A stretch of 64,000 bases of DNA from Blautia coccoides (lineage in GTDB: Bacteria; Bacillota; Clostridia; Lachnospirales; Lachnospiraceae), in NCBI RefSeq assembly GCF_034355335.1, contig NZ_CP136422.1, positions 1,429,001-1,493,000 of the forward strand, in the 5' to 3' direction. The first letter of the stretch is position 1; the number at the start of each line of letters is the position of its first letter. Below the pieces are notes generated by a model. That model saw only the letters and a program-made list of their open reading frames with translations, did no database searches and was not told the origin of the DNA. A program made the position numbers and the translations under genes. Below, piece by piece: positions 1-64,000 of this stretch.

Positions 1-10
1 GTACGTGTAA

Positions 11-1087
11 ATGAGAGTGGATTTTGATAGGATAAAAGAGCGTATGACAGCTCTCTGGAACCATGAAATATTGGACAGGTGCTGTGTCAGCGTAATATAT
101 GAGGAGCCGGAAAAGAGACAGGCCATAGATGCTTTCCCGGTGGGCAGTGAAGACAGGATGAGGTACTGGACAGACCCGGAGATAGTGCTTCAAAGAAATC
201 TCAGTCATATGGACAATACTTATTATGCGGGAGATGCTTTCCCTCTGGTATCCCTGAATCTGGGACCTGCCGGCCATGCGGGGTTTGTAAAAAATATGAA
301 ATGGAGCTATGAACCCAGTACCATATGGTTCACGCCATTTATGCAGGACGAACTGAATCCGGAGAGGATCATTTTCGATGAAAACAGTTTCCTTTTTCAG
401 AAGACACTGGAGCATGCCAGATATTTCCGGGATGAGTGCAGGGGAGAATATCTTATCTCCATGCCGGATCTGGCGGGCAATATGGATGTTCTGGCTGCCC
501 TGAGAGGCTCACAGGAACTGTTGGTGGATTTTCTTGCAGAAGATGAAGCGGTCATCCGGGAATGCCTGGACAGGATACAGCGCATGTGGGAGGCCGGATT
601 GGAAGAGACATACAAAATTGTGGAAGACTGTAACCATGGAGGCAGTACAATAGGATGGCTGCGCACCTGGGCACCCGGGTTACACGGACAGATACAGTGT
701 GATATTTCCGTAATGTTTTCCAATGATATCTATGAAAAATACGCGAGAAGAGAGTTGGAGAAGCAGAGCGGATTTCTTGAATATCCTCTTTATCATTTCG
801 ACGGAATGGAGCAGATCCGGCATTTGGATACATTGCTGTCTGTTGAGAAGCTGCGTATGATCCAGTGGACCAGTGTGGTGGGACAGCCCTCGCCGCTGCA
901 GTTTATAGACCAGCTCAAAAAAATCCAGGAAAAGGGAAAAGGCCTTCTTCTGCTTTTAAAACCGGAAGAGATAGAGCCTGCCATGGAACAGCTTTCCTCC
1001 AAAGGCCTTTTTATTCTGGCGGAGGCTAAGAGCAGGGAGGAAGCAGACAGGATTGTAAAGATAGTAGAAAAAAATACCAGAGAATAA
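11..1087 (+). CDS. Uroporphyrinogen decarboxylase (URO-D) family protein
   Basis: A 358-residue cytoplasmic protein with the look of the URO-D superfamily that includes corrinoid methyltransferase-like proteins (family recognition by eye). Supporting stretches are the N-terminal RVDFDRIKERMTALW segment, a mid-protein SMPDLAGNMDVLAALRG segment, and a C-terminal barrel part with FDGMEQIRHLDTLLS and a glycine-rich KGKGLLLLL strand. It is not a true HemE: the canonical N-terminal arginine motif is not seen and no haem genes are nearby. The start is the first ATG in the window; only ten bases precede it, so the ribosome site and any upstream operon partner cannot be judged. It is followed by a terminator. 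Substrate unknown; demethylation or methyl transfer is only a family-level guess. Confidence 0.7.
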   Translation: MRVDFDRIKERMTALWNHEILDRCCVSVIYEEPEKRQAIDAFPVGSEDRMRYWTDPEIVLQRNLSHMDNTYYAGDAFPLVSLNLGPAGHAGFVKNMKWSYEPSTIWFTPFMQDELNPERIIFDENSFLFQKTLEHARYFRDECRGEYLISMPDLAGNMDVLAALRGSQELLVDFLAEDEAVIRECLDRIQRMWEAGLEETYKIVEDCNHGGSTIGWLRTWAPGLHGQIQCDISVMFSNDIYEKYARRELEKQSGFLEYPLYHFDGMEQIRHLDTLLSVEKLRMIQWTSVVGQPSPLQFIDQLKKIQEKGKGLLLLLKPEEIEPAMEQLSSKGLFILAEAKSREEADRIVKIVEKNTRE

Positions 1088-1103
1088 GAAATGTTGAGAA
1101 GGC

Positions 1104-1147
1104 AGCACCTGCGGCTCGGTAATATCCGGGCTGACAGGTGCTTTTTT
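1104..1147 (+). terminator. Intrinsic terminator after the URO-D-like gene
   Basis: AGCACCTG (1104-1111) pairs with CAGGTGCT (1135-1142), followed by a run of six T residues. Confidence 0.75.
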
Positions 1148-1228
1148 GTCTTGCAGAGAGAACCTGTGAAGCCCTGTGCCAGGTTTTTTAACTTGCATGT
1201 GGCGGTGAGGACTATTTATAATATCTGT

Positions 1229-1255
1229 GTAACTGCTCAGTACCCTCACAGTTAC
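1229..1255. repeat. Partial copy of the MITE-like terminal repeat
   Basis: These 27 bases match the left end of the element at 60566-60592 at 24 of 27 positions. Both contain a 7-bp hairpin, GTAACTG paired with CAGTTAC. Only the left end is present here; the internal palindromes and the right end are missing. Confidence 0.55.
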
Positions 1256-1283
1256 TGGAAAAAATTTATGTGAAATTATAAGA

Positions 1284-1308
1284 GAACCTTTTTATCACCT
1301 GGGGTATC
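1284..1308 (+). promoter_or_regulatory. Possible ECF-type promoter of the sigma/anti-sigma operon
   Basis: GAACC (1284-1288), a 16-base spacer and TATC (1305-1308) resemble the GGAAC / -TC layout of ECF sigma promoters. It lies about 115 bases ahead of an ECF sigma gene, which would fit autoregulation. The match is short, so this is tentative. Confidence 0.35.
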
Positions 1309-1422
1309 TAATTAATAACAATAGAGATAAGGCAAAAACAGAATCTATTGTGTACAAAAAACGGAGCTCACGTTTTTACAGCCGGCAGGATGACCCTGCC
1401 CGGTGTACGAAAAGGAGGAACC

Positions 1423-1905
1423 ATGCAGCAGCAGGAGTTTATACAAGCCGTCAGAGACGCGGAGACTACCATGTACCACGTGGCAATGTCCATTCTCAGA
1501 AATGAAGCGGACAGTGCAGATGCAGTGCAGGAAGCGCTTTTAAAGGCTTTTGAAAAATTAGATACCCTGAATGAAGAAAAATATTTCAGAACATGGCTGA
1601 CCCGTATTCTGATCCATGAGTGTTATCAGATCCAGCGCAAAAAGAAACGTCTGGTTCCTTACGAGGAGTATGTGGAGAGGGAGCCGGGGAAAGAGGATAA
1701 GCTATATACAGATCTCTATGACGCCATAGACGATCTGCCGGAAGACCTGCGTGTAGCGGTGACATTATTCTATATAGAAGGATTTTCTATTGCAGAGATT
1801 GCAAAGATGCTGGGCAGCAGGGAAAATACAGTGAAAACACGGCTTTACAGGGGAAGAAACCAGCTTAGGAAGATTCTTGGTGATAAGGAGGAAGCATTAT
1901 GTTAG
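1423..1905 (+). CDS. ECF-type RNA polymerase sigma factor
   Basis: A 160-residue sigma-70 family protein of extracytoplasmic-function type. Region 2 covers about residues 5-75 (VQEALLKAFEKLDTL, then YFRTWLTRILIHECY). Region 4 covers about 105-155 (LPEDLRVAVTLFYIEGFS, helix-turn-helix IAEIAKMLGSRENTVKTRL). The ATG at 1423 is chosen over an in-frame ATG at 1348 because AAAGGAGG lies directly upstream. Its end overlaps the start of the next gene by seven bases, so the two are translationally coupled. It should direct RNA polymerase to a small regulon, probably including its own operon, and be held inactive by the membrane-anchored partner encoded next. Confidence 0.93.
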   Translation: MQQQEFIQAVRDAETTMYHVAMSILRNEADSADAVQEALLKAFEKLDTLNEEKYFRTWLTRILIHECYQIQRKKKRLVPYEEYVEREPGKEDKLYTDLYDAIDDLPEDLRVAVTLFYIEGFSIAEIAKMLGSRENTVKTRLYRGRNQLRKILGDKEEALC

Positions 1906-3335
1906 AGCAGGGAAAATGGGGACAGGGAGCACCAAAGCCTTCAGAGGAATTTCATAACAGATTTGAGGAGAGTTTGAAACTGATAGAGAAAAAGGCAGAG
2001 AACGCAGGGGAGAAAGCATCTGCCGGCGCTGAGATCATCAGGATGGACAGGATGGAAAAACGAAGAATCGGGCGTTTGAAAAAAGCAGCAGTGGGTTGTA
2101 CCGCCGCTGCCGCTGCCATGGCAGTCTTTATCGGGGCCTGTTATCAGAATCCGGTGTGGGCTTCCAATCTGCCGCTGATCGGACATATATTTGAGAGAAT
2201 GGAAGGAAAACTCGCCTTCGGAGAAAATTATAAGGATTATGCGGAACCGCTGGATAAGGAAGCAGCAGAAAATCAGGAAAGCGGCGGCCAGGAAAGCGGG
2301 AAGGAAAACAGTGGACAGGAAAACAGCGGGCAGAGCAGCAGTGATCAGGACAGCAGTGCCGGAAAAGGGGCATTCACCAGGACAGTAGACGGCACTACGG
2401 TTAGCATGTCTGAGAGCTACTGCAGCGGCTCGGCTCTGTACCTTTCCCTCGTGATAGAATCAGAGGAACCGTTTCAGGATACCCTCCTGAATAGGAACGG
2501 ACAGCCATCTATCAGTGTGAGAACAACGGAAAATTACAGTTTTAATCCTCAGGAACAGTCTGACCTTGTCTATCTGGAAGGCGAGTTTTTGGATGAAAAT
2601 ACCTATGCAGGGGTTATGCGTATAGACCTGAACATGAAGAATACAGATAACAGCGAGCTGCAGGAAAAGGCCGCAGAGGCTGAGGCAAACGGAGAAGAAT
2701 TTATAGTTGACGCGGAAGTGCTGGATCAGTACAGCACCAAATTAGAGATACCGGAACAGTTCACCCTGAATTTGGACATCAGTCAGATCATAGGAGATTT
2801 GGCTAATCCAGATACCTTCAGTACAGGGTACACGGCGGAGGAACTGGAAGCCATGTCAGATGAAGAGTGGAACCGGGTCATGACAGAGGCAGAAAATGAA
2901 GGCGGCTGGAACAGCTTCCCAAACAGCCACGAAAACTGGTGGATGGAAGGCTCCTGGCAGTTTGAGCTTGATATCACTGCCGACCCTTCCAAGACCCAGA
3001 CTGCGGAGGTGGACCAGATGAATGAAGCCGGCGCAGGCATTGCTAATGTTGTTAAGACTCCCTTTGAGATCACAGTAAATGAGTTGTATGATGATGAAAC
3101 AAAAGGTGCGGATTATTTCCCGGTCATCCTGGATGCTCAGGGCAAAGTTATGGATGTTACAGCAGGCTCTGTGAACACCGTATCAGTGAAAAACCATGAT
3201 ACCTCCACAGTCTACGTCTACTTATGCGATTACGATGAGTATATGGATGAGCTGAAGGGTCGCAAGCAGGAGGATGGATTCAAAGGATTGATGGATGAAA
3301 AGGCAAAATTTGCCGCGGAAGTGCATTTTGACTAA
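1899..3335 (+). CDS. DUF4179-type membrane anti-sigma factor
   Basis: A 478-residue single-pass membrane protein. About 60 cytoplasmic residues come first, then one hydrophobic segment at about 64-84 (alanine-rich), then a DUF4179-like start of the extracellular part (NPVWASNLPLIGHIFERM). A low-complexity Gln/Ser/Gly/Glu linker follows at about 125-160, then a long beta-rich extracellular domain. Such proteins accompany ECF sigma genes in Firmicutes and are thought to sequester them. The seven-base overlap with the sigma gene supports the pairing. The signal sensed is unknown. No RseP-type protease gene is nearby. Confidence 0.82.
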   Translation: MLEQGKWGQGAPKPSEEFHNRFEESLKLIEKKAENAGEKASAGAEIIRMDRMEKRRIGRLKKAAVGCTAAAAAMAVFIGACYQNPVWASNLPLIGHIFERMEGKLAFGENYKDYAEPLDKEAAENQESGGQESGKENSGQENSGQSSSDQDSSAGKGAFTRTVDGTTVSMSESYCSGSALYLSLVIESEEPFQDTLLNRNGQPSISVRTTENYSFNPQEQSDLVYLEGEFLDENTYAGVMRIDLNMKNTDNSELQEKAAEAEANGEEFIVDAEVLDQYSTKLEIPEQFTLNLDISQIIGDLANPDTFSTGYTAEELEAMSDEEWNRVMTEAENEGGWNSFPNSHENWWMEGSWQFELDITADPSKTQTAEVDQMNEAGAGIANVVKTPFEITVNELYDDETKGADYFPVILDAQGKVMDVTAGSVNTVSVKNHDTSTVYVYLCDYDEYMDELKGRKQEDGFKGLMDEKAKFAAEVHFD

Positions 3336-3392
3336 CAGTTTTCGATAAAAAACATCTGTACAGAAAGTCAGATTTCTGTTCAGACCAGGGCA

Positions 3393-3436
3393 GGAGCCGC
3401 TTTGAACCGCCAAAACACGGGGAAAACGGCTCCTTT
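3393..3436 (+). terminator. Weak terminator-like hairpin after the anti-sigma gene
   Basis: GGAGCCG (3393-3399) pairs with CGGCTCC (3427-3433). The loop is long and only a few T residues follow, so termination would be inefficient. Confidence 0.35.
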
Positions 3437-3481
3437 CCCATGAAAATCCACAATTTTTCATCTGAATTTACAAATTAGAAC

Positions 3482-3510
3482 TTTATTTCTTAAAAGAAAT
3501 GTAGTATGAT
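3482..3510 (+). promoter_or_regulatory. Probable purA promoter
   Basis: TATGAT (3505-3510) is a good -10 box. The -35 at 17-base spacing (TTTATT, 3482-3487) is weak. An AGGAGG ribosome site and the purA ATG follow within 40 bases. Confidence 0.4.
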
Positions 3511-3546
3511 ACATGGGTACAAAAAGTTCATTAGGAGGAATAAAAA

Positions 3547-4830
3547 ATGGTAAAAGCAGTAGTAGGGGCTAACTGGGGAGATGAAGGTAAGGGTAAAATC
3601 ACTGACATGCTCGCACAGGAATCCGACATTATCGTAAGATTCCAGGGCGGTGCCAATGCGGGCCATACAATTGTAAACAATTACGGAAAATTTGCGCTCC
3701 ATACTCTTCCGTCCGGTGTGTTTTACGACCACACAACCAGTGTCATCGGAAACGGTGTTGCGCTTAATATCCCGGTACTGTTTAAAGAGATTCAGTCTAT
3801 TGTGGACAAGGGTGTACCTGCACCGAAGATTAAAGTTTCTGACCGCGCGCAGATCGTAATGTCCTATCATATCAAATTCGATGAATATGAGGAAGAGCGT
3901 CTGGCAGGAAAATCTTTTGGATCCACCAAGTCTGGAATCGCACCGTTTTATTCTGATAAATATGCAAAGATCGGTTTCCAGGTCAGCGAGCTGTTCGACG
4001 ATGATGCGGCACTGAAAGAAAAAGTGGAGCGTGTATGCGAGACTAAAAATGTGACCCTGGAGCATTTATACCACAAACCGCTTCTGAACCCGGATGATAT
4101 CATGAAGGAGTTAATGGAGTATAAAGAGATGATCGCCCCTTACGTGTGCGATGTCTCCCTGTATCTGTGGAATGCACTGAAAGAGGGAAAAGAAGTGCTT
4201 CTGGAAGGACAGCTTGGTTCCCTGAAGGACCCGGATCACGGTATTTACCCCATGGTTACATCCTCATCCACACTGGCTGCCTACGGCGCAGTGGGTGCAG
4301 GCATCCCGCCCTATGAGATCAAGAAGATCATCACAGTGTGCAAGGCTTATTCCAGCGCTGTAGGTGCAGGTGCTTTTGTATCTGAAATCTTCGGTGACGA
4401 GGCAGACGAGCTGAGAAGACGCGGCGGTGACGGCGGTGAGTTCGGCGCAACAACAGGGCGCCCAAGACGTATGGGATGGTTTGACTGTGTGGCTTCTAAA
4501 TATGGCTGCCGTATGCAGGGAACCACAGACGTGGCATTCACTGTTCTGGATGTACTGGGATATCTGGAAGAGATCCCGGTATGCGTGGCATACGATATTG
4601 ACGGTGAGATCACAACAGAGTTCCCCACAACAGGCAGACTGGAAAAGGCAAAACCGGTTCTGGAGACACTTCCGGGCTGGAACTGTGATATCCGCGGTAT
4701 CAGAAATTATGATGACCTTCCGGAGAACTGCCGCAGATATATTGAATTTGTGGAAGAAAAGATTGGTTTCCCCATCACTATGGTTTCCAATGGTCCAAGC
4801 CGTGAGGATATTATTTACCGCAATAAATAA
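3547..4830 (+). CDS. purA: Adenylosuccinate synthetase
   Basis: A 427-residue, full-length PurA. It catalyses the GTP-dependent joining of IMP and aspartate to give adenylosuccinate, the first committed step to AMP, in the cytoplasm. Seen in the sequence: the N-terminal GDEGKGKITD phosphate-binding loop (about residues 10-20), NAGHT (about 38-42), the GTP-side loop around KSFGSTKSGIAP, and the family motif ATTGRPRRMGWFD near residue 300. The start has AGGAGGA seven bases upstream. It is a single-gene unit with its own candidate promoter and a strong terminator, with no other purine genes nearby. Confidence 0.98.
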   Translation: MVKAVVGANWGDEGKGKITDMLAQESDIIVRFQGGANAGHTIVNNYGKFALHTLPSGVFYDHTTSVIGNGVALNIPVLFKEIQSIVDKGVPAPKIKVSDRAQIVMSYHIKFDEYEEERLAGKSFGSTKSGIAPFYSDKYAKIGFQVSELFDDDAALKEKVERVCETKNVTLEHLYHKPLLNPDDIMKELMEYKEMIAPYVCDVSLYLWNALKEGKEVLLEGQLGSLKDPDHGIYPMVTSSSTLAAYGAVGAGIPPYEIKKIITVCKAYSSAVGAGAFVSEIFGDEADELRRRGGDGGEFGATTGRPRRMGWFDCVASKYGCRMQGTTDVAFTVLDVLGYLEEIPVCVAYDIDGEITTEFPTTGRLEKAKPVLETLPGWNCDIRGIRNYDDLPENCRRYIEFVEEKIGFPITMVSNGPSREDIIYRNK

Positions 4831-4846
4831 AAATGCAATAGACAAC

Positions 4847-4893
4847 AATAAGAAACCGCTCCATTGGTTCATACAATGGGGCGGTTTCTTATT
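4847..4893. terminator. Strong terminator between purA and the convergent HAD gene
   Basis: A 19-bp stem (4847-4865 with 4875-4893, one G-U pair) surrounds a 9-base loop and is symmetric enough to act on both strands. It lies between two convergent genes. Confidence 0.85.
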
Positions 4894-4945
4894 TCATAGA
4901 GTGTGCTCATGCCGCAGGATATCGCATGTTATTGTGTACCTGCGG

Positions 4946-5779
4946 TTATTGCACATCGTATTCTTCCAACAGTTTTTGGATCGTCTCTTTCCGGCCTTTA
5001 AAATGTACAGCATTAATCCCCTGGGAACGGGCCTCTGCCACATTTTCCAGGACATCATCAATGAACACAGCTTTTTCAGGTTTAATATGAAAATCCTTTA
5101 GCAGCTTCTGATAGAATTCTGGTTCCGGCTTCAGCATTTTTACCTGCCAGGACATGTAACCGCCGTCCATCATATTCAGAAAGGCCATCTCTTCCCTGCA
5201 GCGCTCATACAGGGGCTGTGAAAAGTTGGACAGATAATAAATCTTGTACCCTCTTTTTTTCAGATATTTCAGCCAGTCCACTGTGTAAGAATAGGTATGT
5301 ATGACACCGCTCATCTTCGCGAATGTCTCACGAATTTCTTTTTCGTATTCCGGGTCATTATCAATAAAGGCCTGGAGAATTTCTTCTTCATTCCGCACAC
5401 CACGGTCAGCATCCGCCCAGTCGGGGCTGTCAAATACCGCATCCCCCACAGCCTGAATCGTTTCCGCACTGTACTTCATGCTTTTTAAAAATGTTTTCCA
5501 GTCATAACGGACCAGCACATTTCCAAGGTCAAAGATAAAGGTATCCACAGAAGAAGAGACGGTATCTATCTGAGGAATATCATTTTTCTGCCTTGTATAG
5601 CGGTATACAAGCAGGCAGGCATACAAAAACACGGGAACAAGTACCGTGCAGTAGATGGCGGCCAGCAGCATATTACGGGCATTTGGGCTGTGCGAAAGAG
5701 AAAAAATAAAAGCCAGGACGTACATGCCCAGAAGCAGTACGGCTCCAACCAGTGCGGCAATTTGTTTCAGCTTCTTCAC
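4946..5779 (-). CDS. HAD-superfamily phosphatase with N-terminal membrane anchor
   Basis: A 277-residue protein starting at GTG behind GGGAGG. Two hydrophobic segments at about residues 7-28 and 38-60 precede a HAD-IA phosphatase domain. The domain has FIFDLGNVLV (nucleophile Asp in a DLGN context, as in YihX-type sugar phosphatases), YYLSNFS (motif II Ser/Asn), a Lys near MLKPEPEFY (motif III) and VFIDDVLENV (motif IV acidic pair). All catalytic elements are present. The double membrane anchor is unusual for this mostly soluble group. Substrate unknown; phosphorylated sugars or nucleotides are the family norm. Monocistronic and convergent with purA. Confidence 0.85.
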   Translation of the reverse strand: MKKLKQIAALVGAVLLLGMYVLAFIFSLSHSPNARNMLLAAIYCTVLVPVFLYACLLVYRYTRQKNDIPQIDTVSSSVDTFIFDLGNVLVRYDWKTFLKSMKYSAETIQAVGDAVFDSPDWADADRGVRNEEEILQAFIDNDPEYEKEIRETFAKMSGVIHTYSYTVDWLKYLKKRGYKIYYLSNFSQPLYERCREEMAFLNMMDGGYMSWQVKMLKPEPEFYQKLLKDFHIKPEKAVFIDDVLENVAEARSQGINAVHFKGRKETIQKLLEEYDVQ

Positions 5780-5838
5780 TTCTTATTCTCCCTCCCATAG
5801 AATATCTTTAATTATAATGAGTTTTGAGGTATCCGTCA

Positions 5839-6834
5839 ATGTGCATAAATGCTCGAAATCAAAGAGAAAATCGACAATTTGTCCAATTTTCAGGCTATAC
5901 TTACCGAGAAATGGAGAATGATTTGCACATATTTTCCAAAATTTTCAAAGGAATTATGGAAGTTCAAACAGTTGGTGACACGGTGGACGGCAGGAAACTA
6001 TATCACGTGAGAATGGGGAATGAAAATGCCGCTGACAAGGTTTTGATCTTTGGGGGAATTCATGGAAGGGAGTATATGACCACCCAGCTTGTCATGGAAC
6101 AGATGGGAGAATTTGTGGAGAATCTGCTCCATGAGGACAGAACCTACAAGGGATATTCCTACAGTGAACTGTTGAAAGACCGGGCACTACATATTATTCC
6201 CATGGCCAATCCCGACGGGGTCACAGTCAGCCAATTCGGGGCAGAAGGCATGCAGTCTCCCGGGATCCGGGAACAGGTGTGGGAGATCGCCGACGAGGAT
6301 GGGGCCAGAATGCCCTGGAGGTCTTATTTTTGCCGCTGGAAATCCAATGCGGAGGGCGTGGATGTGAACCGGAACTTCGACGCTTTGTGGGAGGATTATG
6401 TGGATGGGATCGGAAGGCCTTCCAGGGAAAAGTACAAGGGAACTGCTCCGGAGAGTACCAGGGAGGCTCAGGCGCTGGTGAATCTCACAAAAAAAGAGAA
6501 TTTCAGCCGTACGGTCAGCTATCACTCCTCAGGCGGAGTCATATACTGGGCATTCGGACAGCAGGGGGAGCTGGCGGTCAGGACACAGGCTTTTGCCAAC
6601 CGGATCGCCGCTGTCACTGGATATGAGCCGGACGGCAATTACGAGGAGCTGGACCCCGCAGGATATAAGGACTGGGCGCTGCTGAAAATGGGAATCCCAA
6701 GCCTAACCATAGAGATCGGAAGAGCGGATTCCCCTCTTCCCCAGTCAGCTTACAAGAAGATCCTCCGGGAAAACAGAGGCGTGTGGGAGGAAATCCTGCT
6801 GGATATCATTGAAGAGAAAAAAAGAGACCATTGA
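5839..6834 (+). CDS. M14-family zinc carboxypeptidase
   Basis: About 331 residues of M14 metallopeptidase. Zinc ligands are in FGGIHGREYMTT (His and Glu of HxxE) and YHSSGG (third His). The substrate-binding NPDG and DVNRNFD motifs and the catalytic Glu in LTIEIG are all present. There is no signal peptide, so it should be cytoplasmic, as in MpaA-type murein-peptide hydrolases or related gamma-D-Glu-diaminopimelate peptidases; a role in peptidoglycan recycling is an inference. The ATG at 5839 is preferred because GAGG lies nine bases upstream and because GYTYREMENDL, before the later ATG at 5911, belongs to the family's N-terminal helix. Confidence 0.88.
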   Translation: MCINARNQRENRQFVQFSGYTYREMENDLHIFSKIFKGIMEVQTVGDTVDGRKLYHVRMGNENAADKVLIFGGIHGREYMTTQLVMEQMGEFVENLLHEDRTYKGYSYSELLKDRALHIIPMANPDGVTVSQFGAEGMQSPGIREQVWEIADEDGARMPWRSYFCRWKSNAEGVDVNRNFDALWEDYVDGIGRPSREKYKGTAPESTREAQALVNLTKKENFSRTVSYHSSGGVIYWAFGQQGELAVRTQAFANRIAAVTGYEPDGNYEELDPAGYKDWALLKMGIPSLTIEIGRADSPLPQSAYKKILRENRGVWEEILLDIIEEKKRDH

Positions 6835-6844
6835 AAAATGCGGG

Positions 6845-7729
6845 CTATTGCAATCGTCCGGACGTTTCCCGGCACAGGCGTATAAATTCATTGACATAGG
6901 GCAGAGCGGTTCTGTCTTTCCTTTGTACAATGTAGAAGACGCGTTTCATGGGCAGATCTGTGACTGGGCAGGCGTGGAGCCTGTGGCCGGATAGCTCCTG
7001 CCGGATCAACATTTTTGAGATAATGGAGATGCCTTTATTTTCTGCAACTGCTTCCTTCAGAGCATCAATATTGTGATACACATGACTTTTGGTGAGCGTG
7101 ATCCCCTGTTTGCTCAGTGCCCGTTCCAGTGCTGCGCGGGTACTGTTTCCCTCCTCCCGCAGCAGAAATAATTCATTCTCAAAATCTGCGATAGACAGAC
7201 TTTCCCGGCTGGCATAGGGATGCCGGGGACTGCAAATGGCCATGAAAGTATCATCCAGAAATGGAGTATACACAAGGCTGCTGTGGCTTCCCTTTGTCTC
7301 TGTGAGCATCACATCCAATTCTCCCTGGGCCAGCTTTTTTTCCATGAAATAAGAGTCATCAATGGTAAAATGTGTGCTGACATCAGGACAGATAATATGA
7401 TACGCCCGGATAATATCCTGCAGAAGGCAGGAGGCAGCGACCAGAGTGCTGCCGATATGTATTTGTTTCAGATGGAGTCCGAGAAGAGCGGACTCCATCT
7501 CTTTGTACAGATTGATGATCCTGGAGGCATAGTCCAGGAGCAGCAGGCCCGCTTCTGTAAGTCTGAGGTGTTTGCTCAGACGATCAAACAGACGGACATT
7601 GTAGGTCTTTTCAATCTCAGTGATGGCAAGGCTGACTGTGGACTGTGAAATATACAGATTCTGGGCTGCTGTACTCATATTGTTGCAGGCGGCAACCTCC
7701 AGAAATATGGTCATGTGTCGGAGCGTCAT
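6845..7729 (-). CDS. LysR-family transcriptional regulator
   Basis: A 294-residue LysR regulator: N-terminal winged helix-turn-helix (MTLRHMTIFLEVAACNNMSTAAQNL and SQSTVSLAITEIEK, residues 1-60), then a substrate-binding effector domain. GGAGG precedes the ATG. It is divergently transcribed from the ammonia-lyase-like/BCCT/OCD operon with about 120 bases between, the usual arrangement for a LysR activator of its neighbour. The effector is probably the imported amino acid betaine or its breakdown product (inference). Confidence 0.93.
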   Translation of the reverse strand: MTLRHMTIFLEVAACNNMSTAAQNLYISQSTVSLAITEIEKTYNVRLFDRLSKHLRLTEAGLLLLDYASRIINLYKEMESALLGLHLKQIHIGSTLVAASCLLQDIIRAYHIICPDVSTHFTIDDSYFMEKKLAQGELDVMLTETKGSHSSLVYTPFLDDTFMAICSPRHPYASRESLSIADFENELFLLREEGNSTRAALERALSKQGITLTKSHVYHNIDALKEAVAENKGISIISKMLIRQELSGHRLHACPVTDLPMKRVFYIVQRKDRTALPYVNEFIRLCRETSGRLQ

Positions 7730-7784
7730 TTGGAATCCTCCTTTTACTATTGGAAAAACTCATAACATAACCATATTTTAGTAT

Positions 7785-7813
7785 TTTACAAGAGTAAAAT
7801 CAAGTGCTATTAT
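7785..7813 (+). promoter_or_regulatory. Promoter of the lyase-BCCT-OCD operon
   Basis: TTTACA (7785-7790), 17-base spacer, TATTAT (7808-7813). It lies in the LysR/lyase intergenic region, so LysR sites are expected to overlap it. Confidence 0.6.
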
Positions 7814-7851
7814 GACCATAATAAATATAAATTCGGCCGGATTTGTAAAAT

Positions 7852-9390
7852 GTGTTATTACAATATTCAATATATAAAGGAGATGAGGAAATCATTGTTT
7901 TAACAGGAGACAGTCTGACGCCTGATATGGTGGAAGCCATTGCAGCCGGACGCCAAAAGGTTTCCGTGGAGGAAACTTTGTGGAAAAAATTAGAGGAGGC
8001 CAGGAGCCTTGTCTTTGAACTTTCAGGCCGGGGAATCCCCATCTATGGATGCAACACCGGGGTGGGCTGGAATAAAGATAAAATAGTGACAAAAGAATTT
8101 ATTACCGGATTTAACAACAGCATGCTTCATTCCCATGCAGTGGGTGTTGGACCTTACGCACCTGTGGAGGTGGTAAGGGCAGTAATGGCGGTGAGGCTCA
8201 ACGGATTTTTGAATCTGTGTACCGGCATTTCGCCCGGGATCGTCAGGATGTACCAGGAATTTTTGAACCGGGAAATCCATCCTCTGATGCCCGTGAGGGG
8301 GTCTGTGGGACAGGCGGATATCGGCAATCTGTCACACATAGCGCTGGCAGTCACCGGTGAGGGGTGTGCGGAGTATCACGGAGAGATTCTGCCCGTGAGC
8401 AGGATCCTAAAGCAGGAGGGGCTGAAGCCGGCTGTTCCGGCAGAGAAAGACGGGCTTGCCATGATAAGTTCCAATGCCCTGAGTGCAGGCTGGGCCTGCC
8501 TTGTTCTTAGCAGAGCAGAAAAAATACTGACAACAGCGGATGTGATAAGCTGTATGTCTCTGGAAGGATTCGGAGGCAACACCTCACAGCTTAGGACAGA
8601 GGCAGCCAAAAAGAGAAAATATGAAGGACAGATAGAGACTGCAAAAGCCATGAATGGTTATCTGAAAGGCAGCTTTCTATACGAAGCCGACAGCAGCCGG
8701 CCGCTGCAGGACCCGCTCTGTTACCGGAGCACATCCCAGGTGCACGGGGCTGTGAGGGACGCGCTTTACTATGCAGAGAAAGAGCTGTCCATACAGATAA
8801 ATTCATCAGATGATAATCCATGCCTATTGCAGGAGGAACGGGATATCACTCCCAGCGCAAACTTTGAACCGCTTGCGTGGGTGCTTCCCCTGGAGATGCT
8901 CTCCATAGCCTTCTCGCACATTTCAAAGGCATCTTGTCTGAGGAGTATTAAGCTGGCAAACCCGGCGTTTACCAGGCTTACCAGAAACTTGTCACCTCAG
9001 GAGAGTGTCATTGCGTTTTCTACGATCCAGAAAACATTTACGGCTTTGGATGCGGAAATCCGCAGTCTTGCAAATCCTGTTTCCATGGACACGCTGCCCC
9101 TTGCAGGGGAGATTGAGGACAGGAGTACCAACGCGCCTTTGGTTGTTGGGAGACTGGAGAAAATACTGGATGATCTCTGTTACATTTTAGGTATTGAGCT
9201 AATGCTTGCAGGCCAGGCCATGAATCTGCGCAAAGGAAAAATACTGGGGGAAGTAACAGGCAGAGGACTTGCTGTTCTCAGAGAGAAAATACCGTTTTAT
9301 GACAAAGACGACCGTGTCCTGACAGAGGATATAGAGGCTGTCTGTGAGATGATAAAAGAGGGAACATTTCTGCGAAAATTGAATTTTTAA
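7852..9390 (+). CDS. Aromatic amino acid lyase-fold enzyme lacking the MIO triad (ergothionase-like candidate)
   Basis: A 512-residue member of the HAL/PAL fold, with YGCNTGVG (catalytic Tyr about residue 65), SSNAL, QDPLCYRSTSQVHGA, NFEP and a late EIEDRST segment. The electrophile-forming Ala-Ser-Gly is missing: where HAL has GSVG-ASG-D, this protein reads GSVG-QA-DIGNLSH (about residues 150-162), one residue shorter, so MIO cannot form in the usual way. Ergothionase, from this fold, removes trimethylamine from ergothioneine by a different activation (family knowledge), and the next gene is a betaine-type transporter. I infer elimination of trimethylamine from an aromatic betaine. The start is uncertain: ATG 7852 has no good ribosome site, while AAAGGAG at 7876-7882 points to a rare ATC or ATT start near 7891-7894. 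Confidence 0.85.
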   Translation: MLLQYSIYKGDEEIIVLTGDSLTPDMVEAIAAGRQKVSVEETLWKKLEEARSLVFELSGRGIPIYGCNTGVGWNKDKIVTKEFITGFNNSMLHSHAVGVGPYAPVEVVRAVMAVRLNGFLNLCTGISPGIVRMYQEFLNREIHPLMPVRGSVGQADIGNLSHIALAVTGEGCAEYHGEILPVSRILKQEGLKPAVPAEKDGLAMISSNALSAGWACLVLSRAEKILTTADVISCMSLEGFGGNTSQLRTEAAKKRKYEGQIETAKAMNGYLKGSFLYEADSSRPLQDPLCYRSTSQVHGAVRDALYYAEKELSIQINSSDDNPCLLQEERDITPSANFEPLAWVLPLEMLSIAFSHISKASCLRSIKLANPAFTRLTRNLSPQESVIAFSTIQKTFTALDAEIRSLANPVSMDTLPLAGEIEDRSTNAPLVVGRLEKILDDLCYILGIELMLAGQAMNLRKGKILGEVTGRGLAVLREKIPFYDKDDRVLTEDIEAVCEMIKEGTFLRKLNF

Positions 9391-9423
9391 AAGTACAAGA
9401 GGAGAAGAATCGGGAGGTAGAAA

Positions 9424-11007
9424 ATGAAAGAACCGAAAGATAAGAAGGAGTCCGCCGGACAGGTGCGTAAAGGCGTGTTTATTCCTGCGTTTGCAGTGAT
9501 GGCAGTGGTGGTAGCTGTGGGATTTATCAATAACGAGGGTCTGGCAAAAGGCGCGAAGGCTTTCTTCGGATTTTCCCTGGGAAAATTCGGATGGCTGTAT
9601 CAGCTTGTGGCTGTTGTATCTGTGCTGGTCATCGCTATCGTCACATTCTCAAAATTGGGTGATATCCGTATTGGCGGAGCAAATGCAAAGCCCAAATATC
9701 CCTTTGGAACCTGGTTCGCCATGACGCTTACCGGCGGAATCGCTGTGGGCATCGTGAACTGGGGAATTAATGAACCTTTGATCTATTATGGAAATGTATA
9801 CGGTGAGCTGGACAATCTGGGAATCCAGGCAGGAACCCAGGAGGCAGCCAGGTTTGCCCTGGGCAGGTGTTTTTATAACTGGACCTTTGTGCCTTATGCC
9901 ATGTATGCGGTGTCAGGGCTGCTCATTGCCTATATGTACTTTAACAAGAAGGAAAAGCTCTCAGTCATTTCCACCCTGAAGCCGCTTTTGGGAAAAAAGG
10001 CAGAGCATCCGGCAGTCATGAATACGGTGGATACTCTCTGCTCTCTGGCGATCACCCTGGGAATGGCTTCCGGACTTGGAACAGGACTGGCCCTTATAAT
10101 TTCAGGATTGAATGTGGTATATAAAATACCGAACAGCACTTTTATCTGGATATTGCTGGGAGGCATTGCCACATTGATCTTCACCAGTTCCTCCATTCTG
10201 GGTGTGGACAGGGGAATCCGCAGGCTGGCATCTTTGAACAGCAAGATTTTTTACGGACTTTTGATCTTCCTGTTCATTACTGGACCTATGGCTATTATCC
10301 TCAGCAATTCCGTTTCCGGGCTGGGAGAGTGGCTGAACAATTTCTTTATCTGGGGTCTGGACTCCGGTGACGTGGGAGGAGAGGCACTGACCAGATGGTG
10401 GACCTTGGCTGACTGGTGTTCCTGGATCGCCTATGCACCTATTATGGGTATTTTCCTTGGGAAGATCGCTTATGGAAGAACTGTGCGGGAGTTTATGATC
10501 ATTAACTGGGTGATGCCCTCTGTTTTCGGTATTGTATGGTTTTCCGTCTGGGGCGGAACCGGTCTTAACTGGCAGACCAATGGCGTAGTGGATATGGTTG
10601 GAGTGATCAAAGAGAGCGGAGCCACAGCAGGCGTATGGGCGTTCCTGCAGCATCTGCCCCTTGGCCTCGGAATTATCATAATACCTATTGTAATGATCAC
10701 GCTTATGCTGTCCTTTTCCACAGCGGCGGATTCCATGACCAGTACCATCGCGTCTATCTGTACTAAAGGACAGAGTATGGAGGAAGAGCCCCCGAAATCC
10801 CAGAAGTTGATCTGGGGTATCCTGATTGGATCCATTTCCATTATCATGGGCGCGGTTGCAGGAGGTGTGCGGGGAATCGACGGGGTGAAACAGTTGGCCT
10901 CCGTGGGAGGATTCCTGGTATTATTTGTTTTTCTGCTGCAGTTGATCGCATTTATCAAGACATTCTTTGTGGATTTGAAAAAGGAAAAGAAAGATCCCAC
11001 ACTCTAA
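9424..11007 (+). CDS. BCCT-family betaine/carnitine/choline-type transporter
   Basis: A 527-residue membrane protein with about 12 hydrophobic segments. The BCCT signature region is around residues 325-360 (WIAYAPIMGIFLGKIAYGRT, then VREF). Family members move compounds with a quaternary ammonium group. The Trp-rich box is divergent (DWCSWIAYAPIMG rather than the usual WAWW-W pattern) and the following IFLGKIAYGRTVREF resembles CaiT-type members more than osmoregulatory BetP, so a catabolic uptake or exchange role is likely. GGGAGG precedes the ATG, 33 bases after the lyase-like gene, in the same operon. Confidence 0.92.
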   Translation: MKEPKDKKESAGQVRKGVFIPAFAVMAVVVAVGFINNEGLAKGAKAFFGFSLGKFGWLYQLVAVVSVLVIAIVTFSKLGDIRIGGANAKPKYPFGTWFAMTLTGGIAVGIVNWGINEPLIYYGNVYGELDNLGIQAGTQEAARFALGRCFYNWTFVPYAMYAVSGLLIAYMYFNKKEKLSVISTLKPLLGKKAEHPAVMNTVDTLCSLAITLGMASGLGTGLALIISGLNVVYKIPNSTFIWILLGGIATLIFTSSSILGVDRGIRRLASLNSKIFYGLLIFLFITGPMAIILSNSVSGLGEWLNNFFIWGLDSGDVGGEALTRWWTLADWCSWIAYAPIMGIFLGKIAYGRTVREFMIINWVMPSVFGIVWFSVWGGTGLNWQTNGVVDMVGVIKESGATAGVWAFLQHLPLGLGIIIIPIVMITLMLSFSTAADSMTSTIASICTKGQSMEEEPPKSQKLIWGILIGSISIIMGAVAGGVRGIDGVKQLASVGGFLVLFVFLLQLIAFIKTFFVDLKKEKKDPTL

Positions 11008-11056
11008 GGCGTGAGATACGGAACAGTAACAGTTTGAGAATAATTTGGAGGTGCTT

Positions 11057-12049
11057 ATGGACTTATTATACATAAATGCAATGGATATAGAGAATCTGAA
11101 TCTGACCAATGAGGAGATACTGGGAGCAGTGGAGAAAAGCCTGGAGGCTCAGGGCAACGGAAAGACCGTTATAGAGCCGCGGGTGCATCTGATCCCCAAT
11201 CCGGAATATCACGGGCATTTTAATGTGCTGAGAGGATATATTGAGCCCATGGATGTGGCAGGCGTGAAGGTAGTGGGAGATTATGTCTATAATTATAAGC
11301 AGGATCTGCCCTCTGAGATGGCACTTTTGAATCTGTATGACCCGAAAACCGGAGCACCGAGAGCTGTGATCGATGCCACAGAGATCACCTCCATGCGGAC
11401 AGGTGCCTTGACAGCCATCGGTGCAAAGTATCTGGCAAAGAAAGAAAATAAAATTTTAGGACATCTGGGATCCAGGGGAACAGCCTGGTGGAATGTGGTG
11501 CTTCTGGACTCCTTATATGATTTTGATGAGATCCGTGTGAACAGCAGAAGAAGAGAATCCATGGAAGATTTCGCCGGACGCCTCACAAAGAAGCTGGGAA
11601 AACCGGTGAAGGTGACTAAAAATAGTGAAGAGTGTCTGAAGGGTGCTGATATTATGGTGGAGGCCACACGCCTGATGGAGCCCACACCTCTGCTGAAAAC
11701 AGAGTGGGTACAGCCGGGAAATTTTGTGGTACCTTACGGAACTGTCAGTGCTGTGGAGCTGTCTCTCACAGACGTGATGGACAAGATCGTGGTAGATGAC
11801 TGGGGACAGTGCAAAGGCGGTATTCTCGGCAGTCTTCGCAGGCACGTGGAGACGGGGAAACTCAGCGCGGATACCCTCTACGGGGAGCTGGGGGAGATCG
11901 TTGCAGGCAGGAAACCGGGAAGAGAAAGAGAGGATGAGACCATACTTTTCTGGCACCGGGGTCTTTCCACAAATGACATTGCACTGGGACAGTTAGTATA
12001 TGAAAAAGCTTTGGAAATGGGAATCGGAACAACACTGAAATACAGATAG
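11057..12049 (+). CDS. Ornithine cyclodeaminase / mu-crystallin family protein
   Basis: A 330-residue NAD(P)-dependent family member. N-terminal part ends in ATEITSMRTGALTAIGAKYL, the typical Thr-Arg-Thr-Gly-Ala substrate/nucleotide region; the Rossmann part starts at ILGHLGSRGTAW, with the usual GxGxQA replaced by GSRGTAW. The family includes ornithine cyclodeaminase, ketimine reductases and amino acid dehydrogenases, so the reaction cannot be named. The start at 11057 is set by GGAGG six bases upstream. It is the third gene of the lyase/BCCT operon, 50 bases after the transporter, and a strong terminator follows, suggesting it processes the imported substrate or product. Confidence 0.85.
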   Translation: MDLLYINAMDIENLNLTNEEILGAVEKSLEAQGNGKTVIEPRVHLIPNPEYHGHFNVLRGYIEPMDVAGVKVVGDYVYNYKQDLPSEMALLNLYDPKTGAPRAVIDATEITSMRTGALTAIGAKYLAKKENKILGHLGSRGTAWWNVVLLDSLYDFDEIRVNSRRRESMEDFAGRLTKKLGKPVKVTKNSEECLKGADIMVEATRLMEPTPLLKTEWVQPGNFVVPYGTVSAVELSLTDVMDKIVVDDWGQCKGGILGSLRRHVETGKLSADTLYGELGEIVAGRKPGREREDETILFWHRGLSTNDIALGQLVYEKALEMGIGTTLKYR

Positions 12050-12064
12050 GACACCCTCTTAAAA

Positions 12065-12110
12065 TCGTCCTGCGGCCAAGAAAACAGACTGGCCGCAGGG
12101 CGGTTTTTTT
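12065..12110 (+). terminator. Terminator of the lyase-BCCT-OCD operon
   Basis: A 14-bp GC-rich stem (12065-12078 with 12090-12103, two G-U pairs) followed by seven T residues. Confidence 0.9.
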
Positions 12111-12260
12111 AAGAAAAATGTATAGAAAAAAAGAAAGGTTGCAGACATGATAAAACATGGTATAATGAAATTGTTCAGCAGCTTTACAGTTGCAGCCATT
12201 TGGCTTTTGTATGCTGAACTTAAAATGTAGATTGATATAGGGAGAAGCGGGGCATAAAAG

Positions 12261-12530
12261 ATGAAGATCAGAAAACATTTCATACTGACCGGGATGGTAC
12301 AAGGGGTAGGGCTGAGATACAGAGCCCAGCATCTGGCGAGGTTATTGCAGTTGACCGGCTGGGTGAAAAATACCTGGGACGGCTGTGTGGAACTGGAGCT
12401 GCAGGGCAGAGAGGAAGAAATAGCCAGCTTTCTGGACCGTCTGTCCATGGGAAATTTTATAAGGATCGAAGGGGTAGAGGCAAAAGACGTTCCGGTGATA
12501 GAGGAGAATGGGTTTCATGTTAAGGGGTAG
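12261..12530 (+). CDS. acyP: Acylphosphatase
   Basis: An 89-residue protein, the standard length for acylphosphatase, which hydrolyses acyl phosphates. Residues 10-35 hold the signature GMVQGVGLRYRAQ, with the catalytic Arg about 19; the second signature GWVKNTWDGCVELELQG at about 33-49 has the catalytic Asn. An AGAAGCGGGG stretch lies upstream; the ribosome site is modest. It stands alone between a terminator and the cupin promoter. Confidence 0.93.
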   Translation: MKIRKHFILTGMVQGVGLRYRAQHLARLLQLTGWVKNTWDGCVELELQGREEEIASFLDRLSMGNFIRIEGVEAKDVPVIEENGFHVKG

Positions 12531-12566
12531 ATCAGGCATGTTTTTAAAAGAGTACGCAGTAAAAGA

Positions 12567-12595
12567 TTGACATTTGAAAAAAATGGGTCTAAGAT
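12567..12595 (+). promoter_or_regulatory. Promoter upstream of the cupin gene
   Basis: TTGACA (12567-12572), exactly 17 bases, TAAGAT (12590-12595). The predicted transcript starts near 12602 and runs straight into the hairpin at 12617-12660 before reaching the gene. Confidence 0.75.
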
Positions 12596-12616
12596 ATAGA
12601 AAAAATAAATTTTAGA

Positions 12617-12660
12617 AAAAAGGTTCTCAAAGGCGAAAACCCACCTTTGGGGACCTTTTT
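12617..12660 (+). terminator. Terminator-like hairpin between promoter and cupin gene
   Basis: A 17-bp stem (12617-12633 with 12644-12660, two G-U pairs) whose 3' arm ends in five T residues. It lies downstream of the predicted transcription start and only four bases before the cupin ribosome site, so it can act as an attenuator, or end a tiny RNA of about 60 nucleotides. Confidence 0.75.
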
Positions 12661-12676
12661 GCATGGAGGATGAATT

Positions 12677-13006
12677 ATGATAAAAACAGAGACAGTGGAA
12701 AATATGTGCGGCGGCAAAGGCCATGTGATCATTAAGCACATTTTAGGAGAGAAAGAACTGAATGGAAAATGCGGACTGTACGCGGAAGTGATCATTGAAC
12801 CGGGATGTTCCCTGGGATATCATGAGCACCACAGTGAGAGCGAGACCTATTATATTCTGTCCGGCCAGGGCGATTACGATGATAACGGGCAGGTACGCCC
12901 GATCAAAGCAGGGGATGTTACATTTACACAGGATGGTCACGGGCATGGACTGGTAAATACCGGGGATGTGGATCTGGTGTTTATGGCGCTGATCATTTTT
13001 GACTGA
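12677..13006 (+). CDS. Small cupin-domain protein
   Basis: A 109-residue single-domain cupin. Motif 1 is GYHEHHSESETYYILSGQG (about residues 48-66) and motif 2 is GDVTFTQDGHGHGLVNTG (about 78-95), so the metal-binding His and Glu set is complete. Family members may be sugar isomerases, dioxygenases or binding proteins; no specific role can be given. GGAGG precedes the ATG. Expression is probably controlled by the leader hairpin. Confidence 0.9.
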   Translation: MIKTETVENMCGGKGHVIIKHILGEKELNGKCGLYAEVIIEPGCSLGYHEHHSESETYYILSGQGDYDDNGQVRPIKAGDVTFTQDGHGHGLVNTGDVDLVFMALIIFD

Positions 13007-13075
13007 TGCGCTGCGGTGGGGCGGGACGGATGTGTTTGCCGCACAGACTGCGTCCGGCAGACACCTGTCGCCTCT

Positions 13076-14065
13076 TTAGCCATAAAATTCCCATATAGTA
13101 TAATCACTGTATTTTTCCTGACATTTTTCCCGCAGTGTATGCAGAAGCAGGATACTGTCCCCGGCTGTAAATATATTCTGGGTATTAGAGGCCGCCTGCC
13201 TGTCCGCACGGGCAGGCTCCTTCCTTTTTTGGCGCAGTTCGGAGGCCGGACAGTTGTAATATTTCTGACAGAGCTGATTCAGGTATCTGACATCAGAAAA
13301 ACCGCTCTCAATACTTACGGTAAGCACTTTTTTATCCGTATTCTGGAGAAGACGGCAGGCATACTCAAAACGTTTCAGATTCAGATATTCCTGAAAGGAC
13401 AGGTTTAACTCATCTCGAAATAGATGTGACAGATAGGTCAGGGAAAGATTCTCATGGTCTGCAATGTCCTTTAGCAGCAGCTTCTGTCGGAAATTTTTTT
13501 CTATGTAGTCTGTGATGCGGCTCATGCGCTCCTGCCGGTGTCTGCGGGCAGTCATCTCAGAATCGGTATATATCTTCTTGGGAACATAGGTGTGAAGGCC
13601 GTACAGGATCATATTCAGCAGGCTCATACATTTATATTCATAATTAGCAAACTGCCCGAAGTAGTTGTATGCCAGTTCAATGAGCAGACCCTTCATGATT
13701 TCGTAGCGTGTCTCATGCTGGGAGAAAAAAGGACGTACGCAGTTCTCCAGAAAACATGTATTTTCATCATGTTGAAAATAGGAGGTGACAAGCTGCCGGG
13801 ACATCTGAATGGCCAGGATCAGGGCGCTGCCATCCAGTCCCCGTATTTCATGGAGATCCATGGGGTTCAGCAGATACAGGTCACCGCTGTGAAGTATGTG
13901 CGTATTTCCGTTTACTGTAAATTCCACATTTCCGTCAAGAACAAGCCCTATTTCCATCTCCCTGTGGGCGTGTGGAGCCCGGGAAAAAAGGCGTACCAGT
14001 ATGGCGCTGAAGGCGTGGATCTGGGGGTGTGCGATCAATTCAAATTCTTTATCCATTTCCGTCAC
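13076..14065 (-). CDS. AraC-family transcriptional regulator
   Basis: A 329-residue regulator with an N-terminal cupin-like sensing domain (HREMEIGLVLDGNVEFTVNG, about 35-55) and a C-terminal pair of helix-turn-helix motifs (LLLKDIADHENLSLTYLSHL and VLTVSIESGFSDVRYLNQLC, about 195-265). About 45 residues extend past the AraC domain without recognisable features. The listed start is a GTG; an ATG three codons in is equally possible. It may control the sugar kinase/aldolase pair transcribed away from it, 345 bases off. Confidence 0.9.
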   Translation of the reverse strand: MTEMDKEFELIAHPQIHAFSAILVRLFSRAPHAHREMEIGLVLDGNVEFTVNGNTHILHSGDLYLLNPMDLHEIRGLDGSALILAIQMSRQLVTSYFQHDENTCFLENCVRPFFSQHETRYEIMKGLLIELAYNYFGQFANYEYKCMSLLNMILYGLHTYVPKKIYTDSEMTARRHRQERMSRITDYIEKNFRQKLLLKDIADHENLSLTYLSHLFRDELNLSFQEYLNLKRFEYACRLLQNTDKKVLTVSIESGFSDVRYLNQLCQKYYNCPASELRQKRKEPARADRQAASNTQNIFTAGDSILLLHTLREKCQEKYSDYTIWEFYG

Positions 14066-14409
14066 TGCTTTCTCATGATTTCTTATTTTCTATTCTAATG
14101 TCATTTCCAAAGACGGGCAACAACAATTCAAAAAAATCAAAAAAATAGCAAAATAATCGTTTGTAAATAGCAAATAAAACAAATCTATAACACCTATGAG
14201 CACCGACGATCCTTATAAAACAAGACCTACATCAAAGAAATAAGTAAGCGCAAGATAATCGCCGTATTTTCACAAATATGGAAATGCTCCGCAGAAGAAA
14301 AACGATTAAACTGAAGATAGTTTATAAAATGAATTTAAGTGTAAGAGGTACGGATTTCCCGTTCTACAGCGGGAGTAAAAAACGTGACAGTACAGAAAAG
14401 GGTGATCAA
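14066..14409. other. AT-rich intergenic region between AraC and sugar kinase
   Basis: An A-rich stretch without a convincing gene. TTGTAA (14161-14166) and CTATAA (14185-14190) could be a weak promoter for the kinase. The octamer ATAGCAAA recurs near 14145 and 14167 and might be part of an AraC site. Nothing else was seen. Confidence 0.4.
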
Positions 14410-15543
14410 ATGGGCAAAAAGGTGATCGTAGCAGGACATGCCTGTCTGGACATTACCCCTCTTTTTCCTCAGAACCAGCCGCCGGCGAAATTAGGAGATA
14501 TTCTCTCGCCGGGAAAGCTGATCCAAATGGAGGGTGTTGACATCCATGCAGGCGGTGCGGTATCCAACACGGGTATGGCGATGAAAATGCTGGGGATGGA
14601 TGTATGTCTCATGGCAAAGACAGGCAGGGATGAATTCGGAAAGATCATTTCCGATATCTATGCCGCGCAGGGAGCAGACTCCGGGATCATTGTGCAGGAA
14701 GGACAGAATACCTCCTATTCTGTTGTCCTTGCGCTCCCTGGAGTAGACAGGATATTTCTTCATGATCCGGGATGCAATCATACATTTTCCTTTGAAGATC
14801 TGCCGAAGGAAAAGCTCTTGGGGACAGACCTGTTTCACTTCGGCTATCCGCCGCTGATGAAGAAAATGTATGAAAATACAGGAAGTGAACTGGTTCGGAT
14901 AATGAGATATCTGAAATCCCAAGGGACTGCCACCTCTCTGGATCTGGCTTTTGTGGACGGGGAGTCAGAGGCGGGAAAGGCGGACTGGAAGGAGATTTTA
15001 AGCCGGGTGCTGCCGTATGTGGATTTTTTCGTGCCCAGTATCGAGGAACTCTGCTTCATGCTGGACAGGGAGAGATATGAGGAGTGGAGGACCAGGACAG
15101 AGGGTGAGGATCTTTCCTTTTTCCTGGATGTTCAGAGAGATATCAGGCCTCTGGCGGATAAATGTATGGATTTGGGGACAAAGGTCCTTCTGCTGAAATG
15201 CGGTGCCCCCGGCCTGTATTACAGGACCACGCAAGCCAGCCGCCTGAGGGAATTGGAGGCATCCCTTGGAATCTCTGCGGAGGACTGGTCAGACAGAGAT
15301 GGATTTGAGGCAAGCTATCGGCCTAAAAAAGTGCTGTCGGGTACAGGTGCAGGTGATACGACCATCGCGGCATTTCTGACGGCAATGCTGGAAGGGTATT
15401 CCTTTGAAATGTGTATCCGTCTGGCGGCTGCAGAAGGGGCATCATGTGTGGAGGCTTATGACGCGCTGGGCGGGATCCGTCCCCTTAAGGAACTGGCTTC
15501 TATGATTGAGAGCGGATGGGAAAAACAGGATTTTAAGAGATAA
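14410..15543 (+). CDS. PfkB-family carbohydrate kinase
   Basis: A 377-residue ribokinase/PfkB-type kinase that should phosphorylate a sugar or sugar derivative with ATP. Seen: GGAVSNTGMAMKMLGMDVCL (signature 1, about residues 40-60) and LSGTGAGDTTIAAFLTAML (signature 2, anion hole and catalytic Asp, about 310-330). At 377 residues it is longer than the usual 300-340, with an insertion around 215-290. The ATG at 14410 is preferred to earlier in-frame ATGs because conserved sequence begins there and AAAAGGGTGA precedes it. It is followed after 12 bases by an aldolase, so its product is probably cleaved there. Confidence 0.88.
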   Translation: MGKKVIVAGHACLDITPLFPQNQPPAKLGDILSPGKLIQMEGVDIHAGGAVSNTGMAMKMLGMDVCLMAKTGRDEFGKIISDIYAAQGADSGIIVQEGQNTSYSVVLALPGVDRIFLHDPGCNHTFSFEDLPKEKLLGTDLFHFGYPPLMKKMYENTGSELVRIMRYLKSQGTATSLDLAFVDGESEAGKADWKEILSRVLPYVDFFVPSIEELCFMLDRERYEEWRTRTEGEDLSFFLDVQRDIRPLADKCMDLGTKVLLLKCGAPGLYYRTTQASRLRELEASLGISAEDWSDRDGFEASYRPKKVLSGTGAGDTTIAAFLTAMLEGYSFEMCIRLAAAEGASCVEAYDALGGIRPLKELASMIESGWEKQDFKR

Positions 15544-15555
15544 GGAGTTTGTAAA

Positions 15556-16428
15556 ATGTTAGCGAATTTAAATGACGTATTACTCCCGGCCAGGCAGAAT
15601 GGCTACGGGGTGGGATTGTTCAATACTGTGAATCTGGAACTGGCAAGAGGGGTGCTGCAGGCAGCGGAGGAACTCAGCTCCCCGGTTATCATCGGTACAG
15701 CGGAGATTCTGCTTCCCTACGGGCCGCTGGATGATCTGGCACCTCTGATCGTCTCCATGGCAGACAGGGCATCTGTCCCTGTGGTGGTACACTATGACCA
15801 CGGACTTACCTTTGAGAAATGCATGGAGGCGTTGAAGTTTGGATTTACCTCTGTTATGTATGACTGTTCCACAGACAGCTATGAGGAAAATGTGAGAAAG
15901 GTCCGAGAACTCACAAGGATTGCCCACTGTTTCGGCGCAACTGTGGAGGCTGAACTAGGGCATGTGGGGGATAACGGGGAGGCAGCAGGAGAGAAAGGAA
16001 TGGAAACGCCGGAAGCATACTATACAGACCCGGTCCAGGCAAAGGAGTTTATAGAAAAAACACATGCGGATGCCCTTGCCATTGCAGTGGGAACTGCCCA
16101 CGGCGCTTACAAATTCAAACCCAAACTGGATTTTGAAAGGATCAGGACAATCGAGGGTATGGTGGATGTGCCTCTGGTGCTCCACGGAGGTTCCGGGCTG
16201 TCGGAGGAAGACTTTAAAAAGTCCATCGCCTGCGGCATCAGCAAGGTGAATATCTTCACAGATATTAATACAGCAGCGGCAAAAGCTGCGGAGCAGGCGC
16301 TGAAAGAGGGAAAAACCTGTATGACAGATATCATCCCCTATCAGGTGGAGGCAGCGGCGGAGGCGGCAAAGGCCAAGATGAGAATTTTCGGGTCGGTAAG
16401 CAGAAGCCGGGTATTCGGCATCCGATGA
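15556..16428 (+). CDS. Class II ketose-bisphosphate aldolase
   Basis: A 290-residue class II aldolase of the fructose/tagatose-bisphosphate family. It splits a ketose bisphosphate into dihydroxyacetone phosphate and an aldehyde using zinc. Visible: VVVHYDHG (catalytic Asp and zinc His, about residues 76-83), GTAHGAYK (zinc His, about 178-185), VPLVLHGGSGLS (third zinc His, about 208-219) and the phosphate-binding ISKVNIFTD. Paired with the PfkB kinase just upstream, reminiscent of tagatose 6-phosphate or inositol (IolC/IolJ) steps, although no other genes of those pathways adjoin it. Confidence 0.92.
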   Translation: MLANLNDVLLPARQNGYGVGLFNTVNLELARGVLQAAEELSSPVIIGTAEILLPYGPLDDLAPLIVSMADRASVPVVVHYDHGLTFEKCMEALKFGFTSVMYDCSTDSYEENVRKVRELTRIAHCFGATVEAELGHVGDNGEAAGEKGMETPEAYYTDPVQAKEFIEKTHADALAIAVGTAHGAYKFKPKLDFERIRTIEGMVDVPLVLHGGSGLSEEDFKKSIACGISKVNIFTDINTAAAKAAEQALKEGKTCMTDIIPYQVEAAAEAAKAKMRIFGSVSRSRVFGIR

Positions 16429-16693
16429 TGTATGGAAGCGGACCGTCAGCCGCCAGTCTTTAAGCAGCGGAAAAAGCAGCGGATTTGATCTGCACATATA
16501 CGGAAAGAGAGTAATGACGCAAACAGAAGAAATCAATGAATGGATGAATGAAGGTGCTGCTGTACAGGGATGGATGTCACAGTGCGGCAGCAATTTCTGT
16601 ATATGTGGAGTGGGGAAGTTACTGGTGGATCTGTGATCGGTAACAGGAGTCTATATAAATATAAATAGGAAAAATAAAAATAAGAGAAAACAT

Positions 16694-16722
16694 TTGACGG
16701 ACATGAAAATCTGACATAAAAT
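16694..16722 (+). promoter_or_regulatory. Promoter upstream of the EamA-like gene
   Basis: TTGACG (16694-16699), exactly 17 bases, TAAAAT (16717-16722); predicted start near 16729. The preceding 265 bases after the aldolase gene hold no supported gene. Confidence 0.7.
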
Positions 16723-16742
16723 AGAGATTGGGTGGACACCTA

Positions 16743-16777
16743 CCGCAAACCGAAGGTCATTGGTTTGCGGCTTTTTT
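16743..16777 (+). terminator. Terminator-like hairpin in the EamA leader
   Basis: CCGCAAACC (16743-16751) pairs with GGTTTGCGG (16762-16770), followed by C and six T residues. It lies about 15 bases after the predicted transcription start and 75 bases before the gene, so it is placed to attenuate the gene. Confidence 0.8.
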
Positions 16778-16851
16778 GTTGTATGGGAAGTTTTCCGGAT
16801 TTTCTGTCCGATACAGCGTGTGTCCGAGAATTATTAATGGAGGAGAAAAGT

Positions 16852-17277
16852 ATGTGGAACTATATCTGGCCTATCCTTTTAGTGATTGGCTCCAACACGG
16901 TTTATAACATCTGTGCCAAATCAACGCCGGCAGAGGCAAATGCCTTTGTATCCCTTTCTGTGACATATCTGGTAGGTACTCTTTTGTCCATAGGAATGTT
17001 TTATCTAACGTCTGCCGAGAGAGGTTATTTTGCAGAGTTAAGAAAATTGAACTGGGCTTCTGTTGTATTAGGAGCATCTGTCGTTGCTCTGGAATTTGGT
17101 TATATCGCCATATACAGAGCCGGCTGGAAGGTCAGCGCCGGTTCTCTGGTCGCTAATATCGGTCTTGCGGTTATTCTGATCGTGGTGGGTGTGGTCTTTT
17201 ACAAAGAACTGATAAGCTTAAAACAAATCTGTGGAATCCTGCTGTGTCTGGGCGGCCTGCTTCTGCTCAACACATAG
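16852..17277 (+). CDS. Small EamA/SMR-like membrane transporter
   Basis: A 141-residue membrane protein with four or five hydrophobic helices and the EamA half-domain look (LGASVVALEFGYIAIYRAGW, then ANIGLAVILIVVGVVFYKEL). It is about half the size of standard DMT transporters, so it should work as a dimer. The ATG at 16852 is set by GGAGGAG. Substrate unknown. The leader carries a promoter followed by a terminator, so expression is probably conditional on a ligand or translation event. Confidence 0.85.
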   Translation: MWNYIWPILLVIGSNTVYNICAKSTPAEANAFVSLSVTYLVGTLLSIGMFYLTSAERGYFAELRKLNWASVVLGASVVALEFGYIAIYRAGWKVSAGSLVANIGLAVILIVVGVVFYKELISLKQICGILLCLGGLLLLNT

Positions 17278-17294
17278 TTATAGTGGGTATGATT

Positions 17295-19517
17295 TCATTG
17301 GAAAATATTAGTTATTTCACTGTAGAATACATAACTTCCTTTTCCTACCCAGCATTCCTTCCCTGCGATCACCACAAGGGCATCCACCGGTGTGCTGATC
17401 TCATAACGCCACACATTCTCCGATTTTTTCCATCCTGAGCGTATGGTTCCATAACGTGTGTCCAGGGATATGGACAGCCATCCAAGTCTGCTGTCCGGAA
17501 TCGGTGCGATCCTCACCTTCTCATATCCCGGGAATTCTGGAATCCTCTGGATTCCGGCAGCCACACTGTAGATCCAGTCAGCCACAGCGCCATAAGCATA
17601 ATGATTGTAAGAATTCATATCTGCGCTCCAGAAGTTTCCGTCAGGCATAATGCCGTCCCAGTGCTCCCAGATAGTCGTTGCGCCTTTTGTGACCGGATAC
17701 AGCCATGATGGATATTCTTCTCTTAACAGAAGACTGTATGCCAGCTCTGCATATCCGTGATCGCTCAGCGTATGCAGGATATATGGAGTGCCCACAAAAC
17801 CGGTTTGGAGCTGTACGCCGCATTGTTTTACCATAGCTGCAAGCTGGTCAGCCGCGGCCTGGCAGTCCGGGGCAAGCTGGAAATGGGCAGCCAGGATGCA
17901 CTCTGTCTGTGTCCTGTATTCAGGATAAGCGATGCGGAAAGCAGTCACGATCCTGGTATACAGGTCTTCATAGGCTGTCACATTTTCACCCAATACTTTA
18001 CCCGCTTTGATCACCAGTGAAGTGGAATAGGCATAGAAGGCAGAGGCGATAAAGTCCTCCCGTGTGGACCCTTTATAGCTTCCGGATGGAGCATCCAGGC
18101 CAAGCCAGTCCCCATAATGAGTCCCTCCGGTCCACAGATATTCTGTTGTGGTATGGGTGGAAATATAGGAGATCCACTTCTTCATGAGGTTGAACTGGGA
18201 GGATAACAGCTCCTTGTTTCCATAGGCCAGATAGAGTTCCCACGGGCAGATGGCAGCCGCATCGCCCCAGGCAGAACTGGCAGGCTCCTGGGAAAGCAGG
18301 TCAGGGATCACATGGCCGACTCTTCCGTCTTCTCCTTGGTCTGCGGCCATATCCGCAAGCCATTTTGTATAGAATTTTTCCGTGTCATAATTCATGCAGG
18401 CTGTGCGGATGAATACCTGGGCGTCCCCTGTCCATCCAAGACGTTCATCCCTTTGGGGACAGTCTGTGGGTACGTCCACAAAGTTTCCCTTCTGTCCCCA
18501 GATAACATTGTCAAAGAGCTGGTTCAGCAGGGGATTAGAGCAGTTAAAATATCCGGTCCGCTGCATGGCAGAGTGTATCACAACTGCTGTGAAATTTTCT
18601 GGTTTTGCGGCAGCCGGGCCTCCGGGAAAACGGTCGATCCGTATATAGCGGAAACCAAAGAAAGTGAGTTTGGGCTTGTAGGACTGCTGACCGTCACGGC
18701 AGATATACAGGTATTGGGCTTTTGCAGTCCTGTAATTTTCTGTATAAAAACATCCCTCTTTGTCCAGAACTTCCGCATGGGAAAGCTCCACCTTTTCTCC
18801 GGCTCTGGCTGTGAGATGGATTTCCACATAACCTGTGACATTCTGGCCGAAGTCTGCCACAGTCTCTCCTTTTGGTGTGGTAAAGATACGTATAGGCGCA
18901 AGTCTTTCCTGCTCCCGGATCTCTTCGCCCTGCTGGGGGATTAAGGTGTGTGTCGGACCTTCAAATTCACATACAGGCCCGGCAGAGTTTTGTGCCTGTT
19001 CATCTCCGGTTATAGATGTGCTTTCGCATTCCAGTGAAGCGTCATAGATTTCTCCGTCGTATATCTCCGAAAAGAGGATGGGACTCTCCGAAAAAGTCCA
19101 GGACTCATCTGTTGCGGTATACACAGCGGAATCATCCTCGCAGATGATCTCCAACTGTGCGAGAAGCCCTGCGGGACTTTTTTTCAGCGCCTCCTGGACA
19201 TCGGATTTACTCCAGCCGGGCATGGGGCTGCGGTACCAGCCTTTCCCCACAGTGACGGAAATATGGTTTTCTTTTTTCAGAAGATTTGTAATGTCATAGA
19301 CCTGATATTGGAGCCGTTTTTGATAAGAAGTCCAGCCCGGGGCCAGAATAAATTCCCCCACGCGGGTTTTGTTGAGCACGGCTTCGTATGTGCCAAGGGC
19401 TGTTATAAAAAGTCTTGCAGACTTTACCGGTTTTTCTAGATAGAAATCTTTTTGGAACAGGGGGCAGATATCGCCTGTATCCGTCTGTGGTCTTATCCAT
19501 TTTGCATGCCATTCCAT
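17295..19517 (-). CDS. Alpha-L-rhamnosidase (GH78)
   Basis: A 740-residue glycoside hydrolase that releases terminal alpha-L-rhamnose from plant glycosides or polysaccharides. The N-terminal beta-sandwich (AKWIRPQ, GTYEAVLN) is followed by a jelly-roll domain and the (alpha/alpha)6 catalytic domain. The GH78 hallmark DVPTDCPQRDERLGWTGDAQ (about residues 352-371) contains the catalytic general-acid Glu region, and WEHWDG sits near residue 635. There is no signal peptide, so rhamnosides must be imported first. It is shorter than the usual 850-1000 residues because extra N-terminal carbohydrate-binding domains are absent. It is divergent from an AraC regulator. Confidence 0.95.
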   Translation of the reverse strand: MEWHAKWIRPQTDTGDICPLFQKDFYLEKPVKSARLFITALGTYEAVLNKTRVGEFILAPGWTSYQKRLQYQVYDITNLLKKENHISVTVGKGWYRSPMPGWSKSDVQEALKKSPAGLLAQLEIICEDDSAVYTATDESWTFSESPILFSEIYDGEIYDASLECESTSITGDEQAQNSAGPVCEFEGPTHTLIPQQGEEIREQERLAPIRIFTTPKGETVADFGQNVTGYVEIHLTARAGEKVELSHAEVLDKEGCFYTENYRTAKAQYLYICRDGQQSYKPKLTFFGFRYIRIDRFPGGPAAAKPENFTAVVIHSAMQRTGYFNCSNPLLNQLFDNVIWGQKGNFVDVPTDCPQRDERLGWTGDAQVFIRTACMNYDTEKFYTKWLADMAADQGEDGRVGHVIPDLLSQEPASSAWGDAAAICPWELYLAYGNKELLSSQFNLMKKWISYISTHTTTEYLWTGGTHYGDWLGLDAPSGSYKGSTREDFIASAFYAYSTSLVIKAGKVLGENVTAYEDLYTRIVTAFRIAYPEYRTQTECILAAHFQLAPDCQAAADQLAAMVKQCGVQLQTGFVGTPYILHTLSDHGYAELAYSLLLREEYPSWLYPVTKGATTIWEHWDGIMPDGNFWSADMNSYNHYAYGAVADWIYSVAAGIQRIPEFPGYEKVRIAPIPDSRLGWLSISLDTRYGTIRSGWKKSENVWRYEISTPVDALVVIAGKECWVGKGSYVFYSEITNIFQ

Positions 19518-19621
19518 ATAAGAAATACCTCCGTTTTTCTTTTCTTGACTTTCATGATACCAGAGAATAAAATTGAAAGAAACACCTGTATTTTACTAAA
19601 ATAGGGGGTGAATTTGCGTTT

Positions 19622-20527
19622 ATGGATAAGGCAGTAACCATCCATATCAGAGAAGTATCAAAAGAAAGCCGGGAGAGGCTGGTAATGATGCCGTACCGGC
19701 AGACCGATATGGAAAGCCACAACCATGATTTCTTTGAATTGGTTTATGTAGTAAAGGGGAGAGCTGTGCATACACTGAACTCCCGGGAGGGAGTTCTGAA
19801 AGAAGGGGATTACTTTATCATAGACTATGGCAGTGTGCACAGCTATTCAAAAAGTGAGGATTTTACACTGATCAACTGTATCTTTTTGCCCGAAGTCATA
19901 GATGAGACCATGACGGGCTGCCGTTCTCTAGATGAACTTCTTCATGGCTGTCTGATACGATACTACACGTCCATACCGGGGGAGACACCGGGGAATCGTA
20001 TTTTTCACGATGAGGATGGACGGATCAGGCAACTGATCATGGGAATGCTGGAGGAATATGAGGAGAAGAAAGAGGGATATGCGGAGGTCTTTCGATGCAG
20101 GCTGATCGAACTGCTGATCCTGACTCTAAGAAAAGGCGTTCATGAGAAACCAAAGCATCCAAAGCACCGGGCGGTGCTTGACGTGCTCCAGTATGTTGAC
20201 TGCAATTATCAGAATTATGTAAACTTGGGAATGTTCTGTCAGCAGTATCATTATACGTTGTCTTATATCAGCCGGATCTTCCGGCAGGAAACAGGGCTTT
20301 CCTTCCGGGAATATCTGCAGAAGGTAAGGATAGAGAAGAGCTGTCAATTGCTGGCCGGGAGTGATATGAGGATTGGAGAAATAGCTCAGGCGGTAGGATA
20401 TGAGGATAAGAAGTTTTTTAACACTATTTTTAAGAAGATCGTGAAAATGACACCCCGGGAGTATAGGAATCTGTCTTCGGTGAAAGGAAAAGGTTCAGGT
20501 GCTGTAAACAGTGATGAACGGTTATAA
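19622..20527 (+). CDS. AraC-family regulator next to the rhamnosidase
   Basis: A 301-residue regulator with an N-terminal cupin sensing domain (SHNHDFFELVYVVKGRAVH, about residues 31-49) and a C-terminal double helix-turn-helix (NLGMFCQQYHYTLSYISRIF and IGEIAQAVGYEDKKFFNTIF). About 100 bases separate it from the divergent GH78 gene, so it probably activates rhamnoside use, as RhaS/RhaR do for rhamnose. GGGGGTGA precedes the start. Confidence 0.93.
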   Translation: MDKAVTIHIREVSKESRERLVMMPYRQTDMESHNHDFFELVYVVKGRAVHTLNSREGVLKEGDYFIIDYGSVHSYSKSEDFTLINCIFLPEVIDETMTGCRSLDELLHGCLIRYYTSIPGETPGNRIFHDEDGRIRQLIMGMLEEYEEKKEGYAEVFRCRLIELLILTLRKGVHEKPKHPKHRAVLDVLQYVDCNYQNYVNLGMFCQQYHYTLSYISRIFRQETGLSFREYLQKVRIEKSCQLLAGSDMRIGEIAQAVGYEDKKFFNTIFKKIVKMTPREYRNLSSVKGKGSGAVNSDERL

Positions 20528-20554
20528 GAGGGTGACTGAAAAACGACATAGTGA

Positions 20555-20584
20555 TTGACAGGTAAAGATATGGCAGGTTATAAT
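20555..20584 (+). promoter_or_regulatory. Consensus sigma-A promoter with no gene behind it
   Basis: TTGACA (20555-20560), 18 bases, TATAAT (20579-20584): both hexamers match the consensus exactly. The next credible start codon is 520 bases away. Confidence 0.8.
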
Positions 20585-20590
20585 GAAAAA

Positions 20591-21066
20591 CAGAAGAAAA
20601 CGGGAGGTGTGTGTTTGTCTATTGTAGTAAGAAAATAAATCAAATGTATAATCTAATACAAAGAAGAGTTGTGGTTACAGATAACTCTTTTATTGTTGTA
20701 CAGGTTTATTTTGCTTACAGGAAACGAAGCACACCAAAAGTAAAGTTCTTTTCATATATTTCCCGGGGGTTCCGGTACGTATTGGATCGTTAATTTCAGC
20801 AGCCTTGGATGCCAAGCTCAGCAGATATATTTTTCATTAGCTGCGGCACTGCCGTAAGGAGAATATATACTGTAGATTGTTTGCGCGCGCTGTAAAGGTT
20901 CATATTTAAACGTACTCTGGCATCTTGAGGCGCTTAAGTGGCTTGTTAAGTTCTTAGGAGGCTATAAAAAAGGCCATAGAGCCATAGATCGGAAGAAATA
21001 TAATTTACATACTTACTCATGGTATTGTTTACGACATAATGTAAGCAAGATACCATGAGTTTTTTT
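20591..21066 (+). ncRNA. Candidate structured noncoding RNA or long leader, family not recognised
   Basis: About 476 bases from a perfect-consensus promoter to a strong terminator, without a convincing reading frame. Local pairings include AAGAGTT (20664-20670) with AACTCTT (20683-20689), CTTGG with CCAAG near 20800, and several GGC/GCC pairings between 20930 and 21000. I cannot match it to 6S RNA, tmRNA, T-box or a known riboswitch. It could be an independent RNA, a long attenuated leader of the exporter genes, or a decayed element that kept its promoter. Confidence 0.4.
21015..21066 (+). terminator. Strong terminator upstream of the broken exporter
   Basis: ACTCATGGTATTGTTTAC (21015-21032) pairs along its length with 21041-21060, with one G-U pair and one unpaired base. 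Six T residues follow. Confidence 0.85.
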
Positions 21067-21102
21067 GTGCGTAAAATTAAGTATAGAAATTGAAAGAGGC
21101 AG

Positions 21103-21998
21103 ATGAATATGAACGTTATAGAAGTTAAAGACTTATCAAAAGTTTACAAAAGGTATAAAAAGCGTGAGGGATTAAAGGGCAGTCTGACAGGCCTGTTCCG
21201 GCGGGAATATGAAGAGAAAACAGCAGTCAGCCATATTGATCTATGTGTGGAAGAAGGGGAATTTGTAGGGCTGATAGGAAAAAATGGTGCAGGAAAGACA
21301 ACCCTGGTAAAAATGCTCACAGGTATTATAGCACCTTCCAGCGGTTCTGTTAGTGTCCTTGGATATTATCCAAATAAATTGGAGAAACAGTTTCGGCAGC
21401 AGTATGCTTTAGTAATGGGACAGAAGAGCCAGTTGTTTTTCGAGCTGACAGCAGGGGATACCCTCCAGCGACCCTGTCTCTAGGCGAAAGAATGAAAATG
21501 GAACTGTTGGCCGCTCTGCTCCACAATCCCAAAATACTTTTTCTGGATGAGCCAACCATAGGTTTGGATGCAGTGGCAAGTATGCAGATACGAAGGTATC
21601 TGAAAGAAGTGAATCAGGACAGGAAGACGACAATTCTTCTGACTTCCCACTATATGGAGGATATTAAATCCCTTTGCAGGCGGTCTGTTGTTATCAGCCA
21701 GGGAATGAAGGTATATGATGGCAGCACAGAACAGCTCTTTGAGCGCTATCAGAATAGTAAAAGGATAACACTGGTATTTGAGGAACTCACTAAGATTGAG
21801 ATTCCGGAAACTCTGGCAGAGAAATGCAGGATTCTGGAGGACAATGGTTATAAAAAAGTATATGAAATGCCTAAGGAGGACTCTGGCAGATTCCTGGAAT
21901 ACTTTATGAGTTATAAGCCCACGGACATTTCTCTGGATGAGGAAGAGATTGGCAGAGTGGTGGAAAGGATCTATGCAGATGTGAGGGAGAGGACATGA
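21103..21998 (+). pseudogene. ABC-2 exporter ATPase, broken by internal deletion and frameshift
   Basis: Two frames together spell one ATPase. The first (21103-21483) has Walker A GLIGKNGAGKTTLVK and the Q-loop region MGQKSQLFFELTAGDTL, then runs out of frame to a stop. The second begins just before 21492 and reads LSLGERMKMEL (ABC signature), ILFLDEPTIGLD (Walker B) and LTSHYMEDI (switch His). Against related ATPases of about 325-340 residues, roughly 40 residues of the helical subdomain are missing between TAGDTL and LSLGE, and the two sides are out of frame. A short ACCCT direct repeat at the junction suggests slippage. Two intact permeases follow, so loss may be recent, or an assembly error should be excluded. 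Confidence 0.85.
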
Positions 21999-22789
21999 AA
22001 AAATATCTGGAAGCGGCAAAAGTGTATCTGAAAGTAAAACTTATGTGGAGGGTAGATTTGATATTTGGTTTTATATCCATTGTAATGAAAATCATATTTG
22101 CTTCCTTGCTGTGGGGCATCATATTCAGGGATAGGGAGTTGGTAGCAGGATTTACCAAGAATAGCATGATGACATACTATCTGCTCAGTGCCTTTTTTGC
22201 ACAGATTGATATTTCGGAAAAAATAAGTGGGGATATCACATTAGGGATAAGGAGCGGGACCTTCTCGAAATATATGACAGTACCTTTGGATGCTGACAAC
22301 TATTTTCTGGCTATGGAGGCCGGTTCCATATTGCCTCATATTGTGCTGGATGCAGCGGCGGTATTTCTCATCGGTTTGGGATTTGGAATCAGGATAAGTA
22401 TTACCTCAGATATCACCTGTATTTTGTGTGCCCTGGTGATTGCTTTTCTGGGGCTGCTTTTTATGGCACAGCTCAGTTATTTTCTGGGAATCCTGACATT
22501 TCGGTTTGAAGAGATATCTACATTTCTGATGATAAAGCAGAATATCCTGGCTTTAGTCTCAGGTTCTGTTATACCTCTTGTTCTCCTGCCTGAGATGGTG
22601 GTGAAATGTATGCAGGCCCTTCCTTTTTACTATACTGCATATCTGCCGTCCATGCTGCTCATGGGGAAAAACGGTGAGGAAGCTGTGAGAGGAGTATTTA
22701 TTATGCTGGGCTGGAATCTGGGCATCAGGCTTCTGGAAAAGATTGTTTATGAGAAGTACAGAGTGAAATATGACGGAGCCGGGATATAG
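21995..22789 (+). CDS. ABC-2 type exporter permease, first subunit
   Basis: A 264-residue protein with about six hydrophobic helices, of the ABC-2 permease type found with the 325-residue ATPases of the viologen-exporter-like group. The ATG overlaps the stop of the ATPase remnant by four bases, so translation was coupled. It appears intact. Without a working ATPase in the same operon it would need another ATPase to function. Confidence 0.85.
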   Translation: MKKYLEAAKVYLKVKLMWRVDLIFGFISIVMKIIFASLLWGIIFRDRELVAGFTKNSMMTYYLLSAFFAQIDISEKISGDITLGIRSGTFSKYMTVPLDADNYFLAMEAGSILPHIVLDAAAVFLIGLGFGIRISITSDITCILCALVIAFLGLLFMAQLSYFLGILTFRFEEISTFLMIKQNILALVSGSVIPLVLLPEMVVKCMQALPFYYTAYLPSMLLMGKNGEEAVRGVFIMLGWNLGIRLLEKIVYEKYRVKYDGAGI

Positions 22790-22799
22790 GGGGACAGAA

Positions 22800-23591
22800 A
22801 TGAGAGAGAATATAAGATTGATCAAAGTGCTGATAAAATTAAGGTTAGAGAGAGTGATGATGTTCCGCCTTGGTTTTTTCGGGCCGTTTTTTGTAGATGG
22901 GAGTTTATTTGTGATTCAGCTTCTGGTGTTTCAGGCCATTTATTCCAATGTGGATAGGATTGGCAATTGGAAGCAGGGAGATATGATACTTTTTATCGGA
23001 ACATTTTCTCTTATCAATGCTCTCAATATGAGTATTTACTTTTTCGGAGTTAATTCCATACCGGAAAAAATCAGGACAGGAGAGATCGATCTGTACCTGA
23101 CAAAACCGGTCAGCCCTCTGCTCAGGCTGACCTTTGAGCAGGTAAATCCAGGGGCCGTGCCTCTTGTGATCTTCAGTATTGCTATCATTTTTTACGGCGC
23201 AAATGCAGCAAAAATAGACTTTAACATCAGTAATACATTGGGTTATGTGATTTCTGTGGGAATGATGACAATTTTGTTTTATGAGCTGGAGGTAATGATC
23301 CGTTCACTGGCATTTTTTACGGTATCTTCAGAGGGCATTCTGCAGATAGAGATAAATGGCCTGGATATGTGTATGCAGATACCTGGTACGGTGTTTTATG
23401 GAGTCTATAAGTTTGTTTTTTATTATGTCCTGCCTTACGGCATAATTTCCACATATCCATCTTTGATCCTGCTGGGAGATTTTACATGGAAAATGGCATT
23501 GCAGGAAGGGGCAGCACTGGCTTTTTTTACATTGTTGACTTTTGTGATATGGAAAACAGGTTTGAAAAGATATGACAGTGTCAGTTCCTGA
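22800..23591 (+). CDS. ABC-2 type exporter permease, second subunit
   Basis: A 263-residue six-helix permease similar in size and layout to the preceding one (GEIDLYLTKPVSPLLRLTFE is typical of the group). The ATG at 22800 follows AGGGGGA and lies ten bases after the first permease. Together the two would form a heterodimeric export channel. Substrate unknown. Confidence 0.85.
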   Translation: MRENIRLIKVLIKLRLERVMMFRLGFFGPFFVDGSLFVIQLLVFQAIYSNVDRIGNWKQGDMILFIGTFSLINALNMSIYFFGVNSIPEKIRTGEIDLYLTKPVSPLLRLTFEQVNPGAVPLVIFSIAIIFYGANAAKIDFNISNTLGYVISVGMMTILFYELEVMIRSLAFFTVSSEGILQIEINGLDMCMQIPGTVFYGVYKFVFYYVLPYGIISTYPSLILLGDFTWKMALQEGAALAFFTLLTFVIWKTGLKRYDSVSS

Positions 23592-23614
23592 TAAAAATAT
23601 GTATATAGACAGTC

Positions 23615-23643
23615 TTACACAGACAGCAAAAAACAGGTATAAT
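23615..23643 (+). promoter_or_regulatory. Possible promoter of the DUF169 gene
   Basis: TATAAT (23638-23643) with TTACAC (23615-23620) at 17-base spacing. The -10 is perfect, the -35 is weak. Confidence 0.45.
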
Positions 23644-23701
23644 GTGAGCATAAAGACCAGTCATGTAAAATCTTACCCGGCAGAAAGGGAGGTACGATTC
23701 T

Positions 23702-24418
23702 ATGAAAAGTAAAATGAAAGAGGCAATTAAGCTGTCAAGTCAGCCCGTGGCAGTCATCAAATCGGACAGGATGCCTGAAGGAGCCATACATTTCAAAGAG
23801 GGAGTGTGGGGCTGTGTGATCCCTATGCTGTCCGCAGCGTCAAAGGGCAGAACCGCGGCGTTTTGTGAGGAAACCACCACATGTCCGGGAGGCAAAGTGG
23901 GTATGGGATTCAAAGGCTTTGAACTGGGGACCATCGAATATTTTCTATCTACAGGAGGCGTGGGCCCGAAACCGGGGGAATTTTATAAAAAGAACCCTGA
24001 TCTGGCTAGGAAATACGCAGAGAATGTACCAAAGGTTAAGGCTGAGAGATACGTTGTACTGAAACCGCTCAGTGAAGTAAAAGAGGAGGAGAAGCCGGAG
24101 GCGGTTGTTTTTTTGGTAAATGCGGACCAGCTTTCTGCGCTTGCCACACTTGCCAACTATGACCAGCCAACCCAGGATAATGTACAGATCAAGTTTGGCG
24201 CAGGGTGTGCACAGGCCATTCTCTATGCAGTGAGTGATCAGGAGGATGGGAAAAGAAAATGTACCATAGGACTTACCGACCCGTCAGCGCGGAAATGCAT
24301 CAGCAAAGAACTGTTGTCCTTCAGTATTCCCTATGACAGATATCTGGAGATGGAGGAGCAGGTGGGGGAGAGCTTTCTCACAAAAGACACCTGGGTGCAT
24401 CTGTCTGAAAGGATCTAA
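23702..24418 (+). CDS. DUF169 family protein
   Basis: A 238-residue soluble protein of the DUF169 family: SSQPVAVIKSDRMPEG at the N-terminus, a Cys-containing EETTTCPGGKVGMGF segment (about 57-71) and FGAGCAQAILYAV (about 165-177). The family is common in anaerobes and archaea and has no settled function; the conserved cysteines suggest metal or cofactor binding. GGGAGG precedes the ATG. It is convergent with a URO-D-like gene. Confidence 0.8.
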   Translation: MKSKMKEAIKLSSQPVAVIKSDRMPEGAIHFKEGVWGCVIPMLSAASKGRTAAFCEETTTCPGGKVGMGFKGFELGTIEYFLSTGGVGPKPGEFYKKNPDLARKYAENVPKVKAERYVVLKPLSEVKEEEKPEAVVFLVNADQLSALATLANYDQPTQDNVQIKFGAGCAQAILYAVSDQEDGKRKCTIGLTDPSARKCISKELLSFSIPYDRYLEMEEQVGESFLTKDTWVHLSERI

Positions 24419-24425
24419 ATAAATT

Positions 24426-24462
24426 GGCGGCTGTAAAAGAATTTGTGAATTTTACAGCCGCC
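24426..24462. terminator. Bidirectional terminator between DUF169 and URO-D genes
   Basis: A perfect 13-bp stem, GGCGGCTGTAAAA (24426-24438) with its complement at 24450-24462. The A/T-rich inner end and the short flanking T-rich sequence serve both convergent genes. Confidence 0.75.
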
Positions 24463-24476
24463 GTCTTTGTATCAGA

Positions 24477-25727
24477 TTAATATTTTCCATAAGTCTTTAC
24501 CGCGTCGAACATGGCAAGTACATTCTCATGCTTTACCCCATGATCAATGGTGGTATTCACATCAAAAATATAACCGCCGTCCAAAGCACAGATGTCCAGA
24601 AGGCGTCTCACCGCGTCTGTCACCTGCTCCGGTGTCCCTGTCTCCAGTATCCTTCCGTCAAACCCGCCGCTGATACAGCAGTTTTTACCCACGATCCGTT
24701 TGGCCTCCCTCATGTCGCAGTTTTCAAAGTGGACCAGACACTTTCCGGCAGGAAGTTCGGATAAAAATTCAAGCCGGGAATCATATTTTCCCTCTGTATA
24801 GACGTAGGGGATCTGTCCGGCAGCGGCCAGACCTTCTACCAGTGCTTTTAAAGTCGGCCAGTAGAATTCACGGTATTGCTCATTTCCCATGAAACCGTCA
24901 AGGCCTTTGTGCAGAGGAATAAATACAACCTTCCCCTTGGAGCTTTCGGCCTGGGCAAGTGCCCCGTAGAGTGTGCCGGGATAGAAAAAGTCAATGGCTT
25001 TATGGACATTTTCCGGCTGTTCGTACAGATCAGCCATGGTATCCAGTGTGCCCCTTAGACAGTCACTGAGCATATCGAAGGCGCAGGTTGTTGTGGCCTT
25101 GAAAAATAAGGGATATCCGGCTTCCATCATTTCCACGTCAAAGTTATGGGCCTCTTGGTAATAACGGGAGATCATTCCGGCTGCCTCCCCCAGTTTCACG
25201 AACATTTCCGCAATGGCCGGATCTGCAAACTGCATCATTCCGGGAAGAGCGCCGTATCCCAGCATTTGGCCGAAGGACATCTTTGCCATAGGCTCCATCA
25301 GCTTGAAATTTCTGGGAAGGTATCTCTTCATGATCCAGCCGGTCAGATCTGTCAGCAGTTCTGAATACTCCTCATCACCTAAGTACGCCTTTTCCACAAA
25401 TTGATGGATGGAATTCTCAGTACAGACACCGCCTTTTTGTCCGGCCCACTGCAGGAAAGAGATTCCCGTCAGTTCAAAACACGGTCCAAGTCCGCAGAAA
25501 AACGGGGAATAGCCATAGTTTGCATCCGGTTCATAATCATTCAGATACTGACGGAGGGCGTTCTGCATAATTGAGGAATCGTACATGGCCTCCGCCATGG
25601 TGTGTCCAGAATGGGTGACAGAGTAGGTCTGGACAAAAGGAATTACAGGTACACGGTCAGGTTCTTTGACCGCAAGGGCATCATCGATACGTTTCGTTCT
25701 TGCCTGATACTGCTTAGTGGTACACAT
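24477..25727 (-). CDS. URO-D / corrinoid methyltransferase-like family protein
   Basis: A 416-residue member of the URO-D superfamily (RTKRIDDALAVKEPDRVPVI at the N-terminus, then TTCAFDMLSDCLRGTLDTM and VHFENCDMREAKRIVG). The late Cys-rich part NCCISGGFDG and the GTPEQVTDAVRRLLDIC helix match methyltransferase-like members such as MtaA or CmuA relatives better than HemE. The start at 25727 is set by GGAGG seven bases upstream. No corrinoid protein gene is seen nearby, so the substrate cannot be named. It is divergent from an AraC regulator only by position; that AraC is transcribed in the same direction upstream. Confidence 0.8.
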   Translation of the reverse strand: MCTTKQYQARTKRIDDALAVKEPDRVPVIPFVQTYSVTHSGHTMAEAMYDSSIMQNALRQYLNDYEPDANYGYSPFFCGLGPCFELTGISFLQWAGQKGGVCTENSIHQFVEKAYLGDEEYSELLTDLTGWIMKRYLPRNFKLMEPMAKMSFGQMLGYGALPGMMQFADPAIAEMFVKLGEAAGMISRYYQEAHNFDVEMMEAGYPLFFKATTTCAFDMLSDCLRGTLDTMADLYEQPENVHKAIDFFYPGTLYGALAQAESSKGKVVFIPLHKGLDGFMGNEQYREFYWPTLKALVEGLAAAGQIPYVYTEGKYDSRLEFLSELPAGKCLVHFENCDMREAKRIVGKNCCISGGFDGRILETGTPEQVTDAVRRLLDICALDGGYIFDVNTTIDHGVKHENVLAMFDAVKTYGKY

Positions 25728-25868
25728 ATGCAATCCTCCTTTGCATGGCACAATAATTGTTGATGTTTTTATTGTATCACACTTATAAAAGATTGACTAT
25801 TATGTAATGAAAAATAAATATTCTGAAAAAACACCTCGGTATTAACTACAAAACAGGATATCGGCTGT

Positions 25869-26819
25869 TTACCATCCATTTTCAAGATATATATCAAAAT
25901 CTTTTAACTGCCGTTTTTGTCCCGCATACTTTTCCCGCCACTGTTTGGGGGAAGTTCCCATATATTTCTTGAAGTTTCTGTTAAACGTGGATTCAGAGGT
26001 AAAGCCGGATTTGGAAATGATCTCATGGATGGAGCAGTCTGTGCTGCGCATGGAGTCAGCGGCATTCAGGATTCGGATCTTATTGATATAATCAAGGGCA
26101 GAGGTATTCATGAATGACTTGAATATCTTTCTGAAATACGTCTCACTGATACTGCAGGCATCGGCCAGATCCTGAATCTTGATAGGGGACCGGTAATGAC
26201 TGCGGATGTGATCGAGGGCCGGTTTGATCTGACTTATATTATCCATATCCAGGGGTTTGCTGCAGGATAAAAACTCATCGTCGGTTTCCGAAAAAGTCAG
26301 GCGGGCGATCCTCATGAGCAGGGAAAATGCCATGGCTTTTACGATATATATATTGTATTCCTTCTGCATCAGCATTTCATGGAGAATGATGCGAAATTCT
26401 CCGGCAATTTCAGGATATTCTTTTGCACGGATAAAATGCGCCTTCTGAGTGATGAGCTTTTTCATATAATTCAGCTTGGCTTCGTCATTTCCGTAAGCAG
26501 CTTCCAGGCATTTGTCAATATCGATAAAGAGATATTCCCAGGTGATGACACTGCCGGGAATACTGTCTGTGGAATGGGGATAATTGGGGGGAATAATGGA
26601 AATCATATGGGGCTGGATCTTGAGACCCTGATCACCCAGAAGTAAATTTCCATTTCCATTATAACAGTAGCCGATTTCCATTAAATTGTGGAAATGAAGG
26701 CATGCAGTCCGTGTCCCGATGCAGCTCAGCCAGTTGTCCCCGGTCAGAAAATATATGGGGAGCTGAGGCAGGGTGGCATAATATCTGAATTCTACTTTGG
26801 GTTTTTGTGTATTTTCCAT
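25869..26819 (-). CDS. AraC-family transcriptional regulator
   Basis: A 316-residue regulator: N-terminal sensing domain (LHFHNLMEIGYCYNGNGNLL, about 40-59) and C-terminal double helix-turn-helix (IKIQDLADACSISETYFRKI and IHEIISKSGFTSESTFNRNF, about 220-285). It is divergent from the solute-binding protein gene at 27039, about 220 bases away with a good promoter between, so it probably regulates the oligosaccharide locus to its right. It may also affect the URO-D-like gene downstream of it. Confidence 0.92.
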   Translation of the reverse strand: MENTQKPKVEFRYYATLPQLPIYFLTGDNWLSCIGTRTACLHFHNLMEIGYCYNGNGNLLLGDQGLKIQPHMISIIPPNYPHSTDSIPGSVITWEYLFIDIDKCLEAAYGNDEAKLNYMKKLITQKAHFIRAKEYPEIAGEFRIILHEMLMQKEYNIYIVKAMAFSLLMRIARLTFSETDDEFLSCSKPLDMDNISQIKPALDHIRSHYRSPIKIQDLADACSISETYFRKIFKSFMNTSALDYINKIRILNAADSMRSTDCSIHEIISKSGFTSESTFNRNFKKYMGTSPKQWREKYAGQKRQLKDFDIYLENGW

Positions 26820-26955
26820 GAATATACTTCTTTCTATTAGTTTGCGGAATTATCCCGATGTTACGGTAAGATTTATTGTATGATTTTATCATCTGTTTGG
26901 GAAAAAGACAAGAAATAATCAATTTTGCTGTTAAGCAGAAGTTCACAAAGTCTCT

Positions 26956-26984
26956 TTGAGTATTGTGACAAGTTAGTGTATAAT
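26956..26984 (+). promoter_or_regulatory. Promoter of the first solute-binding protein gene
   Basis: TTGAGT (26956-26961), 17 bases, TATAAT (26979-26984), in the divergent AraC intergenic region. Confidence 0.75.
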
Positions 26985-27038
26985 TATGGTAGTGAAAAAA
27001 TCAGAGGATCTGAACTTGGCAAATAGAGAGGACAAAGG

Positions 27039-28319
27039 ATGAGGGCAAGGAAATTTTATTTGTATATGACTCTGCTGCCGTTGGTGCTTTCAGGGTGTGC
27101 CGCAGCAGACTGGCAGGAAACAGCCATGAAAGAGCAGGCGCCTGTGACGGTCACGGCAACAGTAAAGCAGTCCCGCTATACCAGAGGATTGGAGAAGATG
27201 ATCGAAAAGCTTTCACAGGAAGAGAACATAATCGTGGAGTGTCAGGTGGTTCCGGATGAGCAGAGCAGCAGTATCATAAAGATGCGCGCCTCTTCTTATG
27301 AACTGACCGATATGGTGGACAGTAACTTTCCGGATCTCTACAATCAGATTGACGCCTCAAAGTACCTGGAAGATCTGAGTGATGAGACATGGGTAGAGAA
27401 ATTAAAGCATCCGGAAATTGTCACATACCAGGATAAGGTCTATGCTTTCCCTTTCCAGTCTATGCAGGGGATCCATGGCATGGTCTACAATCAGGAAGTA
27501 TTTGAACGTGCGGGAATTGAGAAAATCCCTGAGAGCTGGGAGGAATTGCTGGAAGTATGCGAAACCATCAGCAGGGAGCTGCCGGATGTTGTGCCGGTGT
27601 GCATGGCAAAGGAGAGCTGGATCACACAAGTGCTGCCGGCAGATGCAATGACAAAAGCTCTGGGGATCACCGGGAGTGAACAGTATGCCCGGGCGCTCAT
27701 GGACAAAACCATAAAGTGGACGGACATCCCCGCATTTTCAGAGGTTCTGGATCACTATATGGAATTATTTTCAAAGGGCTATGTGAATGAGGATTATCTC
27801 TCCTTTACTTATGAGAATTGTGTGGAAGCGGTGGGAAACGGTACGGCAGCAATGCATTTTAACGGCAGTTTTTTTGCTGGAGAGGTACAGGATCAGTATC
27901 CAGGTGCTCGGCTTGGCATGTTCAACGTGATCATGCCCAATGCGGCGGAGGATATGGCTACGGCAAATATGTACTCCGTGGGCTTTGCACTGTCCAATAC
28001 ATCAAAAAAGAAGGATGTGGTAAAAAAGATTTTTCGTCTGTGGTCCACACCGGAATATGCAGACCTTTATTTCAGAGATACACCTGGTTTTCCCGCTTTT
28101 GATGATGTGGACGGGGGCAGCACCCCGTATTATCTGGCTGATATGAAAGAGAAATATATTGACAGCGACATGGTATCCGGTGATTTTCTTAGTAAGTTTG
28201 ATTCAGGGAGGGATAAGATCATGGATTACCTGTGGATCTATCTTCTGGAAGAACCGAAAAAGCAATCCCTGAACGGCAGGGAGATATTGGAACGGTTTCA
28301 GACAGATTATGAGCAGTAA
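27039..28319 (+). CDS. Extracellular solute-binding lipoprotein (family 1)
   Basis: A 426-residue lipoprotein: signal peptide with lipobox LSGC (Cys about residue 19), then a family 1 sugar-binding fold (VYAFPFQSMQGIHGMVYNQE and IEKIPESWEELLEVC are typical of CUT1 receptors). It should be tethered outside the membrane and bind an oligosaccharide. It is transcribed alone, ended by a strong terminator, whereas a second binding protein (31128) lies directly before the permeases. It may be an alternative receptor or a sensor partner for the YesM kinase (inference). Confidence 0.9.
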   Translation: MRARKFYLYMTLLPLVLSGCAAADWQETAMKEQAPVTVTATVKQSRYTRGLEKMIEKLSQEENIIVECQVVPDEQSSSIIKMRASSYELTDMVDSNFPDLYNQIDASKYLEDLSDETWVEKLKHPEIVTYQDKVYAFPFQSMQGIHGMVYNQEVFERAGIEKIPESWEELLEVCETISRELPDVVPVCMAKESWITQVLPADAMTKALGITGSEQYARALMDKTIKWTDIPAFSEVLDHYMELFSKGYVNEDYLSFTYENCVEAVGNGTAAMHFNGSFFAGEVQDQYPGARLGMFNVIMPNAAEDMATANMYSVGFALSNTSKKKDVVKKIFRLWSTPEYADLYFRDTPGFPAFDDVDGGSTPYYLADMKEKYIDSDMVSGDFLSKFDSGRDKIMDYLWIYLLEEPKKQSLNGREILERFQTDYEQ

Positions 28320-28352
28320 AATTTAATATCGTGCAGTTAAATAGCATCTGAG

Positions 28353-28422
28353 CAGCATCTGAGAGATGATATGGCCCTTGTCAGGCGGACAAGGGCCACA
28401 TCACTTTCAGGTGCTGTTTTTT
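28353..28422 (+). terminator. Very long terminator after the first binding-protein gene
   Basis: An imperfect stem of nearly 30 bp from CAGCATCTGA (28353) to GGTGCTG (ends 28416), with a perfect 11-bp top (TGGCCCTTGTC with its complement) and six T residues after it. The 5' arm contains a short direct repeat, AGCATCTGAG. Confidence 0.9.
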
Positions 28423-28519
28423 AGATAATCCATGGTGATATTTATATTCTGTCTATGTTCAGAGCCGCGCTTTGTCACTATAATTCTGGAATAGTACAAA
28501 TGATCAGGAGGAGATTATC

Positions 28520-30991
28520 ATGGATACAATCAACGGAAAATATGGCCAATTTGATCTGTCACGGCCTGCCACCTATATCATACACGATTTGGGTATGGAG
28601 ACTTCCTGGGAGTATATCTTTCAGAACCGGGAAATACTGCTCAGATTGGATCAGTATGGACCGGTAGCGGCACAGGCCTATCCCCCCGGGGATATCATGC
28701 TTTTTAAAAGGGAAAAAGATGACAAGTATTCAAAGTGGCTGGTATGGATCAAAGGGGATTGCGTGAACCGGGGAATTCCTTTTAATAACTTCTGCCGTCC
28801 GGCTATAGGTCCGGGGGCAGATGAAGGTCCGGAAAATTTGAAGATCACATTTCAGCCTCATATGGCAAAGTACAGCTATGAGATAGACGGTCTGGAGGTG
28901 AACACCACATTTTTTGTTCCGAGAAAAGGGACTGATATCGTTATGAAATTCCGCATAACGAGCCACAGGGAGGAGGTAGCAGATCTCTCCGTGACACCTG
29001 CCATGCTTCCTTACGTCAACCCGGCCCAACTGGCACCGTGGGACAGACCGGAGTGGTATGTAAAGACCGGAGCGGGAATGGAAAAGGAACTTGTTTTCTG
29101 GTCGCAGTTATGGAATCCCCAGGCGGTTCCGGGCAGCAGGCGTGCTGCCACGCTGTGGAGCAGCAGAGAGAATATGCAGTCCTTTGATGTCTCAGCAGAA
29201 AAATTCTGCAGCAGCACCGATTTTAATCATCCCTGCAGTCTTTACAGGGAGCATCTGCGCCTGGGTCGGGAGTGCCTGGAATCATATGGGGTACATGGTG
29301 AAGAGAATACCGTATGCGGTTATCCGTCGGTCTATGCCGCCCAGTATAAGATCTCACTGAATCCCGGTGAGAGCAGAGAGATAACTCAGGTTCTGAGTTT
29401 TTTGCCTCTGAATGAAGAACATCTTCTGCCGGATCTTGCAGCAGCCAGCCGCCCGTTAAAATATTTTGACCGTCAGGTATTTGACACAGAGGTGGAGGTT
29501 CAGCGGCGGTTTTATGAGGGACTGTGCGGAAAATGGGGAATCCGGACACAGGATAGATTTTTTGACCACTATATCAATACCTGGCTGCCTTTACAGATGT
29601 ACTGGACGGCATCCCTTGACAGAGGGTGGCCTACGGGGATGCGGGGCAGCAGGGACTGTGCAAATGATTTTATGGGAGAATTATTTTTTGACTCAGGCTG
29701 GGCGAAAAAAATTCTGCTGCTGCTGTTGGAGTGTGAACGTGAAGATGGGTGGATCCCGCGGCAGATAGGGACAGCGGGGAGGAAAGGACGCCATGATCTG
29801 AGGGAATTTGTAGACGCAGGGGCATTTGCCCTGGAATTTGTATATGAATACCTCTGCTTCACAGGAGATGAGGATATTCTGAACGAAACGGTACAATGGC
29901 TGGGCGACGGGCAAAAAAGCAGTGTATGGGAGCACTGTCTCAGAATATTATCCTATTATACGGACCCGGAAAATATTGGTAAGCATGGCTTGTGTAAAAT
30001 CAGAGGCGGAGATTGGCTGGATGCGGTGAACAACGCCGGACTTAAGGGACGCGGAGAGAGTGTGATGGTAACAGCCCAGGTTATATTGGCCATCGACTAT
30101 GTGCAGGAAATCGCAGCGTCATATGCCCTGAGCATTCCGGATCCGCAGAAGATTTCCGATGCGCGTGATCAATTTGAGGCTGCTCTGAACCGGGAAGCAT
30201 ACAACCCGTCTGGTTTTTACAGCGGCGTATTTACAGATAATGGGGAGTGGCTGTTTTCCCACAAGGATCCGGATGGAGAATGTCGTCCGTATATATGTGC
30301 CAATGCCTATGCAATCGTGTGCGGCACTGCAGATACCCGGCAGCGGGAGAGTATCCTGGAACATTTTGGCAGGCTAAAGTCGGAGTCGGGATATCGGCTA
30401 TTTGCCCCTGCTCTGGGGAGAAAGCCCGTATCCTGCGCGGGAAGACTCGGAAGCGGAGACGCCTTTGGGGGGCTGTTTGAAAATGCCAGCCCTTACAATC
30501 ACGGTTCCCACGGATTCCTGGGCAGGAGCTTCTCTGTGATGGGCAGAGGAGAAGAACTGTATGAGACATTACAATATCTTCTGCCTTTTGATCAGCAGAA
30601 GCATAACACGGTTCAGGCCATGACTCCTCCGTATGCTATTGTGAACTGCTGGCAGGATATTCCGCTGTTCAAAGGCAGGGGAGGTATGACATTCCTCACC
30701 GGTTCCATAGCTATGGCGATCCGTTTGACCTATCAATGGATGTTTGGCATCAGACCGGGTCTTGAGGGGCTTATCCTTGATCCCTGTCTTTCGGAATCCA
30801 TGACAGGGGCAGAGGTGAGCTTCAGCATAAGGAATAAGAAAATCCTGCTCCATATCAGCGGACAAGAAGACAGCCGCGTACGCATCAACGGCATGCCGTA
30901 CAGCCACGAAAAATATCTGAAGCGGGAGCGGAGAAATGCGGTGTTTATCCCATATGAGGTACTGGAACCGGAAAATGAAATATGGGTATGA
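28520..30991 (+). CDS. GH94-type glycoside phosphorylase
   Basis: An 823-residue cytoplasmic enzyme of the cellobiose/chitobiose phosphorylase type. An N-terminal beta-sandwich (about 1-290) and a helical linker lead to an (alpha/alpha)6 barrel. Barrel marks are GSRDCANDFMGELFFDSG (about 375-392), GGDWLDAVNNAG (Asp498/Asp501, matching the DWND catalytic-acid motif) and KGRGESVMV. The family splits beta-glycosides with phosphate to give a sugar 1-phosphate, saving ATP. The motif is DWLD instead of DWND, so specificity may be unusual. AGGAGG precedes the ATG; TATAAT at 28479-28484 is a likely -10. It lies between two solute-binding proteins of an ABC importer that should supply its substrate. 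Confidence 0.85.
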   Translation: MDTINGKYGQFDLSRPATYIIHDLGMETSWEYIFQNREILLRLDQYGPVAAQAYPPGDIMLFKREKDDKYSKWLVWIKGDCVNRGIPFNNFCRPAIGPGADEGPENLKITFQPHMAKYSYEIDGLEVNTTFFVPRKGTDIVMKFRITSHREEVADLSVTPAMLPYVNPAQLAPWDRPEWYVKTGAGMEKELVFWSQLWNPQAVPGSRRAATLWSSRENMQSFDVSAEKFCSSTDFNHPCSLYREHLRLGRECLESYGVHGEENTVCGYPSVYAAQYKISLNPGESREITQVLSFLPLNEEHLLPDLAAASRPLKYFDRQVFDTEVEVQRRFYEGLCGKWGIRTQDRFFDHYINTWLPLQMYWTASLDRGWPTGMRGSRDCANDFMGELFFDSGWAKKILLLLLECEREDGWIPRQIGTAGRKGRHDLREFVDAGAFALEFVYEYLCFTGDEDILNETVQWLGDGQKSSVWEHCLRILSYYTDPENIGKHGLCKIRGGDWLDAVNNAGLKGRGESVMVTAQVILAIDYVQEIAASYALSIPDPQKISDARDQFEAALNREAYNPSGFYSGVFTDNGEWLFSHKDPDGECRPYICANAYAIVCGTADTRQRESILEHFGRLKSESGYRLFAPALGRKPVSCAGRLGSGDAFGGLFENASPYNHGSHGFLGRSFSVMGRGEELYETLQYLLPFDQQKHNTVQAMTPPYAIVNCWQDIPLFKGRGGMTFLTGSIAMAIRLTYQWMFGIRPGLEGLILDPCLSESMTGAEVSFSIRNKKILLHISGQEDSRVRINGMPYSHEKYLKRERRNAVFIPYEVLEPENEIWV

Positions 30992-31127
30992 TCTACCACA
31001 GGGCAGGAAATCTGTTACCAAATATCCATGTCCGCTGTTCTAATCTGTCTATGTAAATCAGTACCGCGATAGAATAAAATGAAGTCATCAGATAACTGAT
31101 AGAAAAACAAAACAGGAGGAGAATATA

Positions 31128-32429
31128 ATGCAAAGAAAATTAGTAAGTGTGCTGCTGGGAGCTGCTCTGCTGGGAACCATGTTCACCGGATGCGGACAGC
31201 AGGCAGACGCCGGTCAGGCAGAGAGTAAAACAGAGTCATCAGAAGGTACATCAGGGTCCGCAGAGGAAGAGTCCAAGGACGCAGACAAGATCGTATATTG
31301 GTCCATGTGGGATGCCGGCTCCCCACAGGCTGTTGCCATTCAGGAAGCCATTGACGCTTACTGCGAGGAGACAGGGAATGAAGTACAGGTGGAGTGGAAG
31401 GGCAGGGACATCGCATCCCTGATCAGTTCCTCCATAGATGCAGGGGAAGACATTGACCTCTATGAGGACGATTACATGAGGATGTCCACGATCCACAGCA
31501 CTTATGCCATGGATCTGGAGGAGATGGCCAAGGCGGCAGATTACGACAATAAGTCCAACAAGGCACTGACAGGGTCCGTGCGAAATTGGGCCGGTTCTCT
31601 GAAAGTGATTCCTTATCAGCCATATGCCTCCGGTGTCTTTTATAATAAGGAAATCTTTGACGAGGCTGGCGCACAGGAGCCGGCAACCTGGGATGAATTT
31701 TTGGATGTATGCGAGAAGATCAAACAGGCCGGATATACACCTCTGGCTCTTGATGACGGCTACGTGTCACTGAATCTGGGATATGCGCTGGCGCGCTATA
31801 TTGGCCAGGATGGTGTGAAAGATGTGGTGAATAATGGAAACTGGGCGGAGAATCCCGGCGTGCTGAAGATGGCAGAGGATATGCAGACTTTGGTGGAAAA
31901 GGGATACCTGTCTGACGCCGCACCGGAAGCCTTCCCCGAAGGCCAGAATGCAGTGGGATTTGAGGAGACTGCCATGGTTGTAAATGCGTCATGGATACCG
32001 AATGAGTTAAAAGAGAGCACAGAGTGCGAGTTTGAGTGGGGAATGTTTTCATATCCCGCAGTGGAAGGCGGTACAGACGGAACGGAAGCAATGATGATCG
32101 GCGGGCAGGGAATATCCATAAACGCTAAATCAGAGAATGCTCAGGCAGCGTTTGACCTGGTTATGTTCCTTACTACCGGAGAGTATGATGCAAAAATCTC
32201 TGCTGCTACCAATGCCATACCATCAGACCCCAACAATAAGGAATGGCCGGAGATCATAAAGAACTGCCGTATTCCGTTTGAACAGGCAGCAAAGGGATAC
32301 GAGTGGGCGGCCGGTATGGAAAATAATACGGATTTCACTCCTACCATTGTAGAATGGGGCTCTAAATTATTCTCAGGTGCATGCAGTGCACAGGAATTTG
32401 TAGACGGGCTTGAGGCTGCCAGCAAATAA
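31128..32429 (+). CDS. Sugar ABC transporter solute-binding lipoprotein
   Basis: A 433-residue family 1 receptor. The lipobox FTGC gives a lipidated Cys near residue 22, followed by a Ser/Glu-rich linker, then the binding fold (KIVYWSMWDAGSPQAVAIQE; VIPYQPYASGVFYNKEIFDE; EPATWDEFLDVCEKIKQAGY). It is the receptor of the two permeases directly downstream (CUT1 oligosaccharide importer). The large stem-loop after its stop would allow more receptor than permease to be made. GGAGGAG precedes the ATG. Confidence 0.93.
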   Translation: MQRKLVSVLLGAALLGTMFTGCGQQADAGQAESKTESSEGTSGSAEEESKDADKIVYWSMWDAGSPQAVAIQEAIDAYCEETGNEVQVEWKGRDIASLISSSIDAGEDIDLYEDDYMRMSTIHSTYAMDLEEMAKAADYDNKSNKALTGSVRNWAGSLKVIPYQPYASGVFYNKEIFDEAGAQEPATWDEFLDVCEKIKQAGYTPLALDDGYVSLNLGYALARYIGQDGVKDVVNNGNWAENPGVLKMAEDMQTLVEKGYLSDAAPEAFPEGQNAVGFEETAMVVNASWIPNELKESTECEFEWGMFSYPAVEGGTDGTEAMMIGGQGISINAKSENAQAAFDLVMFLTTGEYDAKISAATNAIPSDPNNKEWPEIIKNCRIPFEQAAKGYEWAAGMENNTDFTPTIVEWGSKLFSGACSAQEFVDGLEAASK

Positions 32430-32441
32430 AGACAGACAGGA

Positions 32442-32511
32442 GGGCTGCAGCACTGATGATTCCCAACCTCGCTCTGAGGCAGATGGTTCGGGATTTTCAG
32501 TGTGGCAGCCC
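32442..32511 (+). promoter_or_regulatory. Intra-operon stem-loop between receptor and permease genes
   Basis: GGGCTGC (32442-32448) pairs with GCAGCCC (32505-32511), with further paired blocks inside (CACTGA/TCAGTG, ATTCCC/GGGAT, ACC/GGT). No T-run follows, so it probably marks an mRNA processing or stability element rather than a terminator. Confidence 0.7.
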
Positions 32512-32562
32512 CTTGAATTCTGATGCGGGAAAGCTTCGATCAAAACAAGGGAGGTTATTTGG

Positions 32563-33465
32563 TTGAAAAGAGATAAGAAAATGATGGCGGTATTTTTGGC
32601 GCCTGCACTCATATTGTTTTCTACAGTATACATCTATCCCATTATCAGGACGATCCTGATGAGTTTTTTCCGGGTGGAACGTGCCAGCTCTGCGCTGTCC
32701 GACGGTGGTTTTTCCGGGCTTTTAAATTATCGGAAGGTGTTCTCGTCGCTAAGTTTTGTCACTTCCATGGAAAATATAGCTAAAATATGGGTGATAGGCG
32801 GAGTCGTTGTGATGGTCCTGGCCTTGATGCTGGCAGTGATACTTACCAGCGGTATAAGGTTCAAACGTTTTTATCGGGCAATGATATATATGCCCAACAT
32901 TATCAGTGCGGTGGCCCTGGCGTCCATGTGGATGTACTATGTGTTCAACCGGAGATTCGGACTGCTGCACAATGTCTTTGACGCTTTAGGTCTGGAAAAT
33001 CTGGCGAAGATCAACTGGCTGGGCGAGGATATGAAGTTCTGGTCTATGCTGGCAGCCTTTTGCTTCGGCGCTGTGGGCTATTATATGCTGATCTTTATCA
33101 GCGGGATTGAGAAAATTCCTGCGGACATCTATGAGGCAGCCACCATTGACGGAGCCAATAAAGTGGGCCAGTTCCGGCACATAACGCTGCCGCTGCTGAA
33201 GAGTGTGTTTAAAATGAACCTGACTTTTTGGAGTATCAATACCATATCTTTTTTCGTTTGGACGAAAATGTTTTCTCCCGTTACGACGGAGAACAGTACC
33301 ATCGTTCCGATCATTTATGTGTTTGATCTGGTTTTCGGAAATAAAACCTCCAAGACTACGGATGCGGGAGCAGGAGCTGCTGTGGGATGCATTCTGGCGC
33401 TGATCGTAATGGTCATATTTGCCTTGCTGAACAGGCTGCTCAAGGACGATGAGCTGGAATTATAA
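32563..33465 (+). CDS. Sugar ABC transporter permease (MalF-type)
   Basis: A 300-residue permease with six hydrophobic helices. The cytoplasmic EAA loop is at about 190-210 (IYEAATIDGANKVGQFRHIT, then LPLL), where it contacts the ATPase. The start is TTG at 32563, placed by GGGAGG eight bases upstream. It is the first of two permeases of the oligosaccharide importer. No ATPase gene is in the locus, so it must share a housekeeping MsmX-type ATPase, as is common for CUT1 systems in Firmicutes. Confidence 0.95.
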   Translation: MKRDKKMMAVFLAPALILFSTVYIYPIIRTILMSFFRVERASSALSDGGFSGLLNYRKVFSSLSFVTSMENIAKIWVIGGVVVMVLALMLAVILTSGIRFKRFYRAMIYMPNIISAVALASMWMYYVFNRRFGLLHNVFDALGLENLAKINWLGEDMKFWSMLAAFCFGAVGYYMLIFISGIEKIPADIYEAATIDGANKVGQFRHITLPLLKSVFKMNLTFWSINTISFFVWTKMFSPVTTENSTIVPIIYVFDLVFGNKTSKTTDAGAGAAVGCILALIVMVIFALLNRLLKDDELEL

Positions 33466-33516
33466 AGAAGCGTATGCAGGCCTGTATTACGACTGAATAC
33501 TGAAAGGATTGGAGAT

Positions 33517-34407
33517 ATGAGGGAAAAAATAATAAAAAAGAAAACAGAAAAAGAGTTCCGGCAGCCGTTCAATTGGAAAAAAGAAGTCCGGCTGCTGCCC
33601 GGATACCTGGTGGTCAGTTTATGGGTTCTGTTTACCATTGCCATATTGGTATGGATCTTTGCAGCCAGTCTTTCCACCACGAAGGAAATCTATCAGGGAA
33701 ATGCGCTTAAATTCCTGTCAGGGTTTCATTGGGAGAACTATGTAAACGCATGGCAGCTGCAGAATGTATCTATATACTTCCTGAATTCTTTTATTTACGC
33801 AGCTGTTTCCTGCGTGCTGCTGGTATTGATCGGCGCGCCTGCCGCCTATGTCCTGGCCAGATATACATTTTTGGGAAACAAGGTGATGAAGAGCGGACTG
33901 GTCATGGCTATGAGCATACCTGCAATTATGATCATTCTTCCGCTTTTGAATATCACCACAGGACTTAAACTGAATGGTTCCAGAACCCTGCTCATCTTTC
34001 TGTACACGGCAGTAAATATACCCTATACGGTGACTTTTCTTCTGAACTTCTTCAGCACCCTGTCAAAAAGCTATGAGGAAGCTGCTGCGCTGGACGGCTG
34101 TACCCAGATCAAGACATTCTGGAAGATCATGTTTCCGCTGGCACAGCCGGGTATCATCACCGTGACAATTTTTAACTTTATGACTGTCTGGAATGAATAT
34201 TTTATGTCTTTGGTTTTTGCAAGTGTGGATTCAAAGAGATCTGTGGGTGTGGGACTGTACACCATCGTTGCGGCTATGAAACAGAACGGAGATTACGGGG
34301 CATTGTTTGCGGCGGTGATCATTGTATTCCTGCCTACATTTTTACTGTACATATTCCTGTCTGAAAAAATTATCGCAGGTGTTACAGGCGGCGGAGTAAA
34401 GGGGTAA
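33517..34407 (+). CDS. Sugar ABC transporter permease (MalG-type)
   Basis: A 296-residue permease with six hydrophobic helices and the EAA loop YEEAAALDGCTQIKTFWKIM (about 187-206). It is the second half of the import channel, 51 bases after its partner and behind TTGGAGAT. Its last codons (Gly-Val-Lys-Gly-stop) lie inside a perfect inverted repeat shared with the convergent regulator gene. Confidence 0.95.
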   Translation: MREKIIKKKTEKEFRQPFNWKKEVRLLPGYLVVSLWVLFTIAILVWIFAASLSTTKEIYQGNALKFLSGFHWENYVNAWQLQNVSIYFLNSFIYAAVSCVLLVLIGAPAAYVLARYTFLGNKVMKSGLVMAMSIPAIMIILPLLNITTGLKLNGSRTLLIFLYTAVNIPYTVTFLLNFFSTLSKSYEEAAALDGCTQIKTFWKIMFPLAQPGIITVTIFNFMTVWNEYFMSLVFASVDSKRSVGVGLYTIVAAMKQNGDYGALFAAVIIVFLPTFLLYIFLSEKIIAGVTGGGVKG

Positions 34408-34429
34408 CTTATAGTTACCCCTTTACTCC
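34393..34429. terminator. Perfect 17-bp palindromic terminator spanning two stop codons
   Basis: GGAGTAAAGGGGTAACT (34393-34409), TAT, then its exact complement (34413-34429). The hairpin covers the stop codons of the convergent permease (ends 34407) and response regulator (ends 34415). By symmetry both proteins end in Gly-Val-Lys-Gly. Confidence 0.8.
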
Positions 34430-35926
34430 CTGTTCCCGGTATTGACTGGGAGAATAGCCTGTGGCATTCTTAAATACTCTGGAAAAATGGAAGGGATCGG
34501 GATAACCTACAAGAAATGAGATATCCTTTACCTTCAGTTCCTCGTCTTTTAACAGCTCCTTGGCTTTTTCTATCCGGATCTGCTGGATATAGTCGGATGG
34601 GGAAAGCCCTTTATAGGATTTGAACAGACGGCTGATGTAGGAGGAGACAAGACCGAATTTGGCTGACAGCGTCTGGTTGGTGATGGGTTCTGTTATATTT
34701 TCCAGGATATATTGGTCAATGGCAGCTAAAAGCTTGGTCTTGTCATCTGTCTGCACAAACGCGTCTGCCTGAAAGAACGACAGCAGGATTTCATAAAGCT
34801 GGGCGGAAAGCTCCCGGTAGGCAATACTGTTGGATATGGCTTCCGAGATGGAATATTTCAGGCCTGAGAAATCCGTATGCGGAGAATGTTTCTTGATGAT
34901 AAGCATCATACCGTCCAATACAATTTCCAGATTGTACTGTGTGATGGGGGATTTTTCAAAGCCATTTATTAAGCTGACCATTTCTTCTGAAAACTCCCTG
35001 TATTTTTTCAGACCCAGAAGAAAAATCAATTTGTTTTCAAAATCAGATGTAGTTGAGTACAGCAAAGATGAGCTGCTGTTTGGCATGAGAATACCGGATT
35101 CCCCGAATACCAGGCGTTTGCGGATGATTCCCTGAAGATTTCTGATGGTGCTGTTCACGTTTTTCAGAGAGGGAAACGGCTGGCTGGTAATGCAGGTGAC
35201 AGGAACACCCTGTCTGCCGGCCAGCTTTTCGTACAGTGCATGGATGGCATCCGACGCGTAGTCCGCATCAGGGGCGGAAAAGATGAGGATCTTTTCGGAA
35301 TCGTTTTTTCCGTTGATCACCCACGTGAACTCCTGCTGGAAAAATGAGGTGGGAAGTTCTGATGACAGATCCGCCTGATTCCAGAAGGAGTATCCGTAGG
35401 ACAGGCAGTTAAATCCTGTCAGAGGATAGGAGCCGGCATAAAACAGGGTGATATAATAGAGAGAATCCTTGGGGGCCAGGGAACACCCGGAGATATCCGT
35501 ATTGTGGTATACAGCAGACTGAATCAAACGGCTGTTGTTTTCCCTCCGTTCCTTCTCCACTTCAGCGGTAAGTTTTTCAAGAAGATCGACCAGTTTTGCG
35601 GCGTTTATGGGTTTGATCAGATAGTCGGCGGCATGGTACCTGAGTGCCTGCTGTGCGTAGGCAAATTCCTGATAGCCGGAGAGGATCACGGTGCGGATGT
35701 GAGGCATATGTTCACTGACATATCTGCACAGGGCAATTCCGTCCATGACGGGCATATTGATATCCGTAAAAATAACATCGATTTCTGTGTCTGCTAACAG
35801 GGTCAAAGCCTGTTCGCCGTTATACGCAGTTTCTGTCACCTTACAAAGGGGACTTGCCGTCTCGATAGCCTTGCTGATACTGCGAAGGATTGGCGGTTCA
35901 TCTTCTACAACCATAACTTTGATCAT
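34415..35926 (-). CDS. YesN-type response regulator with AraC output domain
   Basis: A 503-residue response regulator. The receiver domain (about 1-120) has Asp9/Glu8 acidic pocket residues, phospho-acceptor Asp55 in VIFTDINMP and Lys in YLIKPINA. A long middle region of about 270 residues follows, then a C-terminal AraC double helix-turn-helix (TNQTLSAKFGLVSSYISRLF and VKDISFLVGYPDPFHFSRVF, about 405-490). Its ATG overlaps the kinase stop (ATGA). Such pairs sense carbohydrates and switch on neighbouring CUT1 transporters, so the importer at 31-34 kb is the probable target. Confidence 0.95.
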   Translation of the reverse strand: MIKVMVVEDEPPILRSISKAIETASPLCKVTETAYNGEQALTLLADTEIDVIFTDINMPVMDGIALCRYVSEHMPHIRTVILSGYQEFAYAQQALRYHAADYLIKPINAAKLVDLLEKLTAEVEKERRENNSRLIQSAVYHNTDISGCSLAPKDSLYYITLFYAGSYPLTGFNCLSYGYSFWNQADLSSELPTSFFQQEFTWVINGKNDSEKILIFSAPDADYASDAIHALYEKLAGRQGVPVTCITSQPFPSLKNVNSTIRNLQGIIRKRLVFGESGILMPNSSSSLLYSTTSDFENKLIFLLGLKKYREFSEEMVSLINGFEKSPITQYNLEIVLDGMMLIIKKHSPHTDFSGLKYSISEAISNSIAYRELSAQLYEILLSFFQADAFVQTDDKTKLLAAIDQYILENITEPITNQTLSAKFGLVSSYISRLFKSYKGLSPSDYIQQIRIEKAKELLKDEELKVKDISFLVGYPDPFHFSRVFKNATGYSPSQYREQGVKG

Positions 35927-37758
35927 ATCGTTCCTCCCATAATGATCACAGCCCCTCCGCCCGGTGAATCAGACAGAGTGAGCACCATATTTTCGTGGTA
36001 CATGATTTTTAGACGCAGCAGGGTATTTTTATAACCAAGGCCGCCGATCTGCAGCCTTTTAGTTTCCTGCGCAGCCATTTCTGCGGAAGTGCCGGACACG
36101 GCTTTCTGAATGTTTTCGATAAAATCGGAGGTGAATCCGATGCCGTTGTCACTGATCCGTATCCGCCAGCCATTGTCCTCATAAACCTTTATCTCTATCC
36201 GCCAGGGCGGATTTTTTTGTTTGAACCCATGCGTAAAACAATTTTCAAGGATGGGATGCAGGATCAGTTTGGGCACAATGGTATCCTTGAGTGCTTCACA
36301 TTTTTCTATAGAATAACTGAACAAGTCTTCGTACCGGGATTTCATCAGCCGCAGATATGATTCGGAATACTCCAGCTCTTTCCAAAGAGTGCAGGAGGTT
36401 GACTGGTAGGAGGTGGTGAATCTCAGCATGGAAGACATGTCTGCGCAGATCATAGCGACTTTTTCGGGGTCGTTCTCCTCTGACGCAGACTGGATCAAAG
36501 CAAGTGTATTGTGTATAAAGTGGGGATTTACCTGTGCCTGCAGAGCCAAAAGGCTGGCTTCCAGTTCATTGGTGTGGGCCAGGACCAGTTCCTGGAAGGA
36601 CTGGTTTAACTTGGCCAGCATACCGTTGAAGGTATGACGGAGTACCTCCAGTTCATTGCTTGAGTCCGAGGGGATCAGTTCCATTTCCATATGGTCAATA
36701 TTGACCGTCTTCATGGATTCCCGGATCTGTATCAGTGGTTTGGTCATATGACGGATCACAAAAATCTGAAGGGAGCATACTGCGAACACGATCAGGATCA
36801 GGACACAGACCACCAGCGTGATGAATGAGTTCAGAGGCCGAAGGGCATCTGCCCGGTCTTGGAGTACCACCAGCGTCAGGCCATCCAGCTCCCGCAGATT
36901 ATAACTGCCGGCAAGCACGTCTGAGGACAGACCCGTATAAACTGCATCTGATGAGGCGGGATATTTTTCCAGGACATTCCGGCACAGTGTCATTCTTTCG
37001 TCTGCCTCTTTTTCTTCCTCGCTGAATGGATAAATGTCTGACCCGCTGTTGCGGTCAAGCAGATAGCAGTGAATGGCCGGATCTGAAAAGTTCAGCAGGC
37101 TTTCTACTTTTTTCGCGGACTGCTGTATCTCCACATAACCATATGAAACGTGCTCAAAGGAGTTATAATCTTTGATCTCCCGGATAACGGAGAAGGTAAG
37201 GTTGTCCGAGGGATCGGATGCGTTGGTCACATTGAGCAGAGGGTCGTTTTCAGGCCCCATGAAAAGTTTTCCGTGATTCTGCCGGAGTGCATCGCGGATG
37301 GAGACACTCCGGCTGCTGTTCACAAATGACTGGATCCTGTCGGTTGAGGTGTTCAGCGTGCCGGTGTAGATAAAATCCTGCTGATCATTGTACAGACATA
37401 TTCTGGAGATACTGTAGTCCTCAAAAATATAGGAACATATGGTATCGTTTAGCTCTCTGGAAGAGATATGCCCTGTCTCAAAAAAATTGCCGGGGGCATC
37501 GGGGATGGAGGCAAACGTGGAGATCACCGTAGGATTGGTGGAAAGATGCAGGGCGGCTTTGTCCATATTTGCAAAAAAATCATCTAATTGTTCACCTGCT
37601 TTGGTGGAGAGTATCTCCATATTGCTTACAGCCTTGCTGCGCTCCGTATCCGCTACAAACAGATAGAAATAAGCCAACAGCCCAAAGGTCAGAAAGCTGA
37701 TCAGAACAATGTTGAATAAAATGATTTTCGTTGGAAAATTTAATGATTTCCGCTTCAT
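35923..37758 (-). CDS. YesM-type sensor histidine kinase
   Basis: A 611-residue membrane kinase: N-terminal helix (about 12-34), a long extracellular dCache-like sensing region (about 35-310), a second helix (about 313-335), HAMP segment (RHMTKPLIQIRESMK), the His_kinase box QVNPHFIHNTLA with the phosphorylated His near 414, and an ATP-binding domain (ENCFTHG, DNGIGF, GGLGYKNTLLRL). GGGAGG lies eight bases before the ATG. It overlaps the regulator gene by four bases. The extracellular domain may bind sugar directly or a loaded lipoprotein receptor. Confidence 0.95.
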   Translation of the reverse strand: MKRKSLNFPTKIILFNIVLISFLTFGLLAYFYLFVADTERSKAVSNMEILSTKAGEQLDDFFANMDKAALHLSTNPTVISTFASIPDAPGNFFETGHISSRELNDTICSYIFEDYSISRICLYNDQQDFIYTGTLNTSTDRIQSFVNSSRSVSIRDALRQNHGKLFMGPENDPLLNVTNASDPSDNLTFSVIREIKDYNSFEHVSYGYVEIQQSAKKVESLLNFSDPAIHCYLLDRNSGSDIYPFSEEEKEADERMTLCRNVLEKYPASSDAVYTGLSSDVLAGSYNLRELDGLTLVVLQDRADALRPLNSFITLVVCVLILIVFAVCSLQIFVIRHMTKPLIQIRESMKTVNIDHMEMELIPSDSSNELEVLRHTFNGMLAKLNQSFQELVLAHTNELEASLLALQAQVNPHFIHNTLALIQSASEENDPEKVAMICADMSSMLRFTTSYQSTSCTLWKELEYSESYLRLMKSRYEDLFSYSIEKCEALKDTIVPKLILHPILENCFTHGFKQKNPPWRIEIKVYEDNGWRIRISDNGIGFTSDFIENIQKAVSGTSAEMAAQETKRLQIGGLGYKNTLLRLKIMYHENMVLTLSDSPGGGAVIIMGGTI

Positions 37759-37827
37759 AGGGGTTACCTCCCGGCAAATAGAGAATGCTTTTTGATATTA
37801 TATCATTTTTAAAACTTCAGCGGAAGA

Positions 37828-38895
37828 TTAGATTTCCCCGTTTGTGATCCATTCGATATCTGCTGAGGATTTTTGCTGCTTCAGATAGCTGTTCAGCTTC
37901 TTTTCATGATAGAGGCTTTTTGTTACATTTTTCACCTCCTCGAATGGCTGATAGCCGTTGGCTGTCCGTTCCGTGCACTGGATGAGGGAGATATTGCCGG
38001 AGACGTCGGTCACGTATGCGGTCCCGCCCTCCTCCAGTTGTTCGGCGGCTGACAACAGCTCCGGCATAGTTCCCGAGTCTGCTTTCCGGTTTTTATCCAG
38101 AAAAGCCTGACTGCGAAGGTCCAGTTTCAGTTCTGAGGCTGTCTTCTCGGCGCTGTCTCCGGATTCCAGCATCCTGCGGGCTTTTTCAAGCAGACCCTCC
38201 GGACCGGAAATCTCAGTTTCAGTGGACAGGGAATCTTTCGGCGTAAGTACGGCTATATGGATATCGTCCGGGATCCGGAAGTATGTATTCTTTATCTCCT
38301 CATACTCCTTTTGCAGAAGGGACTCATTGACCGGCCACATCTCATCTCCGCACTGATCCAGAAGATCGCTATATAGATTGGACATAAAATAGTCGTAATA
38401 AATGTCGGGGGTATATTCCACCGGACCATAGATGACGCCCCCGGCAGCATGAACCTCTTTGCGTCTTTCATTTTCCAAAGAGAGGCTGCTCAAAACGGCC
38501 TCGTAACCAATGTCTGTGACCAGGTCCTTTTCCAGCGCAAGAGATTGTATCAGTCTGGCCTCCACACATTCGTCAAGCGCTGCGTTTTTTAATTCCTCGG
38601 AGGGATTTTTCCCGCTGACCAAGTAGTCTTCATCCCAGAATTCGGATGAAGATAAGTCTGCCATACCGGATCCGGCAAATTCCTGATATATTTTGGTCCT
38701 GTTTTTCTCCAGATAAAAGTTAAATTCATCGTCAGAAACCGGCATGTTATTTATGACACATACACTGTTATCCGGTATTTTCCGAAGGCCAAAACCAGCC
38801 CTGGCGTAATGCAGGAACAGAGCTGCCAGCAGGGCAGTCAGGAGGCATCCGGCACTCACAAGTAAAAATAACCTGATTTTTTTTTCCTTTTTCAT
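37828..38895 (-). CDS. SurA/PrsA-like peptidyl-prolyl isomerase family protein
   Basis: A 355-residue protein with an N-terminal membrane anchor (about residues 8-28) and an extracellular part. NNMPVSDDEFNFYLEKNRTKI is the SurA-type N-terminal chaperone helix, and a weak parvulin-like region lies at about 215-330 (GTMPELLSAAEQLEEGGTAY is typical). Conservation of the parvulin active site is poor, so it may be a chaperone without isomerase activity. It lies 70 bases upstream of the kinase gene in the same direction and is divergent from the giant surface protein, so it could help fold that protein outside the membrane (inference). Confidence 0.7.
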   Translation of the reverse strand: MKKEKKIRLFLLVSAGCLLTALLAALFLHYARAGFGLRKIPDNSVCVINNMPVSDDEFNFYLEKNRTKIYQEFAGSGMADLSSSEFWDEDYLVSGKNPSEELKNAALDECVEARLIQSLALEKDLVTDIGYEAVLSSLSLENERRKEVHAAGGVIYGPVEYTPDIYYDYFMSNLYSDLLDQCGDEMWPVNESLLQKEYEEIKNTYFRIPDDIHIAVLTPKDSLSTETEISGPEGLLEKARRMLESGDSAEKTASELKLDLRSQAFLDKNRKADSGTMPELLSAAEQLEEGGTAYVTDVSGNISLIQCTERTANGYQPFEEVKNVTKSLYHEKKLNSYLKQQKSSADIEWITNGEI

Positions 38896-39085
38896 AGGGG
38901 TTCTCCTCTCAACGGCTGAAAATGTTCTTCTTTATTAACATACCCGGAACGGGCTTAAAAAGCCATGGATAAAATGCAATAAAATCCATGTAAATTTTTC
39001 TCATTTTTCCATGGGTTTTTTCTGAAATGTTAAATATACTGTTTCTGAGCTGACAAAGACTCAAATACGATCAAAGGAGGAAAAA

Positions 39086-42000
39086 GTGGTGAAAAGGAAA
39101 CACAAATGTGCAAAATGGTTCACATCGCTTCTCGTAATTATCCTGCTGCTGCAGTCCCTGATGGGACAGGTAGTCTATGCCTCTGTGCAGGGGCCGGGCC
39201 CAATGCAGGAGGTGACGGAAAGCCATGTGGAAGCACCCTCACCAGAAAAGGATTCGGAAAAGGATTCGGTAGAAGAAGCCGAACAGGACCCGGCTCCGGA
39301 TACGGACGCAGAAACAGACACACATTATGCGGATCCGGAAAATGGAGATGACGCTTTAGACGGCGGGACAGAAGCCACGGGAAGCGGCATGGAAATGCCT
39401 TCACCGGAGGCGGAACCGGCAGAAGCAGCCGAACAGGACCCGGTTCCTGCCGCGAACGCGGGAACAGGCACGTACTATGTGGATTCAGAAAACGGGGATG
39501 ATGCCGCAGACGGTATGACAGAAGCGACAGCATGGAAAACATTGGACAGAATAAACCAGATGCAGTTCAAGCCCGGCGATGAAATCCTGTTAAAACGTGG
39601 AAGTGTATTCAGCGGACAACAGCTAAAACCCAATGGAGAAGGAACGCAGGAGGAGCCTATCAAGCTTTACGCATACGGTGAAGGCAGCCTGCCGCTGATC
39701 CAGGGCAATGCAGAGAATCTGTACGCGGTCCATTTTGTCAATACACCCTATTGGGAGGTATCGGATATTGAAGTGACCAACTGGGGTGAGGAGGACCTGA
39801 AGGGACGGACCGGTATTGTCGTTCAGGCGGAGAATTATGGGACGCTCAACCATTTTTACCTGAGAAATGTGTTGGTTCATGATGTAAATGGTGACAGCGT
39901 AACAAAGGATTATGATAACGGCGGAATATATTTTGGGATAAGAGGCCAAGACACGCCATCGAAATTCAATGATATCCTGTTGGAAAATGTGACGGTCAAG
40001 GATGTAAACAGGACCGCTATCTCAGTGGGAGCCACGTCATTTTCAGGACTGTATAATGACCATGCCGTCGGTGAGGGCTATGGGCAGGAGGTTATAGACC
40101 AGTATTCCAGCACAAATGTGATCATCCGCAATTGTTACATAGAAAATGCCGGCGGTGATTCTATCGTGACGTTGTACTGTGACAGTCCGGTGGTAGAATA
40201 CAATATTTCCAATGCAGGCTGTGCCACATCCGGGGAGGCCGGACAGTACAGCGCGGGAATATGGCCATGGAGATGTGAGGATGCCCTGTTCCAGTATAAC
40301 GAGGTGTACAATTCAAAACCCAATGGAGATGGACAGGCTTGGGATTTGGATTGGGCCAACCGTACGCTGTATCAGTATAATTATTCTCACGGTAATACCG
40401 GAGGAGCATTGCTGATCTGCAAGGAAGAATCCAATTATGGTATGTTCAGATACAATATCAGCCAGAACGATACGTATTTCTTTGACCATACATATACAGG
40501 CGGCAGTACGGCGGTAATACATAACAATACCTTCTATGCAGGACCGGATACGCAGGGGGTAGACCGCTACAGCAGTACGAACACAGAACCGAAGATCCTG
40601 CTGGCCAACAATATTTTCTATAACGGTGAGAGTACGAACAGGAAGCCGGTATGGCAGGATGGTTCTCTGAATTATTACAATAATCTATACTATGGATATG
40701 ATGCCATACCAAACGATAACAGGGCAGTGAGCGGAGATCCGCTTCTGCGTGCGCCCGGCACGGGAAATGCAGTCGGCGCAGTACAGGATAACGCTGATCA
40801 CACGGCAATGGCACAGGGATATGAACTGCAAAAGGGTTCACCGGCTATAAACTCCGGTGTCTTTGTGGAATATGCTATGGTTCAGATGTTTGGAGAGGAT
40901 AAATTCCACGCAGCCGCCGCAGAAGCAGATTATTTCGGCAATGCGCTGTATAACGGGGAACCTGATATAGGTGCCCATGAATTCAGCCTGATCGATTACG
41001 GTAAGACAGAACCACATATGCCGTATAAAAACGGCGGAGGGTCCGGGGGACCGGGGATAGAGGCTCCGGTGATCGCCAACGCGGACTATGAAGATACCAA
41101 ACAGCATGCAAGCGGTCAGCCCTGGAATCAGGGGTGGAGCGATACTCCGGTAAAGCCGGCTGTTCTGCAGCTTCCGGAGGATACACATAACTGGGTGGGG
41201 GCAATGCCGGCAGGTTCAAAAGGAGCCATAAACCAGACGATCGCGGTGACACCCAATGCAGATTATATCTTGAAGGTATGGGCGAAAATTGATGCGTCGG
41301 ATGAAGAGATGAAGACGATCACAAATCCGCCGCTGATCAACTGTGAATTTTTGGGCGGGGGAAGTAAAACGGCATCCATCACAACAAACACCTGGCAGGA
41401 ATATACATTGAAGTTAAGTGCAGGTTCTGCAACTCAATTGCGCCTGGGTCTGCAGAACTACGGAAAAGAAAATAGGTTTGCCTGCTATGCAGATGACTGG
41501 GAGATCACAGCAGAACAGAAAGATCCGGAAGGGGCATATCCGGAACAGAGCGGAACGGATAAATCTGTTCTTGCCACACTTATCGCTGATGTCCGCTACG
41601 ATCTGGCCAACGGCACATACGATGATAAGACACCGGAATTCCGGCAGAGGCTGACAGAGGCTGTGGATCGTGCGCAGACAGAAGTGATGGATGATCCGGA
41701 TGCTGGGCAGGAAGAGGTTGACAAGGCAGTCACCCAGATCAGGGATATCCTGAACGAAGAGGCACCTCCTGAAAAAGAACCCACTGCTTATTACGTGGAT
41801 TCAGAGTCCGGAGATGACAGCAATACCGGAACCTCCCAGGATGCGCCATGGAAATCTCTATCCAAGGTGAATGCACAGGTTTTCAATCCCGGAGATCAGA
41901 TTTATCTCAAGAGAGGCTCTGTGTTCACGGAGGAGCAGTTGAAGCCCCTGGGAGAAGGCAGTAACGATCAGCCGATCATTCTGGATGCGTACGGTGAAGG

Positions 42001-44911
42001 AAATCTGCCGCTGATCCAGGGAAACGGTAAAGTGGATATCGCCGTTCATTTTGTGAATACACCATATTGGGAAGTGTCCAACATAGAGGTCACGAATCAG
42101 GGTGAGGAGAAAAAGGACGGCCGTACCGGTATCATGATAGAAAATAATCAATACGGTATTCTGCGGCATTTTTATCTGAAGGATGTGTATGTTCACGATG
42201 TCAACGGAAGTGACAACGGAAAAAATATGCAGAATGGCGGTATCTATGCGAGAGTATACGTAGACAAAAATGGAAAAAGCGACTATAGGGAATTCAATCC
42301 CACCAAGTTTGAGGATCTGGTCATTGACGGAGCCAGGGTGGAAAATGTAAACCGTGTGGGCATTTCCGTGGCATGCAACGATGTGGGATACCTTTATAAT
42401 GAGTGCAGCGCACAGTATCCGGAGGATCTGATAGAAAACTTTTCCAGTACCGATGTGGTGGTGAGAAACTGTTATATAAAGAATGCAGGCGGAGATTCCA
42501 TTATAGCCTACCATCTGAAGGGCGGGCTGTTTGAATATAATGTATCTGATACTGCAAGCCAGACTTCGGGAGCTGCAGGACAGTACAGTGCGGCCATGTG
42601 GCCCTGGAGATGTGTCGACACGGTCTACCAGTATAATGAGGCTTTTGATACCCTGTACAATGGAGATGCACAGGCGTGGGACTGCGACAGTTCCACCAAT
42701 ACCTTATTCCAGTACAATTATTCACATGGAAACATGGGAGGCTGTGTGATGTTCTGCAGAAGTGAGGCGATAAACAGTGTTTTCCGCTATAATATCAGCC
42801 AGAACGATTATTATTTTATAGATGACAATGCAGGATCCCCGACGGCCATGATATACAATAACACATTCTACGGAGGGGATAATACACTGGATGTTATGAA
42901 GTGGAACAATGCCGATTCAAAGCTTCTGCTGCAGAATAATATCTTCTATAATGGAAGCAGCGATCCAAAGAGCAGGACGCCGCGATGGAATTCTGTGGGA
43001 GCGGTCTATTACAACAACCTTTACTATGGATACGACACTAAGGCAAATGATCCGCGGGCAATTGCAGAGGATCCTCTGCTGAAAGCTCCGGGAACGGCTG
43101 AAAACGGCCGGGATACTGCCGGAGGTTACCAATTGACTAAGGGTTCCCCCGCTATTAACGCAGGTGTATTTGTGGATTCAGCGCCGATGTTCGGAGACAG
43201 GCAGTTTGCAGCGGGAGGAGACACGGATTATTTTGGAAATGAACTCTACAATGGAGATCCGGATATAGGTGCCCATGAATTTGCAGAGATAGAGTATCCG
43301 GAGATCACACCCCACGCTCCCTGGGGAATAACAGAGGGAACGGGATATCAGCCGGAAGCCGGCGCGGAAGTTTCTCAGCCGGATAATCCGGGGTATGAAG
43401 AAGGTACAACTGGCTGGAAGGCAGTGGTTTACGATAAGGACAGTAAGGACGATCAGGATCCGGCCTCATATGATGCGTTTACAGCAGAGGGAAAGGGAAG
43501 AGACGGAGGTGCTGCGGCCTGCATTCCTGCCAAGTACAGGGGCGGCATTGAGCAGAAGATCACCGGTCTGGAGCCAAACACAAGCTACAAAGTAACTGTT
43601 TGGGGAAGGATTGATTCGGATGACATTCCTTATAACACATTGACCATGCTTGAAGTAAAGAATTTTATAAAGCCGGGAACCGGACAGGAAGCCGGGGAAA
43701 GGACCGGTTATGCTGCCAGAGCGAACATTAACAGCAATGAGTATCAGAAGGTTTCTGTAATGTTTACAACGGATGCGGAGTCGGATTCCGCGGTACTTAG
43801 GTTTAAAAAGGACTGGGATCAGTGGACAGCCCCGGTGGATTACGATGTATATGTGGATGACTGGAGCATTGAGCTTGTAAGTACAGACTCTCTCGATTTT
43901 GGGGAAGTGGACCAGGCAGATCCGGCAGCCTTGTATACGCTGATCACGGATGTGAGGGCGGAAGGATACCAGGAAAAAGATTATACATCCGAAAGCTGGA
44001 ATGCGTTTGCAAAAGCATTGAAGGAGGCAGAAGATCTGTATGGTTCTTCCATGGAGAATGTGACACAGCAGCAGGTAGATCAGGCGGTGGCAGCTCTGAA
44101 AGCCGCGGCAGAAGGGCTTGAGAAAGGGACTCCGGGTGAGCCGGAGCCAGAACCGGAACCGGAACCGGAGCCAGAACCAGACCCAGGACCGGAACCGGGA
44201 CCAACCCCACCGGAGAACCCGGAAGTAAATATCACCCTGGAGATCAGCAGCGAAGACGGCCTGCCTCAGATGAGCATTGACGAGGATATAGACCTGCAGG
44301 AAATCTTCCTGACAAAAGAGGAACGGCTGGAGGCAGCAAAAGGCACTCCGGTCAAGATTCAGATCCTGGTTCAGAAAGCGGATCCCAGTGATGCGGAAAA
44401 GGCACTTCTGAAAAATCTGCCGGACGGATGGAAATCAGGAGACCTCTTGAAGATCCGGGTTTTGAAACAGATCGGAGACGCTCAGCCCGTGGAAATGAGC
44501 CGGTTAAACAAAGCAATGGCATTTACCTTGGCGGTACCTGACAGTCTCAAGGCTCCCGCAGGCGTGAATCGAACCTTTGGACTGTATCATCTGACAGACA
44601 GCGGTGCAAAAGTGCTCAAGGATCTGGATAAGGACGCGGATACTGTGAAGGTAAAGACAGACAGTATTTCTCTGTTTGCAGTAGTCTATAAAGATGCAGC
44701 AAAAAGTGGAGACAAAGACGGCAGCAAAGATGGCAGTACATCGGGAAAACGGCCGTCAAGCGGCAGCTCCTCGGGCAGCCAGAAGACAAAAACGGTTGCT
44801 ACCGGAGATGATACAGCGGTATTTGCTGTGGTGTTCCAGCTTGTGCTCGCACTCGGAACAGGGGCAGCAGTCTTAAAATGGAGAAAAAAATCAGGCACAG
44901 CGAAGCATTGA
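39086..44911 (+). CDS. Giant surface-anchored beta-helix protein with duplicated module
   Basis: A 1,941-residue exported protein. A signal peptide (about 1-32) and an acidic repeat linker (about 49-128) precede beta-helix module A (about 130-635). Then come a CBM4/9-like sandwich (about 650-810), a FIVAR helical domain (about 835-895), module B (about 902-1400), a second sandwich (about 1430-1605), a second FIVAR (about 1612-1690), a Pro-Glu linker and a C-terminal domain. An anchor closes it: VATGDD, a hydrophobic helix and a KWRKK tail, probably a non-LPXTG sortase signal. Modules A and B share YYVDS-NGDD, IYLKRGSVF-like, HFVNTPYWEVS, GQYSA-WPWR and PDIGAHEF. Likely a polysaccharide-binding or -degrading protein; no catalytic residues could be assigned. 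The start is GTG at 39086 or, by spacing from GGAGG, 39089. Confidence 0.88.
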   Translation: MVKRKHKCAKWFTSLLVIILLLQSLMGQVVYASVQGPGPMQEVTESHVEAPSPEKDSEKDSVEEAEQDPAPDTDAETDTHYADPENGDDALDGGTEATGSGMEMPSPEAEPAEAAEQDPVPAANAGTGTYYVDSENGDDAADGMTEATAWKTLDRINQMQFKPGDEILLKRGSVFSGQQLKPNGEGTQEEPIKLYAYGEGSLPLIQGNAENLYAVHFVNTPYWEVSDIEVTNWGEEDLKGRTGIVVQAENYGTLNHFYLRNVLVHDVNGDSVTKDYDNGGIYFGIRGQDTPSKFNDILLENVTVKDVNRTAISVGATSFSGLYNDHAVGEGYGQEVIDQYSSTNVIIRNCYIENAGGDSIVTLYCDSPVVEYNISNAGCATSGEAGQYSAGIWPWRCEDALFQYNEVYNSKPNGDGQAWDLDWANRTLYQYNYSHGNTGGALLICKEESNYGMFRYNISQNDTYFFDHTYTGGSTAVIHNNTFYAGPDTQGVDRYSSTNTEPKILLANNIFYNGESTNRKPVWQDGSLNYYNNLYYGYDAIPNDNRAVSGDPLLRAPGTGNAVGAVQDNADHTAMAQGYELQKGSPAINSGVFVEYAMVQMFGEDKFHAAAAEADYFGNALYNGEPDIGAHEFSLIDYGKTEPHMPYKNGGGSGGPGIEAPVIANADYEDTKQHASGQPWNQGWSDTPVKPAVLQLPEDTHNWVGAMPAGSKGAINQTIAVTPNADYILKVWAKIDASDEEMKTITNPPLINCEFLGGGSKTASITTNTWQEYTLKLSAGSATQLRLGLQNYGKENRFACYADDWEITAEQKDPEGAYPEQSGTDKSVLATLIADVRYDLANGTYDDKTPEFRQRLTEAVDRAQTEVMDDPDAGQEEVDKAVTQIRDILNEEAPPEKEPTAYYVDSESGDDSNTGTSQDAPWKSLSKVNAQVFNPGDQIYLKRGSVFTEEQLKPLGEGSNDQPIILDAYGEGNLPLIQGNGKVDIAVHFVNTPYWEVSNIEVTNQGEEKKDGRTGIMIENNQYGILRHFYLKDVYVHDVNGSDNGKNMQNGGIYARVYVDKNGKSDYREFNPTKFEDLVIDGARVENVNRVGISVACNDVGYLYNECSAQYPEDLIENFSSTDVVVRNCYIKNAGGDSIIAYHLKGGLFEYNVSDTASQTSGAAGQYSAAMWPWRCVDTVYQYNEAFDTLYNGDAQAWDCDSSTNTLFQYNYSHGNMGGCVMFCRSEAINSVFRYNISQNDYYFIDDNAGSPTAMIYNNTFYGGDNTLDVMKWNNADSKLLLQNNIFYNGSSDPKSRTPRWNSVGAVYYNNLYYGYDTKANDPRAIAEDPLLKAPGTAENGRDTAGGYQLTKGSPAINAGVFVDSAPMFGDRQFAAGGDTDYFGNELYNGDPDIGAHEFAEIEYPEITPHAPWGITEGTGYQPEAGAEVSQPDNPGYEEGTTGWKAVVYDKDSKDDQDPASYDAFTAEGKGRDGGAAACIPAKYRGGIEQKITGLEPNTSYKVTVWGRIDSDDIPYNTLTMLEVKNFIKPGTGQEAGERTGYAARANINSNEYQKVSVMFTTDAESDSAVLRFKKDWDQWTAPVDYDVYVDDWSIELVSTDSLDFGEVDQADPAALYTLITDVRAEGYQEKDYTSESWNAFAKALKEAEDLYGSSMENVTQQQVDQAVAALKAAAEGLEKGTPGEPEPEPEPEPEPEPDPGPEPGPTPPENPEVNITLEISSEDGLPQMSIDEDIDLQEIFLTKEERLEAAKGTPVKIQILVQKADPSDAEKALLKNLPDGWKSGDLLKIRVLKQIGDAQPVEMSRLNKAMAFTLAVPDSLKAPAGVNRTFGLYHLTDSGAKVLKDLDKDADTVKVKTDSISLFAVVYKDAAKSGDKDGSKDGSTSGKRPSSGSSSGSQKTKTVATGDDTAVFAVVFQLVLALGTGAAVLKWRKKSGTAKH
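44138..44213 (+). repeat. Pro-Glu/Pro-Gly coding simple repeat
   Basis: About 25 codons alternating Glu-Pro, then Asp-Pro-Gly-Pro, encode a stiff wall-spanning linker. GAGCCG/GAACCA-type hexamers make the DNA prone to length change. Confidence 0.85.
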
Positions 44912-44965
44912 CCATATTTTAGCGGGTCAGGCTTTGGATAGACATCTGGTATGTTCGTCATAAGA

Positions 44966-45010
44966 AAAGAGGACTTTCGTCTCAGCGATATTGAGGCGGA
45001 AGTCCTCTTT
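44966..45010. terminator. Bidirectional terminator after the surface protein
   Basis: AAAGAGGACTT (44966-44976) with AAGTCCTCTTT (45000-45010), with a second paired block inside (CTCA/TGAG). It lies between convergent genes. Confidence 0.85.
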
Positions 45011-45034
45011 GTATTTTATCAGTTTTTCAAAGCC

Positions 45035-46243
45035 CTAAAACACAAAATAACACGGATCACTGTCCGCACATAAATCTTTTACATCAGTCCATTCATGTGT
45101 CTGGGCCGATTTTAAAATGGCATCAGAGATCAATTCAACAGCATACCCGTCACGGAAATTGGGAACGGGTTCTGTATCCTCCTGTAAAGAGCGGAAGAAA
45201 TCATAACATTCAATGATCTTTGTTTCAGTGTACCCGATGCCCAGGGCGGGGATGGGCCACAATCCGCTTCCATAAGGATGGTTTGGACCTGTGTATACCG
45301 TGCGGAATCCCCGTCTGTCTGCAGCATCGCCGGCAAAGCAGACCTGAAGCTCATCACGGCGTTCGTAGTTAAAGAAAATGGACCCCTCTGTCCCGTGGAT
45401 CTCAAAAGTGATATAGTTATTTCTTCCCCAGGCGTTTCTGGTAGCTTCGATGCTTCCAAAAGCGCCGTTTGTGCATTCCACCATAAATATGCACTGATCA
45501 TCCACGTCCACCGCTTTTTTAGGAGTATTCTGTTCCACACGCGCGTTGCCCAGGCTGTCAGACATACCGGTCTGCAGCGGTCTTTCTTTGATGTAAGTTG
45601 CTGTCCGGGCGTTGACCCTTTTAAAATCTCCTACAAGAAAGCGGAGCATGTCTACCACGTGGGTTCCGATATCGCCCAGGGCGCCGCTTCCGCATATATC
45701 TTTTTGAAAGCGCCAGGACAGAGGAGAATCGGGATCGGCAGACCAGTCCTGAAGATAGGTACCGCGAAAGTCAAGGATTTCGCCGATGGCACCTTCGTCA
45801 ATATATTTTTTGGCAAGCTGTACCGCGGGTGTTTTCCGGTAGTTAAATGCCACCATGGTTTTTACATGGTTCTTTTTTGCGGTCAGATACATTTCTTTTG
45901 CCTCATCGGAGGTCAATGCAAGAGGCTTTTCACAGATAATGTGTTTTCCTGCTTTTGCTGCGGCAATCGCAATTTCAGCGTGTACATTATTAGGTGTGCA
46001 GATATCTACAACAGAAATTTCCGGATCATTTATGATATCATGCCAATCTGTGGAATAAGCCTCGAAAGCCAATTTTTCTTTGGCATCTCTGGCAACGGAC
46101 TCATTCATATCTACGATCATTTTTTTTACGGGGATTGCGGGAGCCGGCCAAAAAAACATGGGCATACCGGCGTATGCGATAGAGTGTGCCTTGGCCATAA
46201 AACCGGCTCCGATAAGTCCTATATTTATTTTCTCTGGTTTCAT
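45035..46243 (-). CDS. Gfo/Idh/MocA dehydrogenase, levoglucosan dehydrogenase-like
   Basis: A 402-residue NAD(P)-dependent sugar dehydrogenase: Rossmann start NIGLIGAGFMAKAHS, CEKP motif with catalytic Lys (about 98-101), FNYRKTPAV, and GDIGTHVVDM with the Asp and His of the active site (about 187-196). FFWPAPAIPV, TYLQDWSADPDSPLSWRFQK and IYFNYERRDELQV-like stretches closely resemble my recollection of levoglucosan dehydrogenase, which oxidises C3 of 1,6-anhydroglucose. It is also a clear paralogue of the protein at 51977. The ATG at 46243 is preferred over an upstream TTG that overlaps the AAAGGAG. Cotranscribed with the isomerase-like gene at 46261. Substrate to be proven. Confidence 0.85.
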   Translation of the reverse strand: MKPEKINIGLIGAGFMAKAHSIAYAGMPMFFWPAPAIPVKKMIVDMNESVARDAKEKLAFEAYSTDWHDIINDPEISVVDICTPNNVHAEIAIAAAKAGKHIICEKPLALTSDEAKEMYLTAKKNHVKTMVAFNYRKTPAVQLAKKYIDEGAIGEILDFRGTYLQDWSADPDSPLSWRFQKDICGSGALGDIGTHVVDMLRFLVGDFKRVNARTATYIKERPLQTGMSDSLGNARVEQNTPKKAVDVDDQCIFMVECTNGAFGSIEATRNAWGRNNYITFEIHGTEGSIFFNYERRDELQVCFAGDAADRRGFRTVYTGPNHPYGSGLWPIPALGIGYTETKIIECYDFFRSLQEDTEPVPNFRDGYAVELISDAILKSAQTHEWTDVKDLCADSDPCYFVF

Positions 46244-46260
46244 AGATATACTTTCTCCTT

Positions 46261-47175
46261 TCAAATAACAAATTGTCTCATATAGCGGTTGGAAAGCCGG
46301 AGAGCATTCAGTATCTGTTCGGAAGAGCTCTCAAAGGCTTTATCTTCTATTTCAATACAGCTATAACCGTTGTAGCCGATATCGGTCAATGCGGATACAT
46401 ATTTTCCCCAGTTTACGTCCCCGAGTCCCGGGAGTTTTGGTGACATATAGTCTAAGGGGTAAGCCATAGTTCCCACATCCTCCAGTTTATCCCGGTAAAC
46501 CTTTATGTCTTTATAGTGTACATGGAAGATTTTTTCTTTGAACTCGTATAAGGGCTTGATGTAATCCATCTGCTGCCAGACAAAGTGGGAGGGGTCATAG
46601 TTTAAACCGAAATGATCACTTGGGATCAGATCAAAGGCCTTACGCCAGATCGCAGGGGTGGTCATAAGGTTCTGTCCGCCTGGCCACTGCTCGGGGCCGA
46701 AAAGCATGGGGCAGTTCTCGATAGCTATTTTTACGTTATACTGTTCTGCAAGTCTGATAATAGGTGTCCACACCTCTTTAAAGATGGTCAGATTCTCCTC
46801 TATGGTCAGATTCTGGACACGGCCGATAAAGGTAGTGATGGTACTGACATTTAATTTTGGAGCAGCGATGATCATAGCCTTTAAATGCTCCACTGCCTTT
46901 TGGCGCTGGGTAAGATCATCGGAAATGGTGTTGGGATAATAGGCCAGTGCGGATATGGCAACATTTTTTAAAAGGCAGTATTGTTTAATAGAAGCAATCC
47001 TGCTTTCGGTAAGTGCTTCAATATCAATATGTGTGATTCCCGCATAACGTCTGGCTGCTTTTTCTTTTGGCCAACAGGCTGCTTCAACACACTCATAACC
47101 AAGTTCTGAGGCGGTGTCAATGACCTCTTCAAAGGAAGAGGATTCAAGTATTGAACTGATAAATCCAAGTTTCAT
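46261..47175 (-). CDS. Sugar phosphate isomerase/epimerase-fold protein (TIM barrel)
   Basis: A 304-residue xylose-isomerase-like TIM barrel. Metal ligands appear in AIENCPM (Glu), NYDPSHF (Asp, His), FHVHYKD (His) and CIEIED (Glu). The first gene of the leftward unit; the ATG at 47175 follows AGAAAGGA. In levoglucosan and 3-keto-glycoside pathways, proteins of this fold perform beta-elimination or hydration of the 3-keto sugar (LgdB-type roles; established for the family in Bacillus and related systems). That is the proposed role beside two Gfo/Idh/MocA dehydrogenases. Ordinary epimerase activity is the alternative. Confidence 0.87.
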   Translation of the reverse strand: MKLGFISSILESSSFEEVIDTASELGYECVEAACWPKEKAARRYAGITHIDIEALTESRIASIKQYCLLKNVAISALAYYPNTISDDLTQRQKAVEHLKAMIIAAPKLNVSTITTFIGRVQNLTIEENLTIFKEVWTPIIRLAEQYNVKIAIENCPMLFGPEQWPGGQNLMTTPAIWRKAFDLIPSDHFGLNYDPSHFVWQQMDYIKPLYEFKEKIFHVHYKDIKVYRDKLEDVGTMAYPLDYMSPKLPGLGDVNWGKYVSALTDIGYNGYSCIEIEDKAFESSSEQILNALRLSNRYMRQFVI

Positions 47176-47247
47176 AAATAGATTCCTTTCTGCAAGAATG
47201 ACACAGCGCTTGTGCGCTGCAAGAAGTATGTAACAATAGCAAAAATG

Positions 47248-47259
47248 ATTTGCGCAAAT
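47248..47259. promoter_or_regulatory. LacI-type operator, leftward unit
   Basis: ATTTGCGCAAAT, a perfect 12-bp palindrome, lies just downstream of the predicted leftward transcription start. Confidence 0.8.
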
Positions 47260-47272
47260 TTTTATATAACCT

Positions 47273-47301
47273 ATTATGAGGGGGAGGAGAGAAAAAGTCA
47301 A
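47273..47301 (-). promoter_or_regulatory. Leftward promoter of the isomerase-dehydrogenase unit
   Basis: On the minus strand: TTGACT (47301-47296), 17 bases, CATAAT (47278-47273); predicted start near 47266, just upstream of the operator at 47248-47259. Confidence 0.7.
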
Positions 47302-47376
47302 TGTGTGAAAAGTGACAATAAGAAGTGTACATGATTGTGGAAATATGCCAAAATATAGAAGGATTTAAAAAAGATA

Positions 47377-47405
47377 TTGACGAATAAAACCAAACGAGGT
47401 ATGAT
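47377..47405 (+). promoter_or_regulatory. Rightward promoter of the isomerase-ABC-dehydrogenase operon
   Basis: TTGACG (47377-47382), 17 bases, TATGAT (47400-47405); predicted start near 47412, directly before the operator at 47419-47434. Confidence 0.75.
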
Positions 47406-47418
47406 TGCTGCATCAAGA

Positions 47419-47434
47419 AAATTTGCGCAAATTT
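47419..47434. promoter_or_regulatory. LacI-type operator, rightward operon
   Basis: AAATTTGCGCAAATTT, a perfect 16-bp palindrome, a few bases after the predicted transcription start, placed to block elongating or initiating polymerase. Confidence 0.85.
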
Positions 47435-47465
47435 AATAAAAAGCACAAAAATGGAGGTATAGTAC

Positions 47466-48278
47466 ATGAGAGTTGGTTATATGACAAATGGTTTCGGTCC
47501 CCTTGTAGGGGATGGCGCCGGTGTGACAAGTGTTAAAGATATCCGGTATCTGACTATGGGTAATGATGAGGAGATTCTGAAAAGCATAACAGAGGTAGGC
47601 TTCAGAAGCATTGAAGTCCTGGAAGGCAACCTTACAAAATATTGTGATGACCTTTCGGTGCTGAAAGACATGCTGCAAAGGTATTCGGCAGAAATGATGA
47701 GCGTCTGTGTGGGAGCAAACTTTATATATCAGGATGCTTTGGAAGATGAAATGTACCATATGGAAACGGTTGCCAAGGCGGCAAAGGAAGTAGGCGTTAC
47801 ATATATAGGAATCTGCGGAGGAGCGATCAGAGGAAAAGGGATTCGGGAGGAAGATTACACACTGCTGGGAAAAGGGCTGGATATGGCTGCTCAGGTGTTT
47901 GGGGAATACGGACTGAAAGCGAGCTATCATCCCCATCTCGGCTCCATGGCAGAGGCGCCGGAACAGATTGATAAATTGTTTGCCAGAACATCTATTGATA
48001 TCTGTCCTGATTTAGCGCACCTTGCAGCGGGCGGAGGAGATCCCCTGGAAATCGTAAAGAAATATTATGACAGGATCTCCTTTGTACATTTAAAAGATCT
48101 GGATAAAAATGGGTTTGCTCCTCTTGGTACCGGAAGTATTGATATTGACGGGGTTCTTGATTTCCTGAAACAGAAAAATTACAGCGGGGATTATCTTGTG
48201 GAAGTAGATGGATATGCCGGTGATCCGGTTTCCGCGTGCAGGACTTCTTATGAGTATCTTAAAGGTAAACTTGTTTAA
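47466..48278 (+). CDS. Sugar phosphate isomerase/epimerase-fold protein (second TIM barrel)
   Basis: A 270-residue IolE/IolI-like TIM barrel, quite different in sequence from the one at 46261. Candidate metal ligands: EVLEGN (Glu), SYHPHLGS (His), CPDLAHL (Asp/His), FVHLKD (His) and VEVDGY (Glu). GGAGG precedes the ATG. It heads the rightward operon, before the importer genes. With the leftward homologue it matches the two-member eliminase/hydratase set of levoglucosan-type pathways. Confidence 0.87.
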   Translation: MRVGYMTNGFGPLVGDGAGVTSVKDIRYLTMGNDEEILKSITEVGFRSIEVLEGNLTKYCDDLSVLKDMLQRYSAEMMSVCVGANFIYQDALEDEMYHMETVAKAAKEVGVTYIGICGGAIRGKGIREEDYTLLGKGLDMAAQVFGEYGLKASYHPHLGSMAEAPEQIDKLFARTSIDICPDLAHLAAGGGDPLEIVKKYYDRISFVHLKDLDKNGFAPLGTGSIDIDGVLDFLKQKNYSGDYLVEVDGYAGDPVSACRTSYEYLKGKLV

Positions 48279-48300
48279 AAAAAGAAAGGGCAGGTAGAGT

Positions 48301-49500
48301 ATGAAAAGAAAATTGGTAAGTGTGGTATTGGCTATAGGAATGATCGGGACAATGATGGCAGGCTGCGGAAATTCCGGAAATTCTGCAGATAGTTCAGATA
48401 CGGCAGCAAAGACCCAGAACGGTACAACAGCGGATGCAGATATAGAAAAAGAGACAGATGCCGGGGATAAGGCTGTTCAGGCCGGAGACGGTAGTAAAAT
48501 CTTGTCAACAGGTCCGAACGGAGAAGCGGCTGCGCCGGCATCTGATATTACGTTGACAGAGGAAGAGAAGCAGCAGATCCGCGATGGCGGATACAAAGCG
48601 GCGATCTCACTTCATTATGGGGGAAATGACTGGGCAACCTCCCAGTTGGAAGGTTTAAAGGCTACATTTAAAGATCTGGGGATAGAAATTGTTGCCACCA
48701 CGGACGCAAATTTTTCGGCAGAGCAGCAGGTATCAGACATAGAAACTATCATGGCAAAAGATCCGGATGTCATCATCAGTATTCCGACAGACGCCACAGC
48801 TACTGCCGACGCGTTCAAGAAAGCGGCAGATGAAGGGATCAAGCTGGTATTTATGGACAACGTTCCGTCAGAGATGACAGCGGGAAAAGATTATGTGAGC
48901 TGTGTATCTGCAGATAACTATGGAAACGGCTGCGTTGCCGCTGAATTAATGGGCGAAGCTCTTGGCGGAAAAGGACAGATCGGAATGGTCTATTATGATG
49001 CAGACTTTTTTGTGACAAATCAGAGAGACCAGGGTTTTAAAGAGACAATGGCAGCAAAATATCCGGATATTGAGATCGTGACAGAACAGGGATTTACAGA
49101 TGAAAATGGATGTTCCGAGCAGGGAGATGCCATTTTAACACAGTACCCTATGATCAATGGTATCTATGCGAGCTGGGATGTTCCCATGGAGGGGGTACTC
49201 TCCTCTGTAAAGGCAGCGGGATTGACCGGAGATGATGTGAAGCTTACGACCATTGACTTGGGGAATAATATCGCCAAAGAAATTGCAGAAGGCAATGTTG
49301 TGGGACTGGGTGCACAGCTTCCGTATGACCAGGGTGTTGCGGAGGCGACACTGGCGGCATATTCTCTGCTGGGAAAAGAGGCGCCGGCATATGTTGCGGT
49401 TGCGGCAAAAAAAGTAGACGGATCCAATATCCTGGAAGCGTATAAAGATGTCTACCATGTTGAGGCGCCGGACTGGCTGCAGGAAGCAGCAGGCAGATAA
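48301..49500 (+). CDS. Ribose-type (RbsB-like) sugar-binding lipoprotein
   Basis: A 399-residue receptor: signal peptide and lipobox MAGC (Cys about 22), an Asp/Thr/Ala-rich linker to about 80, then a periplasmic-binding-protein type 1 fold (AAISLHYGGNDWATSQLEGL; TDANFSAEQQVSDIETIM; DVIISIPTDATATADAFKKA; YASWDVPMEGVLSSVKAAGL). It captures the substrate for the ATPase and permease downstream. The C-terminal half of the regulator at 53347 is a homologue of this fold with the same landmarks, so the two probably bind the same ligand. Confidence 0.93.
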   Translation: MKRKLVSVVLAIGMIGTMMAGCGNSGNSADSSDTAAKTQNGTTADADIEKETDAGDKAVQAGDGSKILSTGPNGEAAAPASDITLTEEEKQQIRDGGYKAAISLHYGGNDWATSQLEGLKATFKDLGIEIVATTDANFSAEQQVSDIETIMAKDPDVIISIPTDATATADAFKKAADEGIKLVFMDNVPSEMTAGKDYVSCVSADNYGNGCVAAELMGEALGGKGQIGMVYYDADFFVTNQRDQGFKETMAAKYPDIEIVTEQGFTDENGCSEQGDAILTQYPMINGIYASWDVPMEGVLSSVKAAGLTGDDVKLTTIDLGNNIAKEIAEGNVVGLGAQLPYDQGVAEATLAAYSLLGKEAPAYVAVAAKKVDGSNILEAYKDVYHVEAPDWLQEAAGR

Positions 49501-49511
49501 GGAGGGAGAAA

Positions 49512-51008
49512 ATGAACCCATATGTGCTGCAAATGCAGGGGATTGAAAAATCTTTTGGAGTACCGGTGCTCAAAGGCGTTGATTTTTCCTTGAAGAAGGG
49601 GGAAGTTCATGCTCTGGTTGGCGGGAATGGAGCCGGAAAATCTACACTGATGAAAATTATGACAGGTGTTTACACCAAGGATGCCGGGAAGATTTTGGTC
49701 AATGGACAGGAAGTATCCATACAGGACACCCACGATGCGAAAAAGAACGGAATCGGAATGATATTTCAGGAATTGTCTCTCATTCAGAGTATGACAGTGG
49801 AGGAGAACATCTTTCTGGGTGCGGAGATCGTTGAAAAGGGAATCCGTAAAACTTCAGATATGACAAGACGCTCCTGTGAGGTTCTGGAAGAATTGGGGAT
49901 CGAAGTGAACCCAAAGGAGATGGTTGGTAATCTGAGCGTGGGTTTAAGCCAGATGGTCGAGATTGCAAAGGCTATGGAAAAAGAGGCCAAGATCCTGGTG
50001 CTGGATGAGCCTACAGCGTCCTTATCAGATGCAGAGACCACACAGCTTTTTAAGATGATGAAGGACCTGCAAAATAAAGGGGTTTCCATGATCTACATTT
50101 CCCATCGTATGAGTGAGATCATGGAGATCGCGGACAGTATATCAATATTGCGGGACGGTAAAATTGTACATACCAGCCGGATCTCAGACATCACTATGGA
50201 TGAGATCATTGCTCATATGATGGGGGAGAATACAGGGAAAAAATTTGACTGGATTCCCAGAACATATGACAAGGACGGCCCTGATCTGCTGAGCGTAGAG
50301 CATCTCAAAATAAACGACAGGATATCAGACATTTCTTTCAGTTTGAAAAAAGGAGAGATTCTGGGATTTGCCGGTTTGATGGGAAGCGGAAGGACAGAGA
50401 TTTTGGAGACTTTGTTTGGGATCAGGAAACAGGAAGGGGGAGTCGTAAAGCTGAACGGCAAAACGATGAAGATAGGAAACCCCACAGAGGCTGTTAAGAA
50501 CGGTTTTGCACTGATTCCAGAGGACAGAAGGAAAAAGGGGCTTGTTCTGATCCACTCTGTAAAAGAAAACGCCATTTTGCCGAAGGTGGCAAGGCTGAGA
50601 AAACACGGAGTATTTGTTGATGAAAAAATGGCTGATGAGATGGTGGAAGATAATGTCCGGAAGCTCAATATAGTGACAGATGATATTCATAAGAGGATCA
50701 ATCTGCTGTCCGGAGGCAACCAGCAAAAGGTAGTCCTTGCCAAGTGGATGAATATGCGGCCGGAAGTCATGATGCTGGATGAACCCACTGCGGGCGTTGA
50801 TGTAGGTGCGAAAGCAGAGATCATCGCGCTGATGAGGGATTATGCGGAGGAAGGAAAGGGTGTTTTGTTTGTCTCATCGGAACTGGCGGAGCTTATGGCA
50901 GTATGTGACAGGATCATCACCATATATGATGGAAGGATCACTGGAGAGATGGATAGGAGCAAAATAGATTCAGAGGAGGAATTACAATATGCAATCCAGC
51001 AAAAATAA
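49512..51008 (+). CDS. Ribose-type sugar ABC transporter ATPase (two-domain)
   Basis: A 498-residue RbsA/MglA-type ATPase with two tandem cassettes. The first has Walker A GGNGAGKSTLMK (about 36-47) and Walker B ILVLDEPTASLSD (about 162-174). The second has a degenerate P-loop GLMGSGRTEIL (about 292-302), signature LSGGNQQKVVLAKWM and EVMMLDEPTAGVDV, as usual in this group. GGAGGGAG precedes the ATG, 11 bases after the receptor gene. It energises uptake through the permease that overlaps its end. Confidence 0.96.
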   Translation: MNPYVLQMQGIEKSFGVPVLKGVDFSLKKGEVHALVGGNGAGKSTLMKIMTGVYTKDAGKILVNGQEVSIQDTHDAKKNGIGMIFQELSLIQSMTVEENIFLGAEIVEKGIRKTSDMTRRSCEVLEELGIEVNPKEMVGNLSVGLSQMVEIAKAMEKEAKILVLDEPTASLSDAETTQLFKMMKDLQNKGVSMIYISHRMSEIMEIADSISILRDGKIVHTSRISDITMDEIIAHMMGENTGKKFDWIPRTYDKDGPDLLSVEHLKINDRISDISFSLKKGEILGFAGLMGSGRTEILETLFGIRKQEGGVVKLNGKTMKIGNPTEAVKNGFALIPEDRRKKGLVLIHSVKENAILPKVARLRKHGVFVDEKMADEMVEDNVRKLNIVTDDIHKRINLLSGGNQQKVVLAKWMNMRPEVMMLDEPTAGVDVGAKAEIIALMRDYAEEGKGVLFVSSELAELMAVCDRIITIYDGRITGEMDRSKIDSEEELQYAIQQK

Positions 51009-51951
51009 AAAGAATATACAGTGGGATAAGTATATGGTTTATATTATTTTCACCGCTGTGTTCATACTGTTTGCATTGATCCTGGGGAATAAAGGCTTTT
51101 TGCAGCCCAGGAACCTGATCAATATTCTGAGGCAGACAGCAATGATATCCGTTATGGCGGTTGCCGGCGTTTTTGTCATGGCAGCGGGGCAGATCGACCT
51201 GACGGTGGGCGCAGTAACCGCCATGACGGCAATGCTGGTTTCTCTTGTCCTGCAGGCTACAAACAGTATTCTGCTGGCACTGGTGACTGGCTTGGGATTT
51301 GGCGTGGTCATTGGCTGTATAAATGGGCTGCTGGTTACAAAGCTGAAGCTTCCGGCTTTTCTGGCCACCCTTGGTATCATGGAGATCGTAAGAGGTGCTG
51401 CCATGTGGATCACCAATACCGCCGCGGTTCCCATTGGAAATAAAACTTTTTGCAATATTTTCGGGATCGGGAGCGTTGCGGGGATTCCGGTGCTGGTTTT
51501 GTGGACTATCCTGTTTTATATTATCGGAATTCTGATCTTTAACAAAAGCGCATTTGGCAGACATGTTCTCGCCACAGGCGGAAATGAGAATTCTGCGGTC
51601 TACAGTGGTATTAAAACAGACAGAGTGAAGATCATTGCTTTTACCATGTCAGGCGCATTTGCGGCGTTTGCGGGGATCATGTATGCGGCACGTATGCAGG
51701 CGGGAAGATATTCCTACGGCGACGGCGATGAAATGTCTGTTATCGCTGCGGTCGTATTGGGAGGAACTGCAATGTCGGGCGGCACCGGTTCCGTGATCGG
51801 AGCGCTGTTTGGCTCCGTGCTTATGGGGATGATGAATAACGCGGTCATCCTTGCAAATCTTAGTTCTGCGCAGCAGACAATGATCAAAGGCGGAATTATA
51901 ATCCTGGCGGTTGCCATCAGCAATCTCAGCCGAAGAAAAAAGAACAATTAA
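50989..51951 (+). CDS. Ribose-type sugar ABC transporter permease
   Basis: A 320-residue RbsC-type permease with about eight to ten hydrophobic helices. QIDLTVGAVTAMTAMLVSLV and GTAMSGGTGSVIGALFGSVL are the two diagnostic segments of the family. It overlaps the ATPase gene by 20 bases, its ribosome site GAGGA lying inside that gene. It forms the channel of the importer. Confidence 0.95.
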   Translation: MQSSKNKKNIQWDKYMVYIIFTAVFILFALILGNKGFLQPRNLINILRQTAMISVMAVAGVFVMAAGQIDLTVGAVTAMTAMLVSLVLQATNSILLALVTGLGFGVVIGCINGLLVTKLKLPAFLATLGIMEIVRGAAMWITNTAAVPIGNKTFCNIFGIGSVAGIPVLVLWTILFYIIGILIFNKSAFGRHVLATGGNENSAVYSGIKTDRVKIIAFTMSGAFAAFAGIMYAARMQAGRYSYGDGDEMSVIAAVVLGGTAMSGGTGSVIGALFGSVLMGMMNNAVILANLSSAQQTMIKGGIIILAVAISNLSRRKKNN

Positions 51952-51976
51952 AAAATATTTTAAGGAGGATTCGATC

Positions 51977-53152
51977 ATGAAAAAATTAAATGTAGGATTA
52001 GTAGGAGCAGGTTTTATGGGAAAGGCACATGTGGTGGCGTATTCTAATATGCCGAAATTTTTCTGGCCCGCCCCGGCAGTACCTGTATTAAAAACAGTCT
52101 GTGATATTGAGCCGTCTATCGCGGAAGAAGCAAAGGACAGGTTTGGATTCCAGGCGAGCTGCACAGATTGGCATGATATTATCAATGATCCTGAAATTGA
52201 TGTTGTAAGCATTTGTACACCAAACAACGTCCATGCACCCATCGCTATCGCTGCGCTGCAGGCAGGCAAACACGTTATTTGTGAAAAACCCATCGCATCT
52301 AACCTGGATGATGCAAAGGCAATGGCGGATGCCGCCAAAGAAGCAGCGAAGAACGGCATTGTAAGTATGAATGCGTATCAGTATCGCAGAGTTCCTGCGA
52401 TCGATCTCGCTAAAAAATTTATTGACGAAGGAGCAGTTGGGGAAATTCTGAATATTCGTTGTACATATCTGCAGAGCTGGTCCGCAGACCCGGATTCCCC
52501 CTTGTCATGGAGATTCCAGAAGGATATTGCAGGGGCAGGAACTCTGGGAGATATTGCATCACATGTTATTGACATTGCCCAGTATCTGGCCGGTGACATT
52601 GAGGAAGTAGTCTCTATGGTAAAAACATATATCAAAGAAAGGCCTGTACAGGAAGGCGGAGTGGACCTGCTTGGCACTGTAAAGCTGGGCGCAGATGCCC
52701 CCAGAAAAGAAGTGGACGTGGATGATGAAGATTCCTTCCTGGTAAAGTTTAAAAACGGAGCTGTCGGCAGCATTGAAGCAACCCGTAATGCGTGGGGCAG
52801 AAATAACTTTATCACCATGGAGCTGCACGGAACAAAGGGCAGCATTGCATTCAATTATGAAAGACTGAACGAATTGCAGGTATGCTTTGCGGATGATCCG
52901 GATGACAGAAGAGGATTCAAGACAATTTATACGGGACCGGCGCATTTCCACGGAGAAGTAACCTGGAATATCCCCGGTATGAATATCGGTTACGGCGAAC
53001 TGAAAACCATAGAGATGTATGAGTTTATAAAGGCGGTCACAGAGGGGTATCAGCCCAGTACCAATTTTGAGGTGGGATACCGCGTGGAGAGAGTCTGCGA
53101 TGCGGTTATGAGATCAGCGCAGAATAAAGCATGGATGAAAGTTGAAGATTAA
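51977..53152 (+). CDS. Gfo/Idh/MocA oxidoreductase, second paralogue
   Basis: A 391-residue NAD(P)-dependent oxidoreductase, roughly half identical by eye to the one at 45035: NVGLVGAGFMGKAHVV, CEKP, YQYRRVPAIDLAKKFIDEGA, TYLQSWSADPDSPLSWRFQK and GDIASHVIDI (active-site Asp and His). FNYR is replaced by YQYR and the tail lacks the last residues of the paralogue, so the two probably act on different intermediates: one oxidising the substrate, one reducing the 3-keto sugar back to the normal sugar. AAGGAGG sets the start at 51977. It is the last gene of the rightward operon and is followed by a terminator. Confidence 0.87.
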   Translation: MKKLNVGLVGAGFMGKAHVVAYSNMPKFFWPAPAVPVLKTVCDIEPSIAEEAKDRFGFQASCTDWHDIINDPEIDVVSICTPNNVHAPIAIAALQAGKHVICEKPIASNLDDAKAMADAAKEAAKNGIVSMNAYQYRRVPAIDLAKKFIDEGAVGEILNIRCTYLQSWSADPDSPLSWRFQKDIAGAGTLGDIASHVIDIAQYLAGDIEEVVSMVKTYIKERPVQEGGVDLLGTVKLGADAPRKEVDVDDEDSFLVKFKNGAVGSIEATRNAWGRNNFITMELHGTKGSIAFNYERLNELQVCFADDPDDRRGFKTIYTGPAHFHGEVTWNIPGMNIGYGELKTIEMYEFIKAVTEGYQPSTNFEVGYRVERVCDAVMRSAQNKAWMKVED

Positions 53153-53162
53153 AAAGACAGAG

Positions 53163-53192
53163 CAGGAACCGTTTGCGGTTCCTGTTTCTTTT
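53163..53192 (+). terminator. Terminator of the rightward operon
   Basis: CAGGAACCG (53163-53171), TTTG loop, CGGTTCCTG (53176-53184), then TTTCTTTT. Confidence 0.9.
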
Positions 53193-53210
53193 GTTACGAA
53201 AATATTCCCG

Positions 53211-53222
53211 AATTTGCGCAAC
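53211..53222. promoter_or_regulatory. LacI-type operator at the regulator's own promoter
   Basis: AATTTGCGCAAC, the third copy of the TTTGCGCAAA site with one changed end base, ends four bases before the -35 box, as expected for autoregulation. Confidence 0.75.
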
Positions 53223-53225
53223 AAA

Positions 53226-53254
53226 TTGACTTTTCTTTTGGGTAATTGTATAGT
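53226..53254 (+). promoter_or_regulatory. Promoter of the LacI-receptor fusion gene
   Basis: TTGACT (53226-53231), 17 bases, TATAGT (53249-53254). Confidence 0.75.
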
Positions 53255-53346
53255 AGTAATATACTGTAACTACACACGGCTGCTGTCCCGTGAGGTGTTT
53301 TTTCGGATAGCAGCCGTATACTATAAACAGGTGGGAGAATGATAAT

Positions 53347-55398
53347 ATGGCCACAATTAATGACATTGCAAAAATGGCAGGTGTTTCAACATCTACGGTT
53401 TCCCATGTAGTCAACAAAACACGTTATGTCAGTCCTGAGAAAGTTGAAAAGGTGGAGAAAGCAATACGGGAACTGGATACTCCGCCTAATTTTGTTCTAA
53501 AGAAAACGTTGCCGCACATGCCGGAAATAAAAGAGAAATATATCCTTATGCTGATCGCTGATAAGAAAAGCAGCTTTCAGCGCAGAGTAGAGCAGCAGAT
53601 TGATGAAGGGTTAAGAGATACGGGGTATTCTTTGATCACCATAGAATGTAATTCGGATATTTCCGGCATGAAAAGCTTTTTTGATGTTTTGCTGGCTGGG
53701 AATATGGTAACCGGGATTATTGTCTTTCCGGATGAAAAGGATATTCTTATACAGCGTGTCCTTTTGGATGTCAAGGTCCCTGTTATAGTTCTGGGCAGAG
53801 AAGTCAGGAATTTTATGGCAGACACAATTTGTACAGACACCTTGGATGGGGCCTATAAAGCCACAAAGCATTTGATCAACAAGGGCCATGAACGGATCGG
53901 ATTTCTGGGGAGAAGCAGGGAGCGTTCGCCGAAACGGCTGGAAGGCTTCAAAAAAGCGCTGCGGGAGTATCATATACCGGAACTGTCCGAATATATCTAT
54001 CCCCATTTACAAAAGGAGCAGGATATTTTCGAGGCTTTGGATGAGCTTTTGAGCGGTGAACAAATGCCCACAGCCCTGATCGTTGCCAATTACGCGGTGG
54101 TAATACCTTTTCTGAAATATATAGATGCACACAATATCACCTGTCCCACAGACATATCCGTGGTATGCTTCGGTTCCTTTGACTGGGCGCCCCTGCATAC
54201 ACCGGCCCTTACAACAGTGGAACAGGATACGGAACAGTATGTAAAACTGACAGTTGAGACCTTGCTGCAAAGGATTGCAAACAAAGAGTATGCCAATGTG
54301 CCCGCCTACAAAAATGTCTATCGGACCGTTATGCTGCAGACAAAGCTGGTGGTGCGCTCCTCAACCTGCGGTATTGGCAGAGGCCCGTTCGGAGAAAAGG
54401 CGTCTTCTATGAGTGAACTTGTACTCTCGGAAGCTGAAATACAGAATATCAGGTATAAAAAGCTGACGGCAGCTATCTCCTTCCATTATGCGGGAAAGGC
54501 ATGGATGGAGCTGCATCAAAAGGGAATACGAGATATTTTTGACAATCTGGGTATCTCTATCATTGCGATCACAGACGCCCACTTTGATCCTCAGCTGCAG
54601 TGCAGACAACTGGACAGTTTGAGGATGCTGGAACCGGATATTCTGATCGCTATTCCCACCGATAATAAACTGACCGCAGATGCCTTTAGGAAAATTGCGG
54701 ACAGCGGGATAAAATTGATCTTAATAACTAATGTACCGGATGGACTGCGGCCGGAGGATTATGTTACCTGCGTTTCTATTAATGAACATTCTCATGGACA
54801 GAATATGGGACATGGCCTTGGGGAATATATGTATCAGCATAATATGAAAAACTATGGGTTGATCGTCCATGGAGCTGACTTCTACGCGACCATACAAAGG
54901 GATAATGCGGCAAAACAGGTCATAAGCGAGGAATATCCGGTGCTGCATTTATGTGAAGAGATCAGGTTTGAAAAAGAGGATGAGGTTTATAAAAAGACAA
55001 AGGATTTGATCAAACGCTATCCGGAAATAGAAGCTCTGTATATTTCCTGGGACGGCCCTGCGATGGAGGCCATTGCAGCGCTGACAGAAATGGGGCGGAC
55101 TGATGTCGCCATCGTCACCAGCGACCTGGATTATGCGGATGCTATGAATATGGCAAAGGGCGGTATGATCAAGGTGCTTAGCGCACAGTGCCCGTATGAG
55201 CAGGGACAGGCAATTGCTTTGGCGGCTGCAAAATCTGTGTTAAATGAAAAAGTTCCGTCATTTATCGGAATTGAGCCGATCAGCGTTACACCTGATAATC
55301 TGTTGAAATCATGGAAAAAAGTGTTTAAAGAGGAACCAGGGCAGGAACTGGTGCAGGCATTTAAAGAGAATCCCAACTATGTTTCTGCAAAAGAGTGA
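53347..55398 (+). CDS. LacI-family regulator fused to a second sugar-binding domain
   Basis: A 683-residue protein, twice the normal LacI length. Residues 1-50 are the LacI helix-turn-helix and hinge (INDIAKMAGVSTSTVSHVVN). Residues about 60-340 are a regular LacI sensor domain (ILMLIADKKSSF; HERIGFLGRSRERS; PTDISVVCFGSFDW). Residues about 360-675 form a second periplasmic-binding fold that follows the operon receptor at 48301 (AAISFHYAGKAWMELHQKGI; TDAHFDPQLQCRQLDSL; DILIAIPTDNKLTADAFRKI). There is no signal peptide or membrane segment. TTTGCGCAAA palindromes at three nearby promoters are its probable operators. It likely represses the pathway until the sugar binds; two sensor domains could read substrate and intermediate. 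Confidence 0.93.
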   Translation: MATINDIAKMAGVSTSTVSHVVNKTRYVSPEKVEKVEKAIRELDTPPNFVLKKTLPHMPEIKEKYILMLIADKKSSFQRRVEQQIDEGLRDTGYSLITIECNSDISGMKSFFDVLLAGNMVTGIIVFPDEKDILIQRVLLDVKVPVIVLGREVRNFMADTICTDTLDGAYKATKHLINKGHERIGFLGRSRERSPKRLEGFKKALREYHIPELSEYIYPHLQKEQDIFEALDELLSGEQMPTALIVANYAVVIPFLKYIDAHNITCPTDISVVCFGSFDWAPLHTPALTTVEQDTEQYVKLTVETLLQRIANKEYANVPAYKNVYRTVMLQTKLVVRSSTCGIGRGPFGEKASSMSELVLSEAEIQNIRYKKLTAAISFHYAGKAWMELHQKGIRDIFDNLGISIIAITDAHFDPQLQCRQLDSLRMLEPDILIAIPTDNKLTADAFRKIADSGIKLILITNVPDGLRPEDYVTCVSINEHSHGQNMGHGLGEYMYQHNMKNYGLIVHGADFYATIQRDNAAKQVISEEYPVLHLCEEIRFEKEDEVYKKTKDLIKRYPEIEALYISWDGPAMEAIAALTEMGRTDVAIVTSDLDYADAMNMAKGGMIKVLSAQCPYEQGQAIALAAAKSVLNEKVPSFIGIEPISVTPDNLLKSWKKVFKEEPGQELVQAFKENPNYVSAKE

Positions 55399-55410
55399 GT
55401 GAAGTTATGT

Positions 55411-55451
55411 GGAGGATGCAGGGAAAAGGCAGTGTATCCTCCTCTGTTTTT
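55411..55451 (+). terminator. Terminator after the regulator gene
   Basis: GGAGGATGCA (55411-55420) pairs with TGTATCCTCC (55433-55442), one G-U pair, followed by TCTGTTTTT. Confidence 0.8.
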
Positions 55452-55525
55452 AACATGCCGGAGAGAAACACGTACAGATGTGTGTATAGTACAATGAATG
55501 TGAACAGAAACCATAGGGGGATATG

Positions 55526-56242
55526 ATGGGAAAGATAAAAGCAATAAGTTTCTTATGTATAAGTGTATTTTGTGTATCTTTATTTACTGCCTGTAACAGC
55601 GGGAAAAATACTCTGGATGTTACGGATAAGGAAGAAGAGAAAAAAGTATATGACACTATTGCGGCTGAAGACATCAGCCATGTTAATCTCAAGGGGAATG
55701 CCAGATCCATTGTCGTAAAGCAAGGGGGAAATAAATATTTTGAATTTGATAATGCAGATTTAAATAAAGATCATAAGTATGAAGTCCGTTATGAGAAGAA
55801 GGACCATACACTTGATATTAATATTTTAATGGAAAGTTCGGAGGACGACGATAATGTTCTCGGCTCTTTCGTCATTTACATACCTCAGAAAGAATTTGAA
55901 AAAGTTGAAACAACAGGGGGATTTGGTCATATTTATTTTGAAACAATCAGTTCAGATGTGTTAGTACACGCAGAAAAATCAGTTGTGGTCCTTGACTTAG
56001 AGGCTGATCGATTGGACCACAATATCACACTGGAGGGTTCCGAGGCAAATGCGTTTCGAGGGGTCTCTGTCTATTTAGATAAATTGCCGGATAATGTAAG
56101 AATGGATTTAAACATGATCCAAGGCGGTACAATAAATGATCAGCAGAACATACTTAAACAGAACAGGTTTGAATCTGGTACGGGATTTCCTGTTGTAAGT
56201 GTGAATGATACAAAAGACATAAGTATTTATGTAAGTGAATGA
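55526..56242 (+). CDS. Small lipoprotein of unknown function
   Basis: A 238-residue lipoprotein: signal peptide with lipobox FTAC (Cys about 24), a charged linker, then a beta-rich domain (DISHVNLKGNARSIVVKQGG; VETTGGFGHIYFETISSDVL) resembling the repetitive beta-strand DUF4097-type adhesin-like fold, though only weakly. GGGGGA precedes overlapping ATGs at 55523 and 55526; the second has better spacing. No partner gene is obvious; it stands alone between two terminators. Function not assigned. Confidence 0.75.
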   Translation: MGKIKAISFLCISVFCVSLFTACNSGKNTLDVTDKEEEKKVYDTIAAEDISHVNLKGNARSIVVKQGGNKYFEFDNADLNKDHKYEVRYEKKDHTLDINILMESSEDDDNVLGSFVIYIPQKEFEKVETTGGFGHIYFETISSDVLVHAEKSVVVLDLEADRLDHNITLEGSEANAFRGVSVYLDKLPDNVRMDLNMIQGGTINDQQNILKQNRFESGTGFPVVSVNDTKDISIYVSE

Positions 56243-56705
56243 GATGGGATGCTGAGTTGAAAAAATGATTTTGCGGAGGCTGTGGAATGTATGGGGGTAT
56301 CTTAATATGGCCTGTAAAATAAGTCCTTAATGAAAAATCGCCAATTCCGGCAAATGCCGGGTTCTGGCGATTTTTCTTTTAGGGAAGTTTTTTACAACCC
56401 CTTTTTATGTGGCAGGAAAAGAAGATGGAGAAATGAAAAAATGTGGTCTCGTGTTTTCTGGATTCGTGTCCACGTTTTGTGCATGTTGCTCAAAGAATGT
56501 CGAAAATCGTACAAAAGATTGGGGATGTTCTATCGCTTTTTACAAAAAATGGGCATTATTTTATATGGTTCCGTGACCATGTTTTGAAGTATTGATACAT
56601 AAGATGTAATAATTTAGTATTAGTGCATGACAGTTAGAAGTAATATATAAAAATCAAACAGAAATACAGAGCAGCAGAGTGATATTGACGGAAAGAGATG
56701 GAAAA
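56243..56705. other. Gene-poor region with terminator and integrase-like repeats
   Basis: Holds the terminator at 56333-56380 and then AT-rich sequence without a convincing gene. GTGTCCACGTTTTG (56466-56479) and GTGACCATGTTTTG (56573-56586) are close copies of one 14-bp motif; a poorer copy lies near 56442. Given the recombinase remnant just downstream, they may be old integrase arm or attachment sites. Confidence 0.45.
56333..56380 (+). terminator. Terminator after the lipoprotein gene
   Basis: AAAAATCGCCA (56333-56343) pairs with TGGCGATTTTT (56365-56375), with an inner CCGGC/GCCGG stem; T-rich tail to 56380. Confidence 0.85.
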
Positions 56706-57392
56706 ATGTCTGAAGGAAGAAGTATTACAAGAAAAGATATTGCCAGAGAGGCCGGGGTGTCGATTTCTGTGGTCTCCCGTGCACTTAACAACAGCGGTTA
56801 TGTGGAGAAAGAGAAGAAAAAGAGAATTATTGACATTGCCAACCAGTATGGATATATTCCCAATCCGATTGCCATGGCACTGCAGCAGAAAAAAACTCAC
56901 CAACTGCTCTTTTTCTGCGGAGATTTGACTGGAACCTATTATAACCAGATGTATCACGGCATGGCCAGAGCAGCGGAAAAAATTTACTATACAAAGCTCC
57001 CAAAATCCGAGACATCTATCCGCGTAGTTCCAATGGCTGAACATACCGAGGAATGCCTTCTTGAATTGAAGAAACGGTATATACAGGCGAATCGTATGTG
57101 TGAGCAGGTCTTGTGCAATAAAATGCAGAAAGTGCCTACAAAATCCAATATCTATGATGTCTGGGAAAAACTATTGAACTTTTCAGGAATTGAATATGCA
57201 AAGGTACACAAACTGCGTAAAACGTTTGCGACAATCACCATATCAGAGGGAGTTGCGATCAGTGATGTCTCCCAGGTTCTGGGTCACAGAGATACAGGGA
57301 TCACCCTTTCAGCGTACTATAAAGCAACGGGCTCCGGCAGCGACGCTGTCCGGAGAACACTGAATACGGTATATGGTTCAAAAATCTCCTGA
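56706..57392 (+). pseudogene. In-frame chimera: LacI N-terminus joined to tyrosine recombinase C-terminus
   Basis: One open frame of 228 codons encodes two unrelated halves. Residues 1-91 are a LacI start: helix-turn-helix ITRKDIAREAGVSISVVSRA and the beginning of the sensor domain (LLFFCGDLTGTYYNQMYHGM). From about residue 92 (nt about 56979) it becomes the C-terminal catalytic part of a phage-type integrase: PKSETSIRVVPM, HKLRKTFATI (His168, Arg171), LGHRD (His194) and a Tyr at 204/205. The recombinase part lacks its first catalytic Arg and DNA-binding domains, so it cannot recombine; the LacI part lacks most of its sensor. A DNA-binding LacI headpiece could still be made. It is probably a scar of integration and deletion. 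Confidence 0.85.
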
Positions 57393-57735
57393 CTTTCCAG
57401 ATAAGGCAGGAAACACAAGGGATTGAGGAATTCTGACAACACTTTGACAACAGTTTGACAACAGTTTTTAGGCCCACTTCAGCACTTCACATTATGTAAA
57501 ACCCCTGTAACCGGTGGGCTTCTTCCGGTTACAGAGGCTTCAAAGGGGAGGATAAGTATTTCTACTTTTTCTTTTGTGGTCCTCGAAGAGCGTCACATCT
57601 TTGTGCCTTCCCTCCGTGGACTACTTATAGTATGACCGGAAACAAACATCCTATACAAAAGAAATAAAAAAAGTTAAAATAAATTTATGATCTGAATTTT
57701 AACCTTATCTTATCAGCTATTTAAGGAGAAAAAAC
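57393..57735. other. Non-coding flank of the recombinase remnant
   Basis: Contains three 11-bp tandem repeats right after the recombinase part, a 10-bp hairpin (CTGTAACCGG at 57505-57514 with its complement at 57525-57534) and an AT-rich leader of the next AraC gene. The hairpin is followed by TTTTAC on the minus strand and so might terminate leftward transcripts. No gene was seen. Confidence 0.5.
57434..57466. repeat. Three tandem 11-bp repeats (TGACAACASTT)
   Basis: TGACAACACTT, TGACAACAGTT, TGACAACAGTT in direct succession, 40 bases after the recombinase stop. Such repeats near integrase genes are often arm-type binding sites or part of the attachment region. Confidence 0.75.
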
Positions 57736-58578
57736 ATGAGAAGATACTTTCAGGGATGTGCGGTCAGTAAATATATCAGTATCACGTCTCTCTTTACTAT
57801 TTTTGAGGAAATCTTCGACAGGAATTATTATTTTGAGGGAGAGTCCCATGACTTCTGGGAATTTGTCTGTGTGCTGGACGGGACTCTGGGTGTGACGGCG
57901 GGGGAAGACATACTGATCCTTGAAAAAGGACAGTCCGTACTGCACCGGCCTATGGAATTCCACCGCCTGTGGTCCGAAGGAAGGACAGAACCCCATATTT
58001 TTGTGATCTCCTTTGCCGCGGATGCCATGCCTCAGGTAAAAGACAAGCAGTTTCAATTGACAGAGGAGAACCATAAAACCATTTCAATTTTGAGAGATAC
58101 GGCAGCTATGGTTTTTGACAGGGAGGAAGATACCCTGGTAAAAAGTGTACGCACGGGCAGGGAGGCAGAGGCACAGATTTTTATCAATACAGCGGAAAAT
58201 CTTCTTCTGTCTGTGCTGAACGGAAAAAAACAGAAAATGGATTACTATGAATCCATCAGTGCTGACAATTACAGACGTATTGTCCGTACATTGGAGGAAC
58301 ATATCCAGGAGAGACTGACCCAGGCAGACATAGCAGGATTATGCAGCATGAGTGAGGCTTCTCTGAAAAAAACGTTTTCAAAATATACAGGCATTGGAAT
58401 CATGACCTATTTTACACAGATGAAGATCAGACATGCTATGGAAATGCTGGAAGACGGTATAGGGATCAATGAGACGTCAGAGCGCCTCGGATTCTGTGAC
58501 AGGAATTATTTCAGCACTGTTTTCAAGCGGGTCACAGGCAGATCCCCCGCATCCTTTCTCCGGGAATCAGGGCAGTGA
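57736..58578 (+). CDS. AraC-family transcriptional regulator
   Basis: A 280-residue regulator: N-terminal cupin-like domain (SHDFWEFVCVLDGTLGVTAG, about 36-55; HRPMEFHRLWSEG) and C-terminal double helix-turn-helix (LTQADIAGLCSMSEASLKKT and INETSERLGFCDRNYFSTVF, about 195-265). AAGGAG precedes the ATG. The GH109-like gene follows 130 bases later in the same direction and is the probable target. Confidence 0.92.
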   Translation: MRRYFQGCAVSKYISITSLFTIFEEIFDRNYYFEGESHDFWEFVCVLDGTLGVTAGEDILILEKGQSVLHRPMEFHRLWSEGRTEPHIFVISFAADAMPQVKDKQFQLTEENHKTISILRDTAAMVFDREEDTLVKSVRTGREAEAQIFINTAENLLLSVLNGKKQKMDYYESISADNYRRIVRTLEEHIQERLTQADIAGLCSMSEASLKKTFSKYTGIGIMTYFTQMKIRHAMEMLEDGIGINETSERLGFCDRNYFSTVFKRVTGRSPASFLRESGQ

Positions 58579-58707
58579 TAAAAAGTTATCCATATTCAAA
58601 TATTTTATCCCCAAAACCATATAGAAATCTGCATACGGGTATGTTACAACTATATAGAAAGAGCAAAGCAGAAAATATATAATATATTAGGAAAAGGAGC
58701 CGTTCAG

Positions 58708-59898
58708 ATGGAAAAACTAAGAGTAGGGGTAATAGGACTTGGATGCAGAGGATACAGCCTTTTAAAAGACGTTATGCTGCATATGGCGGATGTGGAGATC
58801 ACAGCCGTCTGCGACGAATATGAGGACAGGGCGCAGGCTGCGGCAGAGCTTACCAAAAATAAGACAGGAAAAACGCCGCTTACCACAGTGGATGTGCAGG
58901 AGGTACTGGACAGCAGCCAGGTGGATGCAGTTGTCATATCCTCCGCCTGGGAGAGTCATATTCCTCTTGCTGTAAAAGCTATGTACGCGGGCAAGGCGGT
59001 AGGCATGGAAGTGGGAGGCGCTTACAGTATCAAACAGTGCTGGGATTTGGTGGATGCCTGGGAAGCCACAAAGGTTCCGTTCATGCTTCTGGAAAACTGC
59101 TGTTACGGCAGAAGAGAAATGATGGTTATGAACATGGCAAAAAAAGGTGTATTGGGCAGAATCGTCCACTGCAAAGGCGGTTATCTCCATGACCTGCGTG
59201 AAGAGATTGCAGGGGGAGAAGAAAACCGCCATTACCGCCTGAGAAATTACATACACAGGAACGCAGAGAACTATCCGACCCATGAATTAGGCCCCATAGC
59301 CCAGATCCTTAATATCAACAGGGGCAACCGAATGCTGACTCTGAGTTCCATGGCATCAAAAGCAGAGGGACTTTTGGAGTATCTGACAGACCGCGGGCAG
59401 GAAATTCGGGGATTTTCCCAGGGGGATGTGGTGAATACCACCATAAAATGCGCCGGAGGTGAAACCATTCTTCTCACCCTCAACACCACACTGCCCAGAT
59501 TCTACAGCCGGGATTTCACAGTATGCGGGACAAAGGGAATGTATGAAGAGGCCACCGATTCTATTTTCCTGGATAAAAAAGATGTGGAATATGATTTTAA
59601 ATGGAAAGAGAAATGGGGAAATGCTGCGGATTATGAGAGCGAATATGAACATCCCACCTGGAAGAAGTTTCTTGCCGAAGGGATCCAGGGCGGTCATGAC
59701 GGGATGGACTGGTTGGAATTTGAAGCGTTTTTTGACAGTGTGAGGAATCACAGGCCATGCCCCATTGATGTATACGATGCAGCCGCTTGGATGTGTATCA
59801 GTGTCCTCTCGGAAGAGTCCATTGCCCTTGGGGGTCAGCCGGTGGCAGTTCCGGATTTCACAAACGGAAAATGGATACTGCCAAGTCAGGGAAAGTAA
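58708..59898 (+). CDS. Gfo/Idh/MocA family protein resembling GH109 glycosidases
   Basis: A 396-residue protein with an N-terminal Rossmann fold (RVGVIGLGCRGYSLL). Instead of CEKP it has GMEVGGAYS. The second half carries GGYLHDLREEI, NYPTHELGPIAQILNINRGN and HDGMDWLEFEAFFDSV, matching GH109 NAD-dependent glycosidases (YPTHGLGP-type and GGMD motifs; family knowledge) rather than ordinary dehydrogenases. GH109 enzymes cleave glycosides such as alpha-N-acetylgalactosaminides by transient oxidation at C3. There is no signal peptide. AAAGGAG precedes the ATG. Glycosidase with retained NAD is the best call; a sugar dehydrogenase is the alternative. Confidence 0.83.
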   Translation: MEKLRVGVIGLGCRGYSLLKDVMLHMADVEITAVCDEYEDRAQAAAELTKNKTGKTPLTTVDVQEVLDSSQVDAVVISSAWESHIPLAVKAMYAGKAVGMEVGGAYSIKQCWDLVDAWEATKVPFMLLENCCYGRREMMVMNMAKKGVLGRIVHCKGGYLHDLREEIAGGEENRHYRLRNYIHRNAENYPTHELGPIAQILNINRGNRMLTLSSMASKAEGLLEYLTDRGQEIRGFSQGDVVNTTIKCAGGETILLTLNTTLPRFYSRDFTVCGTKGMYEEATDSIFLDKKDVEYDFKWKEKWGNAADYESEYEHPTWKKFLAEGIQGGHDGMDWLEFEAFFDSVRNHRPCPIDVYDAAAWMCISVLSEESIALGGQPVAVPDFTNGKWILPSQGK

Positions 59899-59920
59899 AA
59901 ATGACTGAAAAAAGTAAGGA

Positions 59921-59949
59921 TTGAAAAAATCTGTCATATCGTATATACT
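59921..59949 (+). promoter_or_regulatory. Promoter of the SEC-C protein gene
   Basis: TTGAAA (59921-59926), 17 bases, TATACT (59944-59949), 63 bases before the ATG. Confidence 0.7.
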
Positions 59950-60012
59950 ATATCTGTCAGGCGTTTCGGGACGCCTCAAAATACGATAATAAGTAAAAGG
60001 TGGTAAAGATAC

Positions 60013-60519
60013 ATGGCATTATTACAGGAATGGAGAGACGTTGCGTATTCTCAGGAAGCAGACAAAGCGCAGCTGCAGAAATTCTGGACCAACTATTTTC
60101 TGATTGAAAAAGGAATCTATGAAAAACTTCTGGCCAACCCGGACGAAGTGGTCCGCGGCACAGTGAAAGACCTGGCAGATAAATTTGAAGTAGAAGTTAT
60201 GACCATGGTCGGATTCCTGGATGGTATTAATGACAGTCTGAAAGTTCAGAACCCTATTGAGGAGATGGACGAGAATACAGAAGTCAATCTGGGATTTGAC
60301 AAAGAACTTCTCTATAAGAACATGGTGGACGCCAAAGCGGACTGGCTGTATGAACTTCCCCAGTGGGATGAGATTTTTACTGAGGAGAAGAAAAAAGAGC
60401 TGTACAAAGAGCAGAAGAAATCCGGCACTATTGTAAAAGGTGCTAAGATCGGACGTAATGATCCGTGTCCATGCGGAAGCGGTAAAAAATATAAACACTG
60501 CTGCGGCAGAAATAAATAA
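60013..60519 (+). CDS. SEC-C motif protein
   Basis: A 168-residue protein: an all-helical N-terminal part of about 140 residues and a C-terminal SEC-C zinc motif [20 protein letters not shown] with Cys-x-Cys and Cys-Cys pairs. The motif is best known from the SecA tail, where it binds zinc and contacts SecB or ribosomes. Stand-alone SEC-C proteins are widespread in Clostridia without a settled role; ribosome or translocon association is a guess. AAGGTGG precedes the ATG, and it has its own promoter and hairpin terminator. Confidence 0.88.
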
Positions 60520-60528
60520 TTTTTAGGA

Positions 60529-60551
60529 GGGGCGGTGAAAACCGCCCCTTT
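60529..60551 (+). terminator. Hairpin terminator after the SEC-C gene
   Basis: GGGGCGGT (60529-60536), GAAA tetraloop, ACCGCCCC (60541-60548), then TTT. The T-run is short. Confidence 0.7.
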
Positions 60552-60557
60552 GTGATA

Positions 60558-60707
60558 GAAAGGATGTAACTGTTCAGTAGCCTCGCAGTTACAGGCAAAA
60601 ATCCATGCAGAATCGCCTTTGGCGATGGGATTTTTGCTTGGCCGTGGTACACTTTCTTACGGTCAGCGCAGCGAATGCGCAGACCTACTGAATAGTTACG
60701 AAAGGAT
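60558..60707. mobile_element. MITE-like element with 15-bp inverted ends and 8-bp target duplication
   Basis: A 134-bp element (60566-60699) has ends GTAACTGTTCAGTAG and CTACTGAATAGTTAC, inverted repeats with one mismatch. It is flanked exactly by GAAAGGAT on both sides (60558-60565 and 60700-60707), an 8-bp target duplication. Inside are GCAAAAATCC with GGATTTTTGC enclosing ATCGCC/GGCGAT, and a GGTC-GCGCA palindrome with TGCGC-GACC. It encodes no protein, so movement would need a transposase elsewhere. The right-hand duplicate supplies the AAAGGA ribosome site of the next gene. A left-end fragment lies at 1229-1255. Confidence 0.75.
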
Positions 60708-60711
60708 ACGA

Positions 60712-61488
60712 ATGAAGACTTTATGCATTATCTTGGGGAGCATCTGCACTTTTTATTTTATAGGCATTGCCGTCTATGCGGGGCTGTCCTCCCTGTTTCC
60801 GTGTATATGGGCAGCGGGCGGTGTCTTCTTTTACGGGATCGCGGTATTTCTCCATTTAAACAGGAAACACGGAATGCTGTCCGGTTTCGCATTCCCTGCG
60901 GTCCTGAAACACGGTCTTTTGGTGCTGGCAGTGCTTTGTGTACTTGTTTTTGTGGCAGTGGAAGCCCTGATCTTTACAGGGATGTTCCACAAGCCGTCAA
61001 AGGATCTGGATTATATCATCGTACTGGGGGCGCAGGTGAACGGCACGAAACTGAGCAATTCCCTGAGACTCCGTGTGGAGCGTGCCGGAGAGTATCTGGA
61101 GGAAAATCCTGAGGCCTGCGCGGTTCTCTCAGGAGGAAAAGGAACAGGGGAGGATATCACAGAGGCGGAGGCAATGTACCGCTATCTTGTGAAAAAAGGA
61201 GTTTCTCCTGATCGGCTTCTGAAAGAGGAACACTCCACAAATACCAGTGAGAACCTGAAATTTTCTCTAAAGATCATCGACACAGAGGAAGATGGCAAAG
61301 GAAAAGAGGCATCCATCGGAGTAGTGACCAATAATTTTCATGTGTACCGGGGTGTGGCCCTGGGGAAAAAGCTGGGATGCTCTCATATAGAAGGAATCCC
61401 CTCCAAAAGCAATACATTCTTACAGGTGAATTACCTTGTGAGAGAATTCTTCGGAGTGGTGAAGGACAAAGCAGCAGGAAATATGTAA
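60712..61488 (+). CDS. YdcF/ElyC-like DUF218 membrane protein
   Basis: A 258-residue protein with three N-terminal hydrophobic helices (about 3-25, 30-50, 62-85) and a DUF218 domain (DYIIVLGAQVNGTKLSNSLR; CAVLSGGKGTGEDITEAEAM; STNTSENLKFS; GVVTNNFHVYRG). The DUF218 family includes SanA, ElyC and YdcF, linked to envelope integrity in other bacteria, with no proven reaction. The ATG at 60712 is taken because AAAGGA lies six bases upstream; that site is in the target duplication of the inserted element, so the start region was preserved by the insertion. Confidence 0.88.
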   Translation: MKTLCIILGSICTFYFIGIAVYAGLSSLFPCIWAAGGVFFYGIAVFLHLNRKHGMLSGFAFPAVLKHGLLVLAVLCVLVFVAVEALIFTGMFHKPSKDLDYIIVLGAQVNGTKLSNSLRLRVERAGEYLEENPEACAVLSGGKGTGEDITEAEAMYRYLVKKGVSPDRLLKEEHSTNTSENLKFSLKIIDTEEDGKGKEASIGVVTNNFHVYRGVALGKKLGCSHIEGIPSKSNTFLQVNYLVREFFGVVKDKAAGNM

Positions 61489-61540
61489 CTGCAGAGACAG
61501 GATGGAAAATACAATTATTTTGTAAATCGGAGAGGGAAGA

Positions 61541-64000
61541 ATGTTAAAGATCAGCACGGTCAAAGAAAACTGCTTTCTGGCAATGTATCAGCGGGGGAAG
61601 CGGATTGCCGAGGAAAAGGCCTACAAAAGTTTCCTGATCGAGGAAATTTCAGAGGATACAAAAGAAGTGAGTGCACAGGTAAAGGGCAGTGGCAGCAAAT
61701 GGTATGATGTGACAGTAACCTTTGACGCCCATGATGATATTACGGACTATGTATGTGACTGTTCGGCATATGGCAATTACTTTGGCATGTGCAAGCACTG
61801 TGTAGCTCTGGCCCTCGCCTACCGGGACACCCAAAAGCCCCCGGAGCGTCAGGAAATCGTGGACTTTCCCGTGGGAGGCCCCAGAAAACGCGAAACATCA
61901 GATACGCTGAAAAATACCATAGCAAAGTATGCTGTGCGCAATAATGCCTATCTGTTGGGGGAATATTACGGTCAGATCCGTCTGGAACCGGTCATCACAT
62001 CCTCATACAATTCCTACCATATAGAGTTTAAAATAGGTACACGCAAACTGTATGTCCTGAAAAACATATGTAAAATGCTGGACAGTGTGGAATACGGTAA
62101 ATATGATTCGTACGGCAAAAATCTGGGGTTTATCCATGACCGCTCCGCATTTACCCCGGAAGCCCTCACCTGGATCGATCTTCTGTCTGATTATTTGAAA
62201 ACACAGTATAATAATCTGGAATTCAGTTCCCAGGTGTACAGCTCCAGCTTCCGCAGCATTTCACTGAACAGCTACGGAATAGACAAAGTTCTGCAAAAAT
62301 ATATGGACCAGACCATTGAGATAGACGGAACCCCTTATCAGGTCAGACGCGGCAATCCGGAGATCAAGATGGAAATCGTTAAAACAGAGGAGCAGGGAGC
62401 CAGCATTTATCTGCATTCCCCTAAGTGGATAAAAGGAAATATTCACGATTATCTTCAGAAAGACGGTATTATTTACCAGTGCACACCTGACTTTTCAGCG
62501 GATATGATGCCCATTGTCAAAGCCCTGAACACGGATAATGTACAGCATTATGCATTTCAGTCCAGGGAGCGTTCCGTTTTTCTGAATCAGGAGGACTATA
62601 CCGCGTTCTGCGGGACACTGCTGCCTGTTTTGGAACAGTATGCGGATATTCAGATGAACGATATTGATTTTGATGAGTATCAGCCCAAAGAGGCCGAGTG
62701 CAGTGTGTACTTAAGCATAGATGAAGAATACCGGGATGCCATTCGGATGCGGGCGGAGGCAGTCTATGGAAATACAGTCTATGATCTGTTCGCAGAGATA
62801 GAACCGGCCAGTCAGTACCGTGACGTGCAGAGGGAAGACGCTCTGAAAAAATGTCTGGAAGTATATTTTGACATGGAAGAGAAGAACGGGGAAATCTATG
62901 GGGTTTGTGTAAAAGAGGAAAAAATATATGATCTTCTGGAACAGGGATTTCCCAAGATCCGTGAACTGGCAGCCCTTTTTGTGGATGACAAGATAAAGAG
63001 AATGCGGATTCTCCCCGCCCCGAAAGTCAACATCGGCATAGGCATGTCCGGAGATCTGCTGGATCTGGATATCCGGGTGGAAGATATGGATCTGCGGGAG
63101 ATGGAGCAGATCCTATCCGGATACCGCAGGCGGAGAAAGTATTACCGCCTGAAAAATGGGGATTTCATCAGTCTTGAGGACAATGGCCTTTCTCTCATAT
63201 CTGAGCTGTCCCAGGGGCTTGGGTTTGACAAAAATGATTTCGCCAAAGGCAGCTTTACTGCTCCCAAGTACCGGGCTTCCTACATAGCGGAGACCCTGAA
63301 AGCACAGCCGGGCAAGGTGGATGCCAGAAGAAGTCCGGAATTCAAACGGCTCATCCGTGAGATGAACAGCTATCAGGACAATGATTTTGAGATTCCCCAG
63401 GAACTTAAGGCAGAACTCAGGGAATATCAGAAGAACGGCTTCCGCTGGCTGGCCATGCTGTCCCAGTGGGGATTCGGGGGAATCCTGGCGGATGATATGG
63501 GACTTGGAAAGACTCTTCAGGTTATCACACTGTTGGAAATGAAAAAAGAGGGCGCCCTCATCGTGTGCCCGGCATCTCTGGTCTATAACTGGGAGAGCGA
63601 GCTTGGCCGGTTCGCGCCGGACCTTTCTGTCGCAGTGGCTGTGGGCAGCAGTCAGCAGAGAGAGGAGATCATAAAAAGTGCATCTGGATCGGATATACTG
63701 GTGACTTCCTATGATCTGTTGAAGCGGGATGCGGAGCTGTATAAAGGGAGAACCTTTCCCTATATGGTCATAGATGAGGCTCAATATATTAAAAACGCAG
63801 GTACCCAGACGGCAAAAGCGGTGAAGCAAGTGCAGGCTGTCCACCGTCTTGCGCTGACGGGAACTCCTATAGAGAACCGCCTCAGTGACTTGTGGAGTAT
63901 ATTTGACTTTATCATGCCGGGATATCTCTATAGCTATAAAAAGTTCCGGGAAGAGCTGGAACAGCCCATTGTACAGAATGAGGACAAAAATGTCATGGAA
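61541..64000 (+). CDS. SWIM zinc-finger SNF2-family helicase, truncated by window end
   Basis: An open frame of 820 codons runs to the last base, so the C-terminal helicase part is missing from the window. Residues about 50-95 hold a SWIM zinc motif (CDC, then CKHC). A long middle region follows. Helicase motifs begin near 645: ILADDMGLGKT (Walker A, motif I), VCPASLVYNWESEL (Ia), VIDEAQYIKN (DEAQ, motif II) and ALTGTPIENRLSDLW (motif III). Family proteins move on double-stranded DNA with ATP hydrolysis; the role in Firmicutes is unsettled. AGAGGGAAGA precedes the ATG. It is 52 bases after the DUF218 gene and may be cotranscribed. Confidence 0.93.
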   Translation, partial: MLKISTVKENCFLAMYQRGKRIAEEKAYKSFLIEEISEDTKEVSAQVKGSGSKWYDVTVTFDAHDDITDYVCDCSAYGNYFGMCKHCVALALAYRDTQKPPERQEIVDFPVGGPRKRETSDTLKNTIAKYAVRNNAYLLGEYYGQIRLEPVITSSYNSYHIEFKIGTRKLYVLKNICKMLDSVEYGKYDSYGKNLGFIHDRSAFTPEALTWIDLLSDYLKTQYNNLEFSSQVYSSSFRSISLNSYGIDKVLQKYMDQTIEIDGTPYQVRRGNPEIKMEIVKTEEQGASIYLHSPKWIKGNIHDYLQKDGIIYQCTPDFSADMMPIVKALNTDNVQHYAFQSRERSVFLNQEDYTAFCGTLLPVLEQYADIQMNDIDFDEYQPKEAECSVYLSIDEEYRDAIRMRAEAVYGNTVYDLFAEIEPASQYRDVQREDALKKCLEVYFDMEEKNGEIYGVCVKEEKIYDLLEQGFPKIRELAALFVDDKIKRMRILPAPKVNIGIGMSGDLLDLDIRVEDMDLREMEQILSGYRRRRKYYRLKNGDFISLEDNGLSLISELSQGLGFDKNDFAKGSFTAPKYRASYIAETLKAQPGKVDARRSPEFKRLIREMNSYQDNDFEIPQELKAELREYQKNGFRWLAMLSQWGFGGILADDMGLGKTLQVITLLEMKKEGALIVCPASLVYNWESELGRFAPDLSVAVAVGSSQQREEIIKSASGSDILVTSYDLLKRDAELYKGRTFPYMVIDEAQYIKNAGTQTAKAVKQVQAVHRLALTGTPIENRLSDLWSIFDFIMPGYLYSYKKFREELEQPIVQNEDKNVME

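Follow-up and report, generated by a model that had tools for sequence, protein, structure and literature searches.

What sugar does a divergent gene cluster in a Lachnospiraceae bacterium serve, and through which protein does the cell sense it? In the window, that is, the whole 64,000-nucleotide stretch of DNA that was analysed, positions 45035-55398 carry eight genes in divergent units (Table 1). The gene content is established by the sequence and includes every gene named in a preliminary description: two dehydrogenases of the LGDH clade, two different TIM barrels, and the binding protein, ATPase and permease of a sugar ABC importer. The shared operators announced there are also found, with ATTTGCGCAAAT twice between the units and TTTGCGCAA before the regulator gene. 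Levoglucosan, or 1,6-anhydroglucose, arises from heated starch or cellulose. The levoglucosan-type pathway proposed for these genes stands for LgdA, which exceeds the NCBIfam cut-off, and for the 270-aa barrel, 42% identical to a gene of Paenarthrobacter nitroguajacolicus LG01, but it lacks an LG01-type LgdC in the cluster. The reading that we lean towards, with slightly better than even confidence, is an lgd-type operon for levoglucosan uptake and catabolism, controlled by a chimeric repressor that would sense its inducer through a fused domain.

Table 1 Features of the locus, with positions in the window.
Feature	Positions	Strand	Basis or remark
LgdA, predicted levoglucosan 3-dehydrogenase (Gfo/Idh/MocA)	45035-46243	-	NF052479 and PDB 6a3f scores; start from GAAAGGAG/ATG
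304-aa xylose-isomerase-like TIM barrel, predicted 2-hydroxy-3-keto-glucal hydratase (LgdB2 role)	46261-47175	-	
Operator ATTTGCGCAAAT	47248-47259	.	Lies 13 bases past the -10 element of the lgdA-side promoter
Predicted promoter of the barrel-lgdA unit, TTGACT-17-CATAAT	47301-47273	-	10/12 consensus match only
Predicted promoter of the lgdB1-importer-Dh2 unit, TTGACG-17-TATGAT	47377-47405	+	10/12 consensus match only
Operator ATTTGCGCAAAT	47421-47432	.	Within perfect 16-bp palindrome AAATTTGCGCAAATTT (47419-47434)
LgdB1 counterpart, predicted 3-keto-levoglucosan beta-eliminase, 270-aa TIM barrel	47466-48278	+	42% identity to LG01 gene; model
Sugar-binding lipoprotein of the importer (PF13407)	48301-49500	+	Domain match; lipobox read from sequence
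Sugar ABC ATPase, two ABC domains	49512-51008	+	Domain matches
Sugar ABC permease (PF02653)	50989-51951	+	Domain match
Dh2, second LGDH-clade dehydrogenase, predicted 3-keto-glucose reductase replacing LgdC	51977-53152	+	
Terminator-like hairpin 3' of Dh2	53160-53187	+	Terminator scan
Imperfect operator TTTGCGCAA	53213-53221	+	4 bases upstream of the promoter predicted for the regulator
Predicted regulator promoter, TTGACT-17-TATAGT	53226-53254	+	
LacI-SBP chimera, proposed lgd regulator, 683 aa	53347-55398	+	PF00356, PF13377 and PF13407

LgdA scores 731.4 bits against NF052479, the NCBIfam equivalog model of levoglucosan dehydrogenase (curated cut-off 650). It reaches 601.6 bits against LGDH (PDB 6a3f) versus 96.6 bits against DgpA, and its sequence is much nearer to the former. 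DgpA belongs to the C-glycoside system DgpA/DgpB-C of the PUE strain, in which a TIM-barrel eliminase likewise follows a Gfo/Idh/MocA dehydrogenase; DgpB-C takes rank 45 in the fold comparison of the LgdB1 model and rank 34 in that of the 304-aa barrel. The catalytic residues of a related enzyme are given in PMC5969746. The open reading frames of lgdA, the 304-aa barrel and Dh2 are listed with starts upstream of the likely ones, as judged from orthologue lengths, and GAAAGGAG precedes the ATG of lgdA at 46243.

The LgdB1 counterpart is modeled with a pLDDT of 94.9 and an IolE-like fold. It matches the LgdB1-type gene adjoining lgdA in strain LG01 (locus L028), which was isolated for growth on levoglucosan (PMC10066097). 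The three importer components are 57, 45 and 47% identical to those of LG01, the binding protein giving the 57%. Related loci were sampled among close relatives; from the best 79 loci listed, 15 without an LgdA above 400 bits were left out, and an LgdB1-type gene is present in 58 of the 64 that were retained. One carrier is Ohessyouella blattaphilus; in Schaedlerella arabinosiphila, by comparison, lgdA has no lgd genes around it within 10 kb. The published lgd pathway of Bacillus smithii S-2701M (cluster LC529899; PMC7676230) and LG01 (PMC10066097), whose report also covers lgdA neighbourhoods in Firmicutes, shares with the window LgdA, LgdB1, a sugar ABC importer, a nearby LacI-type regulator and the logic of oxidation, elimination, hydration and reduction. 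The window departs from it in having Dh2 in place of an LgdC of the LG01 type, a 304-aa barrel unlike those of Bacillaceae (323 aa) and of actinobacteria (337 aa), a chimeric regulator and a divergent layout. On sequence grounds, the enzymes fit the known pathway in a variant form.

In such a variant, the binding protein and ABC importer would take up the anhydrosugar, LgdA would oxidize it at C3 with NAD, and LgdB1 would open the 1,6 bridge by beta-elimination, giving 2-hydroxy-3-keto-glucal. The 304-aa barrel may then hydrate this compound to 3-keto-glucose, which Dh2 would reduce to glucose while recycling NADH. For the hydration step, fold comparison of the 304-aa barrel model gives the hydratase AtHYD (PDB 8ro4) as the closest named enzyme, with epimerases close behind; the barrel is a putative hydratase in the LgdB2 role. 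The protein aligns with an LgdB2-like protein of Halobacillus at 24% identity (57 bits), and of the barrels compared it most resembles that of a Mycobacterium MAG locus (32%, 169 bits). Among the relatives of the Halobacillus protein listed (at least 120, many of them nameless), none bears the name B. smithii.

The substrate itself could differ, as the preliminary description allowed. The operon may serve another anhydrosugar or a 3-keto-glycoside (mannosan, galactosan, or an aryl- or C-glucoside, for example), with LgdA and Dh2 each using its own, related substrate instead of catalysing the first and last steps of one pathway. Dh2 has its own conserved pocket, with 20 divergent columns, and in G343 it occurs with no LgdA in view; C- and O-glucosides are served in other bacteria by gene sets of similar logic (PMC10628242). 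In addition, the record titles of many carriers suggest insect, bird or mammal guts, where a pyrolysis sugar is no obvious main food. Against this stand the LgdA score above the equivalog cut-off, the resemblance of LgdB1 and the importer to the LG01 cluster, and the mutual exclusion of Dh2 and LgdC-like genes, as expected if Dh2 carries out the LgdC step. We judge another substrate rather unlikely and retain levoglucosan as the more likely one. This would place a levoglucosan-type pathway in Lachnospiraceae of gut type, for which foods containing heated carbohydrate could be the source of the sugar; test drinks of heated dextrose contained levoglucosan, and its plasma level rose after drinking (PMC3885560).

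Which enzyme performs the reduction is a distinct question. Dh2 scores 629.8 bits against NF052479, below the cut-off. It forms its own clade (support 95/83 in a tree of 33 chosen loci) and differs from LgdA at 20 conserved columns of an alignment from which five long or odd rows were dropped. Among the 64 lgdA loci listed, Dh2 occurs in 18 and LgdC-like genes in 29, never together; neither is in view in the other 17, some of which lie on short contigs. In the cluster of the window, LgdA and Dh2 are the only dehydrogenases, and no LG01-type LgdC was found. Because of this absence and of the mutual exclusion, Dh2 seems to replace the reductase LgdC. Elsewhere in the genome, however, an LgdC-like gene (L006; 141 bits to LG01 LgdC) lies beside a 329-aa barrel that is 47% identical to the barrel of an actinobacterial lgd locus, and such LgdC/LgdB3-like genes could also act. 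This pair slightly lowered our confidence in the overall reading and made somewhat less remote an alternative in which Dh2 would act as another dehydrogenase on levoglucosan or a relative, while hydration and reduction would fall to LgdA itself or to enzymes from elsewhere in the genome. The 17 loci with neither gene in view, and a suggestion cited in PMC10066097 that LgdA has both activities, point the same way. Nevertheless, the Dh2 clade is old and strongly conserved, its pocket differences are fixed, the gene lies within the operon, and the exact operator is found nowhere else in the genome; we regard this alternative as rather improbable. With Dh2 as the putative reductase, the locus supplies candidates for two steps left variable in the published pathway.

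The exact 12-mer ATTTGCGCAAAT occurs at two places in the 6,097,890-base genome, both in this divergent promoter, and the reversed control at none. In the window, TTTGCGCAA has five matches, two palindromes being counted on both strands, against 0.64 expected, and none of 100 shuffles reaches five. A looser and weaker test, AATTTGCGCAAATT with at most two mismatches, gives two matches against 0.48 expected, a number reached by 6 of 100 shuffles. The promoter scan is overall at chance (21 found, 19.9 expected) and was used only for its agreement with the operators; the terminator scan gave 15 against 8.9 expected. ATTTGCGCAAAT recurs in related loci, which include the same-locus pairs L017/L124 and L020/L130. 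A LacI-type repressor would bind ATTTGCGCAAAT beside the transcription start of each divergent unit, and would also bind upstream of the promoter of its own gene. Such a palindromic operator near its own and target promoters, where binding is predicted, agrees with membership of the LacI/GalR family, as do the PF00356 (58.7 bits) and PF13377 (109.4 bits) matches.

The regulator is the oddest part of the locus and had been missed in the preliminary description. It is not an ordinary LacI protein but a chimera of LacI and a binding protein, with a helix-turn-helix (residues 3-48), a native LacI ligand domain (about 62-335), a linker and a fused importer-type binding-protein domain (about 343-660). 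Like PurR, RbsR and LacI, it has the PF00356 helix-turn-helix, the LacI ligand-domain fold, a palindromic operator with a central CG and probable autoregulation. Unlike them, it carries the extra C-terminal domain and an altered hinge region, as judged against a motif that we assume to be typical. The equivalent of PurR D275, which we take to be the effector-contacting aspartate, is a glycine in the window regulator; this aspartate is absent in 28 of 32 rows and present in four, the rows including the two same-locus pairs mentioned above. PMC4052901, in its consulted part, defines LacI proteins as two-domain and mentions no such fusion. Among titles and abstract openings of the open-licence PMC literature, we found no mention of a LacI protein with an extra binding-protein domain, nor of such a fusion in work on levoglucosan and LacI.

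The fused domain has a single origin, and its conservation exceeds that of the native LacI ligand domain in all 435 pairs compared, two duplicate rows having been dropped. Most pocket residues are kept; H105, W111, R242, W292, D319 and Q339 (numbering of the binding protein in the window) are among the conserved positions, and presumably line the cleft, judging from their alignment to a list of contact positions. Given this origin, the retained pocket and the unequal conservation, the fused domain is probably the sensor. This cytoplasmic copy of the binding protein would be the main one for the inducer, the old LacI ligand domain serving mainly as a scaffold for dimerisation and transmission. 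Alternatively, the fused domain could be a structural add-on or a docking module, for oligomerisation or enzyme contact for example, with the LacI ligand domain still sensing the inducer. Consistent with this, the fused domain lacks two acidic positions conserved in the binding protein, it is unlike the local transporter in loci with GH32-like hydrolases, and the rapid divergence of the LacI ligand domain may result from shifts in its effectors. But the six conserved pocket positions, the missing effector aspartate and the uniform conservation contrast all argue against an add-on, which we consider unlikely.

If the fused domain is indeed the sensor, a LacI repressor would have captured the sugar-binding protein of an importer to read its inducer inside the cell, its own pocket decaying to a scaffold. 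The family would then have spread with the same ATTT(G/A)CG(C/T)AAAT operator, reaching levoglucosan loci in both Bacillota and Spirochaetota as well as two or more further types of sugar operon. Compared with the binding protein of the importer, the borrowed domain shows fixed pocket changes, and these suggest that it reads an intermediate of the pathway, for instance the 3-keto sugar. We put this scenario forward tentatively, as possible though short of probable. Such a sugar switch, in which the receptor of an importer has been joined to a repressor whose operator is defined, would offer a ready test case for sensor replacement in evolution, and the chimera might find use in biosensors for levoglucosan.

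A fused domain that matches the local transporter in every locus was considered and rejected. Loci L121, L123, L125 and L127, whose hydrolases we call GH32-like (Pfam was run on two of them), have a binding protein that lies outside the lgd group in the tree, yet their fused domain is of the lgd type.

Every gene named in the preliminary description was borne out by ORFs, Pfam and NCBIfam in the window (G000:C1:1429001-1493000, in a 6.1-Mb genome on a single contig), and Lachnospiraceae provide the nearest rows for its LgdA, Dh2, binding protein and fused regulator domain. The dehydrogenase LgdA scores 731.4 bits against the NCBIfam levoglucosan dehydrogenase equivalog (cut-off 650), and its best solved relative is 6a3f (601.6 bits; DgpA, 96.6 bits). 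The levoglucosan (lgd) pathway itself is already known, with the chemistry of its four steps described in PMC7676230, and lgdA neighbourhoods in Firmicutes are already in print. Judged by sequence, the window enzyme complement is a variant of this pathway, and the chimeric regulator is the new element. The substrate, the activities of Dh2 (the second LGDH-clade dehydrogenase) and of the hydratase, and the sensing role are predicted.

Features of the lgd cluster, its neighbours and related loci
Coordinates	Feature	Content
	Leftward unit	304-aa TIM barrel (predicted hydratase), lgdA
	Rightward unit	270-aa TIM barrel (LgdB1 counterpart), binding protein, ATPase, permease, second dehydrogenase
	Regulator gene	Downstream of terminator-like hairpin; own predicted promoter
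39086-44911	1941-aa secreted-looking protein	Beta-helix-like stretches, CBM_4_9, FIVAR domains; convergent with lgdA
53276-53317	Inverted repeat	13 bp, 92% complementary, 16-nt loop; between predicted regulator promoter and start codon; possibly a leader hairpin
56679-57392	One ORF	LacI HTH at start, phage-integrase catalytic domain at end; resembles two genes joined at a junction
57736-59898	AraC regulator, then Gfo/Idh/MocA protein	GH109 C-terminal domain (PF21252); further NAD-dependent sugar enzyme near the cluster
near G000:C1:5979840-5980778	L006, elsewhere in the genome	Gfo/Idh/MocA gene, 329-aa barrel
L087 2512-5415	Decayed copy	Only parts of LgdA, 304-aa barrel, Dh2 and chimera found; no match for importer or LgdB1

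At least 79 distinct named loci emerged when the GTDB species collection was scanned; 64 of them have LgdA above 400 bits. One belongs to Paenarthrobacter nitroguajacolicus LG01, a strain isolated for growth on levoglucosan according to PMC10066097; the catalytic residues reported there, E103/H193 in LgdA and E95/H185 in the reductase LgdC, map onto the two LG01 genes taken as these enzymes. The LG01 cluster also carries counterparts of the window LgdB1 (42%), binding protein (57%), ATPase (45%) and permease (47%). In Schaedlerella arabinosiphila, lgdA is 87% identical to that of the window, and no other lgd gene was detected within 10 kb of it. A Cohnella sp. JJ-181 locus holds two LgdA and two LgdB1 copies.

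An LG01-type LgdC is absent from the window cluster, where Dh2 (629.8 bits, below the 650 cut-off) is found instead. Among the matches listed, the 64 lgdA loci comprise 18 with Dh2, 29 with an LgdC-like gene, none with both and 17 with neither, counts whose weight is limited by locus relatedness and short contigs. Dh2 sequences form a single clade adjoining LgdA (16 rows, support 95/83). LgdA and Dh2 rows share the EKP lysine and the D/H pair. At least 90% of each group (31 LgdA and 16 Dh2 rows) agrees on a group-specific residue in 20 columns, including F140Y, N141Q, T145V and D173S near the catalytic motifs and others in 335-342. We infer that Dh2 catalyzes the last reduction. Two observations argue against this. 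First, L122 (genome G343) has Dh2 but no LgdA within the 19 kb seen, together with a 304-aa-barrel relative, an LgdB1-like gene, an importer and two other Gfo/Idh/MocA genes. Second, the window's genome has an LgdC-like gene at L006 (141 bits to LG01 LgdC; LgdA, 158 bits), adjoining a barrel 47% identical to that of a Cryobacterium lgd locus. Another such barrel (361 aa, 42%) lies beside a Gfo/Idh/MocA gene at L005; both barrels have relatives in actinobacterial and Treponema lgd loci. The L006 and L005 enzymes could take part in the pathway; a whole-genome search placed no exact operator 12-mer at either locus.

In the 683-aa regulator, a LacI HTH and a LacI ligand domain are followed by a third domain, which belongs to the family of importer binding proteins. 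Within the genome, residues 343-666 best match the neighbouring binding protein (206 bits; next, 25), and at the junction the chimera (IGRGPFGEKA...LSEAE) resembles the N-terminal segment of that importer protein (STGPNGEAA...LTEEE). Sequence reading showed no membrane segment between the domains, which would place the fused domain in the cytoplasm. Proteins with a LacI HTH and PF13407 are not rare: counted by eye, 117 of the best 120 of 553 relatives (E 1e-10, among 7995 scored) have both. The full-length chimera occurs in 10 of 397 Lachnospiraceae genomes, including all four with LgdA above the cut-off. In a midpoint-rooted tree, to be read with a long-branch warning, 30 fused domains form one clade (100/100) located among lgd binding proteins; the binding proteins local to four GH32-type loci lie apart from it.

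Several comparisons suggest that the fused domain is likelier to be the sensor. At contact positions taken from what we assume to be the ribose-binding-protein contact list, transferred by alignment and anchored on 2ioy, it matches the window binding protein at 16 of 24 sites (overall identity, 35%). H105, W111, R242, W292, L320, Q339 and Q344 are retained almost throughout fused domains; D186 and D205 are substituted. In 435/435 chimera pairs, similarity is higher across the fused domain than across the LacI ligand domain, with clade A means of 75% (HTH), 35% (LacI ligand domain) and 62% (fused domain). In conservation the fused domain comes close to the importer protein (mean 66 vs 68%; higher in 6/15 loci). 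Compared at equal HTH identity with 24 plain LacI proteins drawn from this collection of loci, a rough control because this set is small and mostly of close actinobacterial relatives, the chimeras have the less similar LacI ligand domain in every bin containing both: 24 vs 28% (HTH 40-50), 23 vs 30% (50-60), 25 vs 47% (60-70; 13 plain pairs), 45 vs 91% (80-90) and 73 vs 91% (at least 90). An Asp aligns with PurR Asp275 in 4/32 rows.

Copies of the predicted operator, ATTTGCGCAAAT, are found 13 and 15 bases past the predicted -10 boxes of the two divergent promoters, and 4 bases upstream of the regulator gene's predicted -35 there is a further, imperfect copy. The exact 12-mer has only two sites in the genome, both in this divergent region. 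Related Lachnospiraceae, an Oscillospiraceae MAG, Halobacillus and Salinicoccus also have ATTTGCGCAAAT upstream of the corresponding genes. In a second chimera clade, which includes Treponema and GH32 loci among others, TTTACGTAAA stands in its place, and both sequences are found in Halobacillus and Salinicoccus. One or the other is present in 28/30 loci with a full-length chimera (all except L063 and L128), and in 4/59 named loci without one: L011 (a short contig), L015 (edge-truncated chimera), L021 and L042. At L121, L123, L125 and L127 (G110, G077, G354, G222), clade-B chimeras and TTTACGTAAA palindromes accompany a GH32/GH43-like hydrolase and an ABC importer with an unrelated local binding protein. 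At L126 (G133) and L128 (G316), the chimera-linked operon lacks LgdA and encodes a binding protein, an ABC importer, a zinc alcohol dehydrogenase, a Gfo/Idh/MocA dehydrogenase and two TIM barrels; L126 carries two chimeras in tandem.
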